Below, one piece after another: positions 1 through 64,000 of a stretch of 64,000 bases of DNA. A program made the translations under genes and the position numbers. Every line of letters begins with the position of its first letter. Position 1 is the first letter of the stretch. Under the pieces are notes generated by a model, which was not told where the DNA came from, did not search any database, and was given only the letters and a program-made list of their open reading frames with translations. The stretch is from Streptantibioticus cattleyicolor NRRL 8057 = DSM 46488. GTDB lineage: Bacteria > Actinomycetota > Actinomycetes > Streptomycetales > Streptomycetaceae. Location: contig NC_017586.1 of the NCBI RefSeq assembly GCF_000240165.1, forward strand, positions 2,852,001 to 2,916,000, given 5' to 3'.

Positions 1-780
1 GACCTCGACCCCGGCTCGCCCGTCGCCGAGCTCGGCCGGAGCGCGCCGCACCTGCGCCCCCGCGAACCACTGCGCCCCCAGCTCGACCGCCTCCTGGACG
101 GCTACGACCCCGCGCCGCAGGCCCGTTTCGCCGCGCTGGCCACCTCCGCCCCGGGGCGCTCCGCGGCACTGCTGCGCCGGCTCTTCTACGACCTGCTGGG
201 GCTGGCCGAACCCGCGCACCCCGCCGCGCTGGACCGGCTGCCGCTCCCGGACCGCGCCGTACCGCCGCCGACGGCACCGGTGCGCGTGCTGACCCGGCTC
301 GACCGGGCGATGGCGGGCGGGGCGCCCGAGGTCGCGGTCACCCGCTACGCCGACCCCGCGACGGAACCGGGCGACCCCGACACCCTCGACGCCCACACCG
401 TGGTCCACGAGGAGACCGCCGACCCCGGCAGGCTCGACCTGGCCGACGTCGTCGTCGCCCACGACTCCCGGCTCGGCCCGGCGGCGGCCTGGACGCGCGA
501 GGCGCTGGCGCTCTACCCGCACTGTGCCATGGCCGCCTTCGTCACCGGCCCCGGGCGCTGCCTCGTACGCACCGCCGACGGCCGCCTCGTCGCCCTGACC
601 GCGGACCCGGACGACGACGGACGGCCCGACCTGTGCGACCCCGCGGCCTACGCCTCCGCGCTGTACGCCTGGTACGACGCCGGCGGACGCGCGGAGGAGC
701 TGGCCCACGGGCTGGTGGTGGTGACCGGAGTCGGCCGACACCGGATCACCGTGGAGACGGACCCTCCTCCGGAGGCGTAG
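1..780 (+). CDS. Unidentified protein, 5' end outside the window
   Basis: An open frame runs from base 1 to a TAG at 778-780 (about 259 codons), so the gene begins to the left. The protein is rich in Ala, Pro, Asp and Arg. Its second half contains 'VVVAHDSRLGPAAAWTREAL' and ends '[15 protein letters not shown]'. I do not recognise a family and see no signal peptide or membrane segment. Its last 35 bases overlap tail to tail with the convergent NB-ARC gene, so the two cannot be fully transcribed together. Codon use is normal high-GC. Neighbourhood with an NB-ARC/TPR protein suggests, without proof, a signalling or conflict locus. Confidence 0.6.
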   Translation, partial: DLDPGSPVAELGRSAPHLRPREPLRPQLDRLLDGYDPAPQARFAALATSAPGRSAALLRRLFYDLLGLAEPAHPAALDRLPLPDRAVPPPTAPVRVLTRLDRAMAGGAPEVAVTRYADPATEPGDPDTLDAHTVVHEETADPGRLDLADVVVAHDSRLGPAAAWTREALALYPHCAMAAFVTGPGRCLVRTADGRLVALTADPDDDGRPDLCDPAAYASALYAWYDAGGRAEELAHGLVVVTGVGRHRITVETDPPPEA

Positions 781-3025
781 CCACGAGTTCGGCGAGCCGG
801 GCGGTCACCTCGGCGAGGGCGGGCGAGCCGGTGGCGCGGTGGTGGGCGGCGGCCTCGCGCAGGTACCGTTCCTCGGCCGCGGTGTCACCGGCCGCCCGGG
901 CGCACCTGGCCCGCAGCGCGGCGATGTCGCCCCGCTGGACGGTGGCGCCCTCGGCCGTCATGATTTCGGCCGCCTCGGCCAGCGGCGCCGCCGCGTCGCG
1001 CGGCCGGCCGGCGTCCAGCAGCGTCTCGCCCAGGCTGGTCAGCACCCGCGCCTCGTTGTAGGGATCGGGGAGTTCCCGCATCATCGCCCGGGCACGTTCC
1101 AGTTGGGCGGTGGCCTCCGCGTACCGCCCCTCCCCGCGCAGCGCGCGCCCGAGGTGGTGTTCGAGGAGGGCCAGCGCCCGGTGGTCGCCCACCCGCCGCG
1201 CCGGGACGCGGGCCTCCTCGAAGCAACGGGCCGCCTCGGCGGGCCGTCGCTGACGCAGGCGCAGCAGGCCCAGGGACTCGATCGCGGTGGCCTCACCACG
1301 GGGATGGCGGGCCCGGCGGTCGGCCTCCCGCGCCGCCAGGATCTCGGCCTCGGCCTCCTCCAGCCGACCCATCCCCAGGTATCCGAAGGCCAGTTGGCAG
1401 CGCATCCGCCCCTCGGCCCGCAGATCGGCGCAGCGCACCGCGGCCTCGACGCCGAGCCGGTGGGTGCGCAGCCAGTCCTGGTGGAACCCCATGCGCAGGA
1501 AGAGCCCCCAGAGCGCTTCGCACAACTGCCAGGCCAGATCGTCGAACCCGAGGTCGGCCGCCGCCTGGACGGCCTCGGTCAGGTTCTCCCGTTCCCGGGC
1601 GAGGGCGGCGAGGGCGCTCGCGGCGTCCGGGTGGGCGGGTTCCGCATCGCGCAGGGCGTCGTACCGCGGGCCGAGGTGCCAGCGCCCCGGGATGACGCAC
1701 GCGTCGGCGGCCACCGCGGTACGCAGGCACCACGCCACCGTGGCGCGCGACGACGCCGCCACGGCGACCGGGCGCTCCTCGCTCTCCGCCCACCGCGCGG
1801 CCTGCTCCCGGACGAGGTCGTGCAGGCGGTAACGGTCCGTACCGGCCGTCTCCAGCAGCCGGGCGCCGGCGAGTTCGGCCAGCAGACCGCGGGCCTCCGC
1901 CACGTCGACGTCGCACGCGGCGGCGGCCAGTTCCGCGCCGATGGACGGCCAGGCGCGCAGCGCCAGCAGGCGAAGGGCGCGGGCGGCACCCGGGGAGAGC
2001 GCGGCGTAGGAGACGTGGACGGCGGCGGAGACGGCGTCCGGGCCGTGCGTGCCCGGTTCGTACGCGTCCGTACCCTGCGGGCCGTCACCGCCGGCCGGGG
2101 TGGGGTCGTTCCATTCCCGGGTCATCTCGCGCTCCAGGGTCGCCCAGTCCAGGTCCACGGCGGTGGCCATCCGGGCGCCGGCCGCGCACAGCGCCAGCGG
2201 CAGCCCCGCGCACCGCCGCGCGACGGCTTCGGCGTGGCGTGGTGCCTCCCGTACCGCCGGGTCGCCGGAGACCCGGGAGAGCAACAGCACGGCGTCACGT
2301 TCGTCCAGCGGTCCGACGTGCACCACGCGCGCCCCGCACTCCGCAACAAGACGCGGTAGTTGGCGGCGGCTGGTGACCACCGTCAGCGAACCGGGCGTAC
2401 CCGTCACCAGCGGGATCACCTGCGCGGCCGAGTGCGCGTCGTCCAGCAGCACGAGCACCCGCCGGTCGGCCACCAGGGAACGGAACAGGTCCGCCTGGGC
2501 CTCCTGCCGGGCCGGTACGTACTGCGGGTTGACGCCCAGCGCGTGCAGGAAGCGACAGAGCACCGCGGACGGCGTGGCGGTGGCCCCCGGCGAGCCGCCG
2601 CGCAGATCGTGGTGGAGCTGGCCGTCCGGATAGCGGTCGCGCAGCGCGGCCCCGAGCCGCAGGGCCATCGCCGTCTTGCCGACCCCGCCGGCGCCGACGA
2701 GCACGACGACGGTCGGCGCGCCGTCGCCCTCGTCCACGGCGGCGACGAGCCGGGCGAGTTCCCGGTCGCGGTTGGTGAAGTGCGCGGGGGCGCCGGGCAG
2801 GGTGCGCGGCGGTGGCGTCCCGGGGATCACCAGGGGCATGGCGGCCTGCTGGAAGGTGACCGTCCCGACCGATCCGGCCTGTACGTGCGGCCCGTGGAAC
2901 GTCCCGCCGTTGACGGTGTTGTCCACCCGTGACCGCGTCGGACCGGCTTCCTCTTCGCCCAGCACCGCGTCCCTCACTCCGTCCGCCGCTCGTCGGGGCG
3001 TGCCGTAAGCCCCGGCTGTGCGCAT
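746..3025 (-). CDS. NB-ARC ATPase with tetratricopeptide repeats (AfsR/STAND-type)
   Basis: A 759-residue signal-transduction ATPase. The P-loop GAGGVGKT lies at residues 111-118, followed by a kinase-2-like 'VLVLLDDAH' and '[10 protein letters not shown]'. The C-terminal third is TPR-like, with repeated A-x-x-x-L/Y-G-x-x-L patterns such as '[20 protein letters not shown]'. The N-terminus '[18 protein letters not shown]' is a motif I associate with streptomycete NB-ARC proteins. There is no SARP DNA-binding domain, so it is not a full AfsR. The start is uncertain: GTG codons at residue 17 or 33 would begin nearer the conserved NTVNGG motif. STAND proteins act as nucleotide-driven switches in regulation or defence; the effector here is unknown. 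Confidence 0.8.
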
Positions 3026-3099
3026 TGTTCACCACGAGGCGCGGTAGCGGGCCGTTTCGCCGTGGGTATCGGCCAGTTGGGCGTTTCGGCAGCGACGGG

Positions 3100-3525
3100 C
3101 TAACGGGGTTCGACGGCGTCCAGCGCCGGGGCGATCACGGCGAAGGCACGGTCGAGGAGCGCCACCGGGTCGGCGGCGCCGTCGGACTCGCTCCAGCGGC
3201 GCAGCACGGCGTCGAAGGCGGTCAGCGCCATCCCGGCGGCGAGCTGCGGATACAACTCGGCGTCCGGGTCGAGCCGCAGCCGGTGCGCCAGTCGCGAGGT
3301 CAGCTCGGCACGCCACTGCGCCTGCCGTTCCAGGAAGCGGGCGAGCAGGGCCGGGGTACGCAGGATGAGCCGGACCACCGGCAGCGCCCGCTCGACGTGG
3401 GCGCCGCCGCAGACCGCCAGCGCCGAGTGGACGGCGTGCCGCAGGGCGGCGGAGGGCGGCTCCGTCGCGGGCCGGGCCGCCAGTTCGTCCCGCATCCCGG
3501 TGCCCATGCCGGCCAGGAACTGGAC
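3100..3525 (-). pseudogene. TetR-family regulator, C-terminal domain only
   Basis: About 140 codons on the minus strand encode a typical TetR ligand-binding C-terminus. It reads '[20 protein letters not shown]' and continues to a stop at 3100-3102, ending '[14 protein letters not shown]'. The helix-turn-helix that should precede it is absent. Upstream of about 3525 the sequence becomes the plus-strand short-chain dehydrogenase. The minus frame stays open through the dehydrogenase gene, which can mislead gene callers into a longer chimera. Family placement is fairly sure; non-function follows from loss of the DNA-binding domain. Confidence 0.7.
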
Positions 3526-3527
3526 GA

Positions 3528-4160
3528 CCGACTCGACGTCCTGGTCAACAACGCCGGCCTGATGGCACCGCCCCGCTCGCTCACCCCCCAGGGCCACGAG
3601 TCGCAGTTCGCCTGCAACCACCTCGGCCACTTCGCCCTTACCGGCCTGCTGCTCGACCTGCTGACCGCGGGCCGCGACCCCCGGGGGGTCACGGTGACCT
3701 CGGTCAACCACCGCAAGGCACGGCTGTACTTCGACGACCTGACCGGCGAACGCCGTTACTCCCCGATGGGCTACTACAACCAGTCGAAGCTGGCCAACGC
3801 CGTCTTCGGCCACGAACTCCACCGCCGCCTCACCGAAGCCGGCAGCCCCGTACACAGCCTGCTCGCCCACCCCGGCTACACCGCCACCAACCTCCAGACC
3901 TCCGCCCCGGTCGCCCTCTGGCGCATCGTCTTCGGCCGCCTCGGCAAACCCCTCGCCCCCCGCCCCGCGGCGCCCTCCCCAGCTCTACGCCGCCACCTCC
4001 CCCACCGCCCGCCCCGGCCACCTCGTCGGCCCCAACGGCCCCACCGAACTCCGCGGCACCCCCACCGAAGTCCCCCTCTCCCCCACCGCCTCCAACCCCG
4101 AGGTGGGCCGCCAGCTGTGGGAGGTGTCGGAGGAGGGGAGTGGGGTGAGGTACGGGAGTC
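3528..4160 (+). pseudogene. Short-chain dehydrogenase, 5' deleted and frameshifted
   Basis: The plus strand encodes the middle of a classical SDR: '[14 protein letters not shown]' (the NNAG motif), '[17 protein letters not shown]', and the catalytic Tyr-Lys in '[16 protein letters not shown]'. The N-terminal TGxxxGxG cofactor motif is missing. Near 3960-3980 the frame breaks: after 'GRLGKPLAP' the reading moves to another frame that continues '[20 protein letters not shown]' and ends near '[11 protein letters not shown]', as SDR proteins do. Deletion plus frameshift make it non-functional. It sits head to head with the tetR remnant. Confidence 0.8.
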
Positions 4161-4184
4161 AGCGGCCCCACGACCGCGCCGCCG

Positions 4185-4595
4185 TCAGTTCGAGTCGAAG
4201 ACCTCGATGTCGCATTTCGCGGCACCGCTCCGTTCGATCCTCACATCACTCGTGATCAGCGTCGCGGCGAGAGCCTCGGCCAGGGCGACGTACTGGGCAT
4301 CGTAGGCGCTCAGGTTTCCGTGGAGCGCCTGAACGCGGTCCCAGAGGAAGAGCGTCTCGTGCCGGAGGAGCGGGAGCAGCTGGTAGGCATCGATGGCCTT
4401 GGCCACTTCCCGTTCCGTGAGCTTGCCCCCTCTCCTCATGCCGAGCAGTGCGGACTGGATCTCGTAGTCGACGAGTGTGGGCACGGCGACGGCAGCGGCG
4501 GCGCCCACCCGGGCGCGGACGGCAACGCCGAGCGGGTCGTGGTTGGTGAGGAAGTGCGCAAGGGCGGAGCAGTCGATGACGACCGTCTCGCTCAC
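4185..4595 (-). CDS. vapC: VapC-type PIN-domain toxin
   Basis: 136 residues, normal VapC length. The acidic residues of a PIN ribonuclease are visible: '[12 protein letters not shown]' (first Asp), '[11 protein letters not shown]' (Glu), '[15 protein letters not shown]' (Asp) and 'LITSDVRI' (last Asp). Such toxins cleave RNA when freed from their antitoxin. The ATG overlaps the last bases of the upstream vapB by 4 nt (ATGA), the usual antitoxin-first arrangement implying translational coupling and autorepression by the VapBC complex. It lies between the SDR scar and the Wadjet operon. Confidence 0.9.
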
Positions 4596-4822
4596 CGCCC
4601 GGTCCTCGCCTCGTCGATCGCGGCCAGCACGTCCTCGGTGCTGACGCCGGCCGTGGTCTCCCGGTTCAGGCGCGCCACCATCTCCGCCATGGTGGGCTTG
4701 GACGTCTCGCGCGCGATGAGATCGAGAAAGTAGGCCTGAAGGGACTTGCCGGCCTGGGCGGCCCGTACCTTCAGGGTCTGGATCTGGTCATCCGGGACGT
4801 CCCGAATCGTCAGGGCGGTCAT
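4592..4822 (-). CDS. vapB: VapB-type antitoxin
   Basis: 76 residues starting at the ATG at 4820-4822 ('MTALTIRDVPDDQIQTLKVR'). The N-terminus resembles the ribbon-helix-helix FitA/VapB type (T-I-R-D-V-P, then 'LKVRAAQAGKSLQAYF'); the C-terminus should wrap the toxin. The frame is open further upstream, but that stretch is antisense to the Wadjet jetA gene and is not credible protein. The region just upstream (about 4823-4850) contains TATA-like bases ('cagtatagcg') plausible as promoter and operator. Function is inferred from pairing with vapC. Confidence 0.88.
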   Translation of the reverse strand: MTALTIRDVPDDQIQTLKVRAAQAGKSLQAYFLDLIARETSKPTMAEMVARLNRETTAGVSTEDVLAAIDEARTGR

Positions 4823-5050
4823 GATGGCAGTATAGCGTCCGTGCATGCAAAACGCAGATAGCGCATGCTCGGGTGCGAGCGGCGCCGGAACTGAAAGCCG
4901 CCCGAGCGCGCCGCCAGGGCCGAGGTTCTCTGCCTCCTGATCGTGTCGTCGAGGGCCGCAGAAGGCCCAGCTGTGCCGACAGGCGGTCCGGCAACGACGA
5001 GTTCCCGGTTCGTGCCCGGGCAGGTGGCGGGGTCTGGGAGACTGGGGCCC

Positions 5051-6637
5051 GTGTCCGACGCTCCGCCGCCCCAGCCGTTCGCTTATCTGCAGGCGCCGAA
5101 CGCCGCCCTCTACGGCCAGGTCCTGGCCGTGTTCGCGCAGGCACGGGAGCGGTTCATCGTCCATCTGCGGCCGGAGGACGTGGCCGCGGAGCTGCGCCAG
5201 GGCTCCGGCGGCACGGCGGCGGTGCCGGTCGGGACCGAGGCGGTCGGCGCGGCGCTGGAGAAGCTGGTCGAGTGGGGCAACCTCCGTGCGGACGCCGACA
5301 CCGGCCGGGTGACATCGGTCGAGGACTTCCACCGGGCGCGCTACCTGTACCAGCTCACCCGCCACGGCCAGGCCGCGCTGCGCGCGATGGCCGTGTACGA
5401 GCAGGCGCTGGGCCGGCGCGGCGAGTTGCAGTCGGTCGCGCTGGCGGACATCGCCGAGCAGCTGGGCTCGCTGCTGGTCCTCGCGCAGGCGGAGGATCCC
5501 GATCCGGCCAAGACCCACCTGCTGCTGCTCCAGATCGCCGAGCGGTTCGGGAGCCTGGCGGACAACGCCCAGGCGTTCATGGCCTCGCTGCGCCGCACCA
5601 TCGACTTCCAGGACGGCGACGAGGAGGCGTTCATCGCGTACAAGGACCGGCTGGTCGAGTACATCGAGCGTTTCATCGCCGACCTGGCGGGCCGCGGCGC
5701 GCAGATCGCGGACCTGCTCACCCGGCTGAACGCGGCCGGCGTGGGGCGCCTGCTCCTGGCGGCCGCCCGCCGGGAGGCCGGTGACGCCGTACCCGACTCG
5801 GACGAACCGGAGGCGGAGCTGGCCCGCGCGGAGGCGGCGCAGTCGGCGCTCGTCGCATGGGAGAACCGCTGGCGGGGCCTGGCCGACTGGTTCCTGAGCC
5901 GGTCGCCGCGTCAGCCCTCCCAGGCGAAGCTGCTGCGCGGTGCTGCGGTCAGCGCGATCACCGGTCTGATCAACACCGTGGCAGCGCTGAACGAGCGGCG
6001 CGGCGGGCGCTCGGATCGGTCGGCCGACTTCCGGGCGCTGGCCCGGTTCTTCGCGCAGGCCGCGGACGACGCGGCCGCCCACCGCCTGTGGCGGGCGGCC
6101 TTCGCCCTCACCCCGGCCCGGCATCTGACGGTCGACGCCGCTACCCAGGCGGCCTGGCAGGAGGCGGATCTCGCTGCCACCACGCCGTGGGCCGAGGCCC
6201 CGCCGCTGGAGATCAGCCCGCGGCTGCGTGAGACCGGTTCGTACGAGCGGCGCGGTAGGCCGAACCGGGTCGCGGACCGCACCGCGGCGCGGCAGGTGCT
6301 GGCCGAGCAGGTCGAGCGGGAGGCCGCCCAGACCACCGCCGCCCGGGCTCGGCTGGCCACCGACGGCCCGGTGCTGCTCTCCGAGCTGGCCGGCCCGGAC
6401 GGGCTCGACCCGCACGCGTTCCGCTTGTTCCTCGCGGTACTCGGCGACGCGCTGTCGGCCCGGGTGCCGGGGGAGAGCGAGTCCTCGGCCCTCACCGGGG
6501 ACGGCACGATGGAGGTCCGGCTGAAGCTGGTCGACCCGGACACGACGGTGCGGATCCCGACCGCGGACGGCGTGCTCTGCGGGCCGGAGCACATCATCGA
6601 GATCATCGACCTGGCGCCGACGGGAGATGTGGTATGA
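5051..6637 (+). CDS. jetA: Wadjet component JetA (DUF2397/TIGR02677 family)
   Basis: 528 residues from GTG 5051 ('VSDAPPPQPFAYLQAPNAAL'). An upstream in-frame ATG at 4943 would add a low-complexity N-terminus, and GGGAG at 5035-5039 supports the GTG. I place it in DUF2397 from the family pattern ('FAYLQAPNAALYGQVLAVF', 'VEYIERFIADL') and from being first of four genes in the order DUF2397-DUF2398-SMC ATPase-DUF2399. In Wadjet systems this subunit is the kleisin-like part of an SMC complex that restricts circular plasmids. The stop overlaps the next start by 4 nt. Confidence 0.88.
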   Translation: MSDAPPPQPFAYLQAPNAALYGQVLAVFAQARERFIVHLRPEDVAAELRQGSGGTAAVPVGTEAVGAALEKLVEWGNLRADADTGRVTSVEDFHRARYLYQLTRHGQAALRAMAVYEQALGRRGELQSVALADIAEQLGSLLVLAQAEDPDPAKTHLLLLQIAERFGSLADNAQAFMASLRRTIDFQDGDEEAFIAYKDRLVEYIERFIADLAGRGAQIADLLTRLNAAGVGRLLLAAARREAGDAVPDSDEPEAELARAEAAQSALVAWENRWRGLADWFLSRSPRQPSQAKLLRGAAVSAITGLINTVAALNERRGGRSDRSADFRALARFFAQAADDAAAHRLWRAAFALTPARHLTVDAATQAAWQEADLAATTPWAEAPPLEISPRLRETGSYERRGRPNRVADRTAARQVLAEQVEREAAQTTAARARLATDGPVLLSELAGPDGLDPHAFRLFLAVLGDALSARVPGESESSALTGDGTMEVRLKLVDPDTTVRIPTADGVLCGPEHIIEIIDLAPTGDVV

Positions 6638-7824
6638 CCGACGCGGACGTTCAGGCCGAGCGGCGCCGGGCCGCCCGCGCGCTGCTCGCCTCACCGCTGA
6701 TGACCAGCGGAAGCGAGGCCAAAAGAAGTGAGGACTTTCGGCTGGTCCGCAAGCACGCGGGCGAGCTGGCGTCCTGGTTCACCCAGGAGACCGGTTGGCG
6801 GCTGGTGGTCGACGCGGGGGCCGCGCGGCTGTACAAGACGCCCGCCCGGCCGGATGACGCGACCCGGCCCGCCCGGGCGCCGCGGACCAGGGTGCCGTTC
6901 ACCCGCCGCCGCTATGTGCTGCTCTGCCTGGCGCTGGCCGTACTGGAACGGGCCGACGCCCAGATCACCCTGGGCCGGCTGGCCGACGGTGTGCTGACGG
7001 CGACCGGCGACCCGGTGCTGGTGGCGGCGGGGATCGAGTTCCGGATGGACCGCCGTGAGGAGCGCTCCGACTTGGTGGCCGCCGTGCGGCTGCTGCTGGA
7101 GTGGGGTGTCCTGCACCGGGTGGCGGGCGACGAGGAGGCGTACCTGTCAGAGGCGTCGAACGACGTGCTCTACGACGTGCGGCGGCGCGTCCTGGCCGCC
7201 CTGCCGGCCGCGACCCGTGGCCCGTCCACCGTCGAGGCCGCCGCCCCGGACCAGCGGCTGACCCTGCTCACCTCCGACGTCGCGCCCGACACCGAGGAGT
7301 TGCGGCTGCGTGCGCTGCGCCACCGGCTCACCCGCAGACTGCTGGACGATCCGGTGGTGTACTACGCCGAGCTGCCGGAGGACGAGCGCGCCTACCTGGT
7401 CTCCCAGCGCCACGCGATCACCCGCCGGATCACCGAACTCACCGGCCTGGTCGCGGAGATGCGTGCCGAGGGGATCGCCATGGTCGACCCGGAGGACGAG
7501 CTGACCGACCTGCGGATGCCCGAGCAGGGCACCGACGGCCACGCCACCTTGCTGGTCGCCGCCCACCTCGCCACCGCCGACGGCCCCCGCACCGAGCCGC
7601 AACTCGTCGAGCTGGTACGGCAACTGGCCGCGCAACACCGCTCGTACTGGCGCAAGGGCGCCGCCGAGCCCGCCGCGGCGGCCGAGTTGCTGTCCCAGGC
7701 TCTCGACCGGCTCACCGCCCTCGACCTGGTGACCCGCGAGGGCGGCCACGTCACCGCCAAGCCGGCGCTGGTCCGCTACGCCCTGGCCGCCCCGACCATC
7801 CGAAAGGCCCGTTCCCGCGCATGA
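6634..7824 (+). CDS. jetB: Wadjet component JetB (DUF2398/TIGR02678 family)
   Basis: 396 residues, ATG at 6634 overlapping the jetA stop (ATGA). The protein has the DUF2398 look: 'RRAARALLASPLMTSGSEAK' at the N-terminus, then 'VPFTRRRYVLLCLALAVLE', 'VLLEWGVLHR'-like and 'DDPVVYYAELPEDERAYL' segments. In Wadjet complexes it is the KITE-like partner of the kleisin and bridges the SMC heads. No enzyme motif is expected and none is seen. Its 3' end overlaps jetC by 4 nt, so stoichiometry is probably set by translational coupling. Confidence 0.88.
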   Translation: MTDADVQAERRRAARALLASPLMTSGSEAKRSEDFRLVRKHAGELASWFTQETGWRLVVDAGAARLYKTPARPDDATRPARAPRTRVPFTRRRYVLLCLALAVLERADAQITLGRLADGVLTATGDPVLVAAGIEFRMDRREERSDLVAAVRLLLEWGVLHRVAGDEEAYLSEASNDVLYDVRRRVLAALPAATRGPSTVEAAAPDQRLTLLTSDVAPDTEELRLRALRHRLTRRLLDDPVVYYAELPEDERAYLVSQRHAITRRITELTGLVAEMRAEGIAMVDPEDELTDLRMPEQGTDGHATLLVAAHLATADGPRTEPQLVELVRQLAAQHRSYWRKGAAEPAAAAELLSQALDRLTALDLVTREGGHVTAKPALVRYALAAPTIRKARSRA

Positions 7825-10800
7825 CCGCTCCTCTGCCCGAGCCGACCCGCACCCGCTGGCAGCCGTTGCGCGCCGGGCTGGTCGACCTGTTCTACTACGA
7901 CGCCGAGGAGTTCCGCTTCCACGACGGGCGGCTGCTGCTGCGCGGCAACAACGGCACCGGCAAGTCCAAGGTGCTCGCGCTCACCCTGCCGTTCCTCCTG
8001 GACGGCGAGCTCGCCGCGCACCGGGTCGAACCGGACGGCGACCGCGCCAAGCGGATGGAGTGGAACCTGCTGCTCGGCGGCAAGCACCCGCACGACGAGC
8101 GCACCGGCTACACCTGGCTGGAGTTCGGACGGATCGGCGAGGACGGCAAGCCGCAGTACCGGACGGTCGGCTGCGGCCTGAAAGCGGTCAAGGGCCGGGG
8201 CATCGCCAAGCACTGGTTCTTCACCACCTCGCTGCGCGTCGGCGCTCAGCTGCCGCTGATGTCCGCCACCCGCGTCCCGTACACCCGGGAGCGGCTGCGC
8301 GAGGCGCTGGAGGGCCACGGACTGGTCCACGACACGGCCGCCGAGTACCGCAGGGCGGTGGACGAGCAGCTGTTCGGCCTCGGCCCGGGCCGTTACGAGG
8401 CGCTGGTCAACCTGCTGATCCAGCTGCGCCAGCCGCAGCTGTCCAAGAAGCCCGACGAGAAGCTGCTGTCCAAGGCGCTCACCGAGGCCCTGCCGCCGCT
8501 CGACCCCGCCCTGGTCGGCGAGGTGGCGGAGGCGTTCCGCGGCCTGGACGAGGAGCGGCACGCCCTCCAGGCGCTCGCCGAGGCATCCGGCGCCGCCGCC
8601 GACTTCCTGACGCACTACCGCCGTTACGCGCAGACAGCGGCCAAGCGGCAGGCTGCGGTGCTGCGCGTCGCGCACAGCCGGTACGAGCACCTGGGCCGCG
8701 ACCTCGGCGAGGCCGAGAGCGAACACACCGCCGCCGAGGAGCGGCTGGGGCAGGCGGAGGCGCGTCTGGCGGAACTGGAGGACGCCCGGGAGACCCTGGC
8801 CGCCGCCCGGGACGCGCTCACCCGCAGCCCCGAGATGGACGCCGCCCGTGAGCTGGAACAGGCGGGGAAGACCTCCGAGGCCCTGCGCGCCGTCGCCGAC
8901 GACCGCACCGGTGCCTGCCGCACCGCGCGCCGCCAGGCCGACGACTGGCAGCGCCGCGCCGCCGCCGCCCACGCCCAGCACGAGACCGACCGGGCCGCCC
9001 TCGCCGCGGCCGACGACGCCGCACGCCACGCCGCCGAAGCGGCTGGAATCGACCACGCGCCGGTGGCCGGGACGCTGGAGGGTGACCACGCACCGTTCCA
9101 GGACACCCGCCGGGCGGGTGAGCGGGCGGTCGAACGCCGCCGCCAGGCCGTCACCGGCCTGGCCGCGCTGCTCGCCGCGGCCGAGCGGGCGCACGAGCGG
9201 TCCCGTACGGCGCAGACCGAAGCCACGCGCCGCTCCGCCGACCTGGAGGCCGCCCGCGAGCGGTCCGCCGAGGCCGCGCGGTCCGTCGCCGAGCAGGGCG
9301 CGGCCCTGACCGCGGCCTGGCGTGCCTGGGCCGTCGGCACGACCGAGCTGCGCCTGCCCGACCCCGACCAGGCCCTGGCCGCCCTGGAAGCCTGGACGGA
9401 CACCCTGGCCGGGCCCGACCCGGTGGCCGAGGCCGCCGCCGCGGCGTACCACGCGGCCGTGGGCGCGCTCACCCGCCGCGAGGCCGGACTCGACGCCGAG
9501 CACGCCGCGGTACGGCGTGAACTCGCCGCCGTGGAGGAGGAGATCGCCCGCCTGGAATCCGGCGGCCACGACGCCCCGCCCCTGGCGCACACCCGCGATC
9601 CGGGTGCCCGCGCCGGCCGTCCGGGTGCGCCGCTGTGGCGGGCCGTGGACTTCGCCGACGCGGTACCGGCCGAGCACCGTGCCGGGATCGAGGCCGCGCT
9701 GGAGGCCGCCGGGTTGCTGGATGCCTGGGTCACCCCGGACGGCACTCTGCTCGACGCCGACGACGCCGTCCTGCTGCCCGGCACCGGGGCTCCCGGCACC
9801 AGTCTCGCTGCCGTGCTGCGCCCGGCCGTCGATCGCGCCGACCCGTCGGCCGCCGCCCTCGACGACGCCGCCGTCCGGGCCGCCCTGGCGTCGATCGCCC
9901 TCGGCGCGGACACCGACCACCACACCTGGGTCGCCACCTGCGGCCGGTACCGGATCGGCGCCCTGACCGGCCGCTGGACCAAGCCCGCCGCCCACTACAT
10001 CGGCGAAGGCGCCCGCGAGGCCGCCCGCCGCGCCCGGCTCGCCGAGCTGGCCGACAAGCGCGGTGAACTCGCCTTTCGGCTCAACGAGGTGAGCGAGCAG
10101 CTCGCCGCCGTCCGTGACCGGGCCACCGCGCTCGCCGCCGAGCAGCAGAACCAGCCCTCCGACCACGCCCTGCGCGAGGCACACGCCCGCGCCGGACACG
10201 AGGCCGAAGCCGTACACCGCCTGACGGACCGGCTGACCGACGCCGAGCGCGAGGCCGCCACCCGTCAGGAGGACGCGGACCGCGCCGACCGGGAAGTCCA
10301 CGAGTACGCCCAGGACACCGGCCTGCCCACCACCCGCGAGGAGCTCGAACAGGTCCGCGACGCGGTGTCCGGCTACGCCGCCGCCCTCGCCGCGCTGCTT
10401 CCGGCCGCCGCCGCCCGGGCTCGCTCCGCCACCCTCGCGGCCGAGACCGCCGCCGAGGCCGAGGCCGCCGCCACCGCTCTCGCCGAGGCCGAGGAGGCCG
10501 AGACCGCCGCCCGCCGTACGGCCGACGCGGCGGCCGAGCGCCACCGGGTGCTGGCCGAGACGGTCGGGGCGAGCGTCGAGGAGCTGTACCGGCGGCTGGC
10601 CGAGGCCGACGCGGCGATCGCCGCCCGGGACGCCGAGGAGAAGACCACTCGCCGCAGGCGGGACGAGGCCATGACCGCCCGTGCCCGCGCCGAGGGCCGG
10701 TGCAGCGAGATCCGCGCCCGGATCGAGGAGGCCACCGCCGAGCGCGACCGGGCCGTGGCCGCCCTGCGGGCCTTCGCCGCCACCGGCCTGCTCGCCGCGG

Positions 10801-11924
10801 CCCTGCCGGAACTCGCCGTCCCGCCCCTGGACGAGCCCTGGGCCCCCACGCCGGCCGTGGCCCTGGCCCGCACGATCAACCAGGAACTCGACGGCACCGA
10901 CGACTCCGACCGGCGCTGGGAACTGATCCAGCAGCGGATCTCCGCCGAACACAAGACGCTCACCGACGCCCTCGGCCGCCACGGCCACTCGGTCGGCATG
11001 ACCCTGCACGACGGCATCATGATCGTCGACGTGGTCTTCCAGGGCCGCACCCACGACGTGCCCGCCCTCGCCGCCTCGCTGCGCGAGGAGGTCGCGCAGC
11101 GTACCCGGCTGCTGTCCGCCAAGGAACGCGAACTGCTGGAGAACCACCTCGTCGGTGAGGTCGCGGGAGCCCTCCAGGAACTGATCGCCACCGCCGAGGA
11201 ACAGGTGCAGGCGATGAACGAGGACCTGGCCGCCCGGCCCACCTCCACCGGCATGACCCTGCGCCTGGTCTGGCAGCCCGCCAAGGACGCGCCTCCCGGT
11301 CTGGAGGCCGTCCGCGCCCGCCTGCTGCGCCAGTCCTCCGACGCCTGGACTCCGGCCGACCGGGCGACGGTCGGCGAGTTCCTCCAGGCCCGCATCGCGC
11401 AGGACCGCGAGAACAACCCCGGCGACTCCTGGGCCGACCAGCTCACCCGCGCCCTGGACTACCGCACCTGGCACGCGTTCACCATCCAGCGCCGCCAGGA
11501 CGGCCAGTGGCGCCCGGCGACCGGTCCTGCCTCCGGTGGCGAACGCGTGCTCGCCGCCTCGGTCCCGTTGTTCGCCGCGGCCTCCTCGCACTACTCCTCC
11601 GGCAGCCCGCACGCTCCACGCCTGATCGCCCTGGACGAGGCGTTCGCCGGTGTCGACGACGACTCCCGGGCCAAGTGCCTCGGCCTGCTGGCCTCGTTCG
11701 ACCTGGACGTGGTGATGACCAGCGAACGCGAATGGGCCTGCTACCCGACCGTTCCCGGCATCGCCATCGCACAGCTGAGCCGCCGCGAGGGCATCGACGC
11801 CGTCCTGGTCACCCCGTGGCGCTGGGACGGTGTCGCGCGCACCCGCGAGACCCGGGCCGTTCCGTACGTTCCCGTCCAGGCCGCGGCCGCCGGACAGACG
11901 CATCCGTCCCTCCTCGAACAGTGA
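7821..11924 (+). CDS. jetC: Wadjet SMC-like ATPase JetC (TIGR02680 family)
   Basis: 1,367 residues from ATG 7821. Walker A is GNNGTGKS (residues 42-49). A long Ala/Glu/Arg-rich coiled coil follows, with a hinge-like globular part around residues 590-730 ('LWRAVDFADAVPAEHRAGIE'). The ABC signature 'ASGGERVLAAS' lies near residue 1238 and Walker B 'LIALDEAFAGVDDDS' near 1270. This head-coil-hinge-coil-head plan is that of SMC/Rad50-type motors. In Wadjet the motor extrudes DNA loops and senses small circular DNA. The frame is open upstream of 7821, but that part overlaps jetB and is not coding. Confidence 0.93.
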   Translation: MTAPLPEPTRTRWQPLRAGLVDLFYYDAEEFRFHDGRLLLRGNNGTGKSKVLALTLPFLLDGELAAHRVEPDGDRAKRMEWNLLLGGKHPHDERTGYTWLEFGRIGEDGKPQYRTVGCGLKAVKGRGIAKHWFFTTSLRVGAQLPLMSATRVPYTRERLREALEGHGLVHDTAAEYRRAVDEQLFGLGPGRYEALVNLLIQLRQPQLSKKPDEKLLSKALTEALPPLDPALVGEVAEAFRGLDEERHALQALAEASGAAADFLTHYRRYAQTAAKRQAAVLRVAHSRYEHLGRDLGEAESEHTAAEERLGQAEARLAELEDARETLAAARDALTRSPEMDAARELEQAGKTSEALRAVADDRTGACRTARRQADDWQRRAAAAHAQHETDRAALAAADDAARHAAEAAGIDHAPVAGTLEGDHAPFQDTRRAGERAVERRRQAVTGLAALLAAAERAHERSRTAQTEATRRSADLEAARERSAEAARSVAEQGAALTAAWRAWAVGTTELRLPDPDQALAALEAWTDTLAGPDPVAEAAAAAYHAAVGALTRREAGLDAEHAAVRRELAAVEEEIARLESGGHDAPPLAHTRDPGARAGRPGAPLWRAVDFADAVPAEHRAGIEAALEAAGLLDAWVTPDGTLLDADDAVLLPGTGAPGTSLAAVLRPAVDRADPSAAALDDAAVRAALASIALGADTDHHTWVATCGRYRIGALTGRWTKPAAHYIGEGAREAARRARLAELADKRGELAFRLNEVSEQLAAVRDRATALAAEQQNQPSDHALREAHARAGHEAEAVHRLTDRLTDAEREAATRQEDADRADREVHEYAQDTGLPTTREELEQVRDAVSGYAAALAALLPAAAARARSATLAAETAAEAEAAATALAEAEEAETAARRTADAAAERHRVLAETVGASVEELYRRLAEADAAIAARDAEEKTTRRRRDEAMTARARAEGRCSEIRARIEEATAERDRAVAALRAFAATGLLAAALPELAVPPLDEPWAPTPAVALARTINQELDGTDDSDRRWELIQQRISAEHKTLTDALGRHGHSVGMTLHDGIMIVDVVFQGRTHDVPALAASLREEVAQRTRLLSAKERELLENHLVGEVAGALQELIATAEEQVQAMNEDLAARPTSTGMTLRLVWQPAKDAPPGLEAVRARLLRQSSDAWTPADRATVGEFLQARIAQDRENNPGDSWADQLTRALDYRTWHAFTIQRRQDGQWRPATGPASGGERVLAASVPLFAAASSHYSSGSPHAPRLIALDEAFAGVDDDSRAKCLGLLASFDLDVVMTSEREWACYPTVPGIAIAQLSRREGIDAVLVTPWRWDGVARTRETRAVPYVPVQAAAAGQTHPSLLEQ

Positions 11925-11931
11925 GTGGCCG

Positions 11932-13233
11932 ATGACGGATCTGCCGCGGCTGCGTCGCCTGCTCGGCGGTCCCGAGACCGCCTGGCTGCTGGACCGCGCC
12001 CGCGACCGGATGGCCACCGGGCGGCCCCTGGACACCCCCGCCACGCTCAAGGCCGCCACCCCCGAACAACGCCGCGCGATCGAACTGCTGCTCGGCCGCC
12101 GACTGCGCTCGGGCAGCTCCCTGACCGTGCCACTGGCCGATGTCGACCGCGTGCTGCGCGCATCGCAGGCCTGCCCGAACGGCCTCGCCGCGGCGGTGGT
12201 CGCGCTGACCGGCCCGGTGACCGACCGGCGGGCCCAGGACACCGCCCTCGCGGCCGCCTGGCGACAGGCGCTGGCCGAACTCGACCACCCCGCAATCGCC
12301 GCCCGGGCCGAACTCGCGCCCTGGCGAGCCAAGATGGAAGCCACCGGCCTGCTCAAACGCCTCTCCGGAGGCGACCCGGCAACCGCGCGGCGGCTCGCCG
12401 TCGACGTCGTACGGGTGCTCTCCGCGCTCCCCGCCGACGGCCTCACCCTCCCCGTCCTCGCCGCCCGTACCCTCGGCGACGCCCACGCCCTGGACGACGG
12501 CCGCCCGCTGGCCGCGCTCGTCCTGTCCGCTGTCCGCGCGCTCGCCGCGCTGCCCGCCGAGACGGCCGCCGGCGCCGAGGGCCGCCGAGCCGCCTGGGCC
12601 GCCGTCGGAGTGGCGCTGGACGACCTCTCCTCCCGGGTCCTCGTCCTCGGCCTGCCCGGCTCCACCGGGGACACCACCGGCCGCATCCTCGCCGCCGCCC
12701 GCGAAGGCGGCGAACCCTGCGTCCTGACGCTCCGCCAGATCGCCGCGGGGCCGCTCGAACTCGGACTGACCGACCACACCACCGTCCACGCCTGTGAGAA
12801 CCCCGCCGTCCTCGCCGCCGCGGCCGACGAGCTGGGCCCCGGCTGCCCACCGCTGGTCTGCGTGGAAGGCAACCCGTCCGCCGCCGCCCGCACCCTGCTC
12901 AGCCACATCGCCGACCAGGGCTACCCGATCGCCTACCACGGCGACTTCGACTGGGGCGGCATCCGCATCGCCACCGGCATCCTGCGCCTGCCGACCGCCG
13001 CACCCTGGCGCTACGACGCCCCTTCCTACCTCACCGCCGTCGACCGCGGCCTCGGTACCCCGCTCACCACCGGCATCCCAGCCCCTACCCCCTGGGACCC
13101 CGGCCTCGCACTCGCCCTCACCCACCACGCCGTCCGCGTCGAGGAGGAACAGCTCCTCGACCAGCTGCTCGCCGACCTCCACAGCCGCTGCACACGCGCC
13201 GACGGCGGCGCGAGGCGGCGTCATCGCGGATGA
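11932..13233 (+). CDS. jetD: Wadjet nuclease JetD (DUF2399/TIGR02679 family)
   Basis: 433 residues from ATG 11932, 7 nt after the jetC stop. The C-terminal half carries a Toprim-like pattern: a catalytic Glu in 'LVCVEGNPSAAA' (about residue 310) and an acidic motif 'AYHGDFDWGGIRIA' (about 335). In Wadjet this subunit cuts the plasmid once the SMC motor has trapped it. N-terminal residues 1-120 likely form the dimer arm. The last residues ('ARRRHRG') look unstructured. The operon ends here, only 56 bp before the convergent DUF5994 gene. Confidence 0.9.
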   Translation: MTDLPRLRRLLGGPETAWLLDRARDRMATGRPLDTPATLKAATPEQRRAIELLLGRRLRSGSSLTVPLADVDRVLRASQACPNGLAAAVVALTGPVTDRRAQDTALAAAWRQALAELDHPAIAARAELAPWRAKMEATGLLKRLSGGDPATARRLAVDVVRVLSALPADGLTLPVLAARTLGDAHALDDGRPLAALVLSAVRALAALPAETAAGAEGRRAAWAAVGVALDDLSSRVLVLGLPGSTGDTTGRILAAAREGGEPCVLTLRQIAAGPLELGLTDHTTVHACENPAVLAAAADELGPGCPPLVCVEGNPSAAARTLLSHIADQGYPIAYHGDFDWGGIRIATGILRLPTAAPWRYDAPSYLTAVDRGLGTPLTTGIPAPTPWDPGLALALTHHAVRVEEEQLLDQLLADLHSRCTRADGGARRRHRG

Positions 13234-13289
13234 GGTGGACGCCGTTCGCCGTCGTACAGCAAGGGAGTCCCGGTCCGGGAGGTGCCCGG

Positions 13290-13778
13290 TCAGCCGGTCT
13301 CGTGAAGCCGCTCGCCGGTACCGGCGTCGATGAGGATCTGCCGCGCCGGACTCGCGTTGCCGGGTGCGACCGCCTGCGCCAGCGCGGCGCGCGCGGCCTC
13401 CGGTGTCGCTTCCGGCGGGATCACCAGCAGGGAGAAGTGGTCCTGGTCCCCGCGCGTGACGAGCACGGTGCCGTCACCCACCGGGAACGAGTCGACGTGG
13501 ACCACGCGGTCGTCGACGATCAACCGCGTGGGAAGTTCCTCCCAGTCGGAGGCGTCGAGCCCCACCCGCATCACAGGCCCGAGGTGCTGGGTGAGCGCCA
13601 TCACGAGTGCGGGCAGCTCCGCTGCGATGTCGCGCGAACGCGGCCACCACGCGCCGTCGAGCGTCCCCTCGCGCGATCGCGTGGTCCCCAGCCGCAGCAG
13701 CGCCGTGCCCGGCCGTACGGACGCGTGGATGCCCTCCGGAAGTACTCCGGAGGGCCGCGAGGTAGGGGAATCGTCCAT
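13290..13778 (-). CDS. DUF5994-family protein
   Basis: 162 residues if started at ATG 13776-13778, where AGGCGG stands about 7 nt upstream; the open frame extends further but without a good ribosome site. The core 'LDGAWWPRSRDIAAELPALV' and 'TRLIVDDRVVHVDSFPVGDG' matches the streptomycete DUF5994 family. A paralogue lies at 16547-17179 with the same 'LDGAWWPRSR' block. No membrane segment or enzyme motif is apparent; the function is unknown. It converges with jetD. Confidence 0.75.
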   Translation of the reverse strand: MDDSPTSRPSGVLPEGIHASVRPGTALLRLGTTRSREGTLDGAWWPRSRDIAAELPALVMALTQHLGPVMRVGLDASDWEELPTRLIVDDRVVHVDSFPVGDGTVLVTRGDQDHFSLLVIPPEATPEAARAALAQAVAPGNASPARQILIDAGTGERLHETG

Positions 13779-14047
13779 GGCCTGCCGCCTGTCCGTCGTC
13801 GAACGCTCCTGGTCGCCGGCGACCAGGGGCCCGCACGTCCACGGTACTGCCGTCGTGGCAGGGCGACGGCGGTCGGGAAGGCGGCCGATCGCCGCGGACG
13901 CGGTGGCGGCCCCGCCGCGGCTCACCCACACTGGAAGCAGGGACCGCACCCGGACCACCGCCTGCCCCGGCGACCAGCGCCGCGCTCACCACCGGAACCG
14001 TACGTCCGGTCCGGCCCCCGACCGGAGGTGACCGAGGTGACCGCACG

Positions 14048-14308
14048 ATGACCGACCAGCAGTTGCCCACGGCCGGTCACGCCGATGTCCGGGTGATCGC
14101 CGCGACGCCCGAGGTCGCCCGCGCAGTGGTGGAGATCCTGCGCCGCTGCTTCGCCACGACGGAGCAACGCAGCTACCCCGCGGGCCACGACGGCGCCACC
14201 CGCCTCCACCTCACGGTGGACACCACACGAGCGGCCGGCCCGGCCCGCGCCTGGCTCGCCCCCGGTCCGACCTCCGCCGGACAGCGGCCGCAGCAGGACG
14301 AGTCCTGA
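14048..14308 (+). CDS. Small hypothetical protein
   Basis: 86 residues, 'MTDQQLPTAGHADVRVIAAT...', preceded by 'ggaggtgaccgaggtgacc', which offers Shine-Dalgarno matches. The middle 'PEVARAVVEILRRCFATTEQ' followed by a beta-like 'TRLHLTVDTT' suggests a small alpha/beta fold. I do not recognise it. It is probably co-transcribed with the next gene, 26 nt downstream. Confidence 0.5.
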   Translation: MTDQQLPTAGHADVRVIAATPEVARAVVEILRRCFATTEQRSYPAGHDGATRLHLTVDTTRAAGPARAWLAPGPTSAGQRPQQDES

Positions 14309-14334
14309 CCCACCGGCCCGAGGGAGTGGCGATC

Positions 14335-14604
14335 ATGGCAACGCTTCGGGAACGCAGGCAGTACCGGGAGGCCGTCCTGCGCGCCCTCTACCTGGCGGTC
14401 ACCGACAACCGCACGAGCCTGAGCGGAGACGCACTCCGAGAGGCGGTGGACCTGCCCGGGCAGGACCTCGCGGCCGCGTGCCGCTATCTGGCGGACGAGG
14501 GGCTCATCTCGGTCGACTGGACATCACACCGCACCCCCACCACGGTGACGCTCACACACGAAGGACTGCGGCACATGGAGACGGAAGAGGACCGGGAAGG
14601 CTGA
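14335..14604 (+). CDS. Small winged-helix-like hypothetical protein
   Basis: 89 residues from ATG 14335; AGGGAG at 14321-14326 is well spaced for this start, and the in-frame GTG at 14326 would overlap the ribosome site. The sequence 'REAVLRALYLAVTDNRTSLS', 'AACRYLADEGLISVDWTSHR' and 'TVTLTHEGLRHME' has the helix-helix-wing pattern of small PadR/MarR-like winged helices. DNA binding is inferred only from this pattern. Confidence 0.6.
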   Translation: MATLRERRQYREAVLRALYLAVTDNRTSLSGDALREAVDLPGQDLAAACRYLADEGLISVDWTSHRTPTTVTLTHEGLRHMETEEDREG

Positions 14605-14845
14605 GCACTCCCAGCCCACCGACGGCCGTCTTCCGGCCTCCGCCACCTGGCTCCGGACGTGAGACGTATTCTCGCCCACCTGTGGCACAGCAGCGGCCGA
14701 CGGGGGTGCGGGTGCGCCAGAGACGGGCCCGCCGCGCCCACGATGTCCGACGACCGATGGGCCTGCGGCCGGACAAGCCTTCGGGGGCGTGCGCGCGTTG
14801 TCGTTCCGAGGAGAGTGGCGGGCGGGCGTGATGGAATGACGGACT

Positions 14846-16087
14846 ATGGCTGAGCATGCGCGGGAGCGCGACAAGGTCGCGGTCGACCGTTCCGAGGGCT
14901 TCGGCGAGCGGCTGCTGGGACTGCTGCTCGACCGCGCTCACGAGATGCCCCCGCAACTGATCGCTCCGCTGATCGCGGAAGAGGTCGGCAGGGTCGGCGG
15001 GCGCCACGTCTCGGTGTTCCTGCAGGACTACGAGCAGCTGATGCTGGTGCCGCTGCCCGGCAGGCGCCTGGTGGCCGGTGAGCCGGAACCGATCGCCGGC
15101 TCCCCTGCGGGCAGGGCGTTCCTGCAGGCGGCGCCGGTCGAGGTGCCGCAGGCCGACGGTGTGCGGTTGTACCTGCCGCTGCTGGACGGCAGTGACCAGG
15201 TGGGCGTGATGGCCCTCACCATGGACTCGCCGGACGACGACGACCGGCGGTTGCTGCGGCGGCTCGCCGGGCTGGTGGCGGACATGATGGTCACCAAGGA
15301 CAGTTACACCGACCAGTTCACCCGGGCCCGGCGCAGGGGAACGATGAGCGTGGCGGCCGAGATCCAGTGGTCCCTGCTGCCCCCGCTGATGATGTCGGTC
15401 CCGCAGGTCGAGGTGGCGGGGATCCTGGAGCCTGCCTACGAGGTGGCCGGTGACAGTTTCGACTACGCGCTCAACGACGACATCCTGCACGTGGGTGTCA
15501 TCGACGCGATGGGTCACGGACTGACCGCCGCGGTGATGGCGACGGCCGCCATCGGCGCGTACCGCCACGCCAGGCGGGCGAACGTCGGGCTGTCCGAGAC
15601 CTACGCGTTCATGGACCGGGTCATCGCCGAGCAGTTCGGTCCCGAGCACTTCGTCACCGCGCAGATGATGCGTCTCAACACGACGACCGGCCACCTGCAA
15701 TGGGTGAACGCCGGCCATCCGGCACCGCTGTTGATCCGGGACCACGACGTCATCCGACATCTGGAGAGCGCAACGACCCTGCCGGTGGGATTCGGCGGTG
15801 AGGAACCCAGGATCAGCGAACATATGCTCCGTCGAGGCGACCGGGTGCTGTGCTTCACCGACGGCATCATCGAGGAGCACACGGCCGGAGGCGAACAGTT
15901 CGGACTGGAGCACCTGATCGATGTCGTCAAGCGCGTTGGTCGCGACCAGACCGGCGTCCGCGCGATGGTGCGTGCCCTTTCCCACACCCTGAAGGGCGCT
16001 CGGGGCGGGGTGACGAGTGACGACGCAACCGTCTTCCTCATCGAGTGGCGGGGCGGGAGCGCCGAACACCTGGTGACCGTGCCGTAG
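14846..16087 (+). CDS. PP2C-family (RsbU/SpoIIE-type) protein phosphatase
   Basis: 413 residues. An N-terminal GAF-like sensor region (about 1-140) precedes a SpoIIE/RsbU phosphatase domain (about 150-405). The domain shows 'EVAGDSFDYAL', 'VIDAMGHGLTAAVMAT', 'VNAGHPAPLLI', 'LCFTDGIIEEH' and 'SDDATVFLIEW', containing the metal-binding aspartates. Such enzymes dephosphorylate anti-anti-sigma factors (RsbV type) to free sigma-B-like factors in stress responses. It appears monocistronic. No kinase domain or membrane segment is visible. Confidence 0.88.
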   Translation: MAEHARERDKVAVDRSEGFGERLLGLLLDRAHEMPPQLIAPLIAEEVGRVGGRHVSVFLQDYEQLMLVPLPGRRLVAGEPEPIAGSPAGRAFLQAAPVEVPQADGVRLYLPLLDGSDQVGVMALTMDSPDDDDRRLLRRLAGLVADMMVTKDSYTDQFTRARRRGTMSVAAEIQWSLLPPLMMSVPQVEVAGILEPAYEVAGDSFDYALNDDILHVGVIDAMGHGLTAAVMATAAIGAYRHARRANVGLSETYAFMDRVIAEQFGPEHFVTAQMMRLNTTTGHLQWVNAGHPAPLLIRDHDVIRHLESATTLPVGFGGEEPRISEHMLRRGDRVLCFTDGIIEEHTAGGEQFGLEHLIDVVKRVGRDQTGVRAMVRALSHTLKGARGGVTSDDATVFLIEWRGGSAEHLVTVP

Positions 16088-16241
16088 GAGTGTCGCTCCG
16101 GGTGCGGTCCGTCGCCGGTCATGGGCCGTCTGCCCCGTCACCGCTTTCACGGACCGCGCTCGTCCGGCGCTCCCGGCACGCCGCCGCGTGCGCCTCGCCC
16201 GCCCGGGCCGAACGTCGGCCTCGCGCGTCTTGGCGCCGGCC

Positions 16242-16547
16242 TCACGCTCTGTGGTGCTCTTTGTGGTGCCGGGCCCGCGCCGTCCGGCTCCCCGCGCGGA
16301 GCCTGCCCCGGCCGCCGTCACGGTGGTCGCGGCGGGCGTCGTCGCGGGCGGGTGGAATGCCCGCCAGCCCGGTGTTCCGAGTGGTCGAGGCGACCGACTC
16401 GGCGGGCCGTGCGCCGGGGTCGGGCAGGAATCGCGCGTAGGGGTGAACGGCGACGCCTTCGGCTTGCTGGGCGTTGAGCAGACTGATCACAAGTGCTCCC
16501 AGGGCGATCATCGCGAGAATGACCGCCACGGTGACGAGGGTTGTCAT
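16242..16547 (-). CDS. Small single-pass membrane protein
   Basis: 101 residues from ATG 16545-16547, preceded by a strong GGAGG. Residues 3-25 ('TLVTVAVILAMIALGALVIS') form one membrane helix. The rest is Arg/Ala/Asp-rich and probably cytoplasmic and disordered. The start overlaps the stop of the upstream DUF5994 gene by one base, so they form an operon. I do not recognise the family. Confidence 0.6.
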   Translation of the reverse strand: MTTLVTVAVILAMIALGALVISLLNAQQAEGVAVHPYARFLPDPGARPAESVASTTRNTGLAGIPPARDDARRDHRDGGRGRLRAGSRTARARHHKEHHRA

Positions 16548-17179
16548 CACGCCCGCCTCCCTGCCACCGGGCGGCTGAGAACGGCCGGTGCCGCGGGCGG
16601 TGCGGGGACGGGGGCGAGGTGCCCGCCTTCGGCCTCCCACTCCTCCGCAGCGGTCTCCTCCCGGCCGCGTTCGGCTTCAGCGGCGCTCCGTGCCGCTTCC
16701 CTCGCCATGAGGGTGGTGGCGGTGAGCGCGTTGTACGGGTCGGCCGCCGCGGACATCAGCCGGGCCGCCGCGGCGGCATCGGTCTGCGGCGGGACCACCA
16801 GCAGGTCCCTGCGGCCCGCGGCCTCGCAGATGATCAGCAGTTTGTGCGGCTCCTGCTCGGCGGTAAACCAGCCCACCTTCACCAGGTGCCCGTTGACCGG
16901 CACCTTCCGCGGGATGACCGGCCAGAACTGGGGATTGACCGAGACGCGGGTGACGCGACCCCACAGACTGTCCAACGCCTCTGACAGCGCGGGAAGTTCG
17001 TGCTCCAGGCTGCGGGAGCGGGGCCACCACGCGCCGTCGAGGGGGCCGGGCCTGGCTGCGGTGCTGCGCGGGTTCACGGATGCGCGTGCGGCAGCAGCCC
17101 GTGCGGTGCCCCAGTGATTGCCGGGGTGATCGTTGGGGTTGTCGTTCGGTGCCGCCGTGCGGTCGGTGGTCGTGGTCAT
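16547..17179 (-). CDS. DUF5994-family protein (paralogue)
   Basis: 210 residues. The core 'LDGAWWPRSRSLEHELPALS' and 'PRKVPVNGHLVKVGWFTAEQ' is shared with the protein at 13290-13778. It differs by a longer Ala/Glu-rich C-terminal tail (from about residue 150) and a short Asn/Asp-rich N-terminus. It is the first gene of a two-gene operon with the small membrane protein downstream. Function unknown; two copies within 4 kb suggest duplication around the phosphatase gene. Confidence 0.75.
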   Translation of the reverse strand: MTTTTDRTAAPNDNPNDHPGNHWGTARAAAARASVNPRSTAARPGPLDGAWWPRSRSLEHELPALSEALDSLWGRVTRVSVNPQFWPVIPRKVPVNGHLVKVGWFTAEQEPHKLLIICEAAGRRDLLVVPPQTDAAAAARLMSAAADPYNALTATTLMAREAARSAAEAERGREETAAEEWEAEGGHLAPVPAPPAAPAVLSRPVAGRRA

Positions 17180-17689
17180 GTCGCGGACCTGTCCCCGGGC
17201 GCTTTCCGCGGCCCGGTGTTTTCTGCGCCGAGAGCGACACCGACACGGAAGTCGATATACGAGGTGTCCCCGGTACTTTTCAGCCTACTCCGGTCACGGA
17301 CCGATCAGCCGGGTCGGTGAACCAGAAATTTCTGCCGACGGTTCAACTCTTGATCGAACGACAGGTCCCCCCGGTTGGTTTCACTGCCTCCTGAGGCATC
17401 ACCGCAGTTCACCGCGGTCGCCTGCGGTTCGGGAGCCCGGCGAGCCGGAAAGCGTCAGGGGAGATCCAGACCCGCTGGAAGAAGATCCGGCCACAAGGGG
17501 AAAAAGAAAAATGAGCAGAATGCCCCACCGCTGGTCAAGCGGGCACCGGTGGAGTAATTTGAGAGGTGGATCGCATGCGCTCACGTACGGCGATCCGGAA
17601 GGGGCGACCCCGGTGCGTACGCATCGGGGCCGTTTTTCGTCGGCCGGCACGGTACGGCCTCGGGTCGGCCTGCCTTCGCCGAGTCGGCG
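17180..17689. other. Intergenic region with RNA hairpins
   Basis: About 510 bp without a convincing gene, between the DUF5994 start and the corA stop. It is less GC-rich than its neighbours around 17500 ('ggggaaaaagaaaaatgag'). Visible structure on the plus strand: CCACCG/CGGTGG at about 17526-17553, a perfect 7-bp stem GGATCGC/GCGATCC at about 17568-17596, then the terminator at 17608-17637. A short ORF with ATG at 17511 is possible but lacks support. A small RNA or leader peptide transcript ending at the terminator is the simplest reading. Confidence 0.4.
17608..17637 (+). terminator. Rho-independent terminator, plus strand
   Basis: A 10-bp stem with one mismatch (CCCCGGTGCG/CGCATCGGGG around a TA loop) is followed by ccgTTTTT at 17631-17637. 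T-runs are rare in this GC-rich DNA. It points in the plus direction, yet no plus-strand gene ends nearby, implying an unannotated short transcript from about 17440 onward. Confidence 0.6.
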
Positions 17690-18664
17690 TCAGATCCAGT
17701 CCTTGTGCTTGAAGACGACGTACAGCAGCACCGACAGCACCACGATGAGGGCCGTGGACAGGATGAATCCCCACTGGCGGGCGAATCCCGGATACGGGAG
17801 GTTCTGCCCGTAGAAGCCGGTGATCGCGGTGGGAACCGCGATGATCGCCGCCCAGCTGGTGACCTTCTTCATGATGACGTTGACCCGGTTGGCCTGCACG
17901 GACAGGTTGGTTTCCACCACCGAGTTCATCAGGTCTCGCAGGGATTCGGTCCACTCGGTGACGCGCAGGACGTGATCGTAGACGTCCTGGTAGTAGGGCG
18001 TGAGCGGCTCGGTCACCACAGGCCGTCCGGATCGCATGAGCGCGTTGACCACTTCGCGCATCGGCAGCACCACACGGCGCAGTCCCACCAGGGACTTCCG
18101 CAGCGCGTACAGGCGGCGCTGCACCGTCTGGATCTGCTTCCGCCCCTCCTCGAAGAGCAGTTCCTCCAGATTCTCGATGGCATCGTCCAGTCGCTGGACG
18201 GCCGTGAAGTGCCCGTCGACGAGGTGGTCCAGCAAGCCGTGCAGCAGGAAGCCCACCCCGTGCCCAGCCAGCTCCGGGGCCTGGTCCCACCGCGCGATCA
18301 CGTCGTCCACGACCAGCCCGTCGTCCTTGCGAACCGTGATCAGTGCCTGGCTGGTCAGGAACACCGCGACTTCACTCACCAGGAGCTCCGCGCTGTCCGC
18401 GGCGACGGTGACGGCGTAGGCGCTGAGAAAGTCGTGCGTGCGATAACGGTCCAGCTTGGGGCGCTGGCCCTCGTGCAGGGCGTCCTCCACGGCCAGCTCA
18501 TGGAGCCCGAACTCCTCCCTGACCATGGCGAAGTCGGCCGGTCCCGGCCGGTGAAGATCCAGCCACACCACCGACCCGGGGTCGGCGAGGTGCGCGGAGA
18601 TCTCCTGGACCGGAAAGTCCTCGGCGACCAGGGAGCCGTTGCGGTACAACCGGGTACGCGCCAT
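17690..18664 (-). CDS. CorA-type divalent cation transporter
   Basis: 324 residues from ATG 18662-18664 ('MARTRLYRNGSLVAEDFPV'); the frame is open upstream but lacks family similarity. A large cytoplasmic alpha/beta domain and long stalk helices ('LFEEGRKQIQTVQRRLYAL') precede two C-terminal membrane helices ('WAAIIAVPTAITGFYGQNLP' and 'FILSTALIVVLSVLLYVVFK'). The pore-mouth signature is GQN instead of the canonical GMN of Mg2+-selective CorA. CorA-family membership is clear; ion specificity is not. A short basic end, KHKDWI, is typical. Confidence 0.85.
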   Translation of the reverse strand: MARTRLYRNGSLVAEDFPVQEISAHLADPGSVVWLDLHRPGPADFAMVREEFGLHELAVEDALHEGQRPKLDRYRTHDFLSAYAVTVAADSAELLVSEVAVFLTSQALITVRKDDGLVVDDVIARWDQAPELAGHGVGFLLHGLLDHLVDGHFTAVQRLDDAIENLEELLFEEGRKQIQTVQRRLYALRKSLVGLRRVVLPMREVVNALMRSGRPVVTEPLTPYYQDVYDHVLRVTEWTESLRDLMNSVVETNLSVQANRVNVIMKKVTSWAAIIAVPTAITGFYGQNLPYPGFARQWGFILSTALIVVLSVLLYVVFKHKDWI

Positions 18665-18962
18665 GGCGCAGAGCGTAGCCAGCAGCCGTCCCGCGCTTCC
18701 GGTGCCGATAGGCTCGCCGTCCGGATTCCATCGGATGCCGGATGCCGCCAACCTTGACCACGGCGGATCCGGGGCAGGACGGCTGACGACCTCTCTGACG
18801 GCACCGCCGCTTGACAGCCGGCCGTCGAGACTCGGCCGCGCGAGGGCCGGAGCGGACACTTCCCGGATAGCCTCGAAGGGCAACGGGCTACCGGTCGCGA
18901 CAGGTGACTGTCTGCGGTTACTCGCGTCTGGCCGGCTCAACCGCTGAGGAAGGAAGCAGGCC

Positions 18963-19319
18963 ATGATCCACTCAGCCGATATCCGGGAGTGGTGCAACCG
19001 CACCGTCGTCGACCCGAAGGACCGCAAGATCGGTGTACTCGAAGCGATCTACGTGGACACCACCACCGACGAGCCGGCCATGGCCACCGTCCGCACCGGG
19101 CTGCCCACGCGTCACCAGCTGTCGTTCGTCCCTCTCGGCGAGGTGCTCCTCGGGCCGGACTACATCAAGGTCTCCTACTCCAGAGCGCTGGTGAAGAAGG
19201 CACCCTCGGTCGGCATGGACGACATCCTGCCCGCCGAGGCAGAGGAGGTGATCTTCCGCTACTACGGCATGCCCTACCAGCCGGGTACAGGCGGCGAGCG
19301 GCAACTCGCCCGCCGCTGA
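18963..19319 (+). CDS. PRC-barrel domain protein
   Basis: 118 residues, preceded by 'gaggaaggaagc'. The N-terminal 'REWCNRTVVDPKDRKIGVLE' with 'IYVDTTTDEPAMATV' is a PRC-barrel pattern, a small beta-barrel found in stress and envelope-associated proteins. The C-terminal part contains 'VIFRYYGMPYQPG', typical of actinobacterial members. The molecular role is not known. It is followed after 35 bp by a tiny membrane protein, probably in the same transcript. Confidence 0.75.
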   Translation: MIHSADIREWCNRTVVDPKDRKIGVLEAIYVDTTTDEPAMATVRTGLPTRHQLSFVPLGEVLLGPDYIKVSYSRALVKKAPSVGMDDILPAEAEEVIFRYYGMPYQPGTGGERQLARR

Positions 19320-19354
19320 CCGCCCGTGCTCAGCCGACAGGAGGTGCTCCCGCC

Positions 19355-19486
19355 ATGGCCGTCTTCCTCTTCCTCGTCCTGGTGGCCGTCGCGTTGGGAA
19401 TCATCGGCATTGTCGCCTTCGTCATCGCTTCGGCCGTCACCGGCATGCGCTGGTCGCGCCGCGCTGGTCACCGCCCCGCCCGCTGA
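19355..19486 (+). CDS. Tiny single-pass membrane protein
   Basis: 43 residues from ATG 19355 with a good ribosome site (ACAGGAGGTG, 9 nt upstream). Residues 3-27 ('FLFLVLVAVALGIIGIVAFV') form one hydrophobic helix, followed by a short basic tail ('RWSRRAGHRPAR'). Too short for a family call. Confidence 0.5.
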   Translation: MAVFLFLVLVAVALGIIGIVAFVIASAVTGMRWSRRAGHRPAR

Positions 19487-20254
19487 CACACGACACGCCC
19501 TCAGCGGTGCCGCTCTCCCGTTGCGGCGGTCGTCGCCGTGCCCAGCTCGGGGAACCGGGACTGCCCAACGCACCTCACGCGGGCGGGAAGTAAGGGTCCG
19601 CCCGGACTCGCCCCGGCCTACCCGCAGGTCTGGCCAACGCGACGACGTGACGAACTGGAATGTGCCGGCGACTGGGGATCGCGTGCCTGGACATCCCGGG
19701 CCACGGCGGGGTCCACGTCTCGGCGGATCGGTGCCGAGCCGCAGCGCGGCGCCGGTACCGCCACATGACGAGCCCCGTGTCGTCTCGCCTCACCGCAAGA
19801 CGGCCGCCCTGCCTTTCCGCACGCCCGGCCGCCCGTCCCCTCTCTTCGGACGTACCCGATCCTTCATTCATCCCCGTCGACCGCTCTGTGCGTCAGCGTC
19901 GGCCCCGACCATCGCTGTGCCGTGATGGGCTCGGCCGAGCTGACGGCATCTGCGGTGGTCTGCATCGTCCGAGCCCGCGTACTTGTAGACGGACGACAAC
20001 GCGTCGCATCTGTTCGCTCCTCCGGTCGGTCCCCTGCTCCTGCTCCAGTTGCAGCGCCCGTGCACTCTCGTCCACCGCCCGTCCACCGGAGCCCGTACAG
20101 CTTGAACGATCAAAACTGGCTGTCGCCGGGAAATGGCCAGGTCAGGACCCCTGGCTGTACAGCTTCGCCACTGAAACCAAAACCGCTGGCCTACGCATTG
20201 CGACGCATAGAACGAGAGTGTCCGATCTGAGCGTTTTCCATGGTCAAGGCAACG
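19487..20254. other. Gene-poor chromosomal stretch before the tRNA remnant
   Basis: About 770 bp in which I see no convincing coding frame. It holds a paired octamer GTCCACCG-N3-GTCCACCG at 20070-20088. It also holds, at 20190-20203, a 13/14 match (CCTACGCATTGCGA) to the anticodon-loop region of the tRNA remnant at 20324-20337. These may mark older recombination at the same locus. Confidence 0.4.
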
Positions 20255-20286
20255 AAAAAACCGCAGGTCAAAGGCATGACCTGCGG
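20255..20286 (-). terminator. Rho-independent terminator behind the tRNA-Thr remnant
   Basis: A perfect 10-bp stem (CCGCAGGTCA/TGACCTGCGG, plus-strand 20261-20270 and 20277-20286) is followed in the minus direction by six T (plus-strand AAAAAA, 20255-20260). It lies 10 bp beyond the tRNA 3' end and would terminate that tRNA transcript. Confidence 0.8.
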
Positions 20287-20296
20287 TTTACCTACG

Positions 20297-20338
20297 AGCC
20301 GCCTGAGGGAATCGAACCCTCGACCTACGCATTACGAG
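20297..20338 (-). tRNA. tRNA-Thr(CGT) 3' half only: probable attachment site
   Basis: Read on the minus strand: anticodon loop CTCGTAA, anticodon 3' stem TGCGT, variable AGGTC, a perfect T-arm GAGGG-TTCGATT-CCCTC, then acceptor AGGCGGC. Beyond the anticodon loop (plus-strand >20338) the expected 5' half (ACGCA, D-arm, GCCGCCT) is missing. A bare tRNA 3' half followed by its own terminator is the classic att end left when an element integrates into a tRNA gene. It implies the element lies to the right, with the restored tRNA at its far end beyond the window. Confidence 0.75.
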
Positions 20339-20968
20339 ACCATGAGCGTTCGTGTTGCGTGGTGCCTCGTCGTGCCGTGCGGTGACGTTTTTCCTGATCA
20401 GAGAATGTGCAACAGGTTGACCCATGCCACCCCGTGATGCACCGTCCAAAGGCATCTGTCCACCGGCTGTCCACCGAAGGGGTTGCAGCCGACCAACCAG
20501 CGAGACTGGAGCCGGGCTTGCGACGACACTGTCAACCAGTCAGAGAGACGAACGGAGGTCACTGTAGGACCTCCACAAGCGCCCCTTCGCTGGGGTTCCG
20601 GCACCGTATCGCCCTGCTCGAGTGCCGGGCGCCGGAGCCCGCGAAGGAGCAGCCGCGTCTGCATCCTGTATCGCTCGGCCCGGTGACTGTCAGGGCGCCG
20701 CTTTCGCTTCCGTTGGCGTGTAGCGATCCAGGCTCCTCGATGTGAATGCCGCTCCTTCGTCTCCTGACAGCGGCCAAGATAATTTCCCCACGTACGGCCA
20801 ACAACTCCCCGCTGCCGGCCCCCACCTGCGGCCAGTTCAGCTCCCCACTTCCTGCACGTTGGACACGGTGCGTAGCTGCCGGGGGCGCACTCCTGGGTAC
20901 CGGCTTGTAATGCCGCTTGGTACCCCACGCCGGAAGCTCTACGGTTGTGGCGTGGCGGGATACCGAAG
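20339..20968. other. Element end: no gene seen; carries direct-repeat copy 1
   Basis: About 630 bp next to the attachment site. No convincing gene, and in particular no integrase, could be read. The notable feature is the repeat at 20456-20478 (two GTCCACCG octamers on an 11-nt pitch), nearly identical to 45541-45563. Base composition is slightly lower in GC than the flanks, as is common for element ends. Confidence 0.45.
20456..20478. repeat. 23-bp direct repeat, copy 1
   Basis: The pattern is CT-GTCCACCG-GC-T-GTCCACCG-AA, matching 45541-45563 at 22 of 23 positions in the same orientation. The two octamers start 11 nt apart, about one helical turn, as in integrase arm-type binding sites. 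A looser copy, with the same spacing, lies at 20070-20088 on the chromosomal side. Confidence 0.6.
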
Positions 20969-21931
20969 ATGAGGTGGCTGGCTGAGTGTTCAGCCGAGGC
21001 GCTCGGCGATGCGCTGCGGGTCGTGGCACCGGAGCTGAACGGATATCCGGTGACGGTACCTGCATCGGCGGGCGGCGACCCGCTGTGGCACAAGGCCAGC
21101 GCAATCGTCGGTGAGCAGTTCGTCGTGAAGTTCGCCTGGTCGCGTCCTGCCGCCCTCCGCCTGGCGCGGGAGATCGCGGTCCTGGATGCACTGTCGCGCG
21201 CGTCGGCGGTCCCGTTCTTGCCCGAGGTCGTCGTCGGCAGCACCGACCCCTTGTTGTTGATCACCAGGCTCGTGCCCGGGGCGTCCCTGTTCAAGGTCGT
21301 CGACTCGATCGACCGGGACCAGGCCGGCAGGCAGCTGGCGCGGTTCTTGGCGGCCCTGCACGACCCGTCAGCCGGCGAGCGTGTCCAGGCCGCCGTCGGT
21401 CGGCTCACCGGCGCTCAGCTCCCGCCGGCCACCACCACAGCCCTGCGCCAGCGGTTGGCACGATGGATCCAGCCGGAGCAGCACCGTACTGTCATGCGCT
21501 GGTGCGACTGGGCCGACGCCGTGCTGGCCTGCCCCGGCCCCGCCGTGCTGGTCCACGGCGACCTGCACGGCGACAACCAGGTATGGGACCACGACGAGCT
21601 CCGGCTGGTGGTGGACTTCGAGACCATCGGGGCCGCCGAACCAGAGTATGAACTGCGCGCCCTTCCCGGTCCCGGGATGGGACCAGGGGTGGAGCTGCTG
21701 ACCGCCGCCATGCGTCACTACCGGCAGATCACCGGACGGCAGCTTTCTCCCGAGCGGGCGATGGCCTGGCATCTGCGCAACGCCCTCAGCGACGCACTGT
21801 GGCGCAGCGAGGCCAACATTCCCCTGCCCGACCATCGGACACCATCGCAGTGGGTGGACGACCTGTCCGCCCGCTTCACCGCGCTCGACATCGACCCTGA
21901 GGCGTCACCCCAACTACCCAGCCGGACATGA
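20969..21931 (+). CDS. Aminoglycoside-phosphotransferase-fold kinase
   Basis: 320 residues from ATG 20969 (GGCGGGA nearby). The APH fold is shown by the catalytic loop 'VLVHGDLHGDNQVWDHDE' and the metal-binding 'LVVDFETIGAAEPEYEL' in place of the DFG-like motif. The ATP-binding lobe includes 'FVVKFAWSRPAALRLAREIA'. Such enzymes phosphorylate aminoglycosides, other antibiotics or small metabolites; the substrate cannot be read from sequence. It is the first gene inside the element and may be self-resistance or accessory. It stands alone, followed by a hairpin at 22030-22064. Confidence 0.85.
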   Translation: MRWLAECSAEALGDALRVVAPELNGYPVTVPASAGGDPLWHKASAIVGEQFVVKFAWSRPAALRLAREIAVLDALSRASAVPFLPEVVVGSTDPLLLITRLVPGASLFKVVDSIDRDQAGRQLARFLAALHDPSAGERVQAAVGRLTGAQLPPATTTALRQRLARWIQPEQHRTVMRWCDWADAVLACPGPAVLVHGDLHGDNQVWDHDELRLVVDFETIGAAEPEYELRALPGPGMGPGVELLTAAMRHYRQITGRQLSPERAMAWHLRNALSDALWRSEANIPLPDHRTPSQWVDDLSARFTALDIDPEASPQLPSRT

Positions 21932-22029
21932 TGCCGCGCCGACGTCCAGTCCGACCCCGCCCCCTGACCCGGCAGAGGTTGGACCATGCAACCGGGATAA
22001 CTGATTTCCGTCACTGACGGTGACACTTT

Positions 22030-22064
22030 CCACGGCCACTTGACTCCCCGTCAGGTGGCCGTGG
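22030..22064. terminator. Hairpin after the APH gene
   Basis: A perfect 10-bp inverted repeat (CCACGGCCAC at 22030-22039, GTGGCCGTGG at 22055-22064) sits 100 bp beyond the APH stop. There is no T-run, so if it terminates transcription it does so as a GC-rich hairpin. It also separates APH from the MerR remnant. Confidence 0.45.
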
Positions 22065-22090
22065 GCGGGGAAAGCTAACTGGCCACCTAC

Positions 22091-22284
22091 AGTCTCCGCG
22101 GTCAGCCGGTTGCAGGATCTCCTTAGCGACGGTCACCGGGGTGCGGCCCTCCCGGCGGATGGAGGTCAGCAGTTCGACGTCGGCCTGGTCGTAGAGCCGG
22201 TCGCCGTCCGCTCGGCGTCTGGCAGCAGGCGCAGCCCCTTACCGCCTCGGGGATCAGCCCCACCGCGCGGGCAGCCTTTCCCAT
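22091..22284 (-). pseudogene. MerR-family regulator remnant, frameshifted
   Basis: On the minus strand an ATG at 22284 begins 'MGKAARAVGLIPEAVR', a MerR-like first helix-turn-helix. After about 20 codons the frame shifts, and another frame continues 'RLYDQADVELLTSIRREGRT' then 'PVTVAKEIL', a typical MerR wing and second helix. The dimer helix and effector domain are missing. It is a broken remnant just upstream of the copper operon and may once have controlled a metal gene. Confidence 0.6.
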
Positions 22285-22602
22285 GGTCAGTCCTGGTATC
22301 GACACGGCGTTCAGCCTGCAGTGGGTCATGAATGCAAAGGGCTTCACCCTGCGAAGCCTTGCTGAGAACGTCGATGGTCACATGACGCCAGTTGCTCGCT
22401 ACTTGTACTTGCCGGGCCTTGGCCAGCAGGGCAGCCTGCGCCAGCCATCGCACGAGCCGACAGCTCATGAGTACCGCGTTCGCCGGGGCCGCCGCCATCG
22501 AGAAGCGCGCGGGCGCCCTTCGTGCAGCACAGGGGACCACCAAGCATCCCTATCGAGCCGACGGCCGGGAGGCCCCCCACCGAGGGACGCCGCACACTCT
22601 CG

Positions 22603-22617
22603 CCTATTCTCCTTAGG
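22603..22617. promoter_or_regulatory. Operator box 1 (CCTATTCTCCTTAGG)
   Basis: A copy of the CCTAA-N5-TTAGG motif (one mismatch in the left half), 59 bp upstream of the copC-copD start. It is one of eight similarly built sites preceding operons of the cargo region. Confidence 0.65.
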
Positions 22618-22675
22618 AGATCGGCGGCGGGCTCCTCCGCCGCCGGAGACAGCGAGCCGGGAAGGCCCCCTGAAC

Positions 22676-24652
22676 GTGAAAGAACACTTGCGCCCACGTG
22701 GGGTCGCGGCGCGTCTGCGGCGCCGCGTGGCCGCGCTGGCGGCTGGCGTGGTGGCTGTGCTCGGGCTGGTGCTGGCAGCGGCTCCGGCGGCCTCGGCGCA
22801 CGCGTCGTTGCTGTTCACCACGCCGACGGTGGGCAGCAGTGTGCCGACGTCGCCGAAGGCCCTGACGTTGATCTTCGACCAGCCGGTGGCGCTGAGCGGC
22901 CCGACGGTGCGGCTGGCCGGGCCCTCCGGGGCGGCGGCCGGGGTCGGCGCGGTGACGCGGGGGCAGGGTGGCAGCGTGCTGACCGCTCCGGTGCGCGGCA
23001 CTCTCGCACCCGGGGTGTACACGGTTACCTGGCAGGTGGTGGCGCAGGACGGGGATGTGATCACCAACAGCTACCGGTTCGCGGTCGGTCCGGCCGCTGC
23101 CGGGGCACTGTCGGCCGGGGGGACTGGCTCGGCGGCGACCGCCGGGCGGGGGGCGACGACCGTGCTGCGCTGGGTGCTGTTCGCGGCGCTGGCACTGGTG
23201 CTCGGTGAGGCGGCGGCCGTGTGGCGGGTGCGCGGGCACAGGCCGCAGGGGGCGCCGCTGCCGCGCCGGTGGGCGCTGCCTGGGGTGGGCGCTGGGTTGC
23301 TGGCGGCCCTCGGGCTGGTGGCGTTGATCGTCGGGAACGGCAGCCTGCTGGCGGCCGTTTCGCATCCGGATTTGGGGCAGGCGCGGTCGCGTCCGGGAGT
23401 GCTGGCGCTGGTCGAGGCCGACGCGTTCGCGGTGGCGGCGGGGGTGGGGTTGCGGTGGCGGCGCCGAGCGTGGCTTCCGCTGCCGGTGGTGGTGGTCGTC
23501 GAGGGGCTGCGGGCGCATCCGCAGGCGTTTGCGCCGGGCTGGGGCGTGATGGCCACGGTGGTGCACGTGACTGCGGCCGCGGTGTGGGCGGGGGCGCTGG
23601 TGTACGTGCTCCGCTGCGCGCTGGCCTGGAGGGGCACGCCTGGCGCGGCCCGAGAGGCGGTCGACGGCTACGCACGCCTGGCTGCCTGGCTGTTCGCTAC
23701 CGTGGTGGCCACCGGCACGCTGAACGCGGTGGCGGTGGTGCCGCTGTCGAAGGTGGTGTCCACCGGTTACGGGCGGCTGCTCCTGGTCAAGCTGGCGGTG
23801 GTGGCGCTGGCGGCAGGTTGTGCGCTGGCCGCGCGGTTGCGGCTGCGCGACGGCAGGGTCGGGGTGCGGCCGATGCGGGCAGAGGCCGTGCTGTTGGCCG
23901 GGGTGCTGGCGGTGACGGCGGCGTTGACCGCTGCCGCGCCGCCTCGGCAGGCCGGCGGTGCGCTGCCGGCGGCGCCGCCCGTTTCCGGGCCGGTGGTGCC
24001 GTTGGGGGCGCGGGCCGGGCTGATCGGGGTGAGCGTGACGGCCAGCGCCGGGCAGGTGGTGGTGCAGCTGACCGCGCCGGGCGCGGACGCGCCGGGAGCG
24101 GATGCGGGCTACCGGCTGTCGGCGACGCTCGCTGACCCGTCCGGTCGGCAGCGCACCCTGGCGCTGCGCGGCTGCGGCACTGGCTGCTTCGTCTCCCCGG
24201 TCACGTGGCGGATGGGCGCCAGCCATCTCACCCTGCGCGCCGCCTCGCGCCACTGGGCGGGCGGCGCGGCCTCGGTGTCGGTGCCCTGGCCCGCCCACGC
24301 CGACCCGCAGGCGCTGGTCCGCCTGGCCCGGCAGCTGAGGCAGTCCGGTGCGTTCACCCTGTACGAACGGGTCACCAGCGACACCGCCCAGGGCCCGGGC
24401 ATCCCGCACAGCATCCCGACCACCGGGGCACGGTTCCTGGCCGGCGAGCCGTTCAGCGGGGGCCGGGCGGCCGCCGTCGACAGCGTGCGCAATCCGGACG
24501 GCACCACGACACTGCTGCTCGGCTTCCCGGCCGACCGGGTCCAGATCGAGCTGATCCTGGACAGCACGGGGCGGCCGGTGCGCGAGTCCCTCACCGACGC
24601 CAACCACCTGACCACCCGCACGTTCATCTACCCGGAGAAGGGCGAGGGATGA
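22676..24652 (+). CDS. CopC-CopD fusion copper-import/handling protein
   Basis: 658 residues from GTG 22676 (AAGG 10 nt upstream). A signal peptide ('VVAVLGLVLAAAPAASA') ends just before 'HASLLFTTPTVGS'. The first mature residue is thus the His that binds Cu(II) in CopC, and a CopC beta-sandwich continues to about residue 140. Several CopD-type membrane helices follow (about 160-430). A long extracytoplasmic C-terminal domain (about 440-658) includes 'LRGCGTGCFVSPVTWRMG'. CopC-CopD pairs bind and move copper across the membrane. The stop overlaps the tlpA-like start, and operator box 1 lies upstream. Confidence 0.88.
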   Translation: MKEHLRPRGVAARLRRRVAALAAGVVAVLGLVLAAAPAASAHASLLFTTPTVGSSVPTSPKALTLIFDQPVALSGPTVRLAGPSGAAAGVGAVTRGQGGSVLTAPVRGTLAPGVYTVTWQVVAQDGDVITNSYRFAVGPAAAGALSAGGTGSAATAGRGATTVLRWVLFAALALVLGEAAAVWRVRGHRPQGAPLPRRWALPGVGAGLLAALGLVALIVGNGSLLAAVSHPDLGQARSRPGVLALVEADAFAVAAGVGLRWRRRAWLPLPVVVVVEGLRAHPQAFAPGWGVMATVVHVTAAAVWAGALVYVLRCALAWRGTPGAAREAVDGYARLAAWLFATVVATGTLNAVAVVPLSKVVSTGYGRLLLVKLAVVALAAGCALAARLRLRDGRVGVRPMRAEAVLLAGVLAVTAALTAAAPPRQAGGALPAAPPVSGPVVPLGARAGLIGVSVTASAGQVVVQLTAPGADAPGADAGYRLSATLADPSGRQRTLALRGCGTGCFVSPVTWRMGASHLTLRAASRHWAGGAASVSVPWPAHADPQALVRLARQLRQSGAFTLYERVTSDTAQGPGIPHSIPTTGARFLAGEPFSGGRAAAVDSVRNPDGTTTLLLGFPADRVQIELILDSTGRPVRESLTDANHLTTRTFIYPEKGEG

Positions 24653-25230
24653 GGATGCGCCGGCGTACCCGCACCGTGGCGGTGGCTGTTGCGGTGGCCG
24701 TCGTGGCGGTCCTGGGCACATTCGGCGTGCGGCAGCTGCGGCACGCCGACGCTGGCTCCGCGGCGACAGTCACCCAGACCCGCCGGGTGCTGCCCGCCGC
24801 CCAGCGGCCCGCCGCGCCGGTGCTGGACGGCCGCACCCTGACCGGAGCACGGCTGTCCACCGCCGACTGGCAAGGGAAGATCATCGTGGTGAACTTCTGG
24901 GGTTCCTGGTGCGCGCCGTGCCGCAAGGAAGCCCCCGCCCTGCGCCGGATCTCCGCCGAAAGCTACGCGCAGGGCGTGCGGTTCGTCGGGGTCGACATCC
25001 GCGACAGCCAGGCGAACGGGTCGTCCTTCGAGAAGGACCACCGGATCACCTATCCCAGCTTCGACGACCCGGACGCCACCTTGTCGCTGCGGTTTCACGC
25101 CCTGGCCCCGCAGGCCACCCCGTCCACGTATGTCTTCGACCGGATGGGGCGGATCGCGGCGGTGTTCTTCGGGGCCACCACCTACGACGAGCTGAACTCG
25201 GCTGTCGAACTCGTCGTTGAGAAGGGCTGA
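24649..25230 (+). CDS. Membrane-anchored TlpA/ResA-like thiol-disulfide protein
   Basis: 193 residues. An N-terminal membrane anchor ('VAVAVAVAVVAVLGTFGV') precedes a thioredoxin fold with active site 'FWGSWCAPCRKEAP' (WCAPC). It acts outside the membrane, probably reducing cytochrome or copper-protein thiols with electrons from CcdA, which is encoded convergently at 25257-26027. ATG 24649 overlaps the CopCD stop; ATG 24655 is equally possible and better spaced from GAGGG. Length is normal for the family. Confidence 0.88.
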   Translation: MRMRRRTRTVAVAVAVAVVAVLGTFGVRQLRHADAGSAATVTQTRRVLPAAQRPAAPVLDGRTLTGARLSTADWQGKIIVVNFWGSWCAPCRKEAPALRRISAESYAQGVRFVGVDIRDSQANGSSFEKDHRITYPSFDDPDATLSLRFHALAPQATPSTYVFDRMGRIAAVFFGATTYDELNSAVELVVEKG

Positions 25231-25256
25231 ACCGAGCGGCGCCGCGGCGCGGTTGC

Positions 25257-26027
25257 TCACAGGGAGAGCTGGTAGCCAGCGACCCAGTAGCGGAGCATGC
25301 CGGTGAAGTAGTCCCAGATTCCGGTGACCTGCATGAGGCCGACGACGATGAGCATGGCGCCGCCAATGCGCATGATGGTGCGGGCGTGGCGGCGGGCGAA
25401 GCCGAACACCCGGAGGGCGCGGCGGAAGGCGAGCGCGGCCAGCAGGAACGGGATGCCGATGCCGAGGGCGTAGATGAAGGCGAGCAGTGCGCCGCGTCCG
25501 GCGGAGCCGGTGGTGACCGACAGGCTGAGCACGGCGGCCAGGGTGGGGCCGATGCAGGGGGTCCAGCCGAGCCCGAACATCACGCCCAGCAGCGGCGCCC
25601 CGGCCAGCCCGGCCCTGGGGCTGTACGAGAGGCGGAGGGTTCGTCCGGCCAGGGGGATGCGTTCGAAGGCGCCCAGGAACAGCAGCCCGAGCAGGATGGT
25701 CAGCGATCCGAGCGTGATGGCCAGGCCCCGCTGGTGGGCCAGCAGCAGGGTGCCCGCGGCGCCGAGCGCCGCGCCGTAGCTGGCGAACAGCGCGGAGAAT
25801 CCAAGTACAAACAGCGCGGTGCCCGCCACCATCCTGCCCCGCCCGGTGCCCTCGCCGTCGGCGGCGTGCACGTCGGCGGCGGACATGCCGGTGGTGTAGG
25901 AGAGGTAGCCGGGCACCAGCGGCAGGCAGCACGGGGAGAAGAACGACACCGCCCCCGCCGCCAGCGCCAGCGGCGCCGCGATCAGCAGCGGGCCGCTGGT
26001 GACGAGCTGCGAGACGCCCTCGCTCAT
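25257..26027 (-). CDS. ccdA: CcdA-type cytochrome c biogenesis/thiol electron transporter
   Basis: 256 residues with six predicted membrane helices. The two redox cysteines sit in '[15 protein letters not shown]' and '[15 protein letters not shown]', as in CcdA and the core of DsbD. It carries electrons from cytoplasmic thioredoxin to extracytoplasmic thiol proteins such as the TlpA-like neighbour. It converges with the copCD-tlpA operon with a 26-bp gap. Operator box 2 stands 61 bp upstream of its ATG, so it appears to be under the same control as copCD. Confidence 0.9.
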
Positions 26028-26087
26028 GACACATCCTCCAGGCCGGGAACCATACGAGGCCGCGACCCGAGGCGCCGCAGACTGGCT

Positions 26088-26102
26088 CCTAATGTACTTA
26101 GG
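26088..26102. promoter_or_regulatory. Operator box 2 (CCTAATGTACTTAGG)
   Basis: Perfect CCTAA-N5-TTAGG dyad, 61 bp upstream of the minus-strand ccdA start. A weaker copy (CCTGCCCGGCTTAGG, 26153-26167) lies 50 bp further on and touches the lipoprotein fragment on the plus strand. Confidence 0.7.
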
Positions 26103-26166
26103 CGATTCCGGCGCGAGAAACGGGGGTGCTCTGCGATGCAGGATTTCCGCTTCCTGCCCGGCTTAG

Positions 26167-26399
26167 GTGGGCTTTACATGGGGACGCGTCGCCCGCACCG
26201 CAGTCGCCGCCCTGGCCACGACCCTGCTGGCGGCCGGGTGCTACATGCCCCGTCGGCGGCTCGGGATGTCGGCCACTCCGCGGGTGCTGCAGCGTTGCTT
26301 TCATGTGGAGAGCAGCCCCGGGGCGGGCTTCCGCCGCGCGCGGTGCCGGCCGGGTAGGCGGGTGCGTCCGCACCGGATACGGGCATGCGTGCTGCTGCG
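26167..26399 (+). pseudogene. Possible lipoprotein N-terminus, degraded
   Basis: A frame from GTG 26167 encodes 'VARTAVAALATTLLAAGCYM', a lipoprotein signal with the lipobox LAAGC. After that the sequence is Arg/Pro-rich with no recognisable domain, and the frame runs on antisense to the kinase fragment. It is probably a truncated exported metal protein or chance; it sits beside the weak operator copy. Confidence 0.25.
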
Positions 26400-26588
26400 T
26401 CAGCTGCGGTGGGCGGGCAGCGTGAGGAGGAAGGTGGTGCCGTCGCCGGGGGTGCTGCCAGCAGTGATCGTGCCGCCGTGGGCGGCGACCAGTTCGGCGG
26501 CGGCCAGGCCGATACCGGAGCCGCCGGCGCGGGCGGTGCGGCCGCGGTAGAAGCGGTCGAAAATCCGGGGGAGTTCGTCGGCGGGGAT
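26400..26588 (-). pseudogene. Sensor histidine kinase, C-terminal fragment
   Basis: About 62 codons ending at 26400 encode the end of a HATPase domain: 'IPADELPRIFDRFYRGRTAR', then the G2 box 'GGSGIGLAAAELVAAHGG' and 'GTTFLLTLPAHRS'. The N-box, H-box and sensor region are absent; upstream sequence is unrelated. It lies in the same orientation as the response-regulator fragment at 31350-31564, suggesting both came from one two-component operon split by insertion. Confidence 0.75.
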
Positions 26589-26707
26589 GCAGGGTGATTC
26601 CGGCACCGGCGAAGGCGTCGGCAAAGCTCGCGGTGCGGGCTGATACATCGAAGGGCCGCCCGGTCCTGCTCCCAGGACCGCGCGGCTCACGGTAGGTCGC
26701 GGACGGC

Positions 26708-27415
26708 TCAGCAGCCGCACTCCTCACCACGCCAGGCTTCCATGCCCTCGCGTACCGCGAGGGCGGCGACGAGCAGGCCGACGACCGGGTCGAGCCACCA
26801 CAGGCCGAACAGGGTGTTGGCGAGCAGGCCGACCAGGACGGCGGCGGCCAGGTAGGCGCACAGCAGGTTCTGTGTGCCTTCACCCGAGGTGGCACCGGAA
26901 TCCAGCACCTTGCCCAGGCGCCTCTTGGCCTGCCCGAGTAGCGGCATGACGATCAGCGAGGCGACCGACAGCCCGATGCCGAGCCAGCTGGTGGACGGCT
27001 TTTCACCCGAGGCCAGGGTGGAGATGGCGTCGTAGGCGATGTAGGGGGCGAGCAGGAAGAAGGTGACCGCGACGGCCTTCTGCGCGCGGGCCTCCGCGGT
27101 CTCCGACAGGGTCCGCGTCCCGCTGAACCGCCACACGATGATGACGGAGGCCAGGCCCTCGATCACCGAGTCCAGGCCGAAGCCCAGCAGCGCGACCGAT
27201 CCGGCCAGCACCGTCGCGGTCACCGCGATCATGCCTTCGGCCGCCATGTAACCGAGAGAGAGCCACGACAGCAACTTCGCCCTGCGGGCGGCCGCATGCC
27301 AGGCCGCATCCCGCACCACCGGCGGCCGGCAGCAGGCGTCCGTACACCCGGGCCCGCAGTGACAGTCGGCTGCCGCGGACTCGGCGGTGATCTCGGTCGT
27401 CTCGTTCTGGCTCAC
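26708..27415 (-). CDS. Cation diffusion facilitator-like transporter with Cys-rich N-terminus
   Basis: 235 residues from GTG 27413-27415 (GGAGAG upstream), overlapping the regulator stop by 4 nt. The N-terminus is Cys/His-rich ('DCHCGPGCTDACCRPP'), probably a metal-capture segment. Membrane helices follow: 'SLGYMAAEGMIAVTATVLAG', 'SVALLGFGLDSVIEGLASVI' with the Asp of a CDF metal site, and 'VTFFLLAPYIAYDAISTLAS'. It ends 'EECGC'. There is no typical cytoplasmic C-terminal CDF domain, so it is a short CDF-like member. With the CmtR-like regulator it is likely a Cd/Pb/Zn efflux unit. Confidence 0.85.
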   Translation of the reverse strand: MSQNETTEITAESAAADCHCGPGCTDACCRPPVVRDAAWHAAARRAKLLSWLSLGYMAAEGMIAVTATVLAGSVALLGFGLDSVIEGLASVIIVWRFSGTRTLSETAEARAQKAVAVTFFLLAPYIAYDAISTLASGEKPSTSWLGIGLSVASLIVMPLLGQAKRRLGKVLDSGATSGEGTQNLLCAYLAAAVLVGLLANTLFGLWWLDPVVGLLVAALAVREGMEAWRGEECGC

Positions 27416-27771
27416 GCGCCGCTCTCCTGTCCATAGGTGGGGCACAGCGCCACCGCGCACCCGGTGGCCTCCAGTACGGCCTCCGCTGCACTCAGCACGT
27501 CCAGCAACGCGGGCTGGGCCAGGGTGAACAGCGACGCACGGCCCACCGGGCGGGAGTCGACCAGCCCACACTCGCGTAGACAGGCCAGGTGTTTGGACAC
27601 CGTCGACTGCGCCAGGCCGAGCTGGTCGACCAGATCGACCACCCTCGCCTCGCCGACCGCGAGCCGCCGCACGATCGCCAGGCGGGCCGGATCACCGAGT
27701 GAGCGGAACAGCGCGGCGGCCGGTGCCAGCTCGGTCCGCCCGGCAGCCACCTCCGGAGTTGTCATCGCCAT
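27412..27771 (-). CDS. ArsR/SmtB-family metal sensor, CmtR-like
   Basis: 119 residues from ATG 27769-27771; the next ATG two codons on is also possible. Winged-helix ArsR fold: 'LFRSLGDPARLAIVRRLAVG', then 'DQLGLAQSTVSKHLACLREC'. The cysteines 'HLACLRECGLV' (spacing C-x3-C) and a C-terminal 'GCAVALC' match the layout of mycobacterial CmtR, which senses Cd(II) and Pb(II) through Cys57, Cys61 and Cys102. It is co-transcribed with the transporter downstream and should repress its own promoter in the 27772-27877 gap. Confidence 0.85.
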   Translation of the reverse strand: MAMTTPEVAAGRTELAPAAALFRSLGDPARLAIVRRLAVGEARVVDLVDQLGLAQSTVSKHLACLRECGLVDSRPVGRASLFTLAQPALLDVLSAAEAVLEATGCAVALCPTYGQESGA

Positions 27772-27877
27772 TCCACGATGATAGCGACACCTTCCGGGGC
27801 CGTTCGGCCCCGGGCAGGGAACCCTGTCCCCCTCCGCCTGGACTGCCCGGGGTGCACGCTGGAAACGGGACATACGC

Positions 27878-28174
27878 ATGCAGAAGGTGATCGGCATGAT
27901 GTGGTACGACGGTGGCTGGGGCATGGGCGGCTGGCTCATCATGACAGTGATCACGGTGCTGTTCTTTGCGCTGCTGATCGCCGGGATCGTCGCGCTCGTC
28001 CACTACCTCACGACCACCCATCGCGGCCATCCGGCCGGCCCCCCGCCTTCTTCCAGTGAGCACGAGTGGGGAAACAGGCGGGCTGAGGAGCTGCTCGCGG
28101 AGCGGTTCGCCCGCGGGGAGATCGATGAGGACGAGTACAAGCGGCGGCTTGATCTGCTGCGGGAGCGGCGATGA
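27878..28174 (+). CDS. SHOCT-domain small membrane protein
   Basis: 98 residues. One membrane helix ('LIMTVITVLFFALLIAGIVA') follows a Gly/Trp/Met-rich start ('MMWYDGGWGMGGW'). The C-terminus 'AEELLAERFARGEIDEDEYK' is the short SHOCT helix pair. ATG 27896 is an alternative start. SHOCT proteins often accompany metal and redox cargo, but their role is unclear. A second SHOCT protein is at 35729-35974. Its stop overlaps the next ATG by 4 nt. Confidence 0.75.
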   Translation: MQKVIGMMWYDGGWGMGGWLIMTVITVLFFALLIAGIVALVHYLTTTHRGHPAGPPPSSSEHEWGNRRAEELLAERFARGEIDEDEYKRRLDLLRERR

Positions 28175-28787
28175 GTGCGAAGCGCCGAGGCGTTGTGTGG
28201 CTGGTCGTCGCGGTGGCCGCAGTGGTGCTGGGCGTCGTACGGTGACGCTCGCGGCCACCGGCGCCCTGCGCGGCACGGTGCCGACCGCTCAGATAGCACC
28301 TGGAGCTCGGCCCGCAGCGCGGTGCAGTGCTCCGGCACTGCCCGGCCGGGTGGTGGACGTGATGGCGACCGACATGATGGGCGGCATGATGCCGGGCATG
28401 ATGGGCGGCCCCGACGGGCGCGGCACGGGCTGGCACGGCATGGCCATGATGCGGCTGCTTGTCCACCCTGCCACGGTCCCGGCCGGGACGGTCTCGCTGC
28501 GGGTGGTCAACTCGGGCGCCTTCACGCACGAGGTGATCGTGCTGCCATTGCCGACAGGCCAATCGGTGGGGCAGCGCCCGATCGGGTCCGATGGACGCAT
28601 CGATGAGGTGGGCAGTCTGGGTGAGGCGTCACGCAGCTGCGGCGCCGGCACGGGGGACGGCATCACCCCGGGCGCGTCGGCCTGGACCACGATGACGCTG
28701 CAGCCCGGTCGTTACGAGCTGGTGTGCAACGAGCCCGGCCACTACGCCGTCGGCATGTACACCGAGCTCGACGTCACCGCCCGGTAG
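28171..28787 (+). pseudogene. Exported cupredoxin-like copper protein, frameshifted
   Basis: ATG 28171 starts a membrane/signal segment ('VVWLVVAVAAVVLGVV') that stops at 28243-28245 through a one-base loss near 28240. In the next frame the protein continues 'LAATGALRGTVPTAQIAPG', a Met-rich stretch ('MMGGMMPGMMGG'), 'GAFTHEVIVLPL' and the blue-copper-like end 'YELVCNEPGHYAVGMYTELD', with Cys, His and Met as copper ligands. A GTG at 28242 could start the cupredoxin without export. It may be a real frameshift or a sequencing error. Confidence 0.7.
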
Positions 28788-29034
28788 CAGTCACCGCCGG
28801 CGGGGCCCGGGGCCGCCCGCTACGGCGCAGGCCAGATGCCGGAGCGGCGCCCCGGCCTTGGGGCGGGCCTGCGGCCGTCGTCAACACCGGCGATGTCTTG
28901 CAGCGGCCCTCTGACCGGTGGGCTCCAGCTCTGGAGCGGGGTCTTGTTGTTGCCAGGCGGATCAAGGTTGACGCCTCGCGACGGCAGGGTTGTGCTGGAA
29001 GAGGGGGTACATCCCCAAGGGAAGGGGTACGCCC

Positions 29035-29862
<828 letters not shown>

Positions 29863-29901
29863 CTTCACGGGAAGGACTCGGTTGCCGGAGGCGGACCAGA
29901 G

Positions 29902-31767
29902 ATGACCGCAACACCCGTGGATCCCCACGCCACTACCCGGACCGTCGTGACCGGCCGGGTGCGGGCCGTCGACGGGCCGGCGGCGGGCGCCTGGGTCCGC
30001 CTGCTCGACCCGGCAGGGGAGTTCGTCGGTGAGATGGTCACCTCAGCGTCCGGCGAATTCCGCTTCTCCGTGCCTCCCGGGCACTGGGTGCTGCGGGCGC
30101 TCACGCCGCACGGTGTCGCGGAGATGCCGGTCGAGGCGGAACCCGGCCGGGCCATAGATGCCGAGCTACGGCTCTCCGAGCGGCTGCCCGAACGCCTGGA
30201 GATCATCCAGCTCGCCACGCTCAGCCTCGGCAACCGCAGCTACCTGATCACCGACGGGTCGGTCGCGGTCGCCGTGGACCCCCAGCGCGACCTGGAGCGC
30301 ATCACCAGCGTGCTCGAGGACCGCGGCCTGCGGCTCGACACGGTCGTGGAAACCCACCTGCACAACGACTATGTCACCGGCGGTCTGGAGCTCGCCCGCC
30401 GATACCACGCCACCTACGCGGTGCCGTCCGGGCCGCCACTCGGCTTCGACGCCGTCCGGGTCCGCGGCGGCGACCAGCTGACGGCCGGAGAGCTGCGGAT
30501 CCAGGTGATCGCCACACCCGGACACACCGACCACCACCTCGCCTATGCGTTCGCGCCCGCCGACGGCCTGCCCCGGCTGGTATGCACCGGCGGCTCCTTG
30601 CTGTACGGCACCACGGGGCGTACCGACCTGATGGGCGCGGACCTGGCCGAGCCGCTCGCCCGTCAGCAGTACCGATCGGTCCGCCACCCGGCCGAGGTAC
30701 TGCCCGACGACACCGTAATCCTGCCGACCCACGGCTTCGGCAGCTTCTGCGCCGCGACGACGGCCGGCGCGGTCCAACGCTCCACCATCGGCCGGGAACG
30801 GGCGGTGAACCCTGTCTTCCGCCAGGCGGAGGACGCCTTCGTTACCGGGACACTGACCGGTCTGGAGCCCTACCCCGCGTACTACCGCCGGATGGCGCCG
30901 ATCAACGCCGCCGGGCCGCCGCCCCGGGCCTCGCTCACCGGTCCCAGGCTGGCGGATCCGGCCGCACTGGCCGACCGGATCACGGCGGGCGAGTGGGTGG
31001 TGGACGTGCGTCCGCGAGCCGAGTACGCACCGGTCCACCTGCCGGGCACGGTGAACTTCGACGCCTCCGGAGCCCTTGCCACCTTCCTCGGCTGGCTGGT
31101 GCCGTTCGACGCCCCACTAACCCTGCTGGCCGCCGACCACAACGACTTGCAGGCAGCCCGCAACGAGCTGCTGCGGATCGGCTACGACCATCTCGCGGCC
31201 GCCGCCATCGGAAACCCATCGGGCGCTGCCCCACGGCGTGGCCTGCCGGCCCAAGCCGGTCTCGTTCTCGAACTTTCGTCCGCTACTGCTCCTGCGTCAT
31301 GGGGTGCGCGTGCTCGACGGTGTCGTCGATGCAGTGGCGGACGCCGGAAGATGCAGCGAGTGTGCCCGGGTGACCTCCTCGCCGGGCAGGTCGGGCAACC
31401 CAAGGTCGAGGATGATCAGGTCGGAGTGGGCGCAGGCGGCCAGCTCCAGCGCCCGGGTGCCGGTTGCGGACGGCAGGACCTGGTAGCCCTCGCGTTGCCA
31501 GGTAGTCACCGACCAGGCGGCGCCGCTTGGGCTCGTCGTCGACGATCAGCACGGTTGACGTCATCTCAAGTCACTCCGGCGGGTTCCTGGGCCGCCTGGT
31601 CCTCGCGCAGTGGCTCCGGTGCGGCGGGGCGGGCCGGGTGCCGGCCGAAGGCGGCCAGCCGCAGGCTGTTGGAGACCACGGTGACGCTGGAGATGCCCAT
31701 CGCGATCCCGGCGAGGATCGGGTTGAGCAGCCCGAGGGCGGCCAGCGGGATCAGGATGGTGTTGTAG
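29902..31767 (+). CDS. Fusion: SseC-like (DUF1416) + persulfide dioxygenase + partial rhodanese
   Basis: Predicted 621 residues. Residues 15-95 resemble SseC/DUF1416 ('[20 protein letters not shown]', '[14 protein letters not shown]'). Residues 100-330 are a metallo-beta-lactamase of the ETHE1 type ('[16 protein letters not shown]', '[14 protein letters not shown]'). Residues about 360-440 are a rhodanese ('[20 protein letters not shown]') that loses similarity near 31220. The last 180 codons run antisense over a response-regulator fragment and the end of copA, so the true protein is 3'-truncated. The enzyme would oxidise glutathione- or mycothiol-bound persulfide to sulfite. Confidence 0.8.
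31350..31564 (-). pseudogene. Response regulator receiver-domain fragment, frameshifted
   Basis: Starts '[20 protein letters not shown]' (the acidic pair of a receiver domain). A frameshift follows after about 25 codons; the other frame gives '[20 protein letters not shown]' with the phospho-acceptor Asp, then 'DLPGEEVTR'. The remainder, including the signalling Thr/Lys and the DNA-binding domain, is gone. Together with the kinase fragment at 26400-26588 it brackets 26.6-31.3 kb. Confidence 0.75.
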
Positions 31768-33821
31768 GCGAAGGCCCAGAACAGGTTCTGCAGGATCGTG
31801 CGGTACGTGCGCCGGGCCAGCGCGATGGCGGTGACCACGCCCTCCAGGCTGCCGCCGAGCAGCGTGATGTCGGAGGACTCGATGGCCACGTCGGTGCCGG
31901 TGCCGATCGCGATCCCGAGGTCGGCCTGAACCAGGGCGGGGGCGTCGTTGACGCCGTCGCCCACCATCACCACCCGCAGCCCCTCCTCCTGCAGGCGGCG
32001 GACCTCGGCGACCTTGTCGGCGGGCAGGACCTCGGCCAGCACCCGGTCGATGCCCACCTGCTGGGCGATCGCGGCCGCGGTGCGCCGGTTGTCGCCGGAG
32101 ATCATCGCGGTCTTCAGGCCGAGGCGGTGCAGGTCAGCGACCGCGGCGGCCGCATCGTCCTTGACGGTGTCGGCGAGGGCGATCACGCCGCGGGCCTCGC
32201 CGTCCCAGCCGACGTAGAAGGCGGTGGCGGCCTGCTCCTCGAACGCCTCCGCCCGGGCCCGGAGCCCGGCCGGGACCGGCCAGCCCGCCTCGGTGAACAG
32301 GGCGGTGCGGCCGACGAACACCATCCGGCCGTCCACCGTGCCGCGCACGCCGTGTCCGGGGGTGTTGGCAAACCCTCGCACGGGAGCGACGGGCAGCCCG
32401 TGGTCGCGTGCGGCGGTGACGACGGCGGCCGCGATCGGGTGTTCGCTGCCCGCTTCCACCGCGGCGGCCAGTTCCAGGGTCCATTCGTGGCCCGCAGTGC
32501 CGATCAGGCGCATGTGGCCGTGGGTGAGGGTGCCGGTCTTGTCGAAGACCACCACGTCCACCCGGCGGGAGGCTTCGAGGACCTCGCCGCCCTTGATCAG
32601 CACGCCGAGGGCCGCGCCGCGTCCGGTGCCGACCATGATGGCGGTCGGGGTGGCCAGGCCCAGCGCGCACGGGCAGGCAATGATCAGCACCGCGACGGCG
32701 GCGATCAGACCGTGCACCCAGGTCCCGGCCCCCAGTCCCCAGCCGAGCAGGGCGAGCAGCGCGATGCCGGCGACGACGGGCACGAACACCGCCGAGATCC
32801 GGTCGGCCAGCCGCTGCACCGGGGCCTGACCGCCCTGGGCCTCCTCCACCAGGCGCACGATCTGGGCCAGCGCGGTGTCGGCGCCGACCCTGGTCGCCCG
32901 CACCAGCAGCAGGCCGGAGGTGTTGACGGTGGCGCCGATCGCGGTGTCACCCACGCCCTTGTCCACCGGCACGCTCTCACCGGTGAGCATCGACTCGTCC
33001 ACCGCCGAGGAGCCCTCCACCACCACCCCGTCGGTGGGCACCTTCTCGCCCGGCCGCACCACCATCACGTCGCCGGGCCGCACCCGGTCCAGGTCCACCA
33101 GGCGCTCGCCGCCGTCGGCCTCGCGCAACCGGGCCTGCTTCGCGCCGAGTTCCAGCAGGGCGGTGATGGCTCGGGAGGCCCGTCCCCGGGCACGGGCCTC
33201 GAAGTACCGGCCCAGAATGATCGCGGCCAGGATGACCGCGGCGGTGTCGAAGTAGTGCTCGGCGTGCGGGTCGGCCGCGATCCGCAGCGCGGAGAACCCG
33301 TAGGCGGCGAGGGTACCCAGCGCGATCAGGGTGTCCATGTTCATCTGGCCCGCCCGGGCCCGCACCCCGGCGCTGCGCAGGATCGGCCAGCCGATCACGA
33401 ACTGCACCGGGGTGGCCAGGGCCCAGGCCGTGTACGAGGCCGCGGCATTGCGCGGGAAGGCTAGGGCCAGCACGAGTACGGCCACGGCGAGCGGCGCCGC
33501 GGCCAGTGCCCGCCACCGCCAGGACCGCTGCTCGGCGGCCGACTCGTCCCCGGCGGGCGGCTCCTCCGCAGCCACCGGCTCCAGGCCGTAGCCGATCGCG
33601 GTGACCGCCTGTTCCAGCTGCCCGGCGGAGGTGCTTGCATCGCCGCCCAGGGAGACGGTGGCCTGCGCGGTGGCGAAGTTGACGTGGGCCTCGGTGACGC
33701 CGGGCTGCCGCGAGAGGATCTTCTGGACCCGGGCCGAGCACGAGGCGCAGGTCATGCCGTGCACCGCGAAGTGCAGCTCCGTTGCCGCGGGGCCGCGGTC
33801 GGGGGATGCGGCCTGGGTCAC
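31566..33821 (-). CDS. copA: Copper-exporting P1B-type ATPase
   Basis: 751 residues. One N-terminal heavy-metal domain (GMTCASC, residues 22-28), membrane helices, 'TGES' actuator loop, the CPC transport site ('[13 protein letters not shown]'), phosphorylation motif 'DKTGTLT', the P1B signature 'SEHP', '[10 protein letters not shown]', and the last-helix pattern 'YNTILIPLA' with '[15 protein letters not shown]'. These match Cu(I)-exporting CopA/CtpV-type pumps. It follows copZ with a 4-nt overlap, in an operon csoR-copZ-copA. Confidence 0.95.
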
Positions 33822-34048
33822 GATGCGTTCGCCTCCACCACGCCGGCCACCTCGTACCCGGCGTCGTTGATCGCGGCGTCGATCGACGGCCGCCCGGCCG
33901 GGGCGTCAAAGGTGACCGTGACGGACTTGGCGGGGATGTCGACGCTGACGGCGGAGACCCCCGGCAGGGCGCCGACCGCGCCTTCAATGGCCTGCTGGCA
34001 CTTCGCGCAGGAGATCCCGGGCACGGACAGCGTGATCACGTCGGACAT
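33818..34048 (-). CDS. copZ: Copper chaperone (HMA domain)
   Basis: 76 residues; single heavy-metal-associated fold with the CxxC motif in '[17 protein letters not shown]'. It delivers Cu(I) to the ATPase encoded next. The start-stop overlap with copA and the 42-bp gap from csoR indicate one transcript. Length is standard for CopZ. Confidence 0.93.
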
Positions 34049-34090
34049 CGCGGTGGCCTCTCTGTGGTGTTCGTGGAATGACTGCCTCGG

Positions 34091-34387
34091 TCAGCGGTGC
34101 CGGAACAGCACCTTCATCAGCTCGTCGTAGATGAGCGGATCGTCACCCTTGATCGCTTCGGTGACACACCGCTCCAGATAGTTGCGCGTCACCTGCCGGG
34201 CGACGCCGTCCAGCGCCTTCTGCACCGAGGCGATCTGGTCGAGCACGTCCACGCAGTACCGGCCCTCGCGGACCATCCGGGAGATGCCCTGCACCTGCCC
34301 GTTGATCTTGGCGAGCCGCACCACCGCGTCCTCGGCCACCTCGGCGGTCAGGTACCCGCCCGCCTGCTCGGTCTCCTGCGAACCCAT
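34091..34387 (-). CDS. csoR: CsoR/CstR-family repressor with His-to-Tyr change
   Basis: 98 residues, all-helical CsoR family. The first ligand Cys is in 'REGRYCVDVLDQIASVQKAL'; the second is in 'VTRNYLERCVTEAI'. In copper-sensing CsoR the residue four before this second Cys is His; here the codon is TAT (Tyr). Members lacking that His include persulfide sensors (CstR). Its operon position with copZ-copA argues for copper, its residue pattern for sulfur. Upstream are a C-tract/G-tract operator (34422-34436) and operator box 3, which overlaps its AGGAGG. Confidence 0.88.
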   Translation of the reverse strand: MGSQETEQAGGYLTAEVAEDAVVRLAKINGQVQGISRMVREGRYCVDVLDQIASVQKALDGVARQVTRNYLERCVTEAIKGDDPLIYDELMKVLFRHR

Positions 34388-34396
34388 CCAGAACCT

Positions 34397-34411
34397 CCTA
34401 AGGTATTTAGG
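34397..34411. promoter_or_regulatory. Operator box 3 (CCTAAGGTATTTAGG)
   Basis: Perfect half-sites CCTAA and TTAGG. It lies 10 bp upstream of the csoR ATG and shares bases with the csoR ribosome site (AGGAGG), so binding could affect both transcription and translation. Confidence 0.7.
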
Positions 34412-34421
34412 AGTCTACTCC

Positions 34422-34436
34422 TACCCCCTAGGGGTG
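34422..34436. promoter_or_regulatory. CsoR-type operator (TACCCCCTAGGGGTG)
   Basis: A C-tract followed by a G-tract palindrome, the form described for CsoR-family operators (TACCCC...GGGGTA-like). It is 35 bp upstream of csoR and 11 bp from operator box 3, so two regulators may share this promoter. Binding by this particular CsoR is inference. Confidence 0.65.
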
Positions 34437-34573
34437 TCAAAGGGGGACTTCTGTCGCATGGGCGCCGTCCGGCGGAGTGCAGGGGCGGCACATCACGGCT
34501 CCATGGCTCCTTCGCACCGGCTGCCCAGCGTCGGACCCGTCGGACCTGGAGAAACAATGAAAGGGGCCACGGA

Positions 34574-34782
34574 ATGATCAGGCGCAGAACCATCGGAATT
34601 GCGGCGGCGACCACCCTGCTCGCGGGCCTCGGCACCTACGGCGCGACCGCCGCCTTCGCGACCACCTCCGGCCCCGGCCCACAGGTGACGTCACCGGCCT
34701 CCCCGAGTGCCCAAAACGGCCGGGAAGGCGTGATCCGGCACTGCACGGATCAGCTTCCGGCTGGCGAACGCGCCACGGCCCC
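34574..34782 (+). pseudogene. Secreted protein N-terminus, truncated
   Basis: ATG 34574 with AAGGGG upstream. A Tat/Sec-like signal ('RRRTIGIAAATTLLAGLGTY', cleavage after 'AFA') precedes 'REGVIRHCTDQLPAGERA', after which similarity to any exported protein stops and a CDF fragment begins. The fusion point near 34782 looks like a deletion joint. It diverges from csoR and shares that control region. Confidence 0.5.
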
Positions 34783-34874
34783 CGGGCACAGAAGGCGGTC
34801 GTGGTCACCTTCTTCCTCCTCACCCGTACGTCGGCTACGACGCGGTTTCCACCTGGGTCGCGGGCAAGAAGGGC
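34783..34874 (+). pseudogene. CDF transporter fragment with one-base deletion
   Basis: Frame 1 reads 'RAQKAVVVTFFLL', then a single missing base shifts to 'PYVGYDAVSTWVAGKKG'. The intact CDF-like protein at 26708-27415 has 'RAQKAVAVTFFLLAPYIAYD' at the equivalent place, so this is a second, broken copy of that family on the opposite strand. Only about 30 codons survive. Confidence 0.7.
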
Positions 34875-34997
34875 ATGAGCCAGCACCAGCCACTCCCGAT
34901 CACCGCCGAGCCCGTGGTGGACCGCTGCGGCTGCGGGCGGGGATGTACGGGCGAGCGGCTGCGCGACGATGACAAACCAGGCAGACTAAGCTCCTAA
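34875..34997 (+). CDS. Small Cys-rich protein
   Basis: 40 residues from ATG 34875 (AAGAAGG upstream) to TAA 34995-34997, inside operator box 4. It contains 'RCGCGRGCTGERL'. The pattern ITAE...CxCGxGCT is shared with the N-terminus of the intact CDF-like protein ('DCHCGPGCTDACC'). It may be an independent metal-binding peptide or the displaced N-terminus of another CDF copy. Confidence 0.4.
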   Translation: MSQHQPLPITAEPVVDRCGCGRGCTGERLRDDDKPGRLSS

Positions 34998-35007
34998 GGT
35001 AATTAGG
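34993..35007. promoter_or_regulatory. Operator box 4 (CCTAAGGTAATTAGG)
   Basis: Perfect CCTAA-N5-TTAGG, 46 bp upstream of the DUF3105 gene. The right half runs into TAGGCT, a possible -10 element (TAnnnT). Confidence 0.7.
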
Positions 35008-35053
35008 CTGTAGTGGGGTGTCGGTGGCGATGTGCCTCCTGGAGGGAGAGACG

Positions 35054-35674
35054 ATGAGCAGCGCGAAGGCCCGGGGGTCCGAGGAGCGGCGGCGCAAGAT
35101 AGCCGAGCAGCGGGCCGCGCAGAAGCGCCAGCAGCGTCGCCGGAAGATCGTGACTTGGACCGTCGGCGGGGTGCTGCTGGCCGCCGTCGCAGGCGGTGGG
35201 GCGTTCGCGGTGCTGTCGCAGAAGTCGGCTTCGCAGATCGCCGGGGTGCGCAGTTTCAGCGGTCTGGGGCGTAACCATGTCACCGGGACCGTGAAGTACG
35301 CCCAGACCCCGCCAGTGGGCGGCAACCACGCTTCGGTGTGGTTGAACTGCGGCATCTACAACGCGCCGGTGCCCAATGAGAACGCAGTCCATTCCATGGA
35401 GCACGGCGCGGTGTGGATCACCTACCGGCCGAGCCTGCCCGCCGCCGATGTCAGCAAGCTGGCGGCTGCGGTGCGCGGCAAGGCATACACCCTTCTCTCT
35501 CCCTACCCCGGCCTGCCGGCCCCGGTGGTGGCCAGTGCCTGGGGCAAACAGCTGAAGCTCACGGATGCCTCTGACGCCCGGCTGGCGAAGTTCGTGCACA
35601 CCTACGCGGCCGGACCGCAGACACCGGAGCCCGGTGCGCCGTGCACCGGCGGGACCGGCACCCCGACCGGGTGA
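35054..35674 (+). CDS. DUF3105-family exported/membrane-anchored protein
   Basis: 206 residues from ATG 35054 (GGAGGGAGAG immediately upstream). A basic cytoplasmic start ('RRKIAEQRAAQKRQQRRRK') precedes one membrane helix ('VTWTVGGVLLAAVAGGGAFA'). The DUF3105 core follows, with conserved 'QTPPVGGNHASVWLNCGIYN' and 'NAVHSMEHGAVWITYRP', whose His, Cys and Glu could bind metal. Function is not established. Operator box 4 places it in the putative BlaI regulon. It heads a run with the SHOCT and DUF2752 genes. Confidence 0.85.
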   Translation: MSSAKARGSEERRRKIAEQRAAQKRQQRRRKIVTWTVGGVLLAAVAGGGAFAVLSQKSASQIAGVRSFSGLGRNHVTGTVKYAQTPPVGGNHASVWLNCGIYNAPVPNENAVHSMEHGAVWITYRPSLPAADVSKLAAAVRGKAYTLLSPYPGLPAPVVASAWGKQLKLTDASDARLAKFVHTYAAGPQTPEPGAPCTGGTGTPTG

Positions 35675-35728
35675 GTCGCCGCCCGACACCCGCGCCACCC
35701 GGCGAGGAACCACACAGGAGGAGTCGCC

Positions 35729-35974
35729 ATGGGATGGATGATGACCGGCATGGGGATCTGGACCCTGCTGGGTGGCCTGCTGCTGGTCGCCCTGCTCGGG
35801 CTGGCCGTGGTCGCCGTGGCCGCGGTGCTGCGATCGAGGGCGCCAGGTGGACTGCCGCCGGGCGGCAGGCGCGGCCCGGAGGAGGCGCGGGAGATCCTGC
35901 GCCGCCGGTACGCGGCCGGTGAGATTGACGAGGACGAGTTCTGGCGCCGGATGTCCGGGATCAACGCAGAATGA
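35729..35974 (+). CDS. SHOCT-domain small membrane protein (second copy)
   Basis: 81 residues, with AGGAGG upstream. One membrane helix ('LLGGLLLVALLGLAVVAVAA'), then the SHOCT end 'REILRRRYAAGEIDEDEFWR'. Same layout as 27878-28174 but only moderately similar, so probably a separate acquisition rather than a recent duplicate. It lies 54 bp after the DUF3105 gene. Confidence 0.75.
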   Translation: MGWMMTGMGIWTLLGGLLLVALLGLAVVAVAAVLRSRAPGGLPPGGRRGPEEAREILRRRYAAGEIDEDEFWRRMSGINAE

Positions 35975-36047
35975 CCTGGGCGGCGGCCGCCGGGAGGCGG
36001 GCGGTGGTGGGCAACGGCATCGCCGTGCAGGGGGTGGAGGAGTGAGG

Positions 36048-36602
36048 GTGCCGACACCGTCGTGGCCGTTGACGGTGGGGTGGGAGGATCGCGACGCGCA
36101 CCCGCGGGCGGTCCCGCTGGCGCTCGCGGGCGGGGCCGGCGCTGCGGCCATGGCGGTCTTCGGACTGCCGCCGGTGGATCTGCACGGGCCGCTGCACTTT
36201 CTCGGCGTGATGGATCCGCTGTGCGGGATGACCCGGGCGAGCAGGCTCCTCGTGCTTGGCCATATCGGTGATGCCCTGCGGTACAACCCCGCGGCCCCGG
36301 CGCTCGCGGCCGGAGCGGTCGCGGCGCTGGTCAAGGCTGCGTGGGGGCGGGCGGTCGGCCGCTGGTGCACCGTCCGCCTCTCCCGGCACGGCTGGGCCGC
36401 GCTCTTCTGGGTGCTGGTGATCGCGGGATGGGAGACGAACCAGCAGGCCGATGCTGAGCACCACTCCTGTGCCGCTGAGCGTGTCCCCGCTCGCCGCCGG
36501 GGCCGCAGCCGCGGCCCTGGCCGCCGCCGGGGCCGCAGCCGCGGCCCTGGCCGCCGTCGCGTTGACGTGGAGACCCTGGCGCAGCCGGGCCCGGGGCGGT
36601 GA
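36048..36602 (+). CDS. DUF2752-family membrane protein
   Basis: 184 residues from GTG 36048, which is 7 nt after GGAGG; GTG 36042 overlaps the ribosome site. The family core is 'HFLGVMDPLCGMTRASRLLV' with membrane segments before and after ('LALAGGAGAAAMAVFGL', 'GWAALFWVLVIAGWE'). DUF2752 proteins carry a conserved C-x-x-T-R; the function is unknown. The last 50 codons are Arg-rich and overlap a better-looking small gene in another frame, so the true C-terminus may have drifted. They contain a 27-bp tandem repeat. Confidence 0.7.
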   Translation: MPTPSWPLTVGWEDRDAHPRAVPLALAGGAGAAAMAVFGLPPVDLHGPLHFLGVMDPLCGMTRASRLLVLGHIGDALRYNPAAPALAAGAVAALVKAAWGRAVGRWCTVRLSRHGWAALFWVLVIAGWETNQQADAEHHSCAAERVPARRRGRSRGPGRRRGRSRGPGRRRVDVETLAQPGPGR

Positions 36603-36645
36603 GGAGCCCGCGGCCTGGGAGTCCAAGAGCGCTGAAATCCACTGA
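36451..36645 (+). CDS. Small Ala-rich membrane protein overlapping DUF2752
   Basis: 64 residues from ATG 36451, 'MLSTTPVPLSVSPLAAG', then an Ala-rich helix ('AAAAALAAAGAAAAALAAVA') and a tail 'RGGEEPAAWESKSAEIH'. Third codon positions in this frame are mostly G or C, more so than in the overlapping DUF2752 tail. It is possibly a genuine overlapping gene; the evidence is codon bias only. Confidence 0.4.
   Translation: MLSTTPVPLSVSPLAAGAAAAALAAAGAAAAALAAVALTWRPWRSRARGGEEPAAWESKSAEIH
36493..36552. repeat. Tandem 27-bp duplication
   Basis: A unit containing 'ggggccgcagccgcggccct' occurs twice in tandem. It encodes RGRSRGPGR twice in the DUF2752 frame and an Ala-rich helix repeat in the small overlapping frame. 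Confidence 0.6.
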
Positions 36646-36737
36646 CCGGAGCTGCACGAACCCCACCGAGACATATCAGCCTCGCAACGCGCACAACCGC
36701 GCCCAGGGGCAAGCAGTCTCATCACACGTCATCCGAG

Positions 36738-38009
36738 ATGGGGAGACTCGATTTGATCACGGCACAGACGGCGCACGCCGCAACGAACACGGCCCACGGA
36801 AGGACACCCAGGGGCCGCTACCGGCGTACCCGCCACGGACTGCTCGCCCTTTCGGTCGGCGCCGTCCTGCTCGGGGTCTCCGCCTGCGGCGGGAGCGCCG
36901 GCGCCCAGCCCAGGGGAGGCAACGGTGCCGCTTCCGCGACCGCCTCGCAGGCCAGGTTGAGCATCCTGCCGAAGAACGGCGCTACCGGCGTCGACACTAC
37001 CGGCGCGCTCAAAATATCCACGGCCGGCGGTAAGTTGACGAAGGTCGCGGTGACCTCCGCCGACGGCGCTGCGGTTGACGGCGCGATATCCGCCGACGGA
37101 AGCAGCTGGATACCTGCCGGCGCCCTGCATACCGGCACGCGCTACACGGTCGCCGCCACTGCGACCGACGCCGTGGGCCGCAGCTCCGTTCAGCATTCGT
37201 CGTTTACGACCCTCACGCCCTCGGCCACGAACTACGGCGTGTTCAACGTCGATTCGGGTGCGACCTACGGCGTCGGCATGGAGGTATCGCTGAACTTCAC
37301 CAAGCCCGTCGCGAACGTGGCGGCCGTGGCCAAAGCGGTCACTGTCACCGCCAGCCCGCAGGTGGACGTGCGCGGCCACTGGTTCGGCAACCAGCGCCTG
37401 GACTTCCGCCCGGAGAACTACTGGGCGCCGGGCACCAAGGTGACGCTGCACCTGCGGCTGAACGGGGTGACGACCGCATCCGGCGTGTACGGGCAGCATT
37501 CCAAGGACGTGTCCTTCACCATCGGCCGCTCGCAGACCTCGGTCGCCGACAACACCGCCCACACGCTGAAGATCTACCGGGGCGGTTCGCTGTACAAGAC
37601 ACTGCCGGCCAGCCTCGGTGACGCCCAGCACACCACGTACAACGGCAAGATGGTCATCATGGAGAAGGACCCGGTGGTCGACATGGACTCGCGCACCGTA
37701 GGTCTGGGCAACGCCTACCACATCAAGGACGTGCCACACGGGATGCGGCTGTCCAGCTCGGGCACGTTCGCGCACGGCAACTACTGGCGGCCTGTGTCGG
37801 TCTTCGGCAACGAGAACACCAGCCACGGCTGCGTGGGCCTGCACGACGTCAAGGGCGGCGGCGACCCCTCCACCCCGGCGGCCTGGTTCTACAACAACTC
37901 GCTGATCGGCGACGTGGTCCAGGTCGTCAACTCGCCCGACACCACCATCGCCCCGGACAACGGCTGGAACGGCTGGAACATGCCCTGGTCCCAATGGATG
38001 GCCAACTGA
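36738..38009 (+). CDS. L,D-transpeptidase (YkuD) lipoprotein
   Basis: 423 residues. A lipoprotein signal ('GLLALSVGAVLLGVSACGG', lipobox GVSAC) is followed by Ig-like domains seen in actinobacterial Ldt enzymes ('RLSILPKNGATGVDTT') and a C-terminal YkuD domain. Its catalytic motif is 'NENTSHGCVGLHD' (S-H-G-C). A final 'NGWNGWNMPWSQWMAN' is usual for the family. Such enzymes make 3-3 peptidoglycan cross-links and in some bacteria are inhibited by copper. TTG 36753 is an alternative start. No operator box is seen directly upstream. Confidence 0.9.
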   Translation: MGRLDLITAQTAHAATNTAHGRTPRGRYRRTRHGLLALSVGAVLLGVSACGGSAGAQPRGGNGAASATASQARLSILPKNGATGVDTTGALKISTAGGKLTKVAVTSADGAAVDGAISADGSSWIPAGALHTGTRYTVAATATDAVGRSSVQHSSFTTLTPSATNYGVFNVDSGATYGVGMEVSLNFTKPVANVAAVAKAVTVTASPQVDVRGHWFGNQRLDFRPENYWAPGTKVTLHLRLNGVTTASGVYGQHSKDVSFTIGRSQTSVADNTAHTLKIYRGGSLYKTLPASLGDAQHTTYNGKMVIMEKDPVVDMDSRTVGLGNAYHIKDVPHGMRLSSSGTFAHGNYWRPVSVFGNENTSHGCVGLHDVKGGGDPSTPAAWFYNNSLIGDVVQVVNSPDTTIAPDNGWNGWNMPWSQWMAN

Positions 38010-38074
38010 CGCTCCGCGCCGCACGGTTCACCCACGGCCCCGCAGTGCCCCCGCCCCGGGGCCGGCAGCGGCGG

Positions 38075-38719
38075 TCAGCCGGGCGGCGCTACGGCGGTGC
38101 CCGCGACGAAAGGCGCGATGAGCGGGATACGAGGCACAGGTTTGAACGTCTCGACGGCCTGCACGGTGAATCCGGCGGCGGCAAGAGCGGCCAGGGTGTC
38201 GCAGTTGGGGTGGCAGCCCGCGCCGAGGTAGTGCACCAGCGGGGCGAGAAGGTCCTGCGCGCGGGCGGCCGCCCCGGTGGCCCGGACGTGTTCGAGGAAG
38301 GCGAGCTGTCCTCCTGGGCGCAGGACGCGGCGGATCTCGGCCAGTGCCCGGGCCTGATCGGGGACAGTGCACAGCACCAGGGTGCACACCACGGCGTCGA
38401 AGTACCCGTCCGGGAAGGGCAGGACCTCCGCGGCGGCGTCCACCACCTGCACCGGCACGTGGGCCCGGCCGAGCTTCGCGGTGAGCCGCTCGCGCATCGC
38501 GGCCGACGGCTCCACCGCGCTCACCTGGCCAGCGGCCCGGAAGTGGGGCAGGTTCGCGCCGGTGCCCGCACCGAGATCCAGGACCCGGCCGGTCAGGCCG
38601 GCCACCAGGGCGGCCCGGCGGGCTCCAGCCCACCGGCGTTCGACGCCGGCGTTCATCCGGTCGTACCAGGCGGCGAAGCGCCGCTCCACGCGGGACTGCG
38701 CAGCAGGGCCGGTGGGCAT
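38075..38719 (-). CDS. Class I SAM-dependent methyltransferase
   Basis: 214 residues with the SAM-binding glycine loop 'VLDLGAGTGANLPHF', 'AVEPSAAMRERL', 'LPFPDGYFDAVVCTLVL' and 'EIRRVLRPGGQLAFLEHV': methyltransferase type 11 fold. It belongs to the group with a late 'GAGCHPNCDTLAALAAAGF' motif (METTL7-like). The substrate is unknown; a thiol or metalloid acceptor would fit the neighbourhood but is guesswork. It lies just downstream of the ZIP gene in the same direction and may share its transcript from operator box 5. Confidence 0.85.
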   Translation of the reverse strand: MPTGPAAQSRVERRFAAWYDRMNAGVERRWAGARRAALVAGLTGRVLDLGAGTGANLPHFRAAGQVSAVEPSAAMRERLTAKLGRAHVPVQVVDAAAEVLPFPDGYFDAVVCTLVLCTVPDQARALAEIRRVLRPGGQLAFLEHVRATGAAARAQDLLAPLVHYLGAGCHPNCDTLAALAAAGFTVQAVETFKPVPRIPLIAPFVAGTAVAPPG

Positions 38720-38765
38720 GAGGGTTCTCTTTCCAGGTGAGGAGTCAGGGGCTCGCTACGGGGTC

Positions 38766-39513
38766 TTACCCGGCGCCCAGCACCGCCACGGCGGTGACGA
38801 CGGCGGCCAGCAGGGCGGCGGCACCGTGGTGCACGGCCAGCATGCGTCCAGGCGGGCCGCGGTGCGAGGCGGCCCGAACGCTCACGCGTGCGGCCTGCAG
38901 CAGGACACCCGCCGCGAAGGCGGGCACCAGGGACGTGGCCGCCACGGGCAGACGTGCCGCCTCCAGGACCCACGCTCCGGCCAGCGGACCTAGGCACATC
39001 AGCGCCAGCCAGGCCGCCCTGCTCCGGCGCTGCTGGCCGGACAGCAGCGCGCCGACCGCGAGTCCTTCGGCCAGGGCGTGCACCGCCAGCGCGGCCGCCG
39101 TGGTCAGTGAGCCGCCCACGGCCAGCACCGATCCCTCCATGATCCGGTGGGCGGCCACCGCCCCCGCGGCACCGATTCCTCCGGCCTTCTCCGGCTCGCA
39201 CGGGCAGCCCGCGCGGGCCACCGCCCCGGCCACCGCGAAGGCGGCCGCGGCGACGGCCGGCACCACCCCACACCGGGATACCGGCCCCGGGCGCGGCGGC
39301 CCAGGCGTCGGGCAGCAGGTGCAGGCCCGCGATCACCAGCAGTGCCCCCGCCGCACCCGCCAGCCACACCCCCTCACGGCCCGGGCGCCGCCAGGCCAGC
39401 GACGCCCCCGCCACGGTGGCCGCCGCTACCAGCCCGGCCCCGCCGGCGACCAGCACCGACGGCGCATACCCTCCCCCGGCCAGGGCGTCCGCCGCGTCCC
39501 GCACAACCAGCAC
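38766..39513 (-). pseudogene. ZIP-family metal transporter, one frameshift
   Basis: GTG 39511-39513 starts 'VLVVRDAADALAGGGYAPSV', followed by membrane helices up to 'APGAGIPVWG'. At a GGGG run near 39270 the frame shifts by one base and continues 'VVPAVAAAAFAVAGAVARAG', then the ZIP motifs 'AHRIMEGSVLAVGG' and 'VHALAEGLAVGALL' (metal-binding His and Glu). Removing one G restores an open frame of about 250 codons, normal for ZIP. Homopolymer sequencing error or a genuine mutation are both possible. Operator box 5 lies 100 bp upstream. Confidence 0.75.
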
Positions 39514-39612
39514 CTGCCATTCCCCCCTGCCCGCCCGAACGGGCCCGCATCGGGGCAGAACGGGCCCCCATCGGACAACACCCCAGGTCTGCCCGCTGCA
39601 GCCCACCGCACT

Positions 39613-39627
39613 CCTAAAGTCCTTAGG
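39613..39627. promoter_or_regulatory. Operator box 5 (CCTAAAGTCCTTAGG)
   Basis: Perfect CCTAA-N5-TTAGG between the divergent sides of the ZIP gene (start 39513, minus) and the 3' end of the Cys-rich gene. The only start it can serve nearby is that of the ZIP gene. Confidence 0.7.
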
Positions 39628-39699
39628 CATTGGTGGTGCGCCGGCCTGCGGGCTGACCGGCAGACGCGCCGGGCGCACGCTTTCTGGAAGCGCCCGGCG

Positions 39700-40068
39700 T
39701 CAAGCGTGAGAACCGTGGCCTCTATGCCCTGCCGCTGTGGGGCAGCAGTCCGCCCCTCCGTGGTGGCGGCCGGACTCCCGGGGGGCGCGGGTCCGTGTCC
39801 CACCGGGGTCGCAGCACCGGCACGCCGGGGCCGTGCAGCAGTCACGGCAGCAGTCCGTGCCGGGCGGACGGCAGTCGCACGGCATCGCTACCGCCCGCAG
39901 CCCGGCCGAGGTCACCGAGACCGGGGCAGCCATCGCGGCCATGGAGGGCATCGAGGCCGTGGCGGGGTGGGTGGCGGCGTGGGCCTGAGCCAGGCCGGCG
40001 ATGCTGGCCGTGGCGGTCAGGGCGGTCCCGGCGAGTATGCCGGCCCGGGCGAGAAGTCGCAGTCGCAT
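39700..40068 (-). CDS. Secreted Cys/His-rich protein, probable metal binder
   Basis: 122 residues from ATG 40066-40068 (AAGGGATC upstream). A signal peptide ends near 'AGLAQAHA'. The mature protein has a Met/Ala stretch ('MPSMAAMAAP'), then clustered cysteines: 'MPCDCRPPGTDCCRDCCTAP' and 'ACRCCD', later 'GGADCCPTAAGHRGHGSHA'. This density of Cys and terminal His suggests an extracytoplasmic metallothionein-like chelator. I know no named family. Operator box 6 stands 75 bp upstream. Confidence 0.7.
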   Translation of the reverse strand: MRLRLLARAGILAGTALTATASIAGLAQAHAATHPATASMPSMAAMAAPVSVTSAGLRAVAMPCDCRPPGTDCCRDCCTAPACRCCDPGGTRTRAPRESGRHHGGADCCPTAAGHRGHGSHA

Positions 40069-40142
40069 GGATGATCCCTTCGTCTCTGCTCCGCCTCCAC
40101 GGCCGGTGCCGCAGAGTGCGCACGGGATCACACTACGTAGCT

Positions 40143-40157
40143 CCTTAGGATGTTAGG
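40143..40157. promoter_or_regulatory. Operator box 6 (CCTTAGGATGTTAGG)
   Basis: One half-site is perfect (TTAGG); the other is CCTTA, keeping the 5-5-5 spacing. It lies 75 bp upstream of the minus-strand Cys-rich gene and 68 bp from box 7, so both divergent promoters are covered. Confidence 0.55.
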
Positions 40158-40224
40158 CAACCGGGCGGGGGAAAGATCACCCGGATGCAGGACAGGCCGT
40201 TGCCACACCCTGCCCTGCGGGTTC

Positions 40225-40239
40225 CTAGGGCGCTTAGGA
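40225..40239. promoter_or_regulatory. Operator box 7 (CCTAGGGCGCTTAGG)
   Basis: One mismatch in the left half. It ends 34 bp before the blaI-like start; TAGGAT (40236-40241) overlapping the right half could be the -10. This position implies autoregulation by the BlaI-family protein. Confidence 0.65.
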
Positions 40240-40273
40240 TGGAGGCTGAGTCCGGACGACATGAGGAGGCGGG

Positions 40274-40663
40274 ATGCCGTACTTCGGCGACCTGGAAGCC
40301 GCGATCATGAACGCGGTGTGGGCGTCGGACGAACCGGTCCGGGTCCGTGATGTCCTGGAGCGCCTGGACCGCGATCCCGGGCCCGCCTACACCACCGTGC
40401 AGACGGTGATGGACATCCTCTTCCGCAAGGGCTGGCTGACCCGCGTCAAGAAGGGCCGGGTCAACCTCTACGCCGCCGCCGCCAGCCGCGACGACTACGT
40501 CAGCGGGCTGATGGACGAGGCGCTGGCCGCCGCCGAGGACCGCACGGCGGCGCTGGTGAGGTTCTTCGAGGGCATGGACCCGGAGGAGACCGCCACGCTG
40601 CGCCGCATGCTCGGCGCCGCCAAGTCCGGCCAGTCCGCCGAGCCGCAGGAGCCGGCCCGGTGA
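40274..40663 (+). CDS. BlaI/MecI/CopY-family transcriptional repressor
   Basis: 129 residues with ATG 40274 and AGGAGGCGGG upstream. The winged helix reads 'FGDLEAAIMNAVWASDEPVR', 'YTTVQTVMDILFRKGWLTR' and 'VKKGRVNLYAAAASRDDYVS', a close fit to BlaI/MecI. The C-terminal helices dimerise and usually hold the cleavage site for a partner M56 protease, encoded next with a 4-nt overlap. It probably binds the CCTAA-N5-TTAGG dyads, one of which precedes its own gene. No beta-lactamase gene is present nearby. Confidence 0.9.
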   Translation: MPYFGDLEAAIMNAVWASDEPVRVRDVLERLDRDPGPAYTTVQTVMDILFRKGWLTRVKKGRVNLYAAAASRDDYVSGLMDEALAAAEDRTAALVRFFEGMDPEETATLRRMLGAAKSGQSAEPQEPAR

Positions 40664-41631
40664 GCGCGGCACTGATCCTGCTCGCCTACGCCGCCGTGCT
40701 GGCGCTGGCCGGGCCGCGGCTGCTGGCCCGGGGCGACTGGACCGAGCGGGCGCCGAAGCTGGGGATCATCGCCTGGCAGTCGCTGGCCGCCACTATCGTG
40801 GTCTCCGTGGCGCTGGCCGGCTTCGCCCTCGTCGTGCCGACCATGCGGGTCAGCGCCGACCTGGCCGACCTGCTGAAGGCGTGCATCATGGCGCTGCGCA
40901 GCCAGTACGCCACCCCGGGCGGGGCCGCCGCCGCCGCCGTCGGGGCGACGGCCGGCCTGGCGGTACTCGCCCGCGCCGTCTGGTGCGTGGCTGCCTCACT
41001 CACCACTGCCGTACGCTCCCGCGGCCGTCACCGCGACACCCTCGCCCTGGTCGGCACGCCCTCCCCCCGCCTGGGTGCGGTCGTGGTCGACCATGACGAG
41101 CCCGCCGTGTACTGCCTGCCCGGATGGCGCCGCCGGATCGTGGTCACCACCGGCGCGCTGCGCCTGCTCGACGACGACCAGCTCGCCGCCACCCTCGCCC
41201 ACGAGCGCGCCCACCTCGACCAGCGCCACGACCTGGTGCTCGCCTGGTCCGGCGGCCTGGCCCGCGCGTTCCCCCGCATCCGGCTGTTCACCCAGGCCCA
41301 CACCGAGACAATGCGGCTGGTGGAACTGCTCGCCGACGATGTCGCCGCCCGCACCTCCGAGCGGCTGACCCTGGCCGAGGCACTGCTGAACCTGGCCGGC
41401 GCCCGCACCCCCGCTGCCGCCCTCGGGGCCGGAGGAACCACCGCCGCGCTGCGCGTGCGGCGCCTCATCGCCCCACACCGACCACTGGGCCGCGCCCGCA
41501 CCGCGCTCACCTCGACCACCGTGGCCGTACTGCTCGCCCTGCCCCTGATCGGCCTGGCCGCCCCCGCCATCGCCACCGGACACCTGCACTACTGCCCCCC
41601 GGGATCCGTGGCCGCGTCCACCATGCGCTGA
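40660..41631 (+). CDS. M56-family membrane metalloprotease (BlaR1/MecR1-like sensor without penicillin-binding domain)
   Basis: 323 residues with three to four membrane helices. The zinc protease motif HExxH is in 'LAHERAHLDQRHD' (residues 181-185), with a downstream Glu in 'VELLADDVAA' as third ligand. A final helix ('STTVAVLLALPLIGLAAPAI') ends in a short extracytoplasmic tail with 'GHLHYCPPGS'. The large beta-lactam-sensor domain of BlaR1 is absent, so the inducer must be something else; the HxHxC tail could sense metal or thiol state. It would cleave the BlaI-like repressor. Confidence 0.9.
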   Translation: MSAALILLAYAAVLALAGPRLLARGDWTERAPKLGIIAWQSLAATIVVSVALAGFALVVPTMRVSADLADLLKACIMALRSQYATPGGAAAAAVGATAGLAVLARAVWCVAASLTTAVRSRGRHRDTLALVGTPSPRLGAVVVDHDEPAVYCLPGWRRRIVVTTGALRLLDDDQLAATLAHERAHLDQRHDLVLAWSGGLARAFPRIRLFTQAHTETMRLVELLADDVAARTSERLTLAEALLNLAGARTPAAALGAGGTTAALRVRRLIAPHRPLGRARTALTSTTVAVLLALPLIGLAAPAIATGHLHYCPPGSVAASTMR

Positions 41632-41655
41632 CCAGCCTGAGGAAAGGACCGAGCC

Positions 41656-41979
41656 GTGGACATCGAGTTGCTGGTCGTCAACGACTGCCCCAGCCAGGAA
41701 ACGGCCGCGGCGCTGCTGCGCCACGTCCTGGACGAGGCCGGGCTGCCCGGCACGCCCATCCGGACGGTGACGGTCACCAGCCAGCGGCAGGCCGAGGGCC
41801 TCGGCTTCACCGGCTCGCCCACCATCCGCATCGACGGCCGCGACCCGTTCGCCGAACCCGGCCGCCCCGCCGGACTGTCCTGCCGCCTCTACCCCACCGC
41901 CTCCGGGCTGGCCGGCCTGCCCGAACCCGGCCCGCTCCGCCAGGCCCTTGAGCGCGCCGCCCGCACCCCGCACACCTGA
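41656..41979 (+). CDS. Thioredoxin-like small protein
   Basis: 107 residues, 'MDIELLVVNDCPSQETAAAL' followed by 'TGSPTIRIDGRDPFAEPGRP' with the cis-Pro loop: a thioredoxin fold with a single N-terminal Cys (CPSQ) instead of CxxC, plus another Cys in 'GLSCRLYPT'. Similar proteins accompany mercury and other metal loci. It follows the M56 gene by 24 bp, probably in the same transcript. Role unknown. Confidence 0.75.
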   Translation: MDIELLVVNDCPSQETAAALLRHVLDEAGLPGTPIRTVTVTSQRQAEGLGFTGSPTIRIDGRDPFAEPGRPAGLSCRLYPTASGLAGLPEPGPLRQALERAARTPHT

Positions 41980-42204
41980 ACCAGCCGAGGCCGCCGACTC
42001 CCCTGGCCGCCAGAACGCCCGCGCCGCTCACTCTTGCCGACAGCCTCCACACCGACGCTGACCAGCGCCCCGCCGGTACGGACACCGAGCCGGCGCAGAC
42101 CTGCGCAAGGGCCACAACCAGCAGTGCAGCAGCTCCCGCAGCCCCAGCATCGGCTCCCGGGGGGGAACCGTACGCGCCGGCACTGGCACCCGCACTCCCT
42201 TCTT

Positions 42205-42219
42205 CCTATTTACCTTAGG
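42205..42219. promoter_or_regulatory. Operator box 8 (CCTATTTACCTTAGG) with -10 TATAGT
   Basis: One mismatch in the left half. TATAGT at 42227-42232 is a good -10, so the operator sits in the -35/spacer region of the promoter for the second ccdA operon, where a repressor would block polymerase. Confidence 0.7.
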
Positions 42220-42258
42220 AGGTTCGTATAGTCTGGTGGGGAAGGGACCTCCCACCGG

Positions 42259-43245
42259 ATGACTGGGGACGGCATGCAAGGGCTCTTGTTCGGAACGACG
42301 CTGCTCGCGTCGTTCCTCGGCGGCATCGTCGCGCTGCTCGCACCGTGCTGCGTCTCGGTGATGCTGCCCGCCTACCTGGCCACCGGCTTCCGCAAGCGAC
42401 GCGGCATCCTCGCCGCCACCCTGGTCTTCGCCGCCGGGGTCGCAACCGTCATCGTGCCGATCGGTCTGGGCGCCACCGCAATCACTGCCCTGGTCTCCGG
42501 CCACCACTTCGCGGTCTTCTCCCTCGGCGGGCTGGCCATGGCCGCAGGCGGCATCGCCGTGCTGGCCGGCTGGCAGCCCAAGCTGCCGATGCCCGCGGGC
42601 CGCACCCCCGGCGGAGCCGCAGGCATCGGCCCCATATACGGCCTCGGCGTCTTCTCCGGCGCCGCCAGCTCCTGCTGCGCACCGGTGCTGGCTGGGGTCG
42701 CCGTACTGTCAGGCGCCACCGCCTCCTTCCCCGCCGCGCTCGCGGTGTCGGCAACCTACGTGGCCGGGATGGTAGCCCCGCTGGCGGTGATCGCCCTGCT
42801 GTGGGACCGCCGCGACTGGGGCGCCTCCCGCCTGCTGCACGGCCGCCAGGTCACCCTCGCCCTCGGACCGCTGCACCGCCGGATACCGGTGGGGATGCTC
42901 GCATCCGGGCTGCTGCTGATCGGCATGGGGTCGCTCACCGTCGTGATCGCCTTCACCGGCCCGGACATGGGCACCGGCGGCTGGCGGTTGCGGCTCGCCG
43001 CCGATCTGCAGCACTGGGCCAGCGTGACGACCGGCTGGCTGTCCTGGCTGCCCGGCTGGGCCTTCGCTCTGATCCTGACAGCCGCCGTTGCGTACCTGGT
43101 GCGCCAGGCCGTGCGCCATCACACCCGGCCGGATCCCCTCCCGGCCCCAGAAAGCCTCGGCGCCGCTGCGGTGCCGGAGTCCGCCTCCTGCTGCGAGGCA
43201 CCCGCCCCGACCCTCCAGACCACCGGGACCACGACCGATGACTAA
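42259..43245 (+). CDS. CcdA/DsbD-like membrane thiol transporter (second type)
   Basis: 328 residues with six to eight helices. Cys pairs occur in 'IVALLAPCCVSVMLPAYLAT' and 'VFSGAASSCCAPVLAGVAVL', placed like the redox cysteines of CcdA, and a third pair near the C-terminus ('SASCCEAPAP'). It is not closely similar to the CcdA at 25257. ATG 42274 is an alternative start. It heads an operon with peroxiredoxin, glutaredoxin and two small membrane proteins, under operator box 8. Likely role: passing electrons to the extracytoplasmic peroxiredoxin. Confidence 0.82.
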   Translation: MTGDGMQGLLFGTTLLASFLGGIVALLAPCCVSVMLPAYLATGFRKRRGILAATLVFAAGVATVIVPIGLGATAITALVSGHHFAVFSLGGLAMAAGGIAVLAGWQPKLPMPAGRTPGGAAGIGPIYGLGVFSGAASSCCAPVLAGVAVLSGATASFPAALAVSATYVAGMVAPLAVIALLWDRRDWGASRLLHGRQVTLALGPLHRRIPVGMLASGLLLIGMGSLTVVIAFTGPDMGTGGWRLRLAADLQHWASVTTGWLSWLPGWAFALILTAAVAYLVRQAVRHHTRPDPLPAPESLGAAAVPESASCCEAPAPTLQTTGTTTDD

Positions 43246-43939
43246 GACCCGCCCGGCCGCCAAGGCCACCGCGACCTCCTCCCGCGCGGCCAAGAACGCC
43301 GCCGCCCAGGGCGAGGCCCAGGGCACCGAACGGCGCCGCCGCACCCTGCGGTGGACCGCCGCCATCGCCGCGGCCGCCGCGGTCACCGGCGGGCTCTACG
43401 CCGTCTTCAGCAGCTCCTCCTCGTCCGCCGGTTCGGGGAAGGCCACTTACCAGGCCGGCACTCCCGGCATCGGCGCCACCGCCCCCGGCTTCGCCCTGGC
43501 CGCCAGCACCGGCAAGAAGATCAGCCTGGCCGGCTACCACGGCAAGACCGTGCTGCTGTACTTCCAGGAGGGCCTGACCTGCCAGCCCTGCTGGGACCAG
43601 ATGACCGACCTGGAAAAGGACGCCGCCAAGGTCAAGGCAGCCGGCGTCGACCAGATCCTCTCCGTCACCTCCGACCCCGCCGACCTGATCACCCGCAAGA
43701 CCAAGGACATGAAGCTGTCCACCCCCGTGCTGTCCGACCCGGACCTGGCCGTCTCCAAGCAGTACGACGCCAACTCCTACGGGATGATGGGCACCTCCCG
43801 CGACGGCCACACCTTCGTCCTCGTCGGCCCCGACGGGAAGATCAAGTGGCGGGCCGACTACGGCGGCGCGCCGAAGTACACGATGTACGTCGCCCCCGAC
43901 AAGCTGCTGGCCGACCTCAAGGCAGGGGAGGCGAAGTAG
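43238..43939 (+). CDS. Membrane-anchored peroxiredoxin-like protein
   Basis: 233 residues from ATG 43238, overlapping the CcdA-like stop by 8 nt. A basic N-terminus and one membrane anchor ('WTAAIAAAAAVTGGLYAVFS') lead to an AhpC/TSA fold ('GATAPGFALAASTGKKISLA', 'LLYFQEGLTCQPCWDQMTDL') with CQPC as active site. It should act outside the membrane, reducing peroxides or disulfides with electrons from the CcdA-like partner. Confidence 0.85.
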   Translation: MTKTRPAAKATATSSRAAKNAAAQGEAQGTERRRRTLRWTAAIAAAAAVTGGLYAVFSSSSSSAGSGKATYQAGTPGIGATAPGFALAASTGKKISLAGYHGKTVLLYFQEGLTCQPCWDQMTDLEKDAAKVKAAGVDQILSVTSDPADLITRKTKDMKLSTPVLSDPDLAVSKQYDANSYGMMGTSRDGHTFVLVGPDGKIKWRADYGGAPKYTMYVAPDKLLADLKAGEAK

Positions 43940-43941
43940 CC

Positions 43942-44223
43942 ATGCCCGACGCGCCCGTCACCACCACCCCCGCCGTCGTGCAGGTCACCCTGCTCACCCA
44001 GGCCGACTGCGCCATGTGCGACCACGCCAAAACTGTCCTCGCCCGGGTCGGCGCCGACCACCCCCTGCACATCACCGAGATCGGCCTCGCCACCGACGAA
44101 GGCCGCCGGCTCGCCCTCGAAGCCGGGGTGCTGTTCGCCCCCGGCGTCCTCCTTGACGGCAAGCCGTTCGCGTACGGCCGCCTGTCCGAGCGCAAACTCC
44201 GCCGCACCCTCACCACCCCATAG
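43942..44223 (+). CDS. Glutaredoxin-like protein
   Basis: 93 residues from ATG 43942, two bases after the upstream stop. Thioredoxin fold with CxxC in 'TQADCAMCDHAKTVLARVGA' and the cis-Pro loop 'VLFAPGVLLDGKPFAYGRLS'. No signal peptide, so cytoplasmic; it may reduce the CcdA-like protein from inside. Confidence 0.8.
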   Translation: MPDAPVTTTPAVVQVTLLTQADCAMCDHAKTVLARVGADHPLHITEIGLATDEGRRLALEAGVLFAPGVLLDGKPFAYGRLSERKLRRTLTTP

Positions 44224-44233
44224 GAAGACGACC

Positions 44234-44470
44234 ATGCAACAACTGCTCTACATCCTTCCCGCCCTGATGTGCCCGCTCGGCATGGGCGCCATGATGTGGT
44301 TCATGATGCGCGGCAACAAGCAGCAGCCCGCGCAGAGCAACACCACCGCCCAGGAACAGGAACTCGCCCGGCTCCGCAACGAGATAGCCGCCATCCGAGG
44401 CTCCCAGACCTCCGAAGCCGCAGAGCCGACCAGCGTCCCCCTCGACAAGCACCACCAGGCCAACCGGTGA
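44234..44470 (+). CDS. Small membrane protein with coiled coil
   Basis: 78 residues. The start 'MQQLLYILPALMCPLGMGAM' is a Met- and Cys-containing membrane helix. A short coiled coil ('EQELARLRNEIAAIRG') follows. The Met/Cys-rich helix may bind Cu(I). It lies inside the thiol operon and overlaps the next start (GTGA). Confidence 0.65.
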   Translation: MQQLLYILPALMCPLGMGAMMWFMMRGNKQQPAQSNTTAQEQELARLRNEIAAIRGSQTSEAAEPTSVPLDKHHQANR

Positions 44471-44685
44471 CCACCTGGCTGCTCCCGATCGCAGCCACCC
44501 TCGCCGCAGCCGGCCTGACCTACTGGTGCTGCATACGGCCCATGCGCCAAGGGCGGCACGGCAAGGCCTCGGCCGGGCACGGCTGCTGTCCACCGCCCGC
44601 AGCCATAGACCTGGACGACCAGATCCGACAAGCCAGGGAAGAGCTCATGACACTTCGTACGGCTGCGACGCACCCCCCGGAGTAA
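44467..44685 (+). CDS. Small Cys-rich membrane protein
   Basis: 72 residues from GTG 44467. One helix ('WLLPIAATLAAAGLTYWCCI') with a CC pair is followed by 'GHGCCPPPAAIDLDDQIRQA', a second CC pair. It is the last gene of the operon and unrecognised; paired cysteines suggest a role in thiol or copper exchange with its neighbours. Confidence 0.6.
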   Translation: MTTWLLPIAATLAAAGLTYWCCIRPMRQGRHGKASAGHGCCPPPAAIDLDDQIRQAREELMTLRTAATHPPE

Positions 44686-44699
44686 CGCCGTCGAAGAGA

Positions 44700-44715
44700 G
44701 GGCCCCGCGGGGCCC
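44700..44715. terminator. GC hairpin after the thiol operon
   Basis: Perfect 16-base palindrome GGGCCCCGCGGGGCCC, 15 bp after the last stop. No T-run follows; it is the likely 3' boundary of the operon. Confidence 0.45.
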
Positions 44716-45339
44716 CGGGTGGGGTCCACAGGACCGGTGAGCGAGTGATCGGCGGCCTCATCGGCGGCTTGGAGGATCCATGCGGCCTCGCGAAGGGACG
44801 TGGCACCCGCTTCGCCCCACCGACGCGCGGTCCTGGCCGTCAAAACCACCGCGGTCACGGCCGTGACACTTGTCGCGCGCGGCCGCTGTCGCTGATCCGC
44901 CCCATCAGATCTCGTCCTTCCGGGCCACACCGACGGCGGCGACTTGGTCGATCTCGGCGATAGCCCGCTCAGCACGGGACACGCTCACTGCCAGCCGGAC
45001 ACGCTCGGTTTTCTGGCGACAACTGGGGCCACCGATGAACATCTTGGTGTTCTGCCGGGACTCCTCCCACAGCGGGCGATGACACGACTCCGATCCTGCG
45101 GCCCTCGCTGCCCCGGCCCTGATCGTCGCGTGCATCGGCGTCTGGGCTGTCTGTAACCGCTACGAGCGCCGACGCCCCAAGCTCGGCCAACCGCCCTACG
45201 ACTGCGAAGACTCCCGTCCCGTTGGGCAGCCATGGCCCGACAGCTCCACCACCTTGCACGCCCACCAGGAGACCGGCCACGTCAACACCGCATCGATCTG
45301 TCCATGCCGAGCCCGATGACGCCAACGCCGGGCGCGCGG

Positions 45340-45441
45340 ACACGCCTCGGCCGCTCGCCGGAGAACCTCATCGAGTTCTCCAAGGAATTCCACCCGCGCA
45401 GCATCGGCCTGGTCGTCTTGGACATGAGATCTGTCAGGACC
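45340..45441 (+). pseudogene. Serine recombinase (resolvase) fragment
   Basis: About 34 codons read 'RLGRSPENLIEFSKEFHPRS' then 'IGLVVLD', resembling the resolvase segment D-R-L-G-R-S...L..L...L...G-I-G-L-x-V-L-D. The catalytic Ser region and the DNA-binding domain are absent. It is a relic, located 100 bp from the second direct repeat. Confidence 0.6.
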
Positions 45442-45540
45442 GGACAGTCCCGCCGCTACCTATGGCCCCATCGAAGATGGTCGCATTTCACCCGTCGACC
45501 CAAGGGCAGCGATCGGCCTCTGACGGGGGGTCACGCACGC

Positions 45541-45563
45541 CTGTCCACCGGTTGTCCACCGAA
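45541..45563. repeat. 23-bp direct repeat, copy 2
   Basis: CT-GTCCACCG-GT-T-GTCCACCG-AA, one mismatch from copy 1 at 20456-20478. Together they bracket the 25-kb cargo; to the right starts the conjugation-related part. Confidence 0.6.
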
Positions 45564-45741
45564 ACCCGTCGCCCCTTCCGCCGGCCCTGGCCCTCGGTCA
45601 TGTCGTCGGCAACAAACCCTAGCGTGCGGGAGTGGCAGCCCCAGGGAGCTGGGGAAACAGCCGTTTCGGCTGGACGGATGCGGAATACCCGGAGCCTTCC
45701 GTCGATTGGTCCTCTTGCAGAGATCACGGGAGGGGACGCTG

Positions 45742-46677
45742 GTGGCCGAGCTGATGATGTTCCGGCGAGACGCGGAGGGGCGGGACGTCGAGCTGCCCGG
45801 TTCGACGGTGGCGCTGGAGGTGGAACTGCAGCGGCGGGTCGAGGCCAGCCTGGAGGCGATGCTCGGCATCCGGTTCCTGGCGTCGGAGTACCCGACCGGT
45901 CCGTGGCACCGGGGCCGGATCGACACCCTCGGGCTGGACGAGAACGGCAGCCCGGTGGTGATCGAGTACAAGAAGGGCTCCGACAGCGGGGTGCTGTCGC
46001 AGGCCGTCTCCTACCTCTCCTGGCTGGACTCCGCGCGGCACGAGGTCGAGGCGCTCGTCCGGAAGGTGCTCGGCGCGGAGGCCGCCGAGACCATCGACTG
46101 GCGTCGCCCGCGGATGGTCTGCATCGCGGCCAGCTTCTCCCACCACGACCGCGTAGCCGTGCAGCGGCTGCCCGAGCGGATCGACCTGGTGCGCTACCGC
46201 GTCTTCGAGGGTGACCTGCTGAGCCTGCTGCTCGTGGACTCCTCGCCCGGTTCGGCGACCGCTGCTTCATTTCGGCGAACCAGGGAGCGGGACACGGCGA
46301 CCACCAGCGTGCCGGCGGCCCCGGCGGCTTCCGCGCTGGCGGGCCCTGGTCTCGTCCCGGAGTGCCTGCGCGACCTGTACGCGGAGTTGGACGACGCGCT
46401 CACGGCGTGGGGCGAGGTCGAGGTGGCCCCTCTCCGGCACTACATCGCCTACAGGCGGCTGGTGAACGTCGCCTCCGTGATCTTCCGTCCGAAGCACGAG
46501 GCGATCCTCGTCTACCTCAGACTCGACCCGGGCACCGTCGCACTGGAGGAGGGCTTCACCCGGGACATGCGCGGCATCGGACACCTCGGAACCGGTGACC
46601 TGGAGGTACGCCTCGCGTCGGCGGCCGACCTGGAGAGGGCAGCACCGCTGATCCGGCGGGCGTTCGAAGCGGCCTGA
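45742..46677 (+). CDS. DUF91-like (NucS-type) nuclease with DUF5655 C-terminal domain
   Basis: 311 residues from GTG 45742 (GGGAGGGG upstream). The N-terminal half has a PD-(D/E)XK pattern: 'HRGRIDTLGLDENGSPVVIE' then YKKG (Asp, then E-x-K), with 'QAVSYLSWLDSARHEVEALV'. The C-terminal half (about 195-311) matches DUF5655: 'PLRHYIAYRRLVNVASVIFR', 'LDPGTVALEEGFTRDMRGIG' and 'GTGDLEVRLASAADLE'. DNA cleavage is inferred from the motif. It converges with the DNA methyltransferase 93 bp downstream, so a defence or modification pair is possible. Confidence 0.8.
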   Translation: MAELMMFRRDAEGRDVELPGSTVALEVELQRRVEASLEAMLGIRFLASEYPTGPWHRGRIDTLGLDENGSPVVIEYKKGSDSGVLSQAVSYLSWLDSARHEVEALVRKVLGAEAAETIDWRRPRMVCIAASFSHHDRVAVQRLPERIDLVRYRVFEGDLLSLLLVDSSPGSATAASFRRTRERDTATTSVPAAPAASALAGPGLVPECLRDLYAELDDALTAWGEVEVAPLRHYIAYRRLVNVASVIFRPKHEAILVYLRLDPGTVALEEGFTRDMRGIGHLGTGDLEVRLASAADLERAAPLIRRAFEAA

Positions 46678-46770
46678 CGCAAGCAGAAGGGCGGCTGACG
46701 CATCGGTTACTCGATGCTCCAGCCACCCTTTGGCGTCTGCGGTCCGTGGGCCCCGGGCTCGCTCTCATGC

Positions 46771-47517
46771 TCACTCCTCCGGCCCGGCGAGGACGAAGTC
46801 GTCCTTCGTCAGCTCCGCGCGGAGTCGCTGTTCTGCCACGTCGGCATAGTGCGAGGACAGCTCGACGCCCACGAACCGACGTCCCTCGCGGAGGGCCGCG
46901 ATCCCCGTTGAGCCGCTGCCCGTGAACGGGTCCAGTACGACTCCGCCTTCGGGGCAGATCTGCACGAGCTGCTGCATGATCTCGACCGGCTTCTGGGTGA
47001 TGTGCACCCGGTCCTTGCGCGGCTGGGAGGCGATGAAGTGGCCGGGCAGGTACAGGTCCCGGTCCTTCGCCAGGCTGCCCTTGACGCCCCAGATGATGAA
47101 CTCCGCCGACTGCTTGAACCCGCCCTTGCGAGGCCGGCTGGCGGGCTTGATCCACGGGATCGTGCCGCTCCAGGTCCAGCCCGCCATCTGCAGGGCATCG
47201 GACGTGGTCGGCTCCTGACGCCAGTCCGAAAAGACGATGGCGACCGAGTGCTCGGTGGAGGCCCGGTACGCCTCAGTGAGCAGGGCGGTCAGCCAGCTGC
47301 GGTAGCTGCGCTGATCTCGGTTCTCCCCGGGGAAGTTCTGCAGGTCGTGCGCGCTGTTGCTGGTGACGTACTTGGCTCGCGCGGTGCGACCGGTGCGGTC
47401 CGCGCTGGTACGTCCGCCGGAGTTGTACGGCGGGTCGGTGATGACGGCGTTGACGCTCTCGTCCGGGAGGGACTTCAGCACGGTAAGGGCGTCGCCTCGG
47501 TGCAGGGTGTAGCTCAT
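46771..47517 (-). CDS. DNA (N6-adenine or N4-cytosine) methyltransferase
   Basis: 248 residues, amino-methyltransferase fold with the catalytic motif first: 'AVITDPPYNSGGRTSADRTG' (DPPY), and SAM-binding 'GGVVLDPFTGSGSTGIAALR' near the C-terminus, i.e. beta-class order. 'ITQKPVEIMQQLV' is typical. No target-recognition specificity can be read. It may protect element DNA from host restriction or pair with the convergent nuclease. Length is short but complete. Confidence 0.92.
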   Translation of the reverse strand: MSYTLHRGDALTVLKSLPDESVNAVITDPPYNSGGRTSADRTGRTARAKYVTSNSAHDLQNFPGENRDQRSYRSWLTALLTEAYRASTEHSVAIVFSDWRQEPTTSDALQMAGWTWSGTIPWIKPASRPRKGGFKQSAEFIIWGVKGSLAKDRDLYLPGHFIASQPRKDRVHITQKPVEIMQQLVQICPEGGVVLDPFTGSGSTGIAALREGRRFVGVELSSHYADVAEQRLRAELTKDDFVLAGPEE

Positions 47518-48094
47518 GTGCGGGGCCTCTTTCAGGGCATGGCGGAACTGGACCCGCTCCTGACGGTGCTCAGCAGCGGTCGTTCCGAGCGGGGTTGCGC
47601 CGGAGGTTAGCCGCGTTTTCCGGCCGTACCTAACGATCCGAGCCGTGCTCTGCGGTCGGTCCCGGAGCCGTTTGGTGCGGCCGGAATCCCGGTCTACTGT
47701 CTCGCCATGTCACCGGGACAGAGCCTCGCTCCGCCCCCGCTGACCTGTGCTTATCCGTGTTGTCTCGTCCAAGAGAGCAGCGCGGCAGGCTTATTGACCT
47801 CTCATTCCCCAAGCCGTGAGGAGACCCGGTGTATCGCCTGAGATTACGAGCGCGGCTGGCTGCCGCGCGTGACCCGAGACCGGCGCTCAGGAGCTACCAA
47901 CTCCTCTGATCCGGGCCCGTCCTGAGAGGCGGATTCACATCGGCGCGGTGCCGACGGCTTTGCACGAGAAGTCGGCACCGCGCCTCCTACGAACCACGAG
48001 GAGCCGCTGCGATGCAGCATGCCCTGATACACCCACGCCCCGACCCATCCCCCCTAACTGGCTGGCACCGCCTCCTCGGTGAACGGCGGCAGCG
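47518..48094. other. Structured intergenic region before the transfer operon
   Basis: About 575 bp without a convincing gene, between divergent genes. It contains a 7-bp stem at 47850-47868, CTCAGGA/TCCTGAG complementary segments around 47886-47926, and a perfect 13-bp inverted repeat at 47942-47984. Candidate roles are promoter and attenuator for the transfer genes, or origin of transfer. Confidence 0.5.
47942..47984. repeat. 13-bp perfect inverted repeat
   Basis: GGCGCGGTGCCGA (47942-47954) and TCGGCACCGCGCC (47972-47984) around a 17-nt loop. No T-run follows on either strand, so a plain terminator is unlikely. It lies 110 bp upstream of the first transfer gene. Confidence 0.7.
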
Positions 48095-49240
48095 ATGAAG
48101 AAGACCACGGGAGCCGTCGTCGGTCTCTTCGCAACCGGTCCGCTGCTGTTGGCCGTTCCGATCCTCGCCATCGGTGCCGGGACTGCCTCGGCTGCCTGCT
48201 CGACCGACGGTCCACAGGCTGTGGATACCTCAGCCGTCGCGGCTCAGGTCAAGGCGATCCTGAACGGCGGCGGCAAGGGGACGGTATCCGTGCCGGGGCT
48301 GGACGATCCGGCCGAGCAGGTACCCAACGCCAAGACCATCCAGGCCACCGGCGTCGCGATGAACATCCCGGCCCGCGGGCAGGTCATCGCTCTGGCTACC
48401 GCACTGCAGGAGAGCGGTCTGCGGAACCTGACCTACGGCGACCGTGATTCGCTGGGTTTTTTCCAGCAGCGGCCATCGCAGGGCTGGGGCACCGCGAACG
48501 AGGTCCTCGACCCGGTGCACGCCTCGACGAAGTTCTACGAGGCGCTGGAGAAGGTCTCGGGCTGGCAGTCCCTGTCCGTCACCCAGGCAGCCCAGGCAGT
48601 GCAGGCGTCGGGCTTCCCCGACGCTTATGCGAAGTGGGAGCCCCTGGCCACCGCCTTGCAGAAGGCGATCGCACCGTTGCTGTCGAAGGCCGGCGGCGCG
48701 GAGTCGAGCCCTTCGCCGTCCGGCTCGGGGAGCACGGGCAGTCCTCCGCCAAGCACCACAGGAGGCTGCACGAGTGGCGGGGACGGAACCAATTTCGGAA
48801 CCATCCCGCCTGGGGCGGTGCCGACGGGTTACAAGATCCCGGCAACCGCTCCGCCGAAGGTCCAGACGGCGATCCGCTGGGCGCTCGGCCAGCTCGATAC
48901 GCCGTATCAGTGGGGCGGGAGCTGCACCGATTCCCACGGGTCCGACCCCATGGGCCGGTGTGACTGCTCCTCGTTGATGCAGCAGTCGTACAAGGCTGCC
49001 GGGGTCACCCTGACACGGACGACGTATACGCAGGTCAAGGAGGGCAAGGCCGTATCGGTCGACGCTCTCCAGCCAGGCGACCTTGTCTTCACCGAAGGAA
49101 CTGCGGAAGTCCCTGAGCACGTAGGCATGTTCCTCGGCCAGGGCTTGATCATCAACGCCCCGCACACCGGTGACGTGGTCCGCATCGCGACCCTGGCGTC
49201 CTGGAAATCGCGGATTCTCGCGGCCCGCCGAGTCGTCTGA
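48095..49240 (+). CDS. Secreted lytic/NlpC-P60 peptidoglycan hydrolase
   Basis: 381 residues. Signal peptide ('GLFATGPLLLAVPILAIGAG', cleaved near 'TASA'). A lysozyme-like part follows ('VIALATALQESGLRNLTYGD', 'LGFFQQRPSQGWGTANEVLD'), then a Ser/Pro/Gly linker and an NlpC/P60 domain with catalytic Cys in 'GRCDCSSLMQQSYKAAG', His in 'PEHVGMFLGQGL' and a third polar residue near 'NAPHTG'. It corresponds to the VirB1-like wall-opening enzyme of conjugation systems and opens the operon. Confidence 0.9.
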   Translation: MKKTTGAVVGLFATGPLLLAVPILAIGAGTASAACSTDGPQAVDTSAVAAQVKAILNGGGKGTVSVPGLDDPAEQVPNAKTIQATGVAMNIPARGQVIALATALQESGLRNLTYGDRDSLGFFQQRPSQGWGTANEVLDPVHASTKFYEALEKVSGWQSLSVTQAAQAVQASGFPDAYAKWEPLATALQKAIAPLLSKAGGAESSPSPSGSGSTGSPPPSTTGGCTSGGDGTNFGTIPPGAVPTGYKIPATAPPKVQTAIRWALGQLDTPYQWGGSCTDSHGSDPMGRCDCSSLMQQSYKAAGVTLTRTTYTQVKEGKAVSVDALQPGDLVFTEGTAEVPEHVGMFLGQGLIINAPHTGDVVRIATLASWKSRILAARRVV

Positions 49241-49327
49241 CCGGCGGTTTCTCCCTCCCTTCCTCCCTCGCACCGCCGCTCCGCCAGATCGGGCTTTGGC
49301 GTGCACTAGATCGAACTGGAGTTCGTA

Positions 49328-49636
49328 ATGTACCTCGCCGACAAGGTCGTCCAGCTCGCCTACGACCCCGGGATCAAGCCAAACGAGGGCGGGCTGCCGG
49401 GCCTCGCCGTCCTCAAGGAGGTCATGGGCTCCGTCAACCTCTTCGGCATCATCGCCGTGGTCGGCGCGCTCGCCGTCAGCGCGGGCGTGTGGGCCTGGGG
49501 CCACCACTCCGGCGGCCACCAGGCCGAGGCGAACGGCAAGAAGGGCGTGCTGGTCAGCGCTGGTGCGGCCCTCCTGCTGGGTGCCGCGAACGGCGTGGTG
49601 GCGTTCTTCAGCACGCTGGGGAGCCAGGTCCACTGA
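49328..49636 (+). CDS. Two-helix membrane protein (VirB2/TrbC-like position)
   Basis: 102 residues with hydrophobic segments 'VNLFGIIAVVGALAVSAGVW' and 'VLVSAGAALLLGAANGVVAF'. Size, topology and operon position match pilin-like or small membrane subunits of actinobacterial conjugation loci. The stop overlaps the next ATG by one base. Assignment rests on context. Confidence 0.65.
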   Translation: MYLADKVVQLAYDPGIKPNEGGLPGLAVLKEVMGSVNLFGIIAVVGALAVSAGVWAWGHHSGGHQAEANGKKGVLVSAGAALLLGAANGVVAFFSTLGSQVH

Positions 49637-50328
49637 TGGCTCCCCGCTCCTCGAACCCCGGCGGCGCATCTCGCGTGCGCCGCCGGGCGCTGCTCGGCAC
49701 CGCCGTCCTGGTGGTGCTTGTCGCCCTCGCCGGCCTGGCCGCCTACATCACCCGCGATGGCAGGAGCCCCTCCAAGGCTTCTGCGGCGGGTACGAGTTCG
49801 GCCGTCACCGCCGCCTCTCCTACCCCTTCGTCGTCCGGGCCGCCCACACCTGGTGCACGCCACAACGCCCTCCCGGTTCCGCCGGACACCCACGATCCGA
49901 TCGTTTTCGGGAAGGCCGCCGCAGCGGCCCTGTGGTCCTACGACACCCGCTCCTACTCCCAGGTGCAGTTGCTGGCCGCACTGCACCGGTGGCTGACCAC
50001 CGAGACCAAGTACGCCGACCCGGCTTCGGTCGACGCGATCGTCCCTTCCCCTGTGCTGTGGAAGGAAATGGCCGCCAACGACCAGTTCGCCACCGCCAAG
50101 GTGAACGAGGGCCACTTCCCGGACTCCTTCACCCAGGCACTTCAGGCAGCCCCCGGAGCGATCACGGAGGCATACGTCTACGCCGTCACGGTCTCCGGCA
50201 AGCAGTCGATCGCATGGAAGGGCTCTCCCGCCGGAGGCGCGGAGGACCGCGTCATCACCCTCGCGGTCCAGTGCCGACCCAACCAGCCCTGCGCCCTGGC
50301 CGGCGTCATGCCGTCCGTCGCGCCCTGA
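49636..50328 (+). CDS. Single-pass membrane protein, VirB8/TcpC-like
   Basis: 230 residues: a basic start, one helix ('ALLGTAVLVVLVALAGLAAY'), a Ser/Thr/Pro linker, then an extracytoplasmic domain ('DPIVFGKAAAAALWSYDTRS' onward) ending with a possible disulfide ('VQCRPNQPCALAG'). This one-helix plus NTF2-sized domain plan is that of VirB8/TcpC assembly factors. Sequence similarity cannot be confirmed by eye. Confidence 0.6.
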   Translation: MAPRSSNPGGASRVRRRALLGTAVLVVLVALAGLAAYITRDGRSPSKASAAGTSSAVTAASPTPSSSGPPTPGARHNALPVPPDTHDPIVFGKAAAAALWSYDTRSYSQVQLLAALHRWLTTETKYADPASVDAIVPSPVLWKEMAANDQFATAKVNEGHFPDSFTQALQAAPGAITEAYVYAVTVSGKQSIAWKGSPAGGAEDRVITLAVQCRPNQPCALAGVMPSVAP

Positions 50329-50355
50329 CCCCCACCCCAGGAAGGAGGTACCACC

Positions 50356-51750
50356 ATGGGAGTCTGCGACTGGCCCCTGATGGACAAGGTGTGCGGCGCC
50401 GTTGACTTCGCCACCAACCCTGCCGGAACCGTCACCGACGGCATCGGAGCATGGATCGCGAAGTCGGCGGGAGAACTGGCCGCCAGCGCGGCGAACCTCG
50501 CCGCCAAGGCCGTCAACGAGACCACGGCCATCGACCTCAACGCCCGATGGTTCCGGGACAACTACGAGCTGCTGCTACCCATCGGGCTCGCCCTGACCGT
50601 CGGCACGTTCTGCATCCAGTTGATGTTCGCGGCCTGGCGAAGGGACGAACGCGCTCTGGCCCGAGCCGCCATCGGCACCATGACCGGCGTCCTCTTCAGC
50701 TTCTGCGCCGTTGCCTTCACCACCGTCGCCATCACCGTGGTCGACGCCTTGTCCGACGGCCTGTTCAAGGCAGCCAACAGTTCTGTCGACGACGCGATCC
50801 GGCGCGTGGTGAAGGTCAACGAACTGGGGGCGATGTACGGCTTGGGCTGGGGTGTCCCAGCCCTGGTCGCCCTAGGCTGCGCGATCGGCGCCTTCTTGTA
50901 CTGGGGCGTGATGGTAGCCCGCAAGGTCGGCGTGCTGATCATGGTCGCCCTCGCCGTCTTCGCCGGGTCCGGCGGCGGCTGGGAGGTCGCCAAGCGATGG
51001 CGGCGCGGCTGGATCGAGGCCACCGCCACCCTGGTCGTCTCGAAACTCCTGATGACCGTGGTCTTCCTGATCGGTGTCTCCGCGATGGGCAAGTCCGACG
51101 CCCACGACGGCATGGCAGCGTTGTCCGACGCGATGGCCGGCATCGTCGTGATGGTCTTGGTGCTGCTCTGCCCGTACGCGACGTACAAGTTCGTTCACTG
51201 GGCGAGCGACGGTGGCGGCCACGACGACCTGCACCGTACCGGCGTCGCCGGGATGGCAGTCGCCGCGGGAGCTGCCAAGACCGCAGGCAGCCTGGCGATG
51301 CAGGCCAGCACCGGCACCCCTGCACCGCAGGGGCCGAGCAAGGTCCCCGGCGCAGGCAGTGACGGTGTCGCCTCCGGGATCAACCCGTCCGGCAGCCTCA
51401 GCAAGGAGGGCATCGACGCCGGACCGCCCCAGCCCCGGACACGGTTCCGGTACGGCGAAGATGCGAACGCCTCCGGCGACAAGGGACGAGCCCTGATCCA
51501 GCGCCCCGGCATCCCGCCGCTCATCACCCGGCCCAGCGAGGGCGACACGGGGGGCTCGGAAGGAGGCGCCCCGGGTGGTCAGTTCGCCGGCGCGTCGGCG
51601 CCCGGGGACAGCATGACTCGCGCTGGTGCCGCCCCGCCTGCCGACCCGGCACCCGGAGCCTCGCCTCCGCCTACTACCGGTCCGTCGGCAACCGGTTCCG
51701 CGACGCCGACGAGCTGGGTCTACCCCAACCAGCCGCCTTCGGGGTCCTGA
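50356..51750 (+). CDS. Polytopic conjugation membrane protein (VirB6/TrbL-like)
   Basis: 464 residues, ATG 50356 with GGAAGGAGG upstream. At least five membrane helices between residues 70 and 285 ('LLLPIGLALTVGTFCIQLMF', 'VGVLIMVALAVFAGSGGGWE', 'AGIVVMVLVLLCPYATYKFV'). A long Gly/Pro/Ser-rich disordered tail fills residues 300-464. This layout is typical of TrbL/VirB6 proteins of Gram-positive systems. A strong hairpin follows the gene. Confidence 0.75.
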   Translation: MGVCDWPLMDKVCGAVDFATNPAGTVTDGIGAWIAKSAGELAASAANLAAKAVNETTAIDLNARWFRDNYELLLPIGLALTVGTFCIQLMFAAWRRDERALARAAIGTMTGVLFSFCAVAFTTVAITVVDALSDGLFKAANSSVDDAIRRVVKVNELGAMYGLGWGVPALVALGCAIGAFLYWGVMVARKVGVLIMVALAVFAGSGGGWEVAKRWRRGWIEATATLVVSKLLMTVVFLIGVSAMGKSDAHDGMAALSDAMAGIVVMVLVLLCPYATYKFVHWASDGGGHDDLHRTGVAGMAVAAGAAKTAGSLAMQASTGTPAPQGPSKVPGAGSDGVASGINPSGSLSKEGIDAGPPQPRTRFRYGEDANASGDKGRALIQRPGIPPLITRPSEGDTGGSEGGAPGGQFAGASAPGDSMTRAGAAPPADPAPGASPPPTTGPSATGSATPTSWVYPNQPPSGS

Positions 51751-51762
51751 CCAACCCCACCC

Positions 51763-51794
51763 GGGGGGCGGGCTGCCTGCGCAGCCCGCCCCCC
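51763..51794. terminator. Strong GC hairpin within the transfer operon
   Basis: A perfect 14-bp stem (GGGGGGCGGGCTGC/GCAGCCCGCCCCCC) with a 4-nt loop, 12 bp after the VirB6-like stop. No T-run. It may reduce downstream expression or stabilise the upstream message. Confidence 0.5.
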
Positions 51795-51884
51795 ATGCCC
51801 CCACCAGAAACGGAGTCCCGCCATGGCCAGCAGAAGAGCGCCGCACGCCTCGCCCTTCGCCCGCTCCCACCGTCTGGAACCACC

Positions 51885-53357
51885 ATGTCTGACAAGCACC
51901 AGGCCCAAGCCACCCCGGCCACCGTCAAGTTTCCCCACCGCAGCAGGCGCGGCATCCTGCTCGGCCTGACCGCACCGCAACTGATCGTCGTCAGTCTCAC
52001 CGGCCTTCTCCTGCTCGCTGTGATCCTCACGCGCGGCGTGGTCGGCGCCCTCGAACTCATCCCCCTCTGGGCCGTCATCGCCCTCCTGACGTTCGTCCGG
52101 TACCGAGGCCGCGCCCTGGCCGACTGGGCTCCGATCGTCACCCGGTACGTCCTGCGCCGGATGCGGGGCCAGCTGATCTGGCTCGCCCGGCCCTCCCGCC
52201 GGCCGATCCGCGAAGGACTCCTCCACCTGCCCGGTACCGCGGCCAGCCTGCGTGTGGTCACCGCCCCCGACCGCCGATACGGCGCGGTCCACAACCCCCA
52301 CACCGGCACCCTGACCGCCGTCGTCAAGGTCTCCTCCCGCGCCTACGCACTGCTCGACCCGGGCACCCAGAACGCCAACGTCAACGGCTGGGGACGCGCG
52401 CTGGCCGCTCTCGCCCGAACCGGCCAGGTCGCCCGTATCCAGGTGATCGAGCGCACGGTCCCGGACTCCGGCGACGCGCTGCGCCGGTACTGGGAGGAGC
52501 ACGGCCAGTCCGACGCTCCCGTGGCCGGCGCGATCTACAGCGAGCTGATCCAGAGCGCGGGCCCGGCCGCCGCGCCGCACGAGGCGTACGTCGCGGTGTC
52601 GCTGGACGCCAAGGCCGCACGACGTCTGATCAACCAGGCCGGAGGCGGTCTCACCGGGGCCTTCAGCGTCCTGGCGCAGCTGACCTCGACCTTCGACCAG
52701 GCCGCGCGCACCGCTGGGCTCAACCCGACCGGCTGGCTCACGGCCTGCGAGATCGCGGCCGTCGTGCGAACGGCGTACGATCCCAAGGCTCTTGCGGCGC
52801 TGGACCGTTGGTCCACCGCAGGACGCCCCGAGGCTGAGCCCGCCGCTGCCGGCCCCGTCGTGGTCGTCGAGAAGTCGGACCACATCGCGACCGACTCGGC
52901 CTTCCACTCCACGTACTGGGTGGAGAACTGGCCGCGGGCTGAGACGTCGGCGGGCTTCTTGCATCAGCTGCTGTTCACCGCCGGGGTCCGGCGCACCCTG
53001 TCGCTGTCGTACGAGCCCAAGGGGCTGGACGCCGCGCTGCGTGACGTCCGGCGCAAGAAGGCCAGCGTGATCGCCGACGCCGCCGAGCGAGCCCGGCGTG
53101 GCCAGGTCGACTCCGAGGCGGACTCGATCGAGTACCAGGACATCAAGTCCCGTGAGCGCCAGCTCATCGCGGGCCACGCGGATGTTGCCCTGACCGGCCT
53201 GCTGACCGTCTCGGCCGACTCGGAGGAGGAACTCCGTTCCGCCTGCGCGGTCGTGGAGACCGCGGCCGTCGGCGCCCAGCTCGATCTGCGGCCTCTCACC
53301 TGGCAGCAGGCTGAAGCGTTCACCGCCGCCGCCATGCCGCTCGCTCTCGCCGCCTGA
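51885..53357 (+). CDS. SCO6880-family conjugation protein
   Basis: 490 residues from ATG 51885. Two membrane helices near the N-terminus ('LIVVSLTGLLLLAVILTRGV', 'ELIPLWAVIALLTFVRY', PrgI-like), then a large cytoplasmic part with 'RYGAVHNPHTGTLTAVVKVS' and 'YWVENWPRAETSAGFLHQLL', which resembles the N-terminal half of VirB4/TraC ATPases without a P-loop. The ATPase half is encoded two genes on. SCO6880 homologues mark T4SS-like streptomycete elements. Confidence 0.82.
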   Translation: MSDKHQAQATPATVKFPHRSRRGILLGLTAPQLIVVSLTGLLLLAVILTRGVVGALELIPLWAVIALLTFVRYRGRALADWAPIVTRYVLRRMRGQLIWLARPSRRPIREGLLHLPGTAASLRVVTAPDRRYGAVHNPHTGTLTAVVKVSSRAYALLDPGTQNANVNGWGRALAALARTGQVARIQVIERTVPDSGDALRRYWEEHGQSDAPVAGAIYSELIQSAGPAAAPHEAYVAVSLDAKAARRLINQAGGGLTGAFSVLAQLTSTFDQAARTAGLNPTGWLTACEIAAVVRTAYDPKALAALDRWSTAGRPEAEPAAAGPVVVVEKSDHIATDSAFHSTYWVENWPRAETSAGFLHQLLFTAGVRRTLSLSYEPKGLDAALRDVRRKKASVIADAAERARRGQVDSEADSIEYQDIKSRERQLIAGHADVALTGLLTVSADSEEELRSACAVVETAAVGAQLDLRPLTWQQAEAFTAAAMPLALAA

Positions 53358-53392
53358 TGCCGGCCTTCCTTCCCTCCGAAAGAGCACCTCCC

Positions 53393-53845
53393 ATGTCCCG
53401 CACCGCCAGTCCGACCGCGCAGGACTTCGTGCCCTTCGCCACCGCAGCGCTCGACTTCCACCGCGCGCTCAACCTTCCGGGTGGTCCTCTCGTCACCACC
53501 CGCGCCGAGCTGGACGCCCTGCACGCCCACCTGGTCTCGCTGCACGGTCTGCTCGATGCCCATGCCCTCCGCACCGGCCAGCTCGTCCCGGCCGAGGGAG
53601 ACCAGCTTCGCGCTGCCCGCACTCGAATCTGGCAGGCCGCCGACCACGTCCACACCGCGTACCACGCGGCACCCCGGCCGGACTCCGGCGAGGTGCCTGA
53701 GCGCGAGGCGTGCCAGGCCGGCCTGCCCGAAGGGGCACCGGAGCTGACCATCTGCCAGCGCCATCAACGCACCGCGCACCTGGTACGCCGACGCACTACC
53801 CCGGCCGACCTGCACGCGCCGTTCACCGGCCTCGTCCGCCGCTGA
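53393..53845 (+). CDS. Small protein of the transfer operon
   Basis: 150 residues from ATG 53393. Mostly helical: 'ALDFHRALNLPGGPLVTTRA', 'LVSLHGLLDAHALRTGQLVP', 'ARTRIWQAADHVHTAYHAAP'. I see no catalytic motif, signal or membrane segment. It always sits between the SCO6880-type and VirB4-type genes here, so a structural or accessory role in transfer is possible. Unrecognised with certainty. Confidence 0.6.
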   Translation: MSRTASPTAQDFVPFATAALDFHRALNLPGGPLVTTRAELDALHAHLVSLHGLLDAHALRTGQLVPAEGDQLRAARTRIWQAADHVHTAYHAAPRPDSGEVPEREACQAGLPEGAPELTICQRHQRTAHLVRRRTTPADLHAPFTGLVRR

Positions 53846-53871
53846 CCTGCCTTCCATCTGGAGAAACGTTC

Positions 53872-55377
53872 ATGCCCCGCACTCGCGCCACCGCCTCCCA
53901 CCTGTTCGTCCCCCGCAAGGCATCACGCGCCGAGCAGCGAGCCGCACGTGCCGGTTTCGCAGAGGCTCGCCGCCAAGCCCGCCTCGTCGGCGCACCGCCG
54001 AAGCACCGCGCCGACAACACCCTCGACCCGGAACTGCGACCCACCTACCCGCCGTCCGGACGCCCCGACTCCTCCTCAGCTCGGGGCGGCAAGCTCAGCC
54101 TGCCCGCCCATCGCATGACCACAGCCACCGTCAGCGGCGCCTACCCGTTTCTCGCGGAGGGCGGCCTGGGAGCCGAAGGGATCTTCATCGGCAGGGACGT
54201 CCATGCGGAAGCGGCGTTCTGCTACGACCCCTTCTCGCTGTACAGCAACGGGCGGATCGAGGGCTTCACCAATCCGAACGCCGTCTTGGCCGGGATCATC
54301 GGCATGGGCAAGAGTGCGCTGGCCAAGTCGATAGCCACCCGCGCCATCGCCCACGGGTACCGGGTCTACGTCCCCTGCGACCCCAAGGGAGAGTGGACGG
54401 CCGTCGCGCAGGCCCTCGGCGGCTACAGCATCGCGCTCGGGCCGGGGCTCCCGGGCAGGTTGAACCCCCTGGACGCTCCCGCCCGGCCCGCCTCGGTGAG
54501 CGAGGGCGACTGGTCCACCGAGGTGCGCAAGCGACGCCTCCTGCTCCTGGCGGGCCTGGCCCGCACCGTGCTGAAGCGCGATCTCCTGCCGATGGAGCAC
54601 ACTGCTCTGGACCTCGCCCTCGACCTGGTCGTCGCCGAGGCCAACGCCAACGGCACGGTGCCGCTGCTCGGCGACATCGCGCACGCCCTCGGCTCGCCCG
54701 AGCGCCTCCACCGGGCCCTCGGCGATCAGGCCGGACACATGGGACTGGCCGCCCAGGACCTCGCACACGCCCTTCGCCGTCTCGTGCACGGCGACCTGAG
54801 CGGCATGTTCGACGCTCCCTCGACGGTGGCCTTCGACCCCACCACCCCGATGCTGTCCATCGACCTCTCGCGCCTCGGCGGATCCGGCGACGACACCGCC
54901 CTGGTCTTGGCCATGACCTGCGCTTCAGCTTGGATGGAGAGCGCGCTCGCCGACCCGGACGGCGGCCGACGCTGGGTGATCTACGACGAGGCATGGCGGG
55001 TGATGCGCCACGTCGGCCTGCTGGAACGCATGCAGTCGCAGTGGAAGCTCTCTCGCGGACTCGGCATCGCGAACCTGATGGTCATCCACCGCCTCAGCGA
55101 CCTGCTCAGCGCAGGTGATGCCGGCTCGCGCGGCCGGGTGCTGGCCGAGGGACTCCTGGCAGACTGCTCCACCCGCATCATCTACCGCCAGGAACCCGAC
55201 CAGCTCGCTGCCGCGGCCTCGCTGCTCGGCCTGACCGGCGTCGAGACCGAGGCCGTATCCGCCCTGACCAAGGGCAGGGGCCTGTGGAAGGTTGCGGGCC
55301 GGAGCTTCATCACGCAGCACATCCTGCACCCGGCCGAGCGCGAGCTGTTCGACACCGACGCCCGCATGTCCGCCTAG
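53872..55377 (+). CDS. VirB4/TraC-type conjugation ATPase
   Basis: 501 residues from ATG 53872 (TGGAGAAA upstream). Walker A 'GIIGMGKSALAKSIATRA' near residues 141-158; Walker B 'RRWVIYDEAWRVMRHVGLLE' near 366; 'GIANLMVIHRLSDLLSAGDA' as sensor region. The N-terminal VirB4 domain is missing here and supplied by the SCO6880-type protein, a split VirB4. It would power assembly or DNA transport at the membrane. Confidence 0.88.
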   Translation: MPRTRATASHLFVPRKASRAEQRAARAGFAEARRQARLVGAPPKHRADNTLDPELRPTYPPSGRPDSSSARGGKLSLPAHRMTTATVSGAYPFLAEGGLGAEGIFIGRDVHAEAAFCYDPFSLYSNGRIEGFTNPNAVLAGIIGMGKSALAKSIATRAIAHGYRVYVPCDPKGEWTAVAQALGGYSIALGPGLPGRLNPLDAPARPASVSEGDWSTEVRKRRLLLLAGLARTVLKRDLLPMEHTALDLALDLVVAEANANGTVPLLGDIAHALGSPERLHRALGDQAGHMGLAAQDLAHALRRLVHGDLSGMFDAPSTVAFDPTTPMLSIDLSRLGGSGDDTALVLAMTCASAWMESALADPDGGRRWVIYDEAWRVMRHVGLLERMQSQWKLSRGLGIANLMVIHRLSDLLSAGDAGSRGRVLAEGLLADCSTRIIYRQEPDQLAAAASLLGLTGVETEAVSALTKGRGLWKVAGRSFITQHILHPAERELFDTDARMSA

Positions 55378-55410
55378 CGTAACTTACCTGCCCTGCAATG
55401 ACGTTGGGCA

Positions 55411-55668
55411 ATGTCGTCAACCGTACCGGGTCAGGGCTGCCGAGTCCACGGCGGCGCCTCTGCCCCGGCAGCGAGTCCGGGCACCGTCGCACCAGGCGTC
55501 GGCTGGAACGACCGTCTGGCCGCCGCCCGCCCAGAGAGGTTCGCCGAGGTGTTCCACGAGGCGATCACGGAGGACTCGGGAGTCCGGGGCCCTTCCGCTG
55601 TCCAGCAGAGCGAATCTCCTGCCCACTTTCCACCGCCCGCCGTCCGTTCGCTGCCGCGTTCGCGGTGA
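55411..55668 (+). CDS. Possible small protein
   Basis: 85 residues from ATG 55411, 'MSSTVPGQGCRVHGG', with 'GWNDRLAAARPERFAEVFHE' in the middle. Codon third positions are mostly G or C, and it fills an otherwise empty 318-bp gap. No ribosome site stands out. Marginal. Confidence 0.3.
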   Translation: MSSTVPGQGCRVHGGASAPAASPGTVAPGVGWNDRLAAARPERFAEVFHEAITEDSGVRGPSAVQQSESPAHFPPPAVRSLPRSR

Positions 55669-55695
55669 GCACCGGCATAGAAACGAGGACCAACC

Positions 55696-56385
55696 GTGCC
55701 CACTTCTCCCTCTTCCCATGGAAGCCAGCCATCGGCGACCAACGAGCCCATGGCGTGGCGGCAGCACCTCCCAGCGCTGGCCTCTGCCGCCGCCGGCATC
55801 CAGCAGGCATCCGATGCCTGGGACGCCGTCTCGGACTCCTTCTGCGACGACACCGGCTGGCCCATCGATCAGAAGGGCTACGCCGACGGCAAGGTGACGC
55901 GCGACGCCGAGGCATGGAAACACGTCGAGGTCTTCCTCGCCCACGGCCCAGAGGTGCTTGCCGGCGTCCGCGCTGCCGCCAGCGGTGCCGACTACGTCGA
56001 AGGCCCGATCAGCGAGGACCTCCGCCGACTGCGCGGAATCGACACCACCCTGGAACGAGCACGCCAGATCCAGCACGAATGGGACCAGGTCATGGCGCTC
56101 ATGGACGCCTCGCTCCCCGGCTCACGAGAGATCTACGCGAGCCAGGCACAGGAGATCCGCAACTCCGAAGGCTGGCACTACGCGGACAAGTTGGCTTTCC
56201 AAGGCCCGGCGCTCGCTCGGGCCGGCGACTACTTGGCCAACCGGGCGGATCCAGGCCAGTCCTCACAGACCGAACGCGCCCAGGTGGCCCTCGCACGATC
56301 AACCACCGTCAACCACGGGGCCACACCCGCTTCACCTCCGGCACCGCCTCCGTCGAATGCGCCAGCCCCGCGTCGTTCCCGCTGA
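55696..56385 (+). CDS. Hypothetical helical protein
   Basis: 229 residues from GTG 55696. Helical stretches 'WRQHLPALASAAAGIQQASD', 'RLRGIDTTLERARQIQHEWD' and 'WHYADKLAFQGPALARAGDY' precede a Pro/Ala-rich tail. No motif, signal or membrane helix. Position within the transfer operon is the only clue to its role. Confidence 0.6.
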   Translation: MPTSPSSHGSQPSATNEPMAWRQHLPALASAAAGIQQASDAWDAVSDSFCDDTGWPIDQKGYADGKVTRDAEAWKHVEVFLAHGPEVLAGVRAAASGADYVEGPISEDLRRLRGIDTTLERARQIQHEWDQVMALMDASLPGSREIYASQAQEIRNSEGWHYADKLAFQGPALARAGDYLANRADPGQSSQTERAQVALARSTTVNHGATPASPPAPPPSNAPAPRRSR

Positions 56386-56519
56386 CGCCTCTAGCACTGA
56401 GTTCCGGCGAGACCAAACCGGCCGATCGACGGATCCTCACAATGCCCACCATCCCCACCGCCCTACCCGCCTGCGGCTCGCATCGCCGACGGCTGGGCAC
56501 CTGGCCACGGAGAAACGCC

Positions 56520-57029
56520 ATGCGTCCCGATCAATCCTTGGACCCCATCCCAAGGGAACACGGGTACGGACACCTCACCGGCCCCCTTCGGCAGCGCGGC
56601 CTGGAGTGCACCGTCGAGTACGGCCTCAGCGACTACATCGTCCACGCTGAGCTTCCCGACGGTAGTTCGTTGATCATCTCGCCACCCCAGGAGCCCCCGA
56701 CCGACCATCCACCCGGACATCCCGAGAGCTGGTTGGTGACCCGCGGGCATCCCGACGATCCCGCAGTCCACGAAGTGATCTACGACTCGGAGCCAGACGG
56801 CCCCCACGCCCGGCACGCCGGCCGTGTCCCGAGTCTGCTCACCGCCATCGACGCGCGCCTTGATCAGCTCGGCGTGCCTCCGCGGCCGAACTCTGCCTCA
56901 CCCCGAGTCAGTGCTGCTCTCGCGCTCTCGCCGACCGCCCAGCGCACGGTCCCAGCACCACTGCCGGCGGCTTCGGCCGTGCGCCCCGCACTGCCGCCTC
57001 CCGGCACACGGTCCGTACACGGTCGCTGA
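56520..57029 (+). CDS. Hypothetical protein of the transfer operon
   Basis: 169 residues from ATG 56520 (CGGAGAAACG upstream, the same 'gagaaac' leader as the VirB4-like gene). An alpha/beta domain ('YGHLTGPLRQRGLECTVEYG', 'YIVHAELPDGSSLIISPPQE', 'VHEVIYDSEPD') precedes a Pro/Ala-rich tail. I do not recognise it. Confidence 0.6.
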   Translation: MRPDQSLDPIPREHGYGHLTGPLRQRGLECTVEYGLSDYIVHAELPDGSSLIISPPQEPPTDHPPGHPESWLVTRGHPDDPAVHEVIYDSEPDGPHARHAGRVPSLLTAIDARLDQLGVPPRPNSASPRVSAALALSPTAQRTVPAPLPAASAVRPALPPPGTRSVHGR

Positions 57030-57125
57030 CCGCTTCAACCCCGGAGTGCTCCATGTCCCTCGCCTGCAGAACCATCCCGGCCCCCGACCGCCCCTCCTCC
57101 CGAGCCCGCACCGGACGGATCACCC

Positions 57126-57896
57126 ATGCCCACCCACTACGACTCGCTTCCCGATCTCGCGTTCGGCCACCACCCTGTCTACGGCATCGTGGCCGCGAAC
57201 CCGAAGAACCTCGCTGCCAGCGCCTGGATGTTGAAAGGGTTCGACTTCCACCCCGTCCCGGATCAGCCGACGCTGTACGCACTGGCCGATCAGCAGCGTG
57301 ACGGACAGGGCCGCACCACCCGGGCCGTCGCGATGCTACGCAGGGCCGGCTACCAGGTCGACGTGGACGCAGCGTTCGACCCCTCGCTGGCATCCCGTGA
57401 CGCTCGCGCCCGTGACCAGCCCCCGCGGATAGATCCCGACGTCGCGTTCGCCGAGCATCCGCAGCTCGGCATCGTCGCGGCCACCGGTGACCACTCCTCC
57501 GCGCTCGGCGGCCGACTCATCCTGGAAGAACACGGCTGGCGGCACGACCCGAACCTGGACATCTACACGCTGCCCATCACCACCGACCGGAGCCAGGCCC
57601 TGGCGAAGGTCGCCAACGCCACGGTGGCCATGCACCGATCCGATCTCCAGGTCGCGATGCATCCCGTGCTTGCCCAAGACGTAGCCGTGCGCCGTGTCCC
57701 TGCGCCCGCGATGGCCGCGCGCCACGAGCGGAGTCCGAGCTTCGCCACGCATAAGTTCCCCATCAGCGCCGCCGCGCTCGCCGCCAGCCCGGCCCGCGAG
57801 GGCCTCCTGGGCAAGGCACCGGTTCCCGCTCCCGCCACCTCCGCTCCCGCGGCCCGGCCAGTCGACCCACGCATCGCGTTCTCCCGCAACCGCTGA
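57126..57896 (+). CDS. Hypothetical protein with two internal repeats
   Basis: 256 residues. Two copies of one module are visible: 'FGHHPVYGIVAANPKNLAAS...GFDFHPVPDQPTLYAL' (about 12-75) and 'FAEHPQLGIVAATGDHSSAL...GWRHDPNLDIYTLP' (about 107-160). Each is followed by a helix with a hydrophobic end ('VAMLRRAGYQVDVD', 'VAMHRSDLQVAMH'). The module also recurs in the protein at 59034. A Pro/Ala tail follows. The function is unknown; it may be a small binding domain special to these elements. Confidence 0.65.
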   Translation: MPTHYDSLPDLAFGHHPVYGIVAANPKNLAASAWMLKGFDFHPVPDQPTLYALADQQRDGQGRTTRAVAMLRRAGYQVDVDAAFDPSLASRDARARDQPPRIDPDVAFAEHPQLGIVAATGDHSSALGGRLILEEHGWRHDPNLDIYTLPITTDRSQALAKVANATVAMHRSDLQVAMHPVLAQDVAVRRVPAPAMAARHERSPSFATHKFPISAAALAASPAREGLLGKAPVPAPATSAPAARPVDPRIAFSRNR

Positions 57897-57922
57897 CCCA
57901 ACTCCCGTAAGGAGCAGTTCCC

Positions 57923-58420
57923 ATGGCCGTGAAGACCGTCTGGCATATCACCCACTCCTGCGGCCACCAGGCCGAGCGCGACCTGTCCGACCGGGCGGCC
58001 GACCGTCGCGCGGGCTTCGCCGAGTGGCTCGCCAAGCAAGAGTGCACCGACTGCTGGCGGGCCACCAAGGAGGGCAACGAGCAGGATAAGGCCGCCTGGC
58101 TCAAGGCTAAGCGAGCCCAAGAGCAGGCCGAATCCGAAGCCTGGTCGCAGCAGTACCGAATGCCGCCTCTGGAGGGGACCGAGCGAGCCATCGCCTGGGG
58201 TGTGCGCTGTCGCCACCAGCTCCTGGCCGCCGCCTACACCGCCCTGGTCCTCGAAGGCGACACCAGCGAGACGGAGTGGGAGGAGATCGAGGAGACCGCT
58301 CGGACCATCACCCGCGCCGGGTGGTGGATCGATCAGCGCTCCTCCGAACCCGACGACCTTACCGAGTTGCTCCAGGCCGCCACCGAAGCCGCCCGGCCCA
58401 CGGAGAACCCCCACTTCTGA
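57923..58420 (+). CDS. Hypothetical protein with Cys/His zinc-like motif
   Basis: 165 residues from ATG 57923 (AAGGAGC upstream). The N-terminus 'WHITHSCGHQAERDLSDR' and 'WLAKQECTDCWRATKEGN' supply C-x-H and C-x-x-C, a likely zinc site. The rest is acidic and helical ('TSETEWEEIEETARTITRAG'). Similar small zinc proteins occur in streptomycete plasmids; role unknown. A strong hairpin follows. Confidence 0.65.
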   Translation: MAVKTVWHITHSCGHQAERDLSDRAADRRAGFAEWLAKQECTDCWRATKEGNEQDKAAWLKAKRAQEQAESEAWSQQYRMPPLEGTERAIAWGVRCRHQLLAAAYTALVLEGDTSETEWEEIEETARTITRAGWWIDQRSSEPDDLTELLQAATEAARPTENPHF

Positions 58421-58427
58421 CGGCCTG

Positions 58428-58449
58428 GTGCCCCGCCTCGGCGGGGCAC
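58428..58449. terminator. Hairpin after the zinc-motif gene
   Basis: A perfect 10-bp stem (GTGCCCCGCC/GGCGGGGCAC) with a 2-nt loop, 8 bp after the stop. No T-run. It separates this gene from the relaxase fragment. Confidence 0.5.
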
Positions 58450-58590
58450 GCACCAGCCTTGCGTCCGGGATGAGCGGCGGCGTCTACCAGTGATCTCCGG
58501 CCGGGCCAAATCGCGGATTTTGCGGATCCTCTCTCCCTGACGGCCCGATCACCCGGGCCCCTGTTCGCCACTCCCCTCGAGGTAGACGCC

Positions 58591-59292
58591 GTGATCGCCC
58601 ATTTGCAACGCGCCAGCGACACCGCCGGCCTGCTCACCTACCTGTACGGGCCGGGCGAACAAGGCAACCACACCAGTCCACGGCTGATCGCGGGCGACGG
58701 CCACGGAGCCCCGGTAGAACTGCTCGCCGAGCCTGGCTCGCTGCCCTACCTGGCCCAGGCCCTTGATGCCCCCGTCGAGCGTCTCGGGGCCCGCGCACCC
58801 GAGCGGCCGGTATGGGTCTGCTCGGTCCGCTCCAACCCCCACCAGCCGGACCTCACCGACGCACAGTGGGCTGCGGTCGCCCGCCGCCTGGTGGACGCCA
58901 CGGGAATCGCCCCGGACGGCGACCCGGACGCCTGCCGGTGGATCGCCCTGCGCAACCAGCCCCGGCAGGTGCACGTCGTGGCCACCCTCGCTCGTGAGGA
59001 CGGCAGCCTCCACAACGCCCACCGGAGGTCCCCATGCCTGCTCCCTCCATCACCATCACTTCCGAGTTCAGTGGCAGCGTCTTGGCAAAGGGTGCCAGCG
59101 ACGACCTTTCTGCCGCGCTTCTCAAGCACGCCGGCTTCCAGCAGATCGAGGACTGGTACGGCCGACGTCATCGCCTTCCCACCACCACCCCGGCCGCTGA
59201 TCGGGTCGCCATCGCCACCCGCGCAGCCGAGATGCTGCGCGCTGCCGGCTACGGCGTCGACCTCGCCCCCTCCCTCGACACCGCCCGGATGA
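58591..59292 (+). pseudogene. Relaxase N-terminal domain, truncated
   Basis: GTG 58591. The first 145 codons resemble the start of MobA/VirD2-type streptomycete relaxases: 'DTAGLLTYLYGPGEQGNHTS', 'DLTDAQWAAVARRLVDATGI' and a metal-binding-like 'NQPRQVHVVATLAREDG'. Full relaxases carry several hundred more residues. Here the next gene starts at 59034, and the remaining frame to 59292 is an out-of-frame reading of that gene. Either a deletion inactivated it or it works as a minimal domain. Confidence 0.65.
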
Positions 59293-59777
59293 CTCTCCCG
59301 ACGAATCCGCTCGGGCCGTACACCGCCGGAGGGGAACTTCTGCGGCTCACCGACCAGATCAGGTCAGCAGAGAACGGCGCCGACCTTCGGCGGGCGGTCG
59401 ACCACCTCCTTCATCCCGAGCACGGCGCGCTGGAGCGTGTCCGGGAAGCGCTGGAGGCGGCAGGCGAACAGATCAACGACCTTGACGAAGAGGCGTACCG
59501 GCTCGCGGACCGGTTCAGCTTCGCCGCTGAGTTCGTCAGCTCGGCGCAGTCCGAACTCGTCGACTCGGAGGTCGAGTTGCGCCGTGTCGGCAGCTCGCCA
59601 CAGCACCAGGCCGAGACGCGGACACAATCTCCGGGGTTCTCCGGCCCGCGGCGCGCCGCTCTCGCCACATCTCCCGCAGCGGCGAAGGCGAAGGTCTCCT
59701 CGGTCCTCGGCGCCGGGGCAGCGGACGCCGTCGCGGCCGTACATCCGTCGCAGGTCCCCGGTCCTCGGACGCGGTGA
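59034..59777 (+). CDS. Hypothetical protein sharing the 57126 module
   Basis: 247 residues from ATG 59034 (CGGAGG upstream). Residues 1-85 resemble one module of the protein at 57126 ('LLKHAGFQQIEDWYGRRHRL', 'AEMLRAAGYGVDLAPSLD'). A helical middle follows ('LERVREALEAAGEQINDLDE'), possibly coiled coil, and an Ala/Pro tail. Unknown function, in the transfer operon. Confidence 0.65.
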   Translation: MPAPSITITSEFSGSVLAKGASDDLSAALLKHAGFQQIEDWYGRRHRLPTTTPAADRVAIATRAAEMLRAAGYGVDLAPSLDTARMTLPTNPLGPYTAGGELLRLTDQIRSAENGADLRRAVDHLLHPEHGALERVREALEAAGEQINDLDEEAYRLADRFSFAAEFVSSAQSELVDSEVELRRVGSSPQHQAETRTQSPGFSGPRRAALATSPAAAKAKVSSVLGAGAADAVAAVHPSQVPGPRTR

Positions 59778-59781
59778 CCCG

Positions 59782-60213
59782 GTGATCTCTTTGTTCAGTG
59801 CCGCTGCCGACCTGCCGGTCGTACTCCCGCTGGCAGACGCCCTCGACACGAGCCGCGTCGGCTTCCTCATCGACACCGCCGACAGTCCCTTCGCCATCCG
59901 GGACTGGCTCTCGTCACTCGCCGACGGTCCGGCCCTGTCAGTCACTTGCGAGAACCTGCCGGTGCCCTCCTCTGCCACAAGACCGGCGGCGGGGAGCACG
60001 TCCGCCGCGTGTCCCCAGGCACCGAACCGCCAGCACACCGACCGAGGAACACCATGCCCGAGTTCTATCCAAGCATCGGCGAGGCCATCGGCGCCGCGAT
60101 GCAACACAACATCCGGCTCGCCCACGGTACGGAGACGTCAGGCTCCGACAAGCCGCTGCAGGCCCGCTACCTGCCTCCTCCCGCCGCCGACCCGCACTCC
60201 GTCCCGGGGATGA
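59782..60213 (+). CDS. Possible small protein overlapping the next gene
   Basis: 143 codons from GTG 59782: 'FSAAADLPVVLPLADALDTS', 'VGFLIDTADSPFAIRDWLSS' look like protein for about 75 residues. After about 60000 the composition becomes Ser/Thr/Arg-rich and it overlaps the next gene by 160 bp. The true end may have been lost by frameshift. Confidence 0.4.
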   Translation: MISLFSAAADLPVVLPLADALDTSRVGFLIDTADSPFAIRDWLSSLADGPALSVTCENLPVPSSATRPAAGSTSAACPQAPNRQHTDRGTPCPSSIQASARPSAPRCNTTSGSPTVRRRQAPTSRCRPATCLLPPPTRTPSRG

Positions 60214-60734
60214 TCGCCCGGCTCACCGAGACCGCGACGCCCGACGAGGTTGCCGAAATCATCGAGGATGTCAACGGTGCCCTTGTCGGGGCTCTGCCGC
60301 AGCTGACCGAACTCGTCGCTGCCGCCGCCGACTGGACTCGCGTCCGGCTGACGTTCGACGACCCGCACCACAACCCCGCGTTCGAGACCTGGACGCGGCT
60401 GGCCGCTGCCCACGGCATGCTCCAGGACGTCCAGGAGCAGCTGGAGATCGCCGCGGACGGGATCGCCGCGTGTCCTGCCGAACTGACCGACCCCAGGCAT
60501 CACGAGATGGTGAACGTCCTGCGGACCAGGGAGCTGCTCCACGACGTCCTCGGTTCCGGCGCGGTCGACGAAGCGCCGGCACGCGCCAAGGGCGATCCCG
60601 AAGCGAACCGGCAGCGGGCCGCCCGTATCTCCTCACCCAACGCAGCCGCCCAGGGCAGGACGTCCCCGGCCAGTTCCGCAGAGGCGTCGGTGAGGGCCAG
60701 CACCCCGCCGGCGCGCGGCCCCCGCACCCGATAG
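60054..60734 (+). CDS. Hypothetical helical protein
   Basis: 226 residues from ATG 60054. Helices 'PGMIARLTETATPDEVAEII', 'LPQLTELVAAAADWTRVRLT' and 'AHGMLQDVQEQLEIAADGIA' are followed by a disordered Ala/Arg/Ser tail. It immediately precedes the coupling protein gene and may be its accessory factor; this is context only. Confidence 0.6.
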   Translation: MPEFYPSIGEAIGAAMQHNIRLAHGTETSGSDKPLQARYLPPPAADPHSVPGMIARLTETATPDEVAEIIEDVNGALVGALPQLTELVAAAADWTRVRLTFDDPHHNPAFETWTRLAAAHGMLQDVQEQLEIAADGIAACPAELTDPRHHEMVNVLRTRELLHDVLGSGAVDEAPARAKGDPEANRQRAARISSPNAAAQGRTSPASSAEASVRASTPPARGPRTR

Positions 60735-60844
60735 CTCCCCCCACCACCAACTCCTCCCCGAACAGGAGCTTCCTCGATGACTTGCAGAAGAGCGCCACGC
60801 GCCCCACCTCCCTCACCCGCCTGCGCTCACTCCAAGGACCCACC

Positions 60845-62626
60845 ATGCCCGCACCTCGTACCAGCGCGCCCTCGACCACCACCGGGTCGGACGCGCTCCT
60901 CTACCTCCTCTTCGGCATACTCGGCATCGCGCTCGCCTTCGGTTCGCTGGCCTGGCTGACCGGCAATGCCACCAACTTCCTTTTCGGGGCGGGGCCTTGG
61001 TCCTCGTTCAGCGCGACGGACGCGCTGCTTCACCCCGATGTGCTGTGGCCGCACCTGAGCCCCACCGCCCTGCTGGTGGGCTCCCGGATCGTCCCCGGCC
61101 TGCTGTCCGTCTTCCTCACGATCGTCGGCGTGGTGCTGTGGATGCGGCTGCGCGGTGGCCCGACGAACGGCCTCGCCCGGAAGGCCGACCTCGCCCCGCT
61201 GCTGGACAAGGAGATCACGGCCAAGGCCAGGAGCCTGCGCCCCTCTCTGAGCGACCGGCAGAAGGTCGCCCCTGCTGACCGCGGCATCCTGCTCGGCACC
61301 CTCTCCCCGGGGCGGGCCAATGTCCGCGCGTCCTGGGAGGACGTGATCGTCGCGATCATGGCTCCGCGAAGCGGCAAGACCTCCGGACTCGCGATCCCCG
61401 CGATCCTCGCGGCGCCCGGCCCGGTCCTTCTCACCAGCAACAAGGCCGCGAACGACGCCTTCACCGCGACGGTGGACGCTCGCGCCGAGGTCGGCACGAT
61501 CTGGACCCTCGACCCCCAGCAGATCGCCCACCACCCGCGCGAGATGTGGTGGGACATCCTGGCCGACGCCCGCGACCTGGCCGGGGCGAAACGTTTGGCC
61601 GGACACTTCGTCGCCGCCAGCGTGGACGAGTCGAACGGCTCCGACTTCTGGTCCACCGCCGCGAGCAACACGCTCGGCGCGCTGTTCCTCGCTGCCGCCA
61701 GCCACCGACGTCCGATCACCGACGTCCTGGCCTGGCTTGCCTCCCCCGCCGACCGGACCCCGGTCGACCTGCTCACCGATGCCGGCCACGACGCGGTCGC
61801 CGCCCAGCTCCAGGGCACCGTCTCCGGTGCGACCGAGACCCGCGACGGCATCTATGAGACCGCGAGGCAGTACGCGAGCTGCCTGCTCGACCCCGACGTC
61901 GCGGCCTGGGTCACACCCAGCAAGGACCTCCCCGAGTTCAAGCCCTCCGCCTTCGCCACGTCCCGCGACACCCTGTACCTCCTCAGCAAGGACGGCGGAG
62001 GCAGCGCGAGCGCGATCATCGCCGCAGCGGCCGACGCCGTGATGCGCGCCGCCGTGGTCGTCGCCGAGGGCTCCGGCGGACGGCTCGACCCGCCCGCCCT
62101 GTGCGTGCTCGACGAGGCGGCAAACGTCTGCAAGATCTCGGATCTCCCCGACCTGTACAGCCACTTGGGCAGCCGGGGCGTGATCCCGATGACGATTCTG
62201 CAGTCCTACCGGCAGGGCCAGCGGTGCTGGGGCGAGGCCGGAATGGACGCGCTCTGGTCTGCCGCCACCGTCAAGATCGTCGGAAGCGGCATCGACGACG
62301 CCGACTTCGCCGACCGACTCAGCAGGCAGGTCGGTGACCACGACGTCCAGACCACTTCGGTGTCGACCAGCGACGGCGGAAAGTCCAGCTCGGTCAGCAT
62401 GCGCACCGAGCGGATCCTGCCGCCCGACGCGATCCGCGCGCTGCCCAAGGGCAAGGCACTGCTCCTGGCCACCGGCATCCGGGTTGCCATGCTTGACCTG
62501 CGGCCCTGGTACAAGGAGCCCTCCGCCAAGGTGGTCGGCCCGGCCTCCGCCCGTGCGACGAAGGCCATCACCGAACGGGCCATCGCCAAGACCCATGACC
62601 GCGACGACTTCGGACTGTCGGCGTGA
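60845..62626 (+). CDS. VirD4/TraG-type coupling ATPase
   Basis: 593 residues from ATG 60845. Two N-terminal membrane helices ('LYLLFGILGIALAFGSLAWL', 'IVPGLLSVFLTIVGVVLWMR'), Walker A 'IMAPRSGKTSGLAIPAILAA' near 172, Walker B 'PALCVLDEAANVCKISDLPD' near 418, then 'HLGSRGVIPMTILQSYRQGQ', typical of TraG/VirD4 proteins. It should bring the relaxosome to the transfer channel. It overlaps the next gene by 4 nt. Confidence 0.9.
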   Translation: MPAPRTSAPSTTTGSDALLYLLFGILGIALAFGSLAWLTGNATNFLFGAGPWSSFSATDALLHPDVLWPHLSPTALLVGSRIVPGLLSVFLTIVGVVLWMRLRGGPTNGLARKADLAPLLDKEITAKARSLRPSLSDRQKVAPADRGILLGTLSPGRANVRASWEDVIVAIMAPRSGKTSGLAIPAILAAPGPVLLTSNKAANDAFTATVDARAEVGTIWTLDPQQIAHHPREMWWDILADARDLAGAKRLAGHFVAASVDESNGSDFWSTAASNTLGALFLAAASHRRPITDVLAWLASPADRTPVDLLTDAGHDAVAAQLQGTVSGATETRDGIYETARQYASCLLDPDVAAWVTPSKDLPEFKPSAFATSRDTLYLLSKDGGGSASAIIAAAADAVMRAAVVVAEGSGGRLDPPALCVLDEAANVCKISDLPDLYSHLGSRGVIPMTILQSYRQGQRCWGEAGMDALWSAATVKIVGSGIDDADFADRLSRQVGDHDVQTTSVSTSDGGKSSSVSMRTERILPPDAIRALPKGKALLLATGIRVAMLDLRPWYKEPSAKVVGPASARATKAITERAIAKTHDRDDFGLSA

Positions 62627-62844
62627 GCGCGCACATGCGGCTCCTACCCTCGCCGGTCGTTTTGCGTGACGGCCGGTGGTGGTTGGTCAGCGGGGCCGGC
62701 TCGATTCTCGTCACCGACCCCACGTTCACCAGCATGCTCGACGGCTTCGCCCAGGCGGTGATCGCTGCCGACCAGGCGGTCGCCGACCTTCATGCCCGGC
62801 AGAGCGAACCTCCCGCTACCGGCCACGCAGGGGGTCAGCGATGA
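62623..62844 (+). CDS. Small hypothetical protein
   Basis: 73 residues from GTG 62623, overlapping both neighbours by 4 nt, which supports genuine translation. 'VLRDGRWWLVSGAGSILVTD' then 'MLDGFAQAVIAADQAVADLH' suggests a small beta-hairpin plus helix. Unknown. Confidence 0.6.
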   Translation: MSAHMRLLPSPVVLRDGRWWLVSGAGSILVTDPTFTSMLDGFAQAVIAADQAVADLHARQSEPPATGHAGGQR

Positions 62845-64000
62845 ACCCCCTGCTGGAGGCCGAGCAGGCGGTACTCGGCTCCGTCCTGCTCGACCCGGGA
62901 CAACTCCCGCACCTGGAGTGGCTCGCACCGGATCACTTCTACCGGCCGGTCCACCAAGCGCTGTTCGCCGCGCTGCGTAAGCTCCGAAACGATGGCCACC
63001 CCGCGCTGAACGAAAAGACCGTACCGCTGTCATGGGTGACCGATGCGGTCGACGAGGCCGGCCTCCACGTCCGTGGGCTGACCGCGGCGTACGCCCACAC
63101 CCTGATCCAGTCCTGCCCGCGTCCCGCGCATGCTCCCGTGTACGGCCGCATGGTGCTGGAGGGCGCGATCCATCGCAGCGTCACGGAACACGCGATCCGT
63201 CTTCACCAGGCGGCTCGCGCCGACGCCCTGCAGGGCGAAGTCGAGGGAGCCCTGCACTACGCGGACGTCCTCGCCGGGGTGCTCAGTGAGCTTGCGCATC
63301 GGTGGGGAACCGAACCGCGCCCGGTCGCGCCGGCCACTCCGCCGGCCAGCGCCCCCATCGCCCCGCCGCAAGCTCGGGCGGGGCGGACCGCGGAGGACGA
63401 GCGGTTCCTTCTTGCCGTCCTTGCCGAGCGGCCGAAGGCCATGGACGAGGTGGTGGGCTGGCTGCGGCCGGGCGACTTCGCCGACCCGGCCCACGGGCAG
63501 CTCTACCGCTGCCTCGGCGCGCTGCACCACCGAGGCGAGCCCATCGATTGGGTCACCCTGCTCTGGGAGGCCCAGCGGCGCGGCCTGCTGGCCGACGGCA
63601 CGGTGTCCAGCGACCAGCTCACCGCGATCTGCGACGGTGTGGGTCCTGGCAGCGCCGAGTGGCTCGGCGAGCTGGTGATGCGCTCCTCCGTCACCCGCAC
63701 AGCGGCAACCTCTGCGCGTGCCATCCGTGCCCTGGCGGAGAACGAGGCACTGGCCCCCGGGCAGCTCATCAATCACGCCCTGCACGCCCTCGGCCCACTC
63801 GACGAAGTGCGTACGCGCTGGCAGGCCGCGAACGGCCTCCCCACTTCAACGCCGACCGCTCCGGCTCCTTCGTCGAACGGGCCTCCGCCCGCGCGGGTGC
63901 ACGCTGCCCTCGCCCGCAGCGCGCCGCGGCCAGTCTCACCCCCCTCGGCCCGGCCCAGCTCTGCGCCCCATCCGGCCGTCGCGCGACCGCCTTCTCGCGG
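62841..64000 (+). CDS. Protein with two DnaB-N-like helicase-loader domains, cut by window edge
   Basis: ATG 62841 opens a frame to the window end (386 codons, no stop). Residues 3-50 ('LLEAEQAVLGSVLLDPGQLP', 'HFYRPVHQALFAALRKLRND') are a DnaB N-terminal domain. A second copy begins near residue 185 ('TAEDERFLLAVLAERPKAMD', 'DFADPAHGQLYRCLGALHHR'). A Pro-rich linker follows. In DnaB this domain contacts primase. Whether a helicase ATPase follows lies outside the window. It overlaps the previous gene by 4 nt. Confidence 0.8.
   Translation, partial: MNPLLEAEQAVLGSVLLDPGQLPHLEWLAPDHFYRPVHQALFAALRKLRNDGHPALNEKTVPLSWVTDAVDEAGLHVRGLTAAYAHTLIQSCPRPAHAPVYGRMVLEGAIHRSVTEHAIRLHQAARADALQGEVEGALHYADVLAGVLSELAHRWGTEPRPVAPATPPASAPIAPPQARAGRTAEDERFLLAVLAERPKAMDEVVGWLRPGDFADPAHGQLYRCLGALHHRGEPIDWVTLLWEAQRRGLLADGTVSSDQLTAICDGVGPGSAEWLGELVMRSSVTRTAATSARAIRALAENEALAPGQLINHALHALGPLDEVRTRWQAANGLPTSTPTAPAPSSNGPPPARVHAALARSAPRPVSPPSARPSSAPHPAVARPPSR

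Follow-up and report, generated by a model that had tools for sequence, protein, structure and literature searches.

AICEs use an FtsK-like TraB protein, not a T4SS. A T4SS-type ICE residing in a tRNA-Thr gene, ICE01, has been described in Streptomyces RLB1-8 and RLB3-5; its circle was detected by PCR after mitomycin C, and transfer was not shown in the parts of that study drawn on here (PMC9513070). T4SS-type ICEs in Streptomyces tRNA-Thr genes, CIMEs, accretion and modular islands are all already published in the sources excerpted below. The locus described here lies in an 8.1 Mb genome of two contigs. The window, i.e., the whole stretch of DNA that was analysed, comprises 64,000 nucleotides, and its coordinates are continued beyond both ends where the surroundings are discussed.

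A displaced tRNA-Thr half and its intact partner

A sequence-only reading of the window had recognized, on the minus strand at 20,297–20,338, the 3′ half of a tRNA-Thr(CGT) followed by a terminator, with a change of sequence at the anticodon loop, and our analysis bears this out. The half consists of an anticodon loop (CTCGTAA), the 3′ anticodon strand, the variable loop, a fully paired T-arm and the acceptor strand, and a stable hairpin follows it (Table 1). No complete tRNA was found in the window by ARAGORN, and there was no Rfam match in it at gathering thresholds. A search with the 41-nt half, with the T-stem positions left free and up to three mismatches allowed, found it exactly twice in the genome: at 20,297–20,338 and in an intact tRNA-Thr(CGT) gene, which has the same orientation and lies to the right at a core-to-core distance of 108,186 bp. 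This is the sole CGT gene found in the genome, the three other tRNA-like places listed having the anticodons TGT, GGT and GGT, all Thr. Between −120 kb and +164 kb, a search for a third half with up to 11 mismatches returned only a stretch overlapping the second core described below.

Similarity between the displaced and the intact copy stops at the anticodon loop. An intact gene beyond the window had been anticipated together with an identical 3′ half; the gene is there, but the two halves are only 88% identical over 43 nt, identity being complete in the 17-bp core, gacctacgcattacgag, which has only these two matches at up to three mismatches in the 184-kb region searched. The T-stem has been exchanged, GAGGG/CCCTC in the displaced half vs TCGGG/CCCGA in the intact gene, both fully paired, and the terminators that follow also differ. 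Because the T-stems differ, the 3′ half of the intact gene would, on the usual model, come from the integrated element and the half at 20,297 from an earlier state. Among 21 genomes (17 + 4) whose displaced and intact halves could be compared, the two T-stems are unequal in three (our own, G005 and G006) and equal in 18.

The integrase and its arm repeats

The integrase that had been sought beyond the window is present inside the element, as a 538-aa tyrosine integrase of the matching type, with a PF00589 match and the catalytic R, HxxR, H and Y motifs. PF00589 has five matches in the genome, two of them in the 108-kb element. The other recombinase, at 65 kb, was rejected as the tRNA-Thr integrase: the gene trio to which it belongs is missing from the corresponding position in G105, G138 and G089, and the 538-aa protein is preferred because its homologues adjoin tRNA-Thr genes. 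Among 30 named homologue loci (L169 and L170, short and weak matches, were left out), 17 have a tRNA-Thr gene downstream according to ARAGORN (11 CGT, 6 TGT; the tRNA-Ala of L146 was not counted as a target). The core is present at 21 of them; none was found downstream at the other nine, several of which are cut by contig ends. At 10 kb, our integrase is further from the right site than those of the 21 named loci with a core (0.5–9.0 kb). More distant homologues (50–58%) are found beside tRNA-Lys, -Arg, -Met or -Phe in some cases and beside tRNA-Thr in others.

A paired repeat, GnCCACCG-3-GnCCACCG, is located 144–145 bp from the core end at 16 of the 21 core-bearing loci; the five without this arm type are all at 67–80% identity. 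Another repeat, CTCACGCA, is carried by five homologues at 58–62% that adjoin tRNA-Thr(CGT). In our genome the exact arm motif occurs four times in 8.1 Mb, each time at this locus (20,070, 20,458, 45,543 and 128,362), and with one mismatch at five further places, compared with one for the reversed control. The arm search covered nine genomes, of which G006, G021 and G024 gave no element measured at both ends; the exact motif is absent from G138, which has a variant of it, and from G032, which has another repeat. In all six elements measured at both ends (our own, G148, G105, G138 with the variant letters, G089 and G081) the Y arm is 120 bp and the X arm 144 bp from the core. These repeats are probably the arm sites of the 538-aa protein, which would be the acting integrase.

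Gene content of the 108-kb element

Genes were called with a custom composition-based finder instead of a standard annotator, and the proteins of the element were assigned by Pfam, NCBIfam and PADLOC (Table 1). Metal and transfer genes to the right of the junction, as noticed from the letters of the window, were confirmed: copper-type genes span 22.7–34.4 kb, and transfer genes begin at 48 kb. The left cargo encodes an APH-like kinase, CopC/CopD, thioredoxin-like proteins, cation efflux, SoxE-like and rhodanese proteins, a metal P-type ATPase with an HMA domain, a CsoR-type repressor, and an M48 peptidase with a BlaI-type repressor, families that point to a role in copper handling; no homologue of this segment was found in any of the four related elements compared. 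The NlpC/P60 hydrolase probably takes a VirB1-like role. The relaxase has a weak PF03432 match (E 9e-9, 577 of its 590 aa searched). The features of a T4SS-type ICE are found together, namely, two core copies, an own integrase, a coupling protein, a VirB4-like ATPase and a relaxase, the latter two as weak matches. Among the element's proteins searched against Pfam, a subset of the open reading frames, no FtsK/SpoIIIE match (AICE-type TraB) was obtained.

Table 1. Features of the tRNA-Thr locus in window coordinates
Feature	Position	Strand	Basis or remark
Wadjet type II defence segment (JetA, JetB, JetC, JetD together)	4156..13198	+	PADLOC
Right end of older element	19964..20338	.	80.8% identity to G006 C66:143681-144052
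X arm repeat GTCCACCGnnnGTCCACCG of older element	20070..20088	+	250 bp from core end
Degenerate second core (inverted repeat in relatives)	20188..20213	.	mark of older element class
Terminator hairpin of displaced tRNA half	20254..20289	-	z = -4.7; as stable in 0/200 shuffles
tRNA-Thr(CGT) 3′ half, anticodon loop to acceptor end; left attachment site of 108-kb ICE	20297..20338	-	
17-bp recombination core gacctacgcattacgag	20322..20338	.	identical in both attachment sites
Y arm repeat of ICE	20458..20476	+	120 bp from core end
Left cargo segment	21050..44470	.	Pfam
Stranded X-type arm repeat without core	45543..45561	+	
First conserved ICE backbone gene, DUF5655	45742..46677	+	PADLOC PDC-S18 candidate defence
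NlpC/P60 hydrolase	48095..49240	+	
SCO6881-family protein	50356..51750	+	weak TrbL/VirB6 match (E 0.028)
SCO6880-family protein	51795..53357	+	weak PrgI match
VirB4-like conjugation ATPase	53710..55377	+	E 2e-18 but far under the family's curated cut-off
Coupling protein (T4SS-DNA_transf, TraG-D_C)	59798..62626	+	clear match
DnaB-like protein	62.8 kb		
Tyrosine recombinase, second in element	65,053-66,120		
Relaxase and NikA/MobC-like proteins	84.0-86.4 kb		
Lanthipeptide LanB/LanC-type genes	96.8-103 kb		
HTH protein, then 538-aa integrase	116.3-118.5 kb		
Cluster: SBF-type transporter, flavoprotein oxidoreductases, MFS transporter	118.7-128.2 kb		
Intact tRNA-Thr(CGT)	128481-128556 (genome C2:2980481-2980556)	same as half	

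Further genes are distributed along the element. The second tyrosine recombinase, an HTH protein and a 412-aa protein form a trio inserted in the backbone at 65,053–67,795 (L006 1053–3795). Tn7-like TniQ, TniB, TnsB-like and weak TnsA-like genes at 74,883–80,932 (L006 10883–16932) have no counterpart in the four related elements compared. Near the integrase, at 110,041–115,768 (L004 6041–11768), there is a row of radical SAM, Amdase-like, HhH-GPD-like, PfkB, nucleoside deoxyribosyltransferase, kinase-like and MazG-like genes, kept in G138 and G089, which looks like a nucleotide pathway. The transporter and oxidoreductase content of the cluster at 118.7–128.2 kb suggests arsenic resistance.

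The related elements compared gene by gene are those of G148 (31.8 kb), G105 (95.4 kb, in a TGT tRNA-Thr), G138 (99.8 kb) and G089 (120 kb). The first backbone gene is 76–86% identical in all four, and the coupling protein 93–96% in G105, G138 and G089, the three in which the order of the 45.7–90.5 kb stretch is kept, with gaps; the stretch at 105–118.5 kb is kept in G138 and G089. The G148 element has ends of the same type, and the only genes it has in common are the first of the backbone and the integrase together with the adjoining HTH gene; the T4SS genes have no homologue in it, and it is at most a putative ICE. Segments without counterpart occupy slots: copper at the left end, the recombinase trio at 65–68 kb, Tn7-like, lanthipeptide, IS110 and the arsenic-like cluster. 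The lanthipeptide segment has weak matches in G105, and the arsenic-like cluster, which lies between the integrase and the right site, has a few homologues elsewhere in G105.

One of the four arm repeats, that at 45,543, stands without a core about 200 bp before the first conserved backbone gene. With its flank, it equals the X arms of G148 and G105 in 27 of 27 letters. The repeat is a possible relic of the right end of a former element, and suggests that the copper segment may once have been separate. The 108 kb would then be two tandem elements, an integrase-less copper element (20.3–45.6 kb) and an ICE (45.7–128.5 kb), joined when the intervening core was lost. A tandem X-core-Y junction does occur in a relative (L139), and we lean slightly towards this history, which is compatible with the model given below. 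However, no core or half was found at 45.5 kb, and the repeat fits our own Y arm in 22 of 23 letters as well, so that its type is not beyond doubt. Moreover, the four related elements differ in their left cargo and lack an exact stranded arm at this place, and left cargo can therefore arise in other ways.

Islands with a second core and no detected tyrosine integrase

Some islands at tRNA-Thr genes carry a second copy of the integrase core 132–136 bp inside their ends, in many cases as an inverted repeat. Besides the window, this end type was found in G005, G006, G020, G023 and G024; the right ends of the ICEs compared did not show it. G020 has the second core in the form of an inverted repeat, GACCTACGCA-6 bp-TGCGTAGGTC, which is perfect at two of its five ends and has a variable middle. 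The inverted-repeat pattern, with up to two mismatches, is present in 15 of 394 genomes of the family vs two for a control pattern; taking one locus per genome, a tRNA-Thr half with its core end 132–135 bp away accompanies it in 11 of the 15, and no half was found nearby in the remaining four. The second cores of G023 and of one G006 island are matched by a looser 16-letter pattern only, with no inverted repeat at up to five mismatches.

Ten islands are complete, with two halves and the second core at the right end: four in G020 and one each in G023, G005, G006 (40 kb), G153, G158 and G126. A tyrosine-integrase-like ORF was found in none of the ten with an HMM that recovered four of four integrases outside its building set (a fifth control had been part of that set), and PF00589 had no match in the islands of G020, G023, G005 and G006. 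In G108, a weak integrase-like ORF (E 2e-5) lies about 16 kb from a second-core end, the other end of that element not being reached. The Y arm is found at 120 bp at six of the ten left ends, and an X arm at 243–250 bp at five of the right ends. The G005 island, of 7.65 kb, has seven called genes, of the PIN, DinB, CMD, aldehyde dehydrogenase, SDR (two) and TetR families. In contig C28 of G020 (L174–L176), five tRNA-Thr halves stand in tandem with four islands of 5 to 24 kb between them.

These islands may simply be decayed ICEs, i.e., ordinary CIMEs, the second core being a chance left-over; we give this a substantial chance, somewhat short of even. CIMEs are described, in the part of the source used, as losing integration and transfer genes and keeping their ends (PMC5704250), only 12 of the 21 ends with a second core have an X arm at 243–250 bp, and the window's own second core is degenerate, departing from the inverted repeat in five of 20 letters. 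This reading is harder to reconcile with an X end of its own type, whose second core keeps its 132–136 bp distance in five genera counting our own, and with four listed places that have a perfect inverted repeat around four different 6-bp middles. We tentatively put forward another idea, to which we grant a slightly smaller chance: the islands could be a satellite class of their own, cargo cassettes that use the integrase of visiting ICEs through a special end, with the tRNA gene as an integron-like collection point. If so, the tRNA gene would collect whole islands, its T-stem and terminator being rewritten at some captures, and the symmetric second core 135 bp inside would be what lets the islands borrow an integrase.

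The left flank

The sequence-only reading took 20,297 as the left end of a large integrated element. It is indeed the left end of the ICE, but it is also the right end of an older element and hence an inner junction of an array, because the flank to its left resembles an element end of G006, with an arm repeat and a second core, and because the gene order common to relatives resumes only far to the left. The G006 counterpart ends at another tRNA-Thr half, and the core end of the window's second core lies 135 bp from the core end at 20,338. By tblastn, shared gene order is recovered at about −59,000 (vs G015) or −65,000 (vs G032); in G015 the genes at which it resumes end 16.7 kb from the tRNA. 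On the other side, the gene g140, to the right of the intact tRNA, adjoins the tRNA in 13 of 14 relatives with an intact gene, G026 being the exception. In G015 the same right neighbour adjoins tRNA-Thr, and in the 60 kb read there is one core and no integrase of the 538-aa type at E 1e-60. The older element has kept its right end; neither a left core nor a Y arm was found for it.

Its possible cargo includes the Wadjet segment, 92–93% identical in DNA to a segment of the tRNA-Thr array of G006, which is flanked there by a Y arm on one side and an X arm on the other and has no remaining tRNA halves next to it; Wadjet may have arrived with the older element to the left of 20,297. An NB-ARC/TPR protein is encoded at 746–2926, left of the Wadjet genes.

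Native chromosome directly to the left of 20,297 was rejected on the likeness of 19,964–20,338 to element ends in relatives. The corresponding history, in which a single simple ICE formed its attL at 20,297 in the original chromosome, is improbable: the genome does have two halves only, and between −60,000 and 20,300 no tyrosine integrase was detected, either as a PF00589 match or as a homologue of the ICE's two recombinases, yet that history leaves the element-like end, the distant return of shared gene order and the Wadjet segment held in the G006 array without explanation. A pseudo-tRNA born of partial duplication with no mobile element involved, although duplication alone can leave a half tRNA, is rejected as extremely improbable, contradicted by the paired structure: the arm repeats keep fixed distances, an integrase and a T4SS are present, and relatives share the gene order.

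A model for the locus

We therefore regard 20,297 as, very probably, an attachment junction in a tRNA-Thr(CGT) array, at which a 108-kb ICE has inserted beside the right end of an older island. This is favoured because the displaced half pairs with an intact tRNA, integrase homologues adjoin tRNA-Thr genes, the arm repeats all lie at the locus with 120/144-bp spacing in six of six elements, and the backbone order is largely kept. As with such integrases in general, the stem on either side of the anticodon loop would supply inverted core sites. The ICE circle would recombine with the tRNA-Thr(CGT) gene across the anticodon loop, the probable place of crossover, through the 538-aa tyrosine integrase. 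The old 3′ half, with its GAGGG T-stem and terminator, would be pushed to the left end of the ICE, which would supply a new 3′ half (TCGGG T-stem) and a new terminator and so restore the only tRNA-Thr(CGT) found, 108 kb away. The old half would itself have been supplied by the earlier island ending just left of 20,297, and the second core of such islands would offer an extra symmetric integrase site. Direction would depend on the arm sites, 120 and 144 bp from the core, excision would restore the GAGGG tRNA gene, and with its T4SS, coupling protein and relaxase the ICE would move itself. It is probably still mobile.

Comparison with known systems

The half tRNA can be used as a readable record, in which core, arm spacing and T-stem reveal the type and order of the inserted elements. 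With the 120/144-bp arm spacing as a ruler, the ends of a Streptomycetaceae ICE family can be located, and hence its cargo slots, here with copper-type genes, an arsenic-like cluster, lanthipeptide and Tn7-like genes. The second-core islands raise the question of whether integrase-less cargo islands evolved an end to borrow an integrase. These two-core, integrase-less islands look like the unusual and apparently new part of the locus: at tRNA-Thr, they have no mention in the titles and abstract openings searched, among which subscription journals are thinly represented.

Compared by description, ICE01 is alike in being a T4SS-type ICE in tRNA-Thr; its repeats are 93 nt long vs 43 nt here, and the excerpted account of it is without second-core islands (PMC9513070). 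Several elements, including a remnant, are likewise stacked at one tRNA in the AICE accretion at Streptomyces tRNA-Arg, according to the same excerpts (PMC9513070). PAISt of Streptomyces turgidiscabies is, in the sections of its description used here, likewise modular, an island that has a tyrosine integrase and an attachment site in its interior; its site is an 8-bp palindrome in bacA and not a tRNA, whereas the putative internal site at our locus has lost its core (PMC4057263). The CIME-ICE accretion of the ICESt1 type, as outlined in the portion of the source cited, resembles the present array in that an element without integration genes shares its site, in tandem, with an ICE or IME (PMC5704250); unlike those CIMEs, the islands of the present array type are special in that their end carries a second core.
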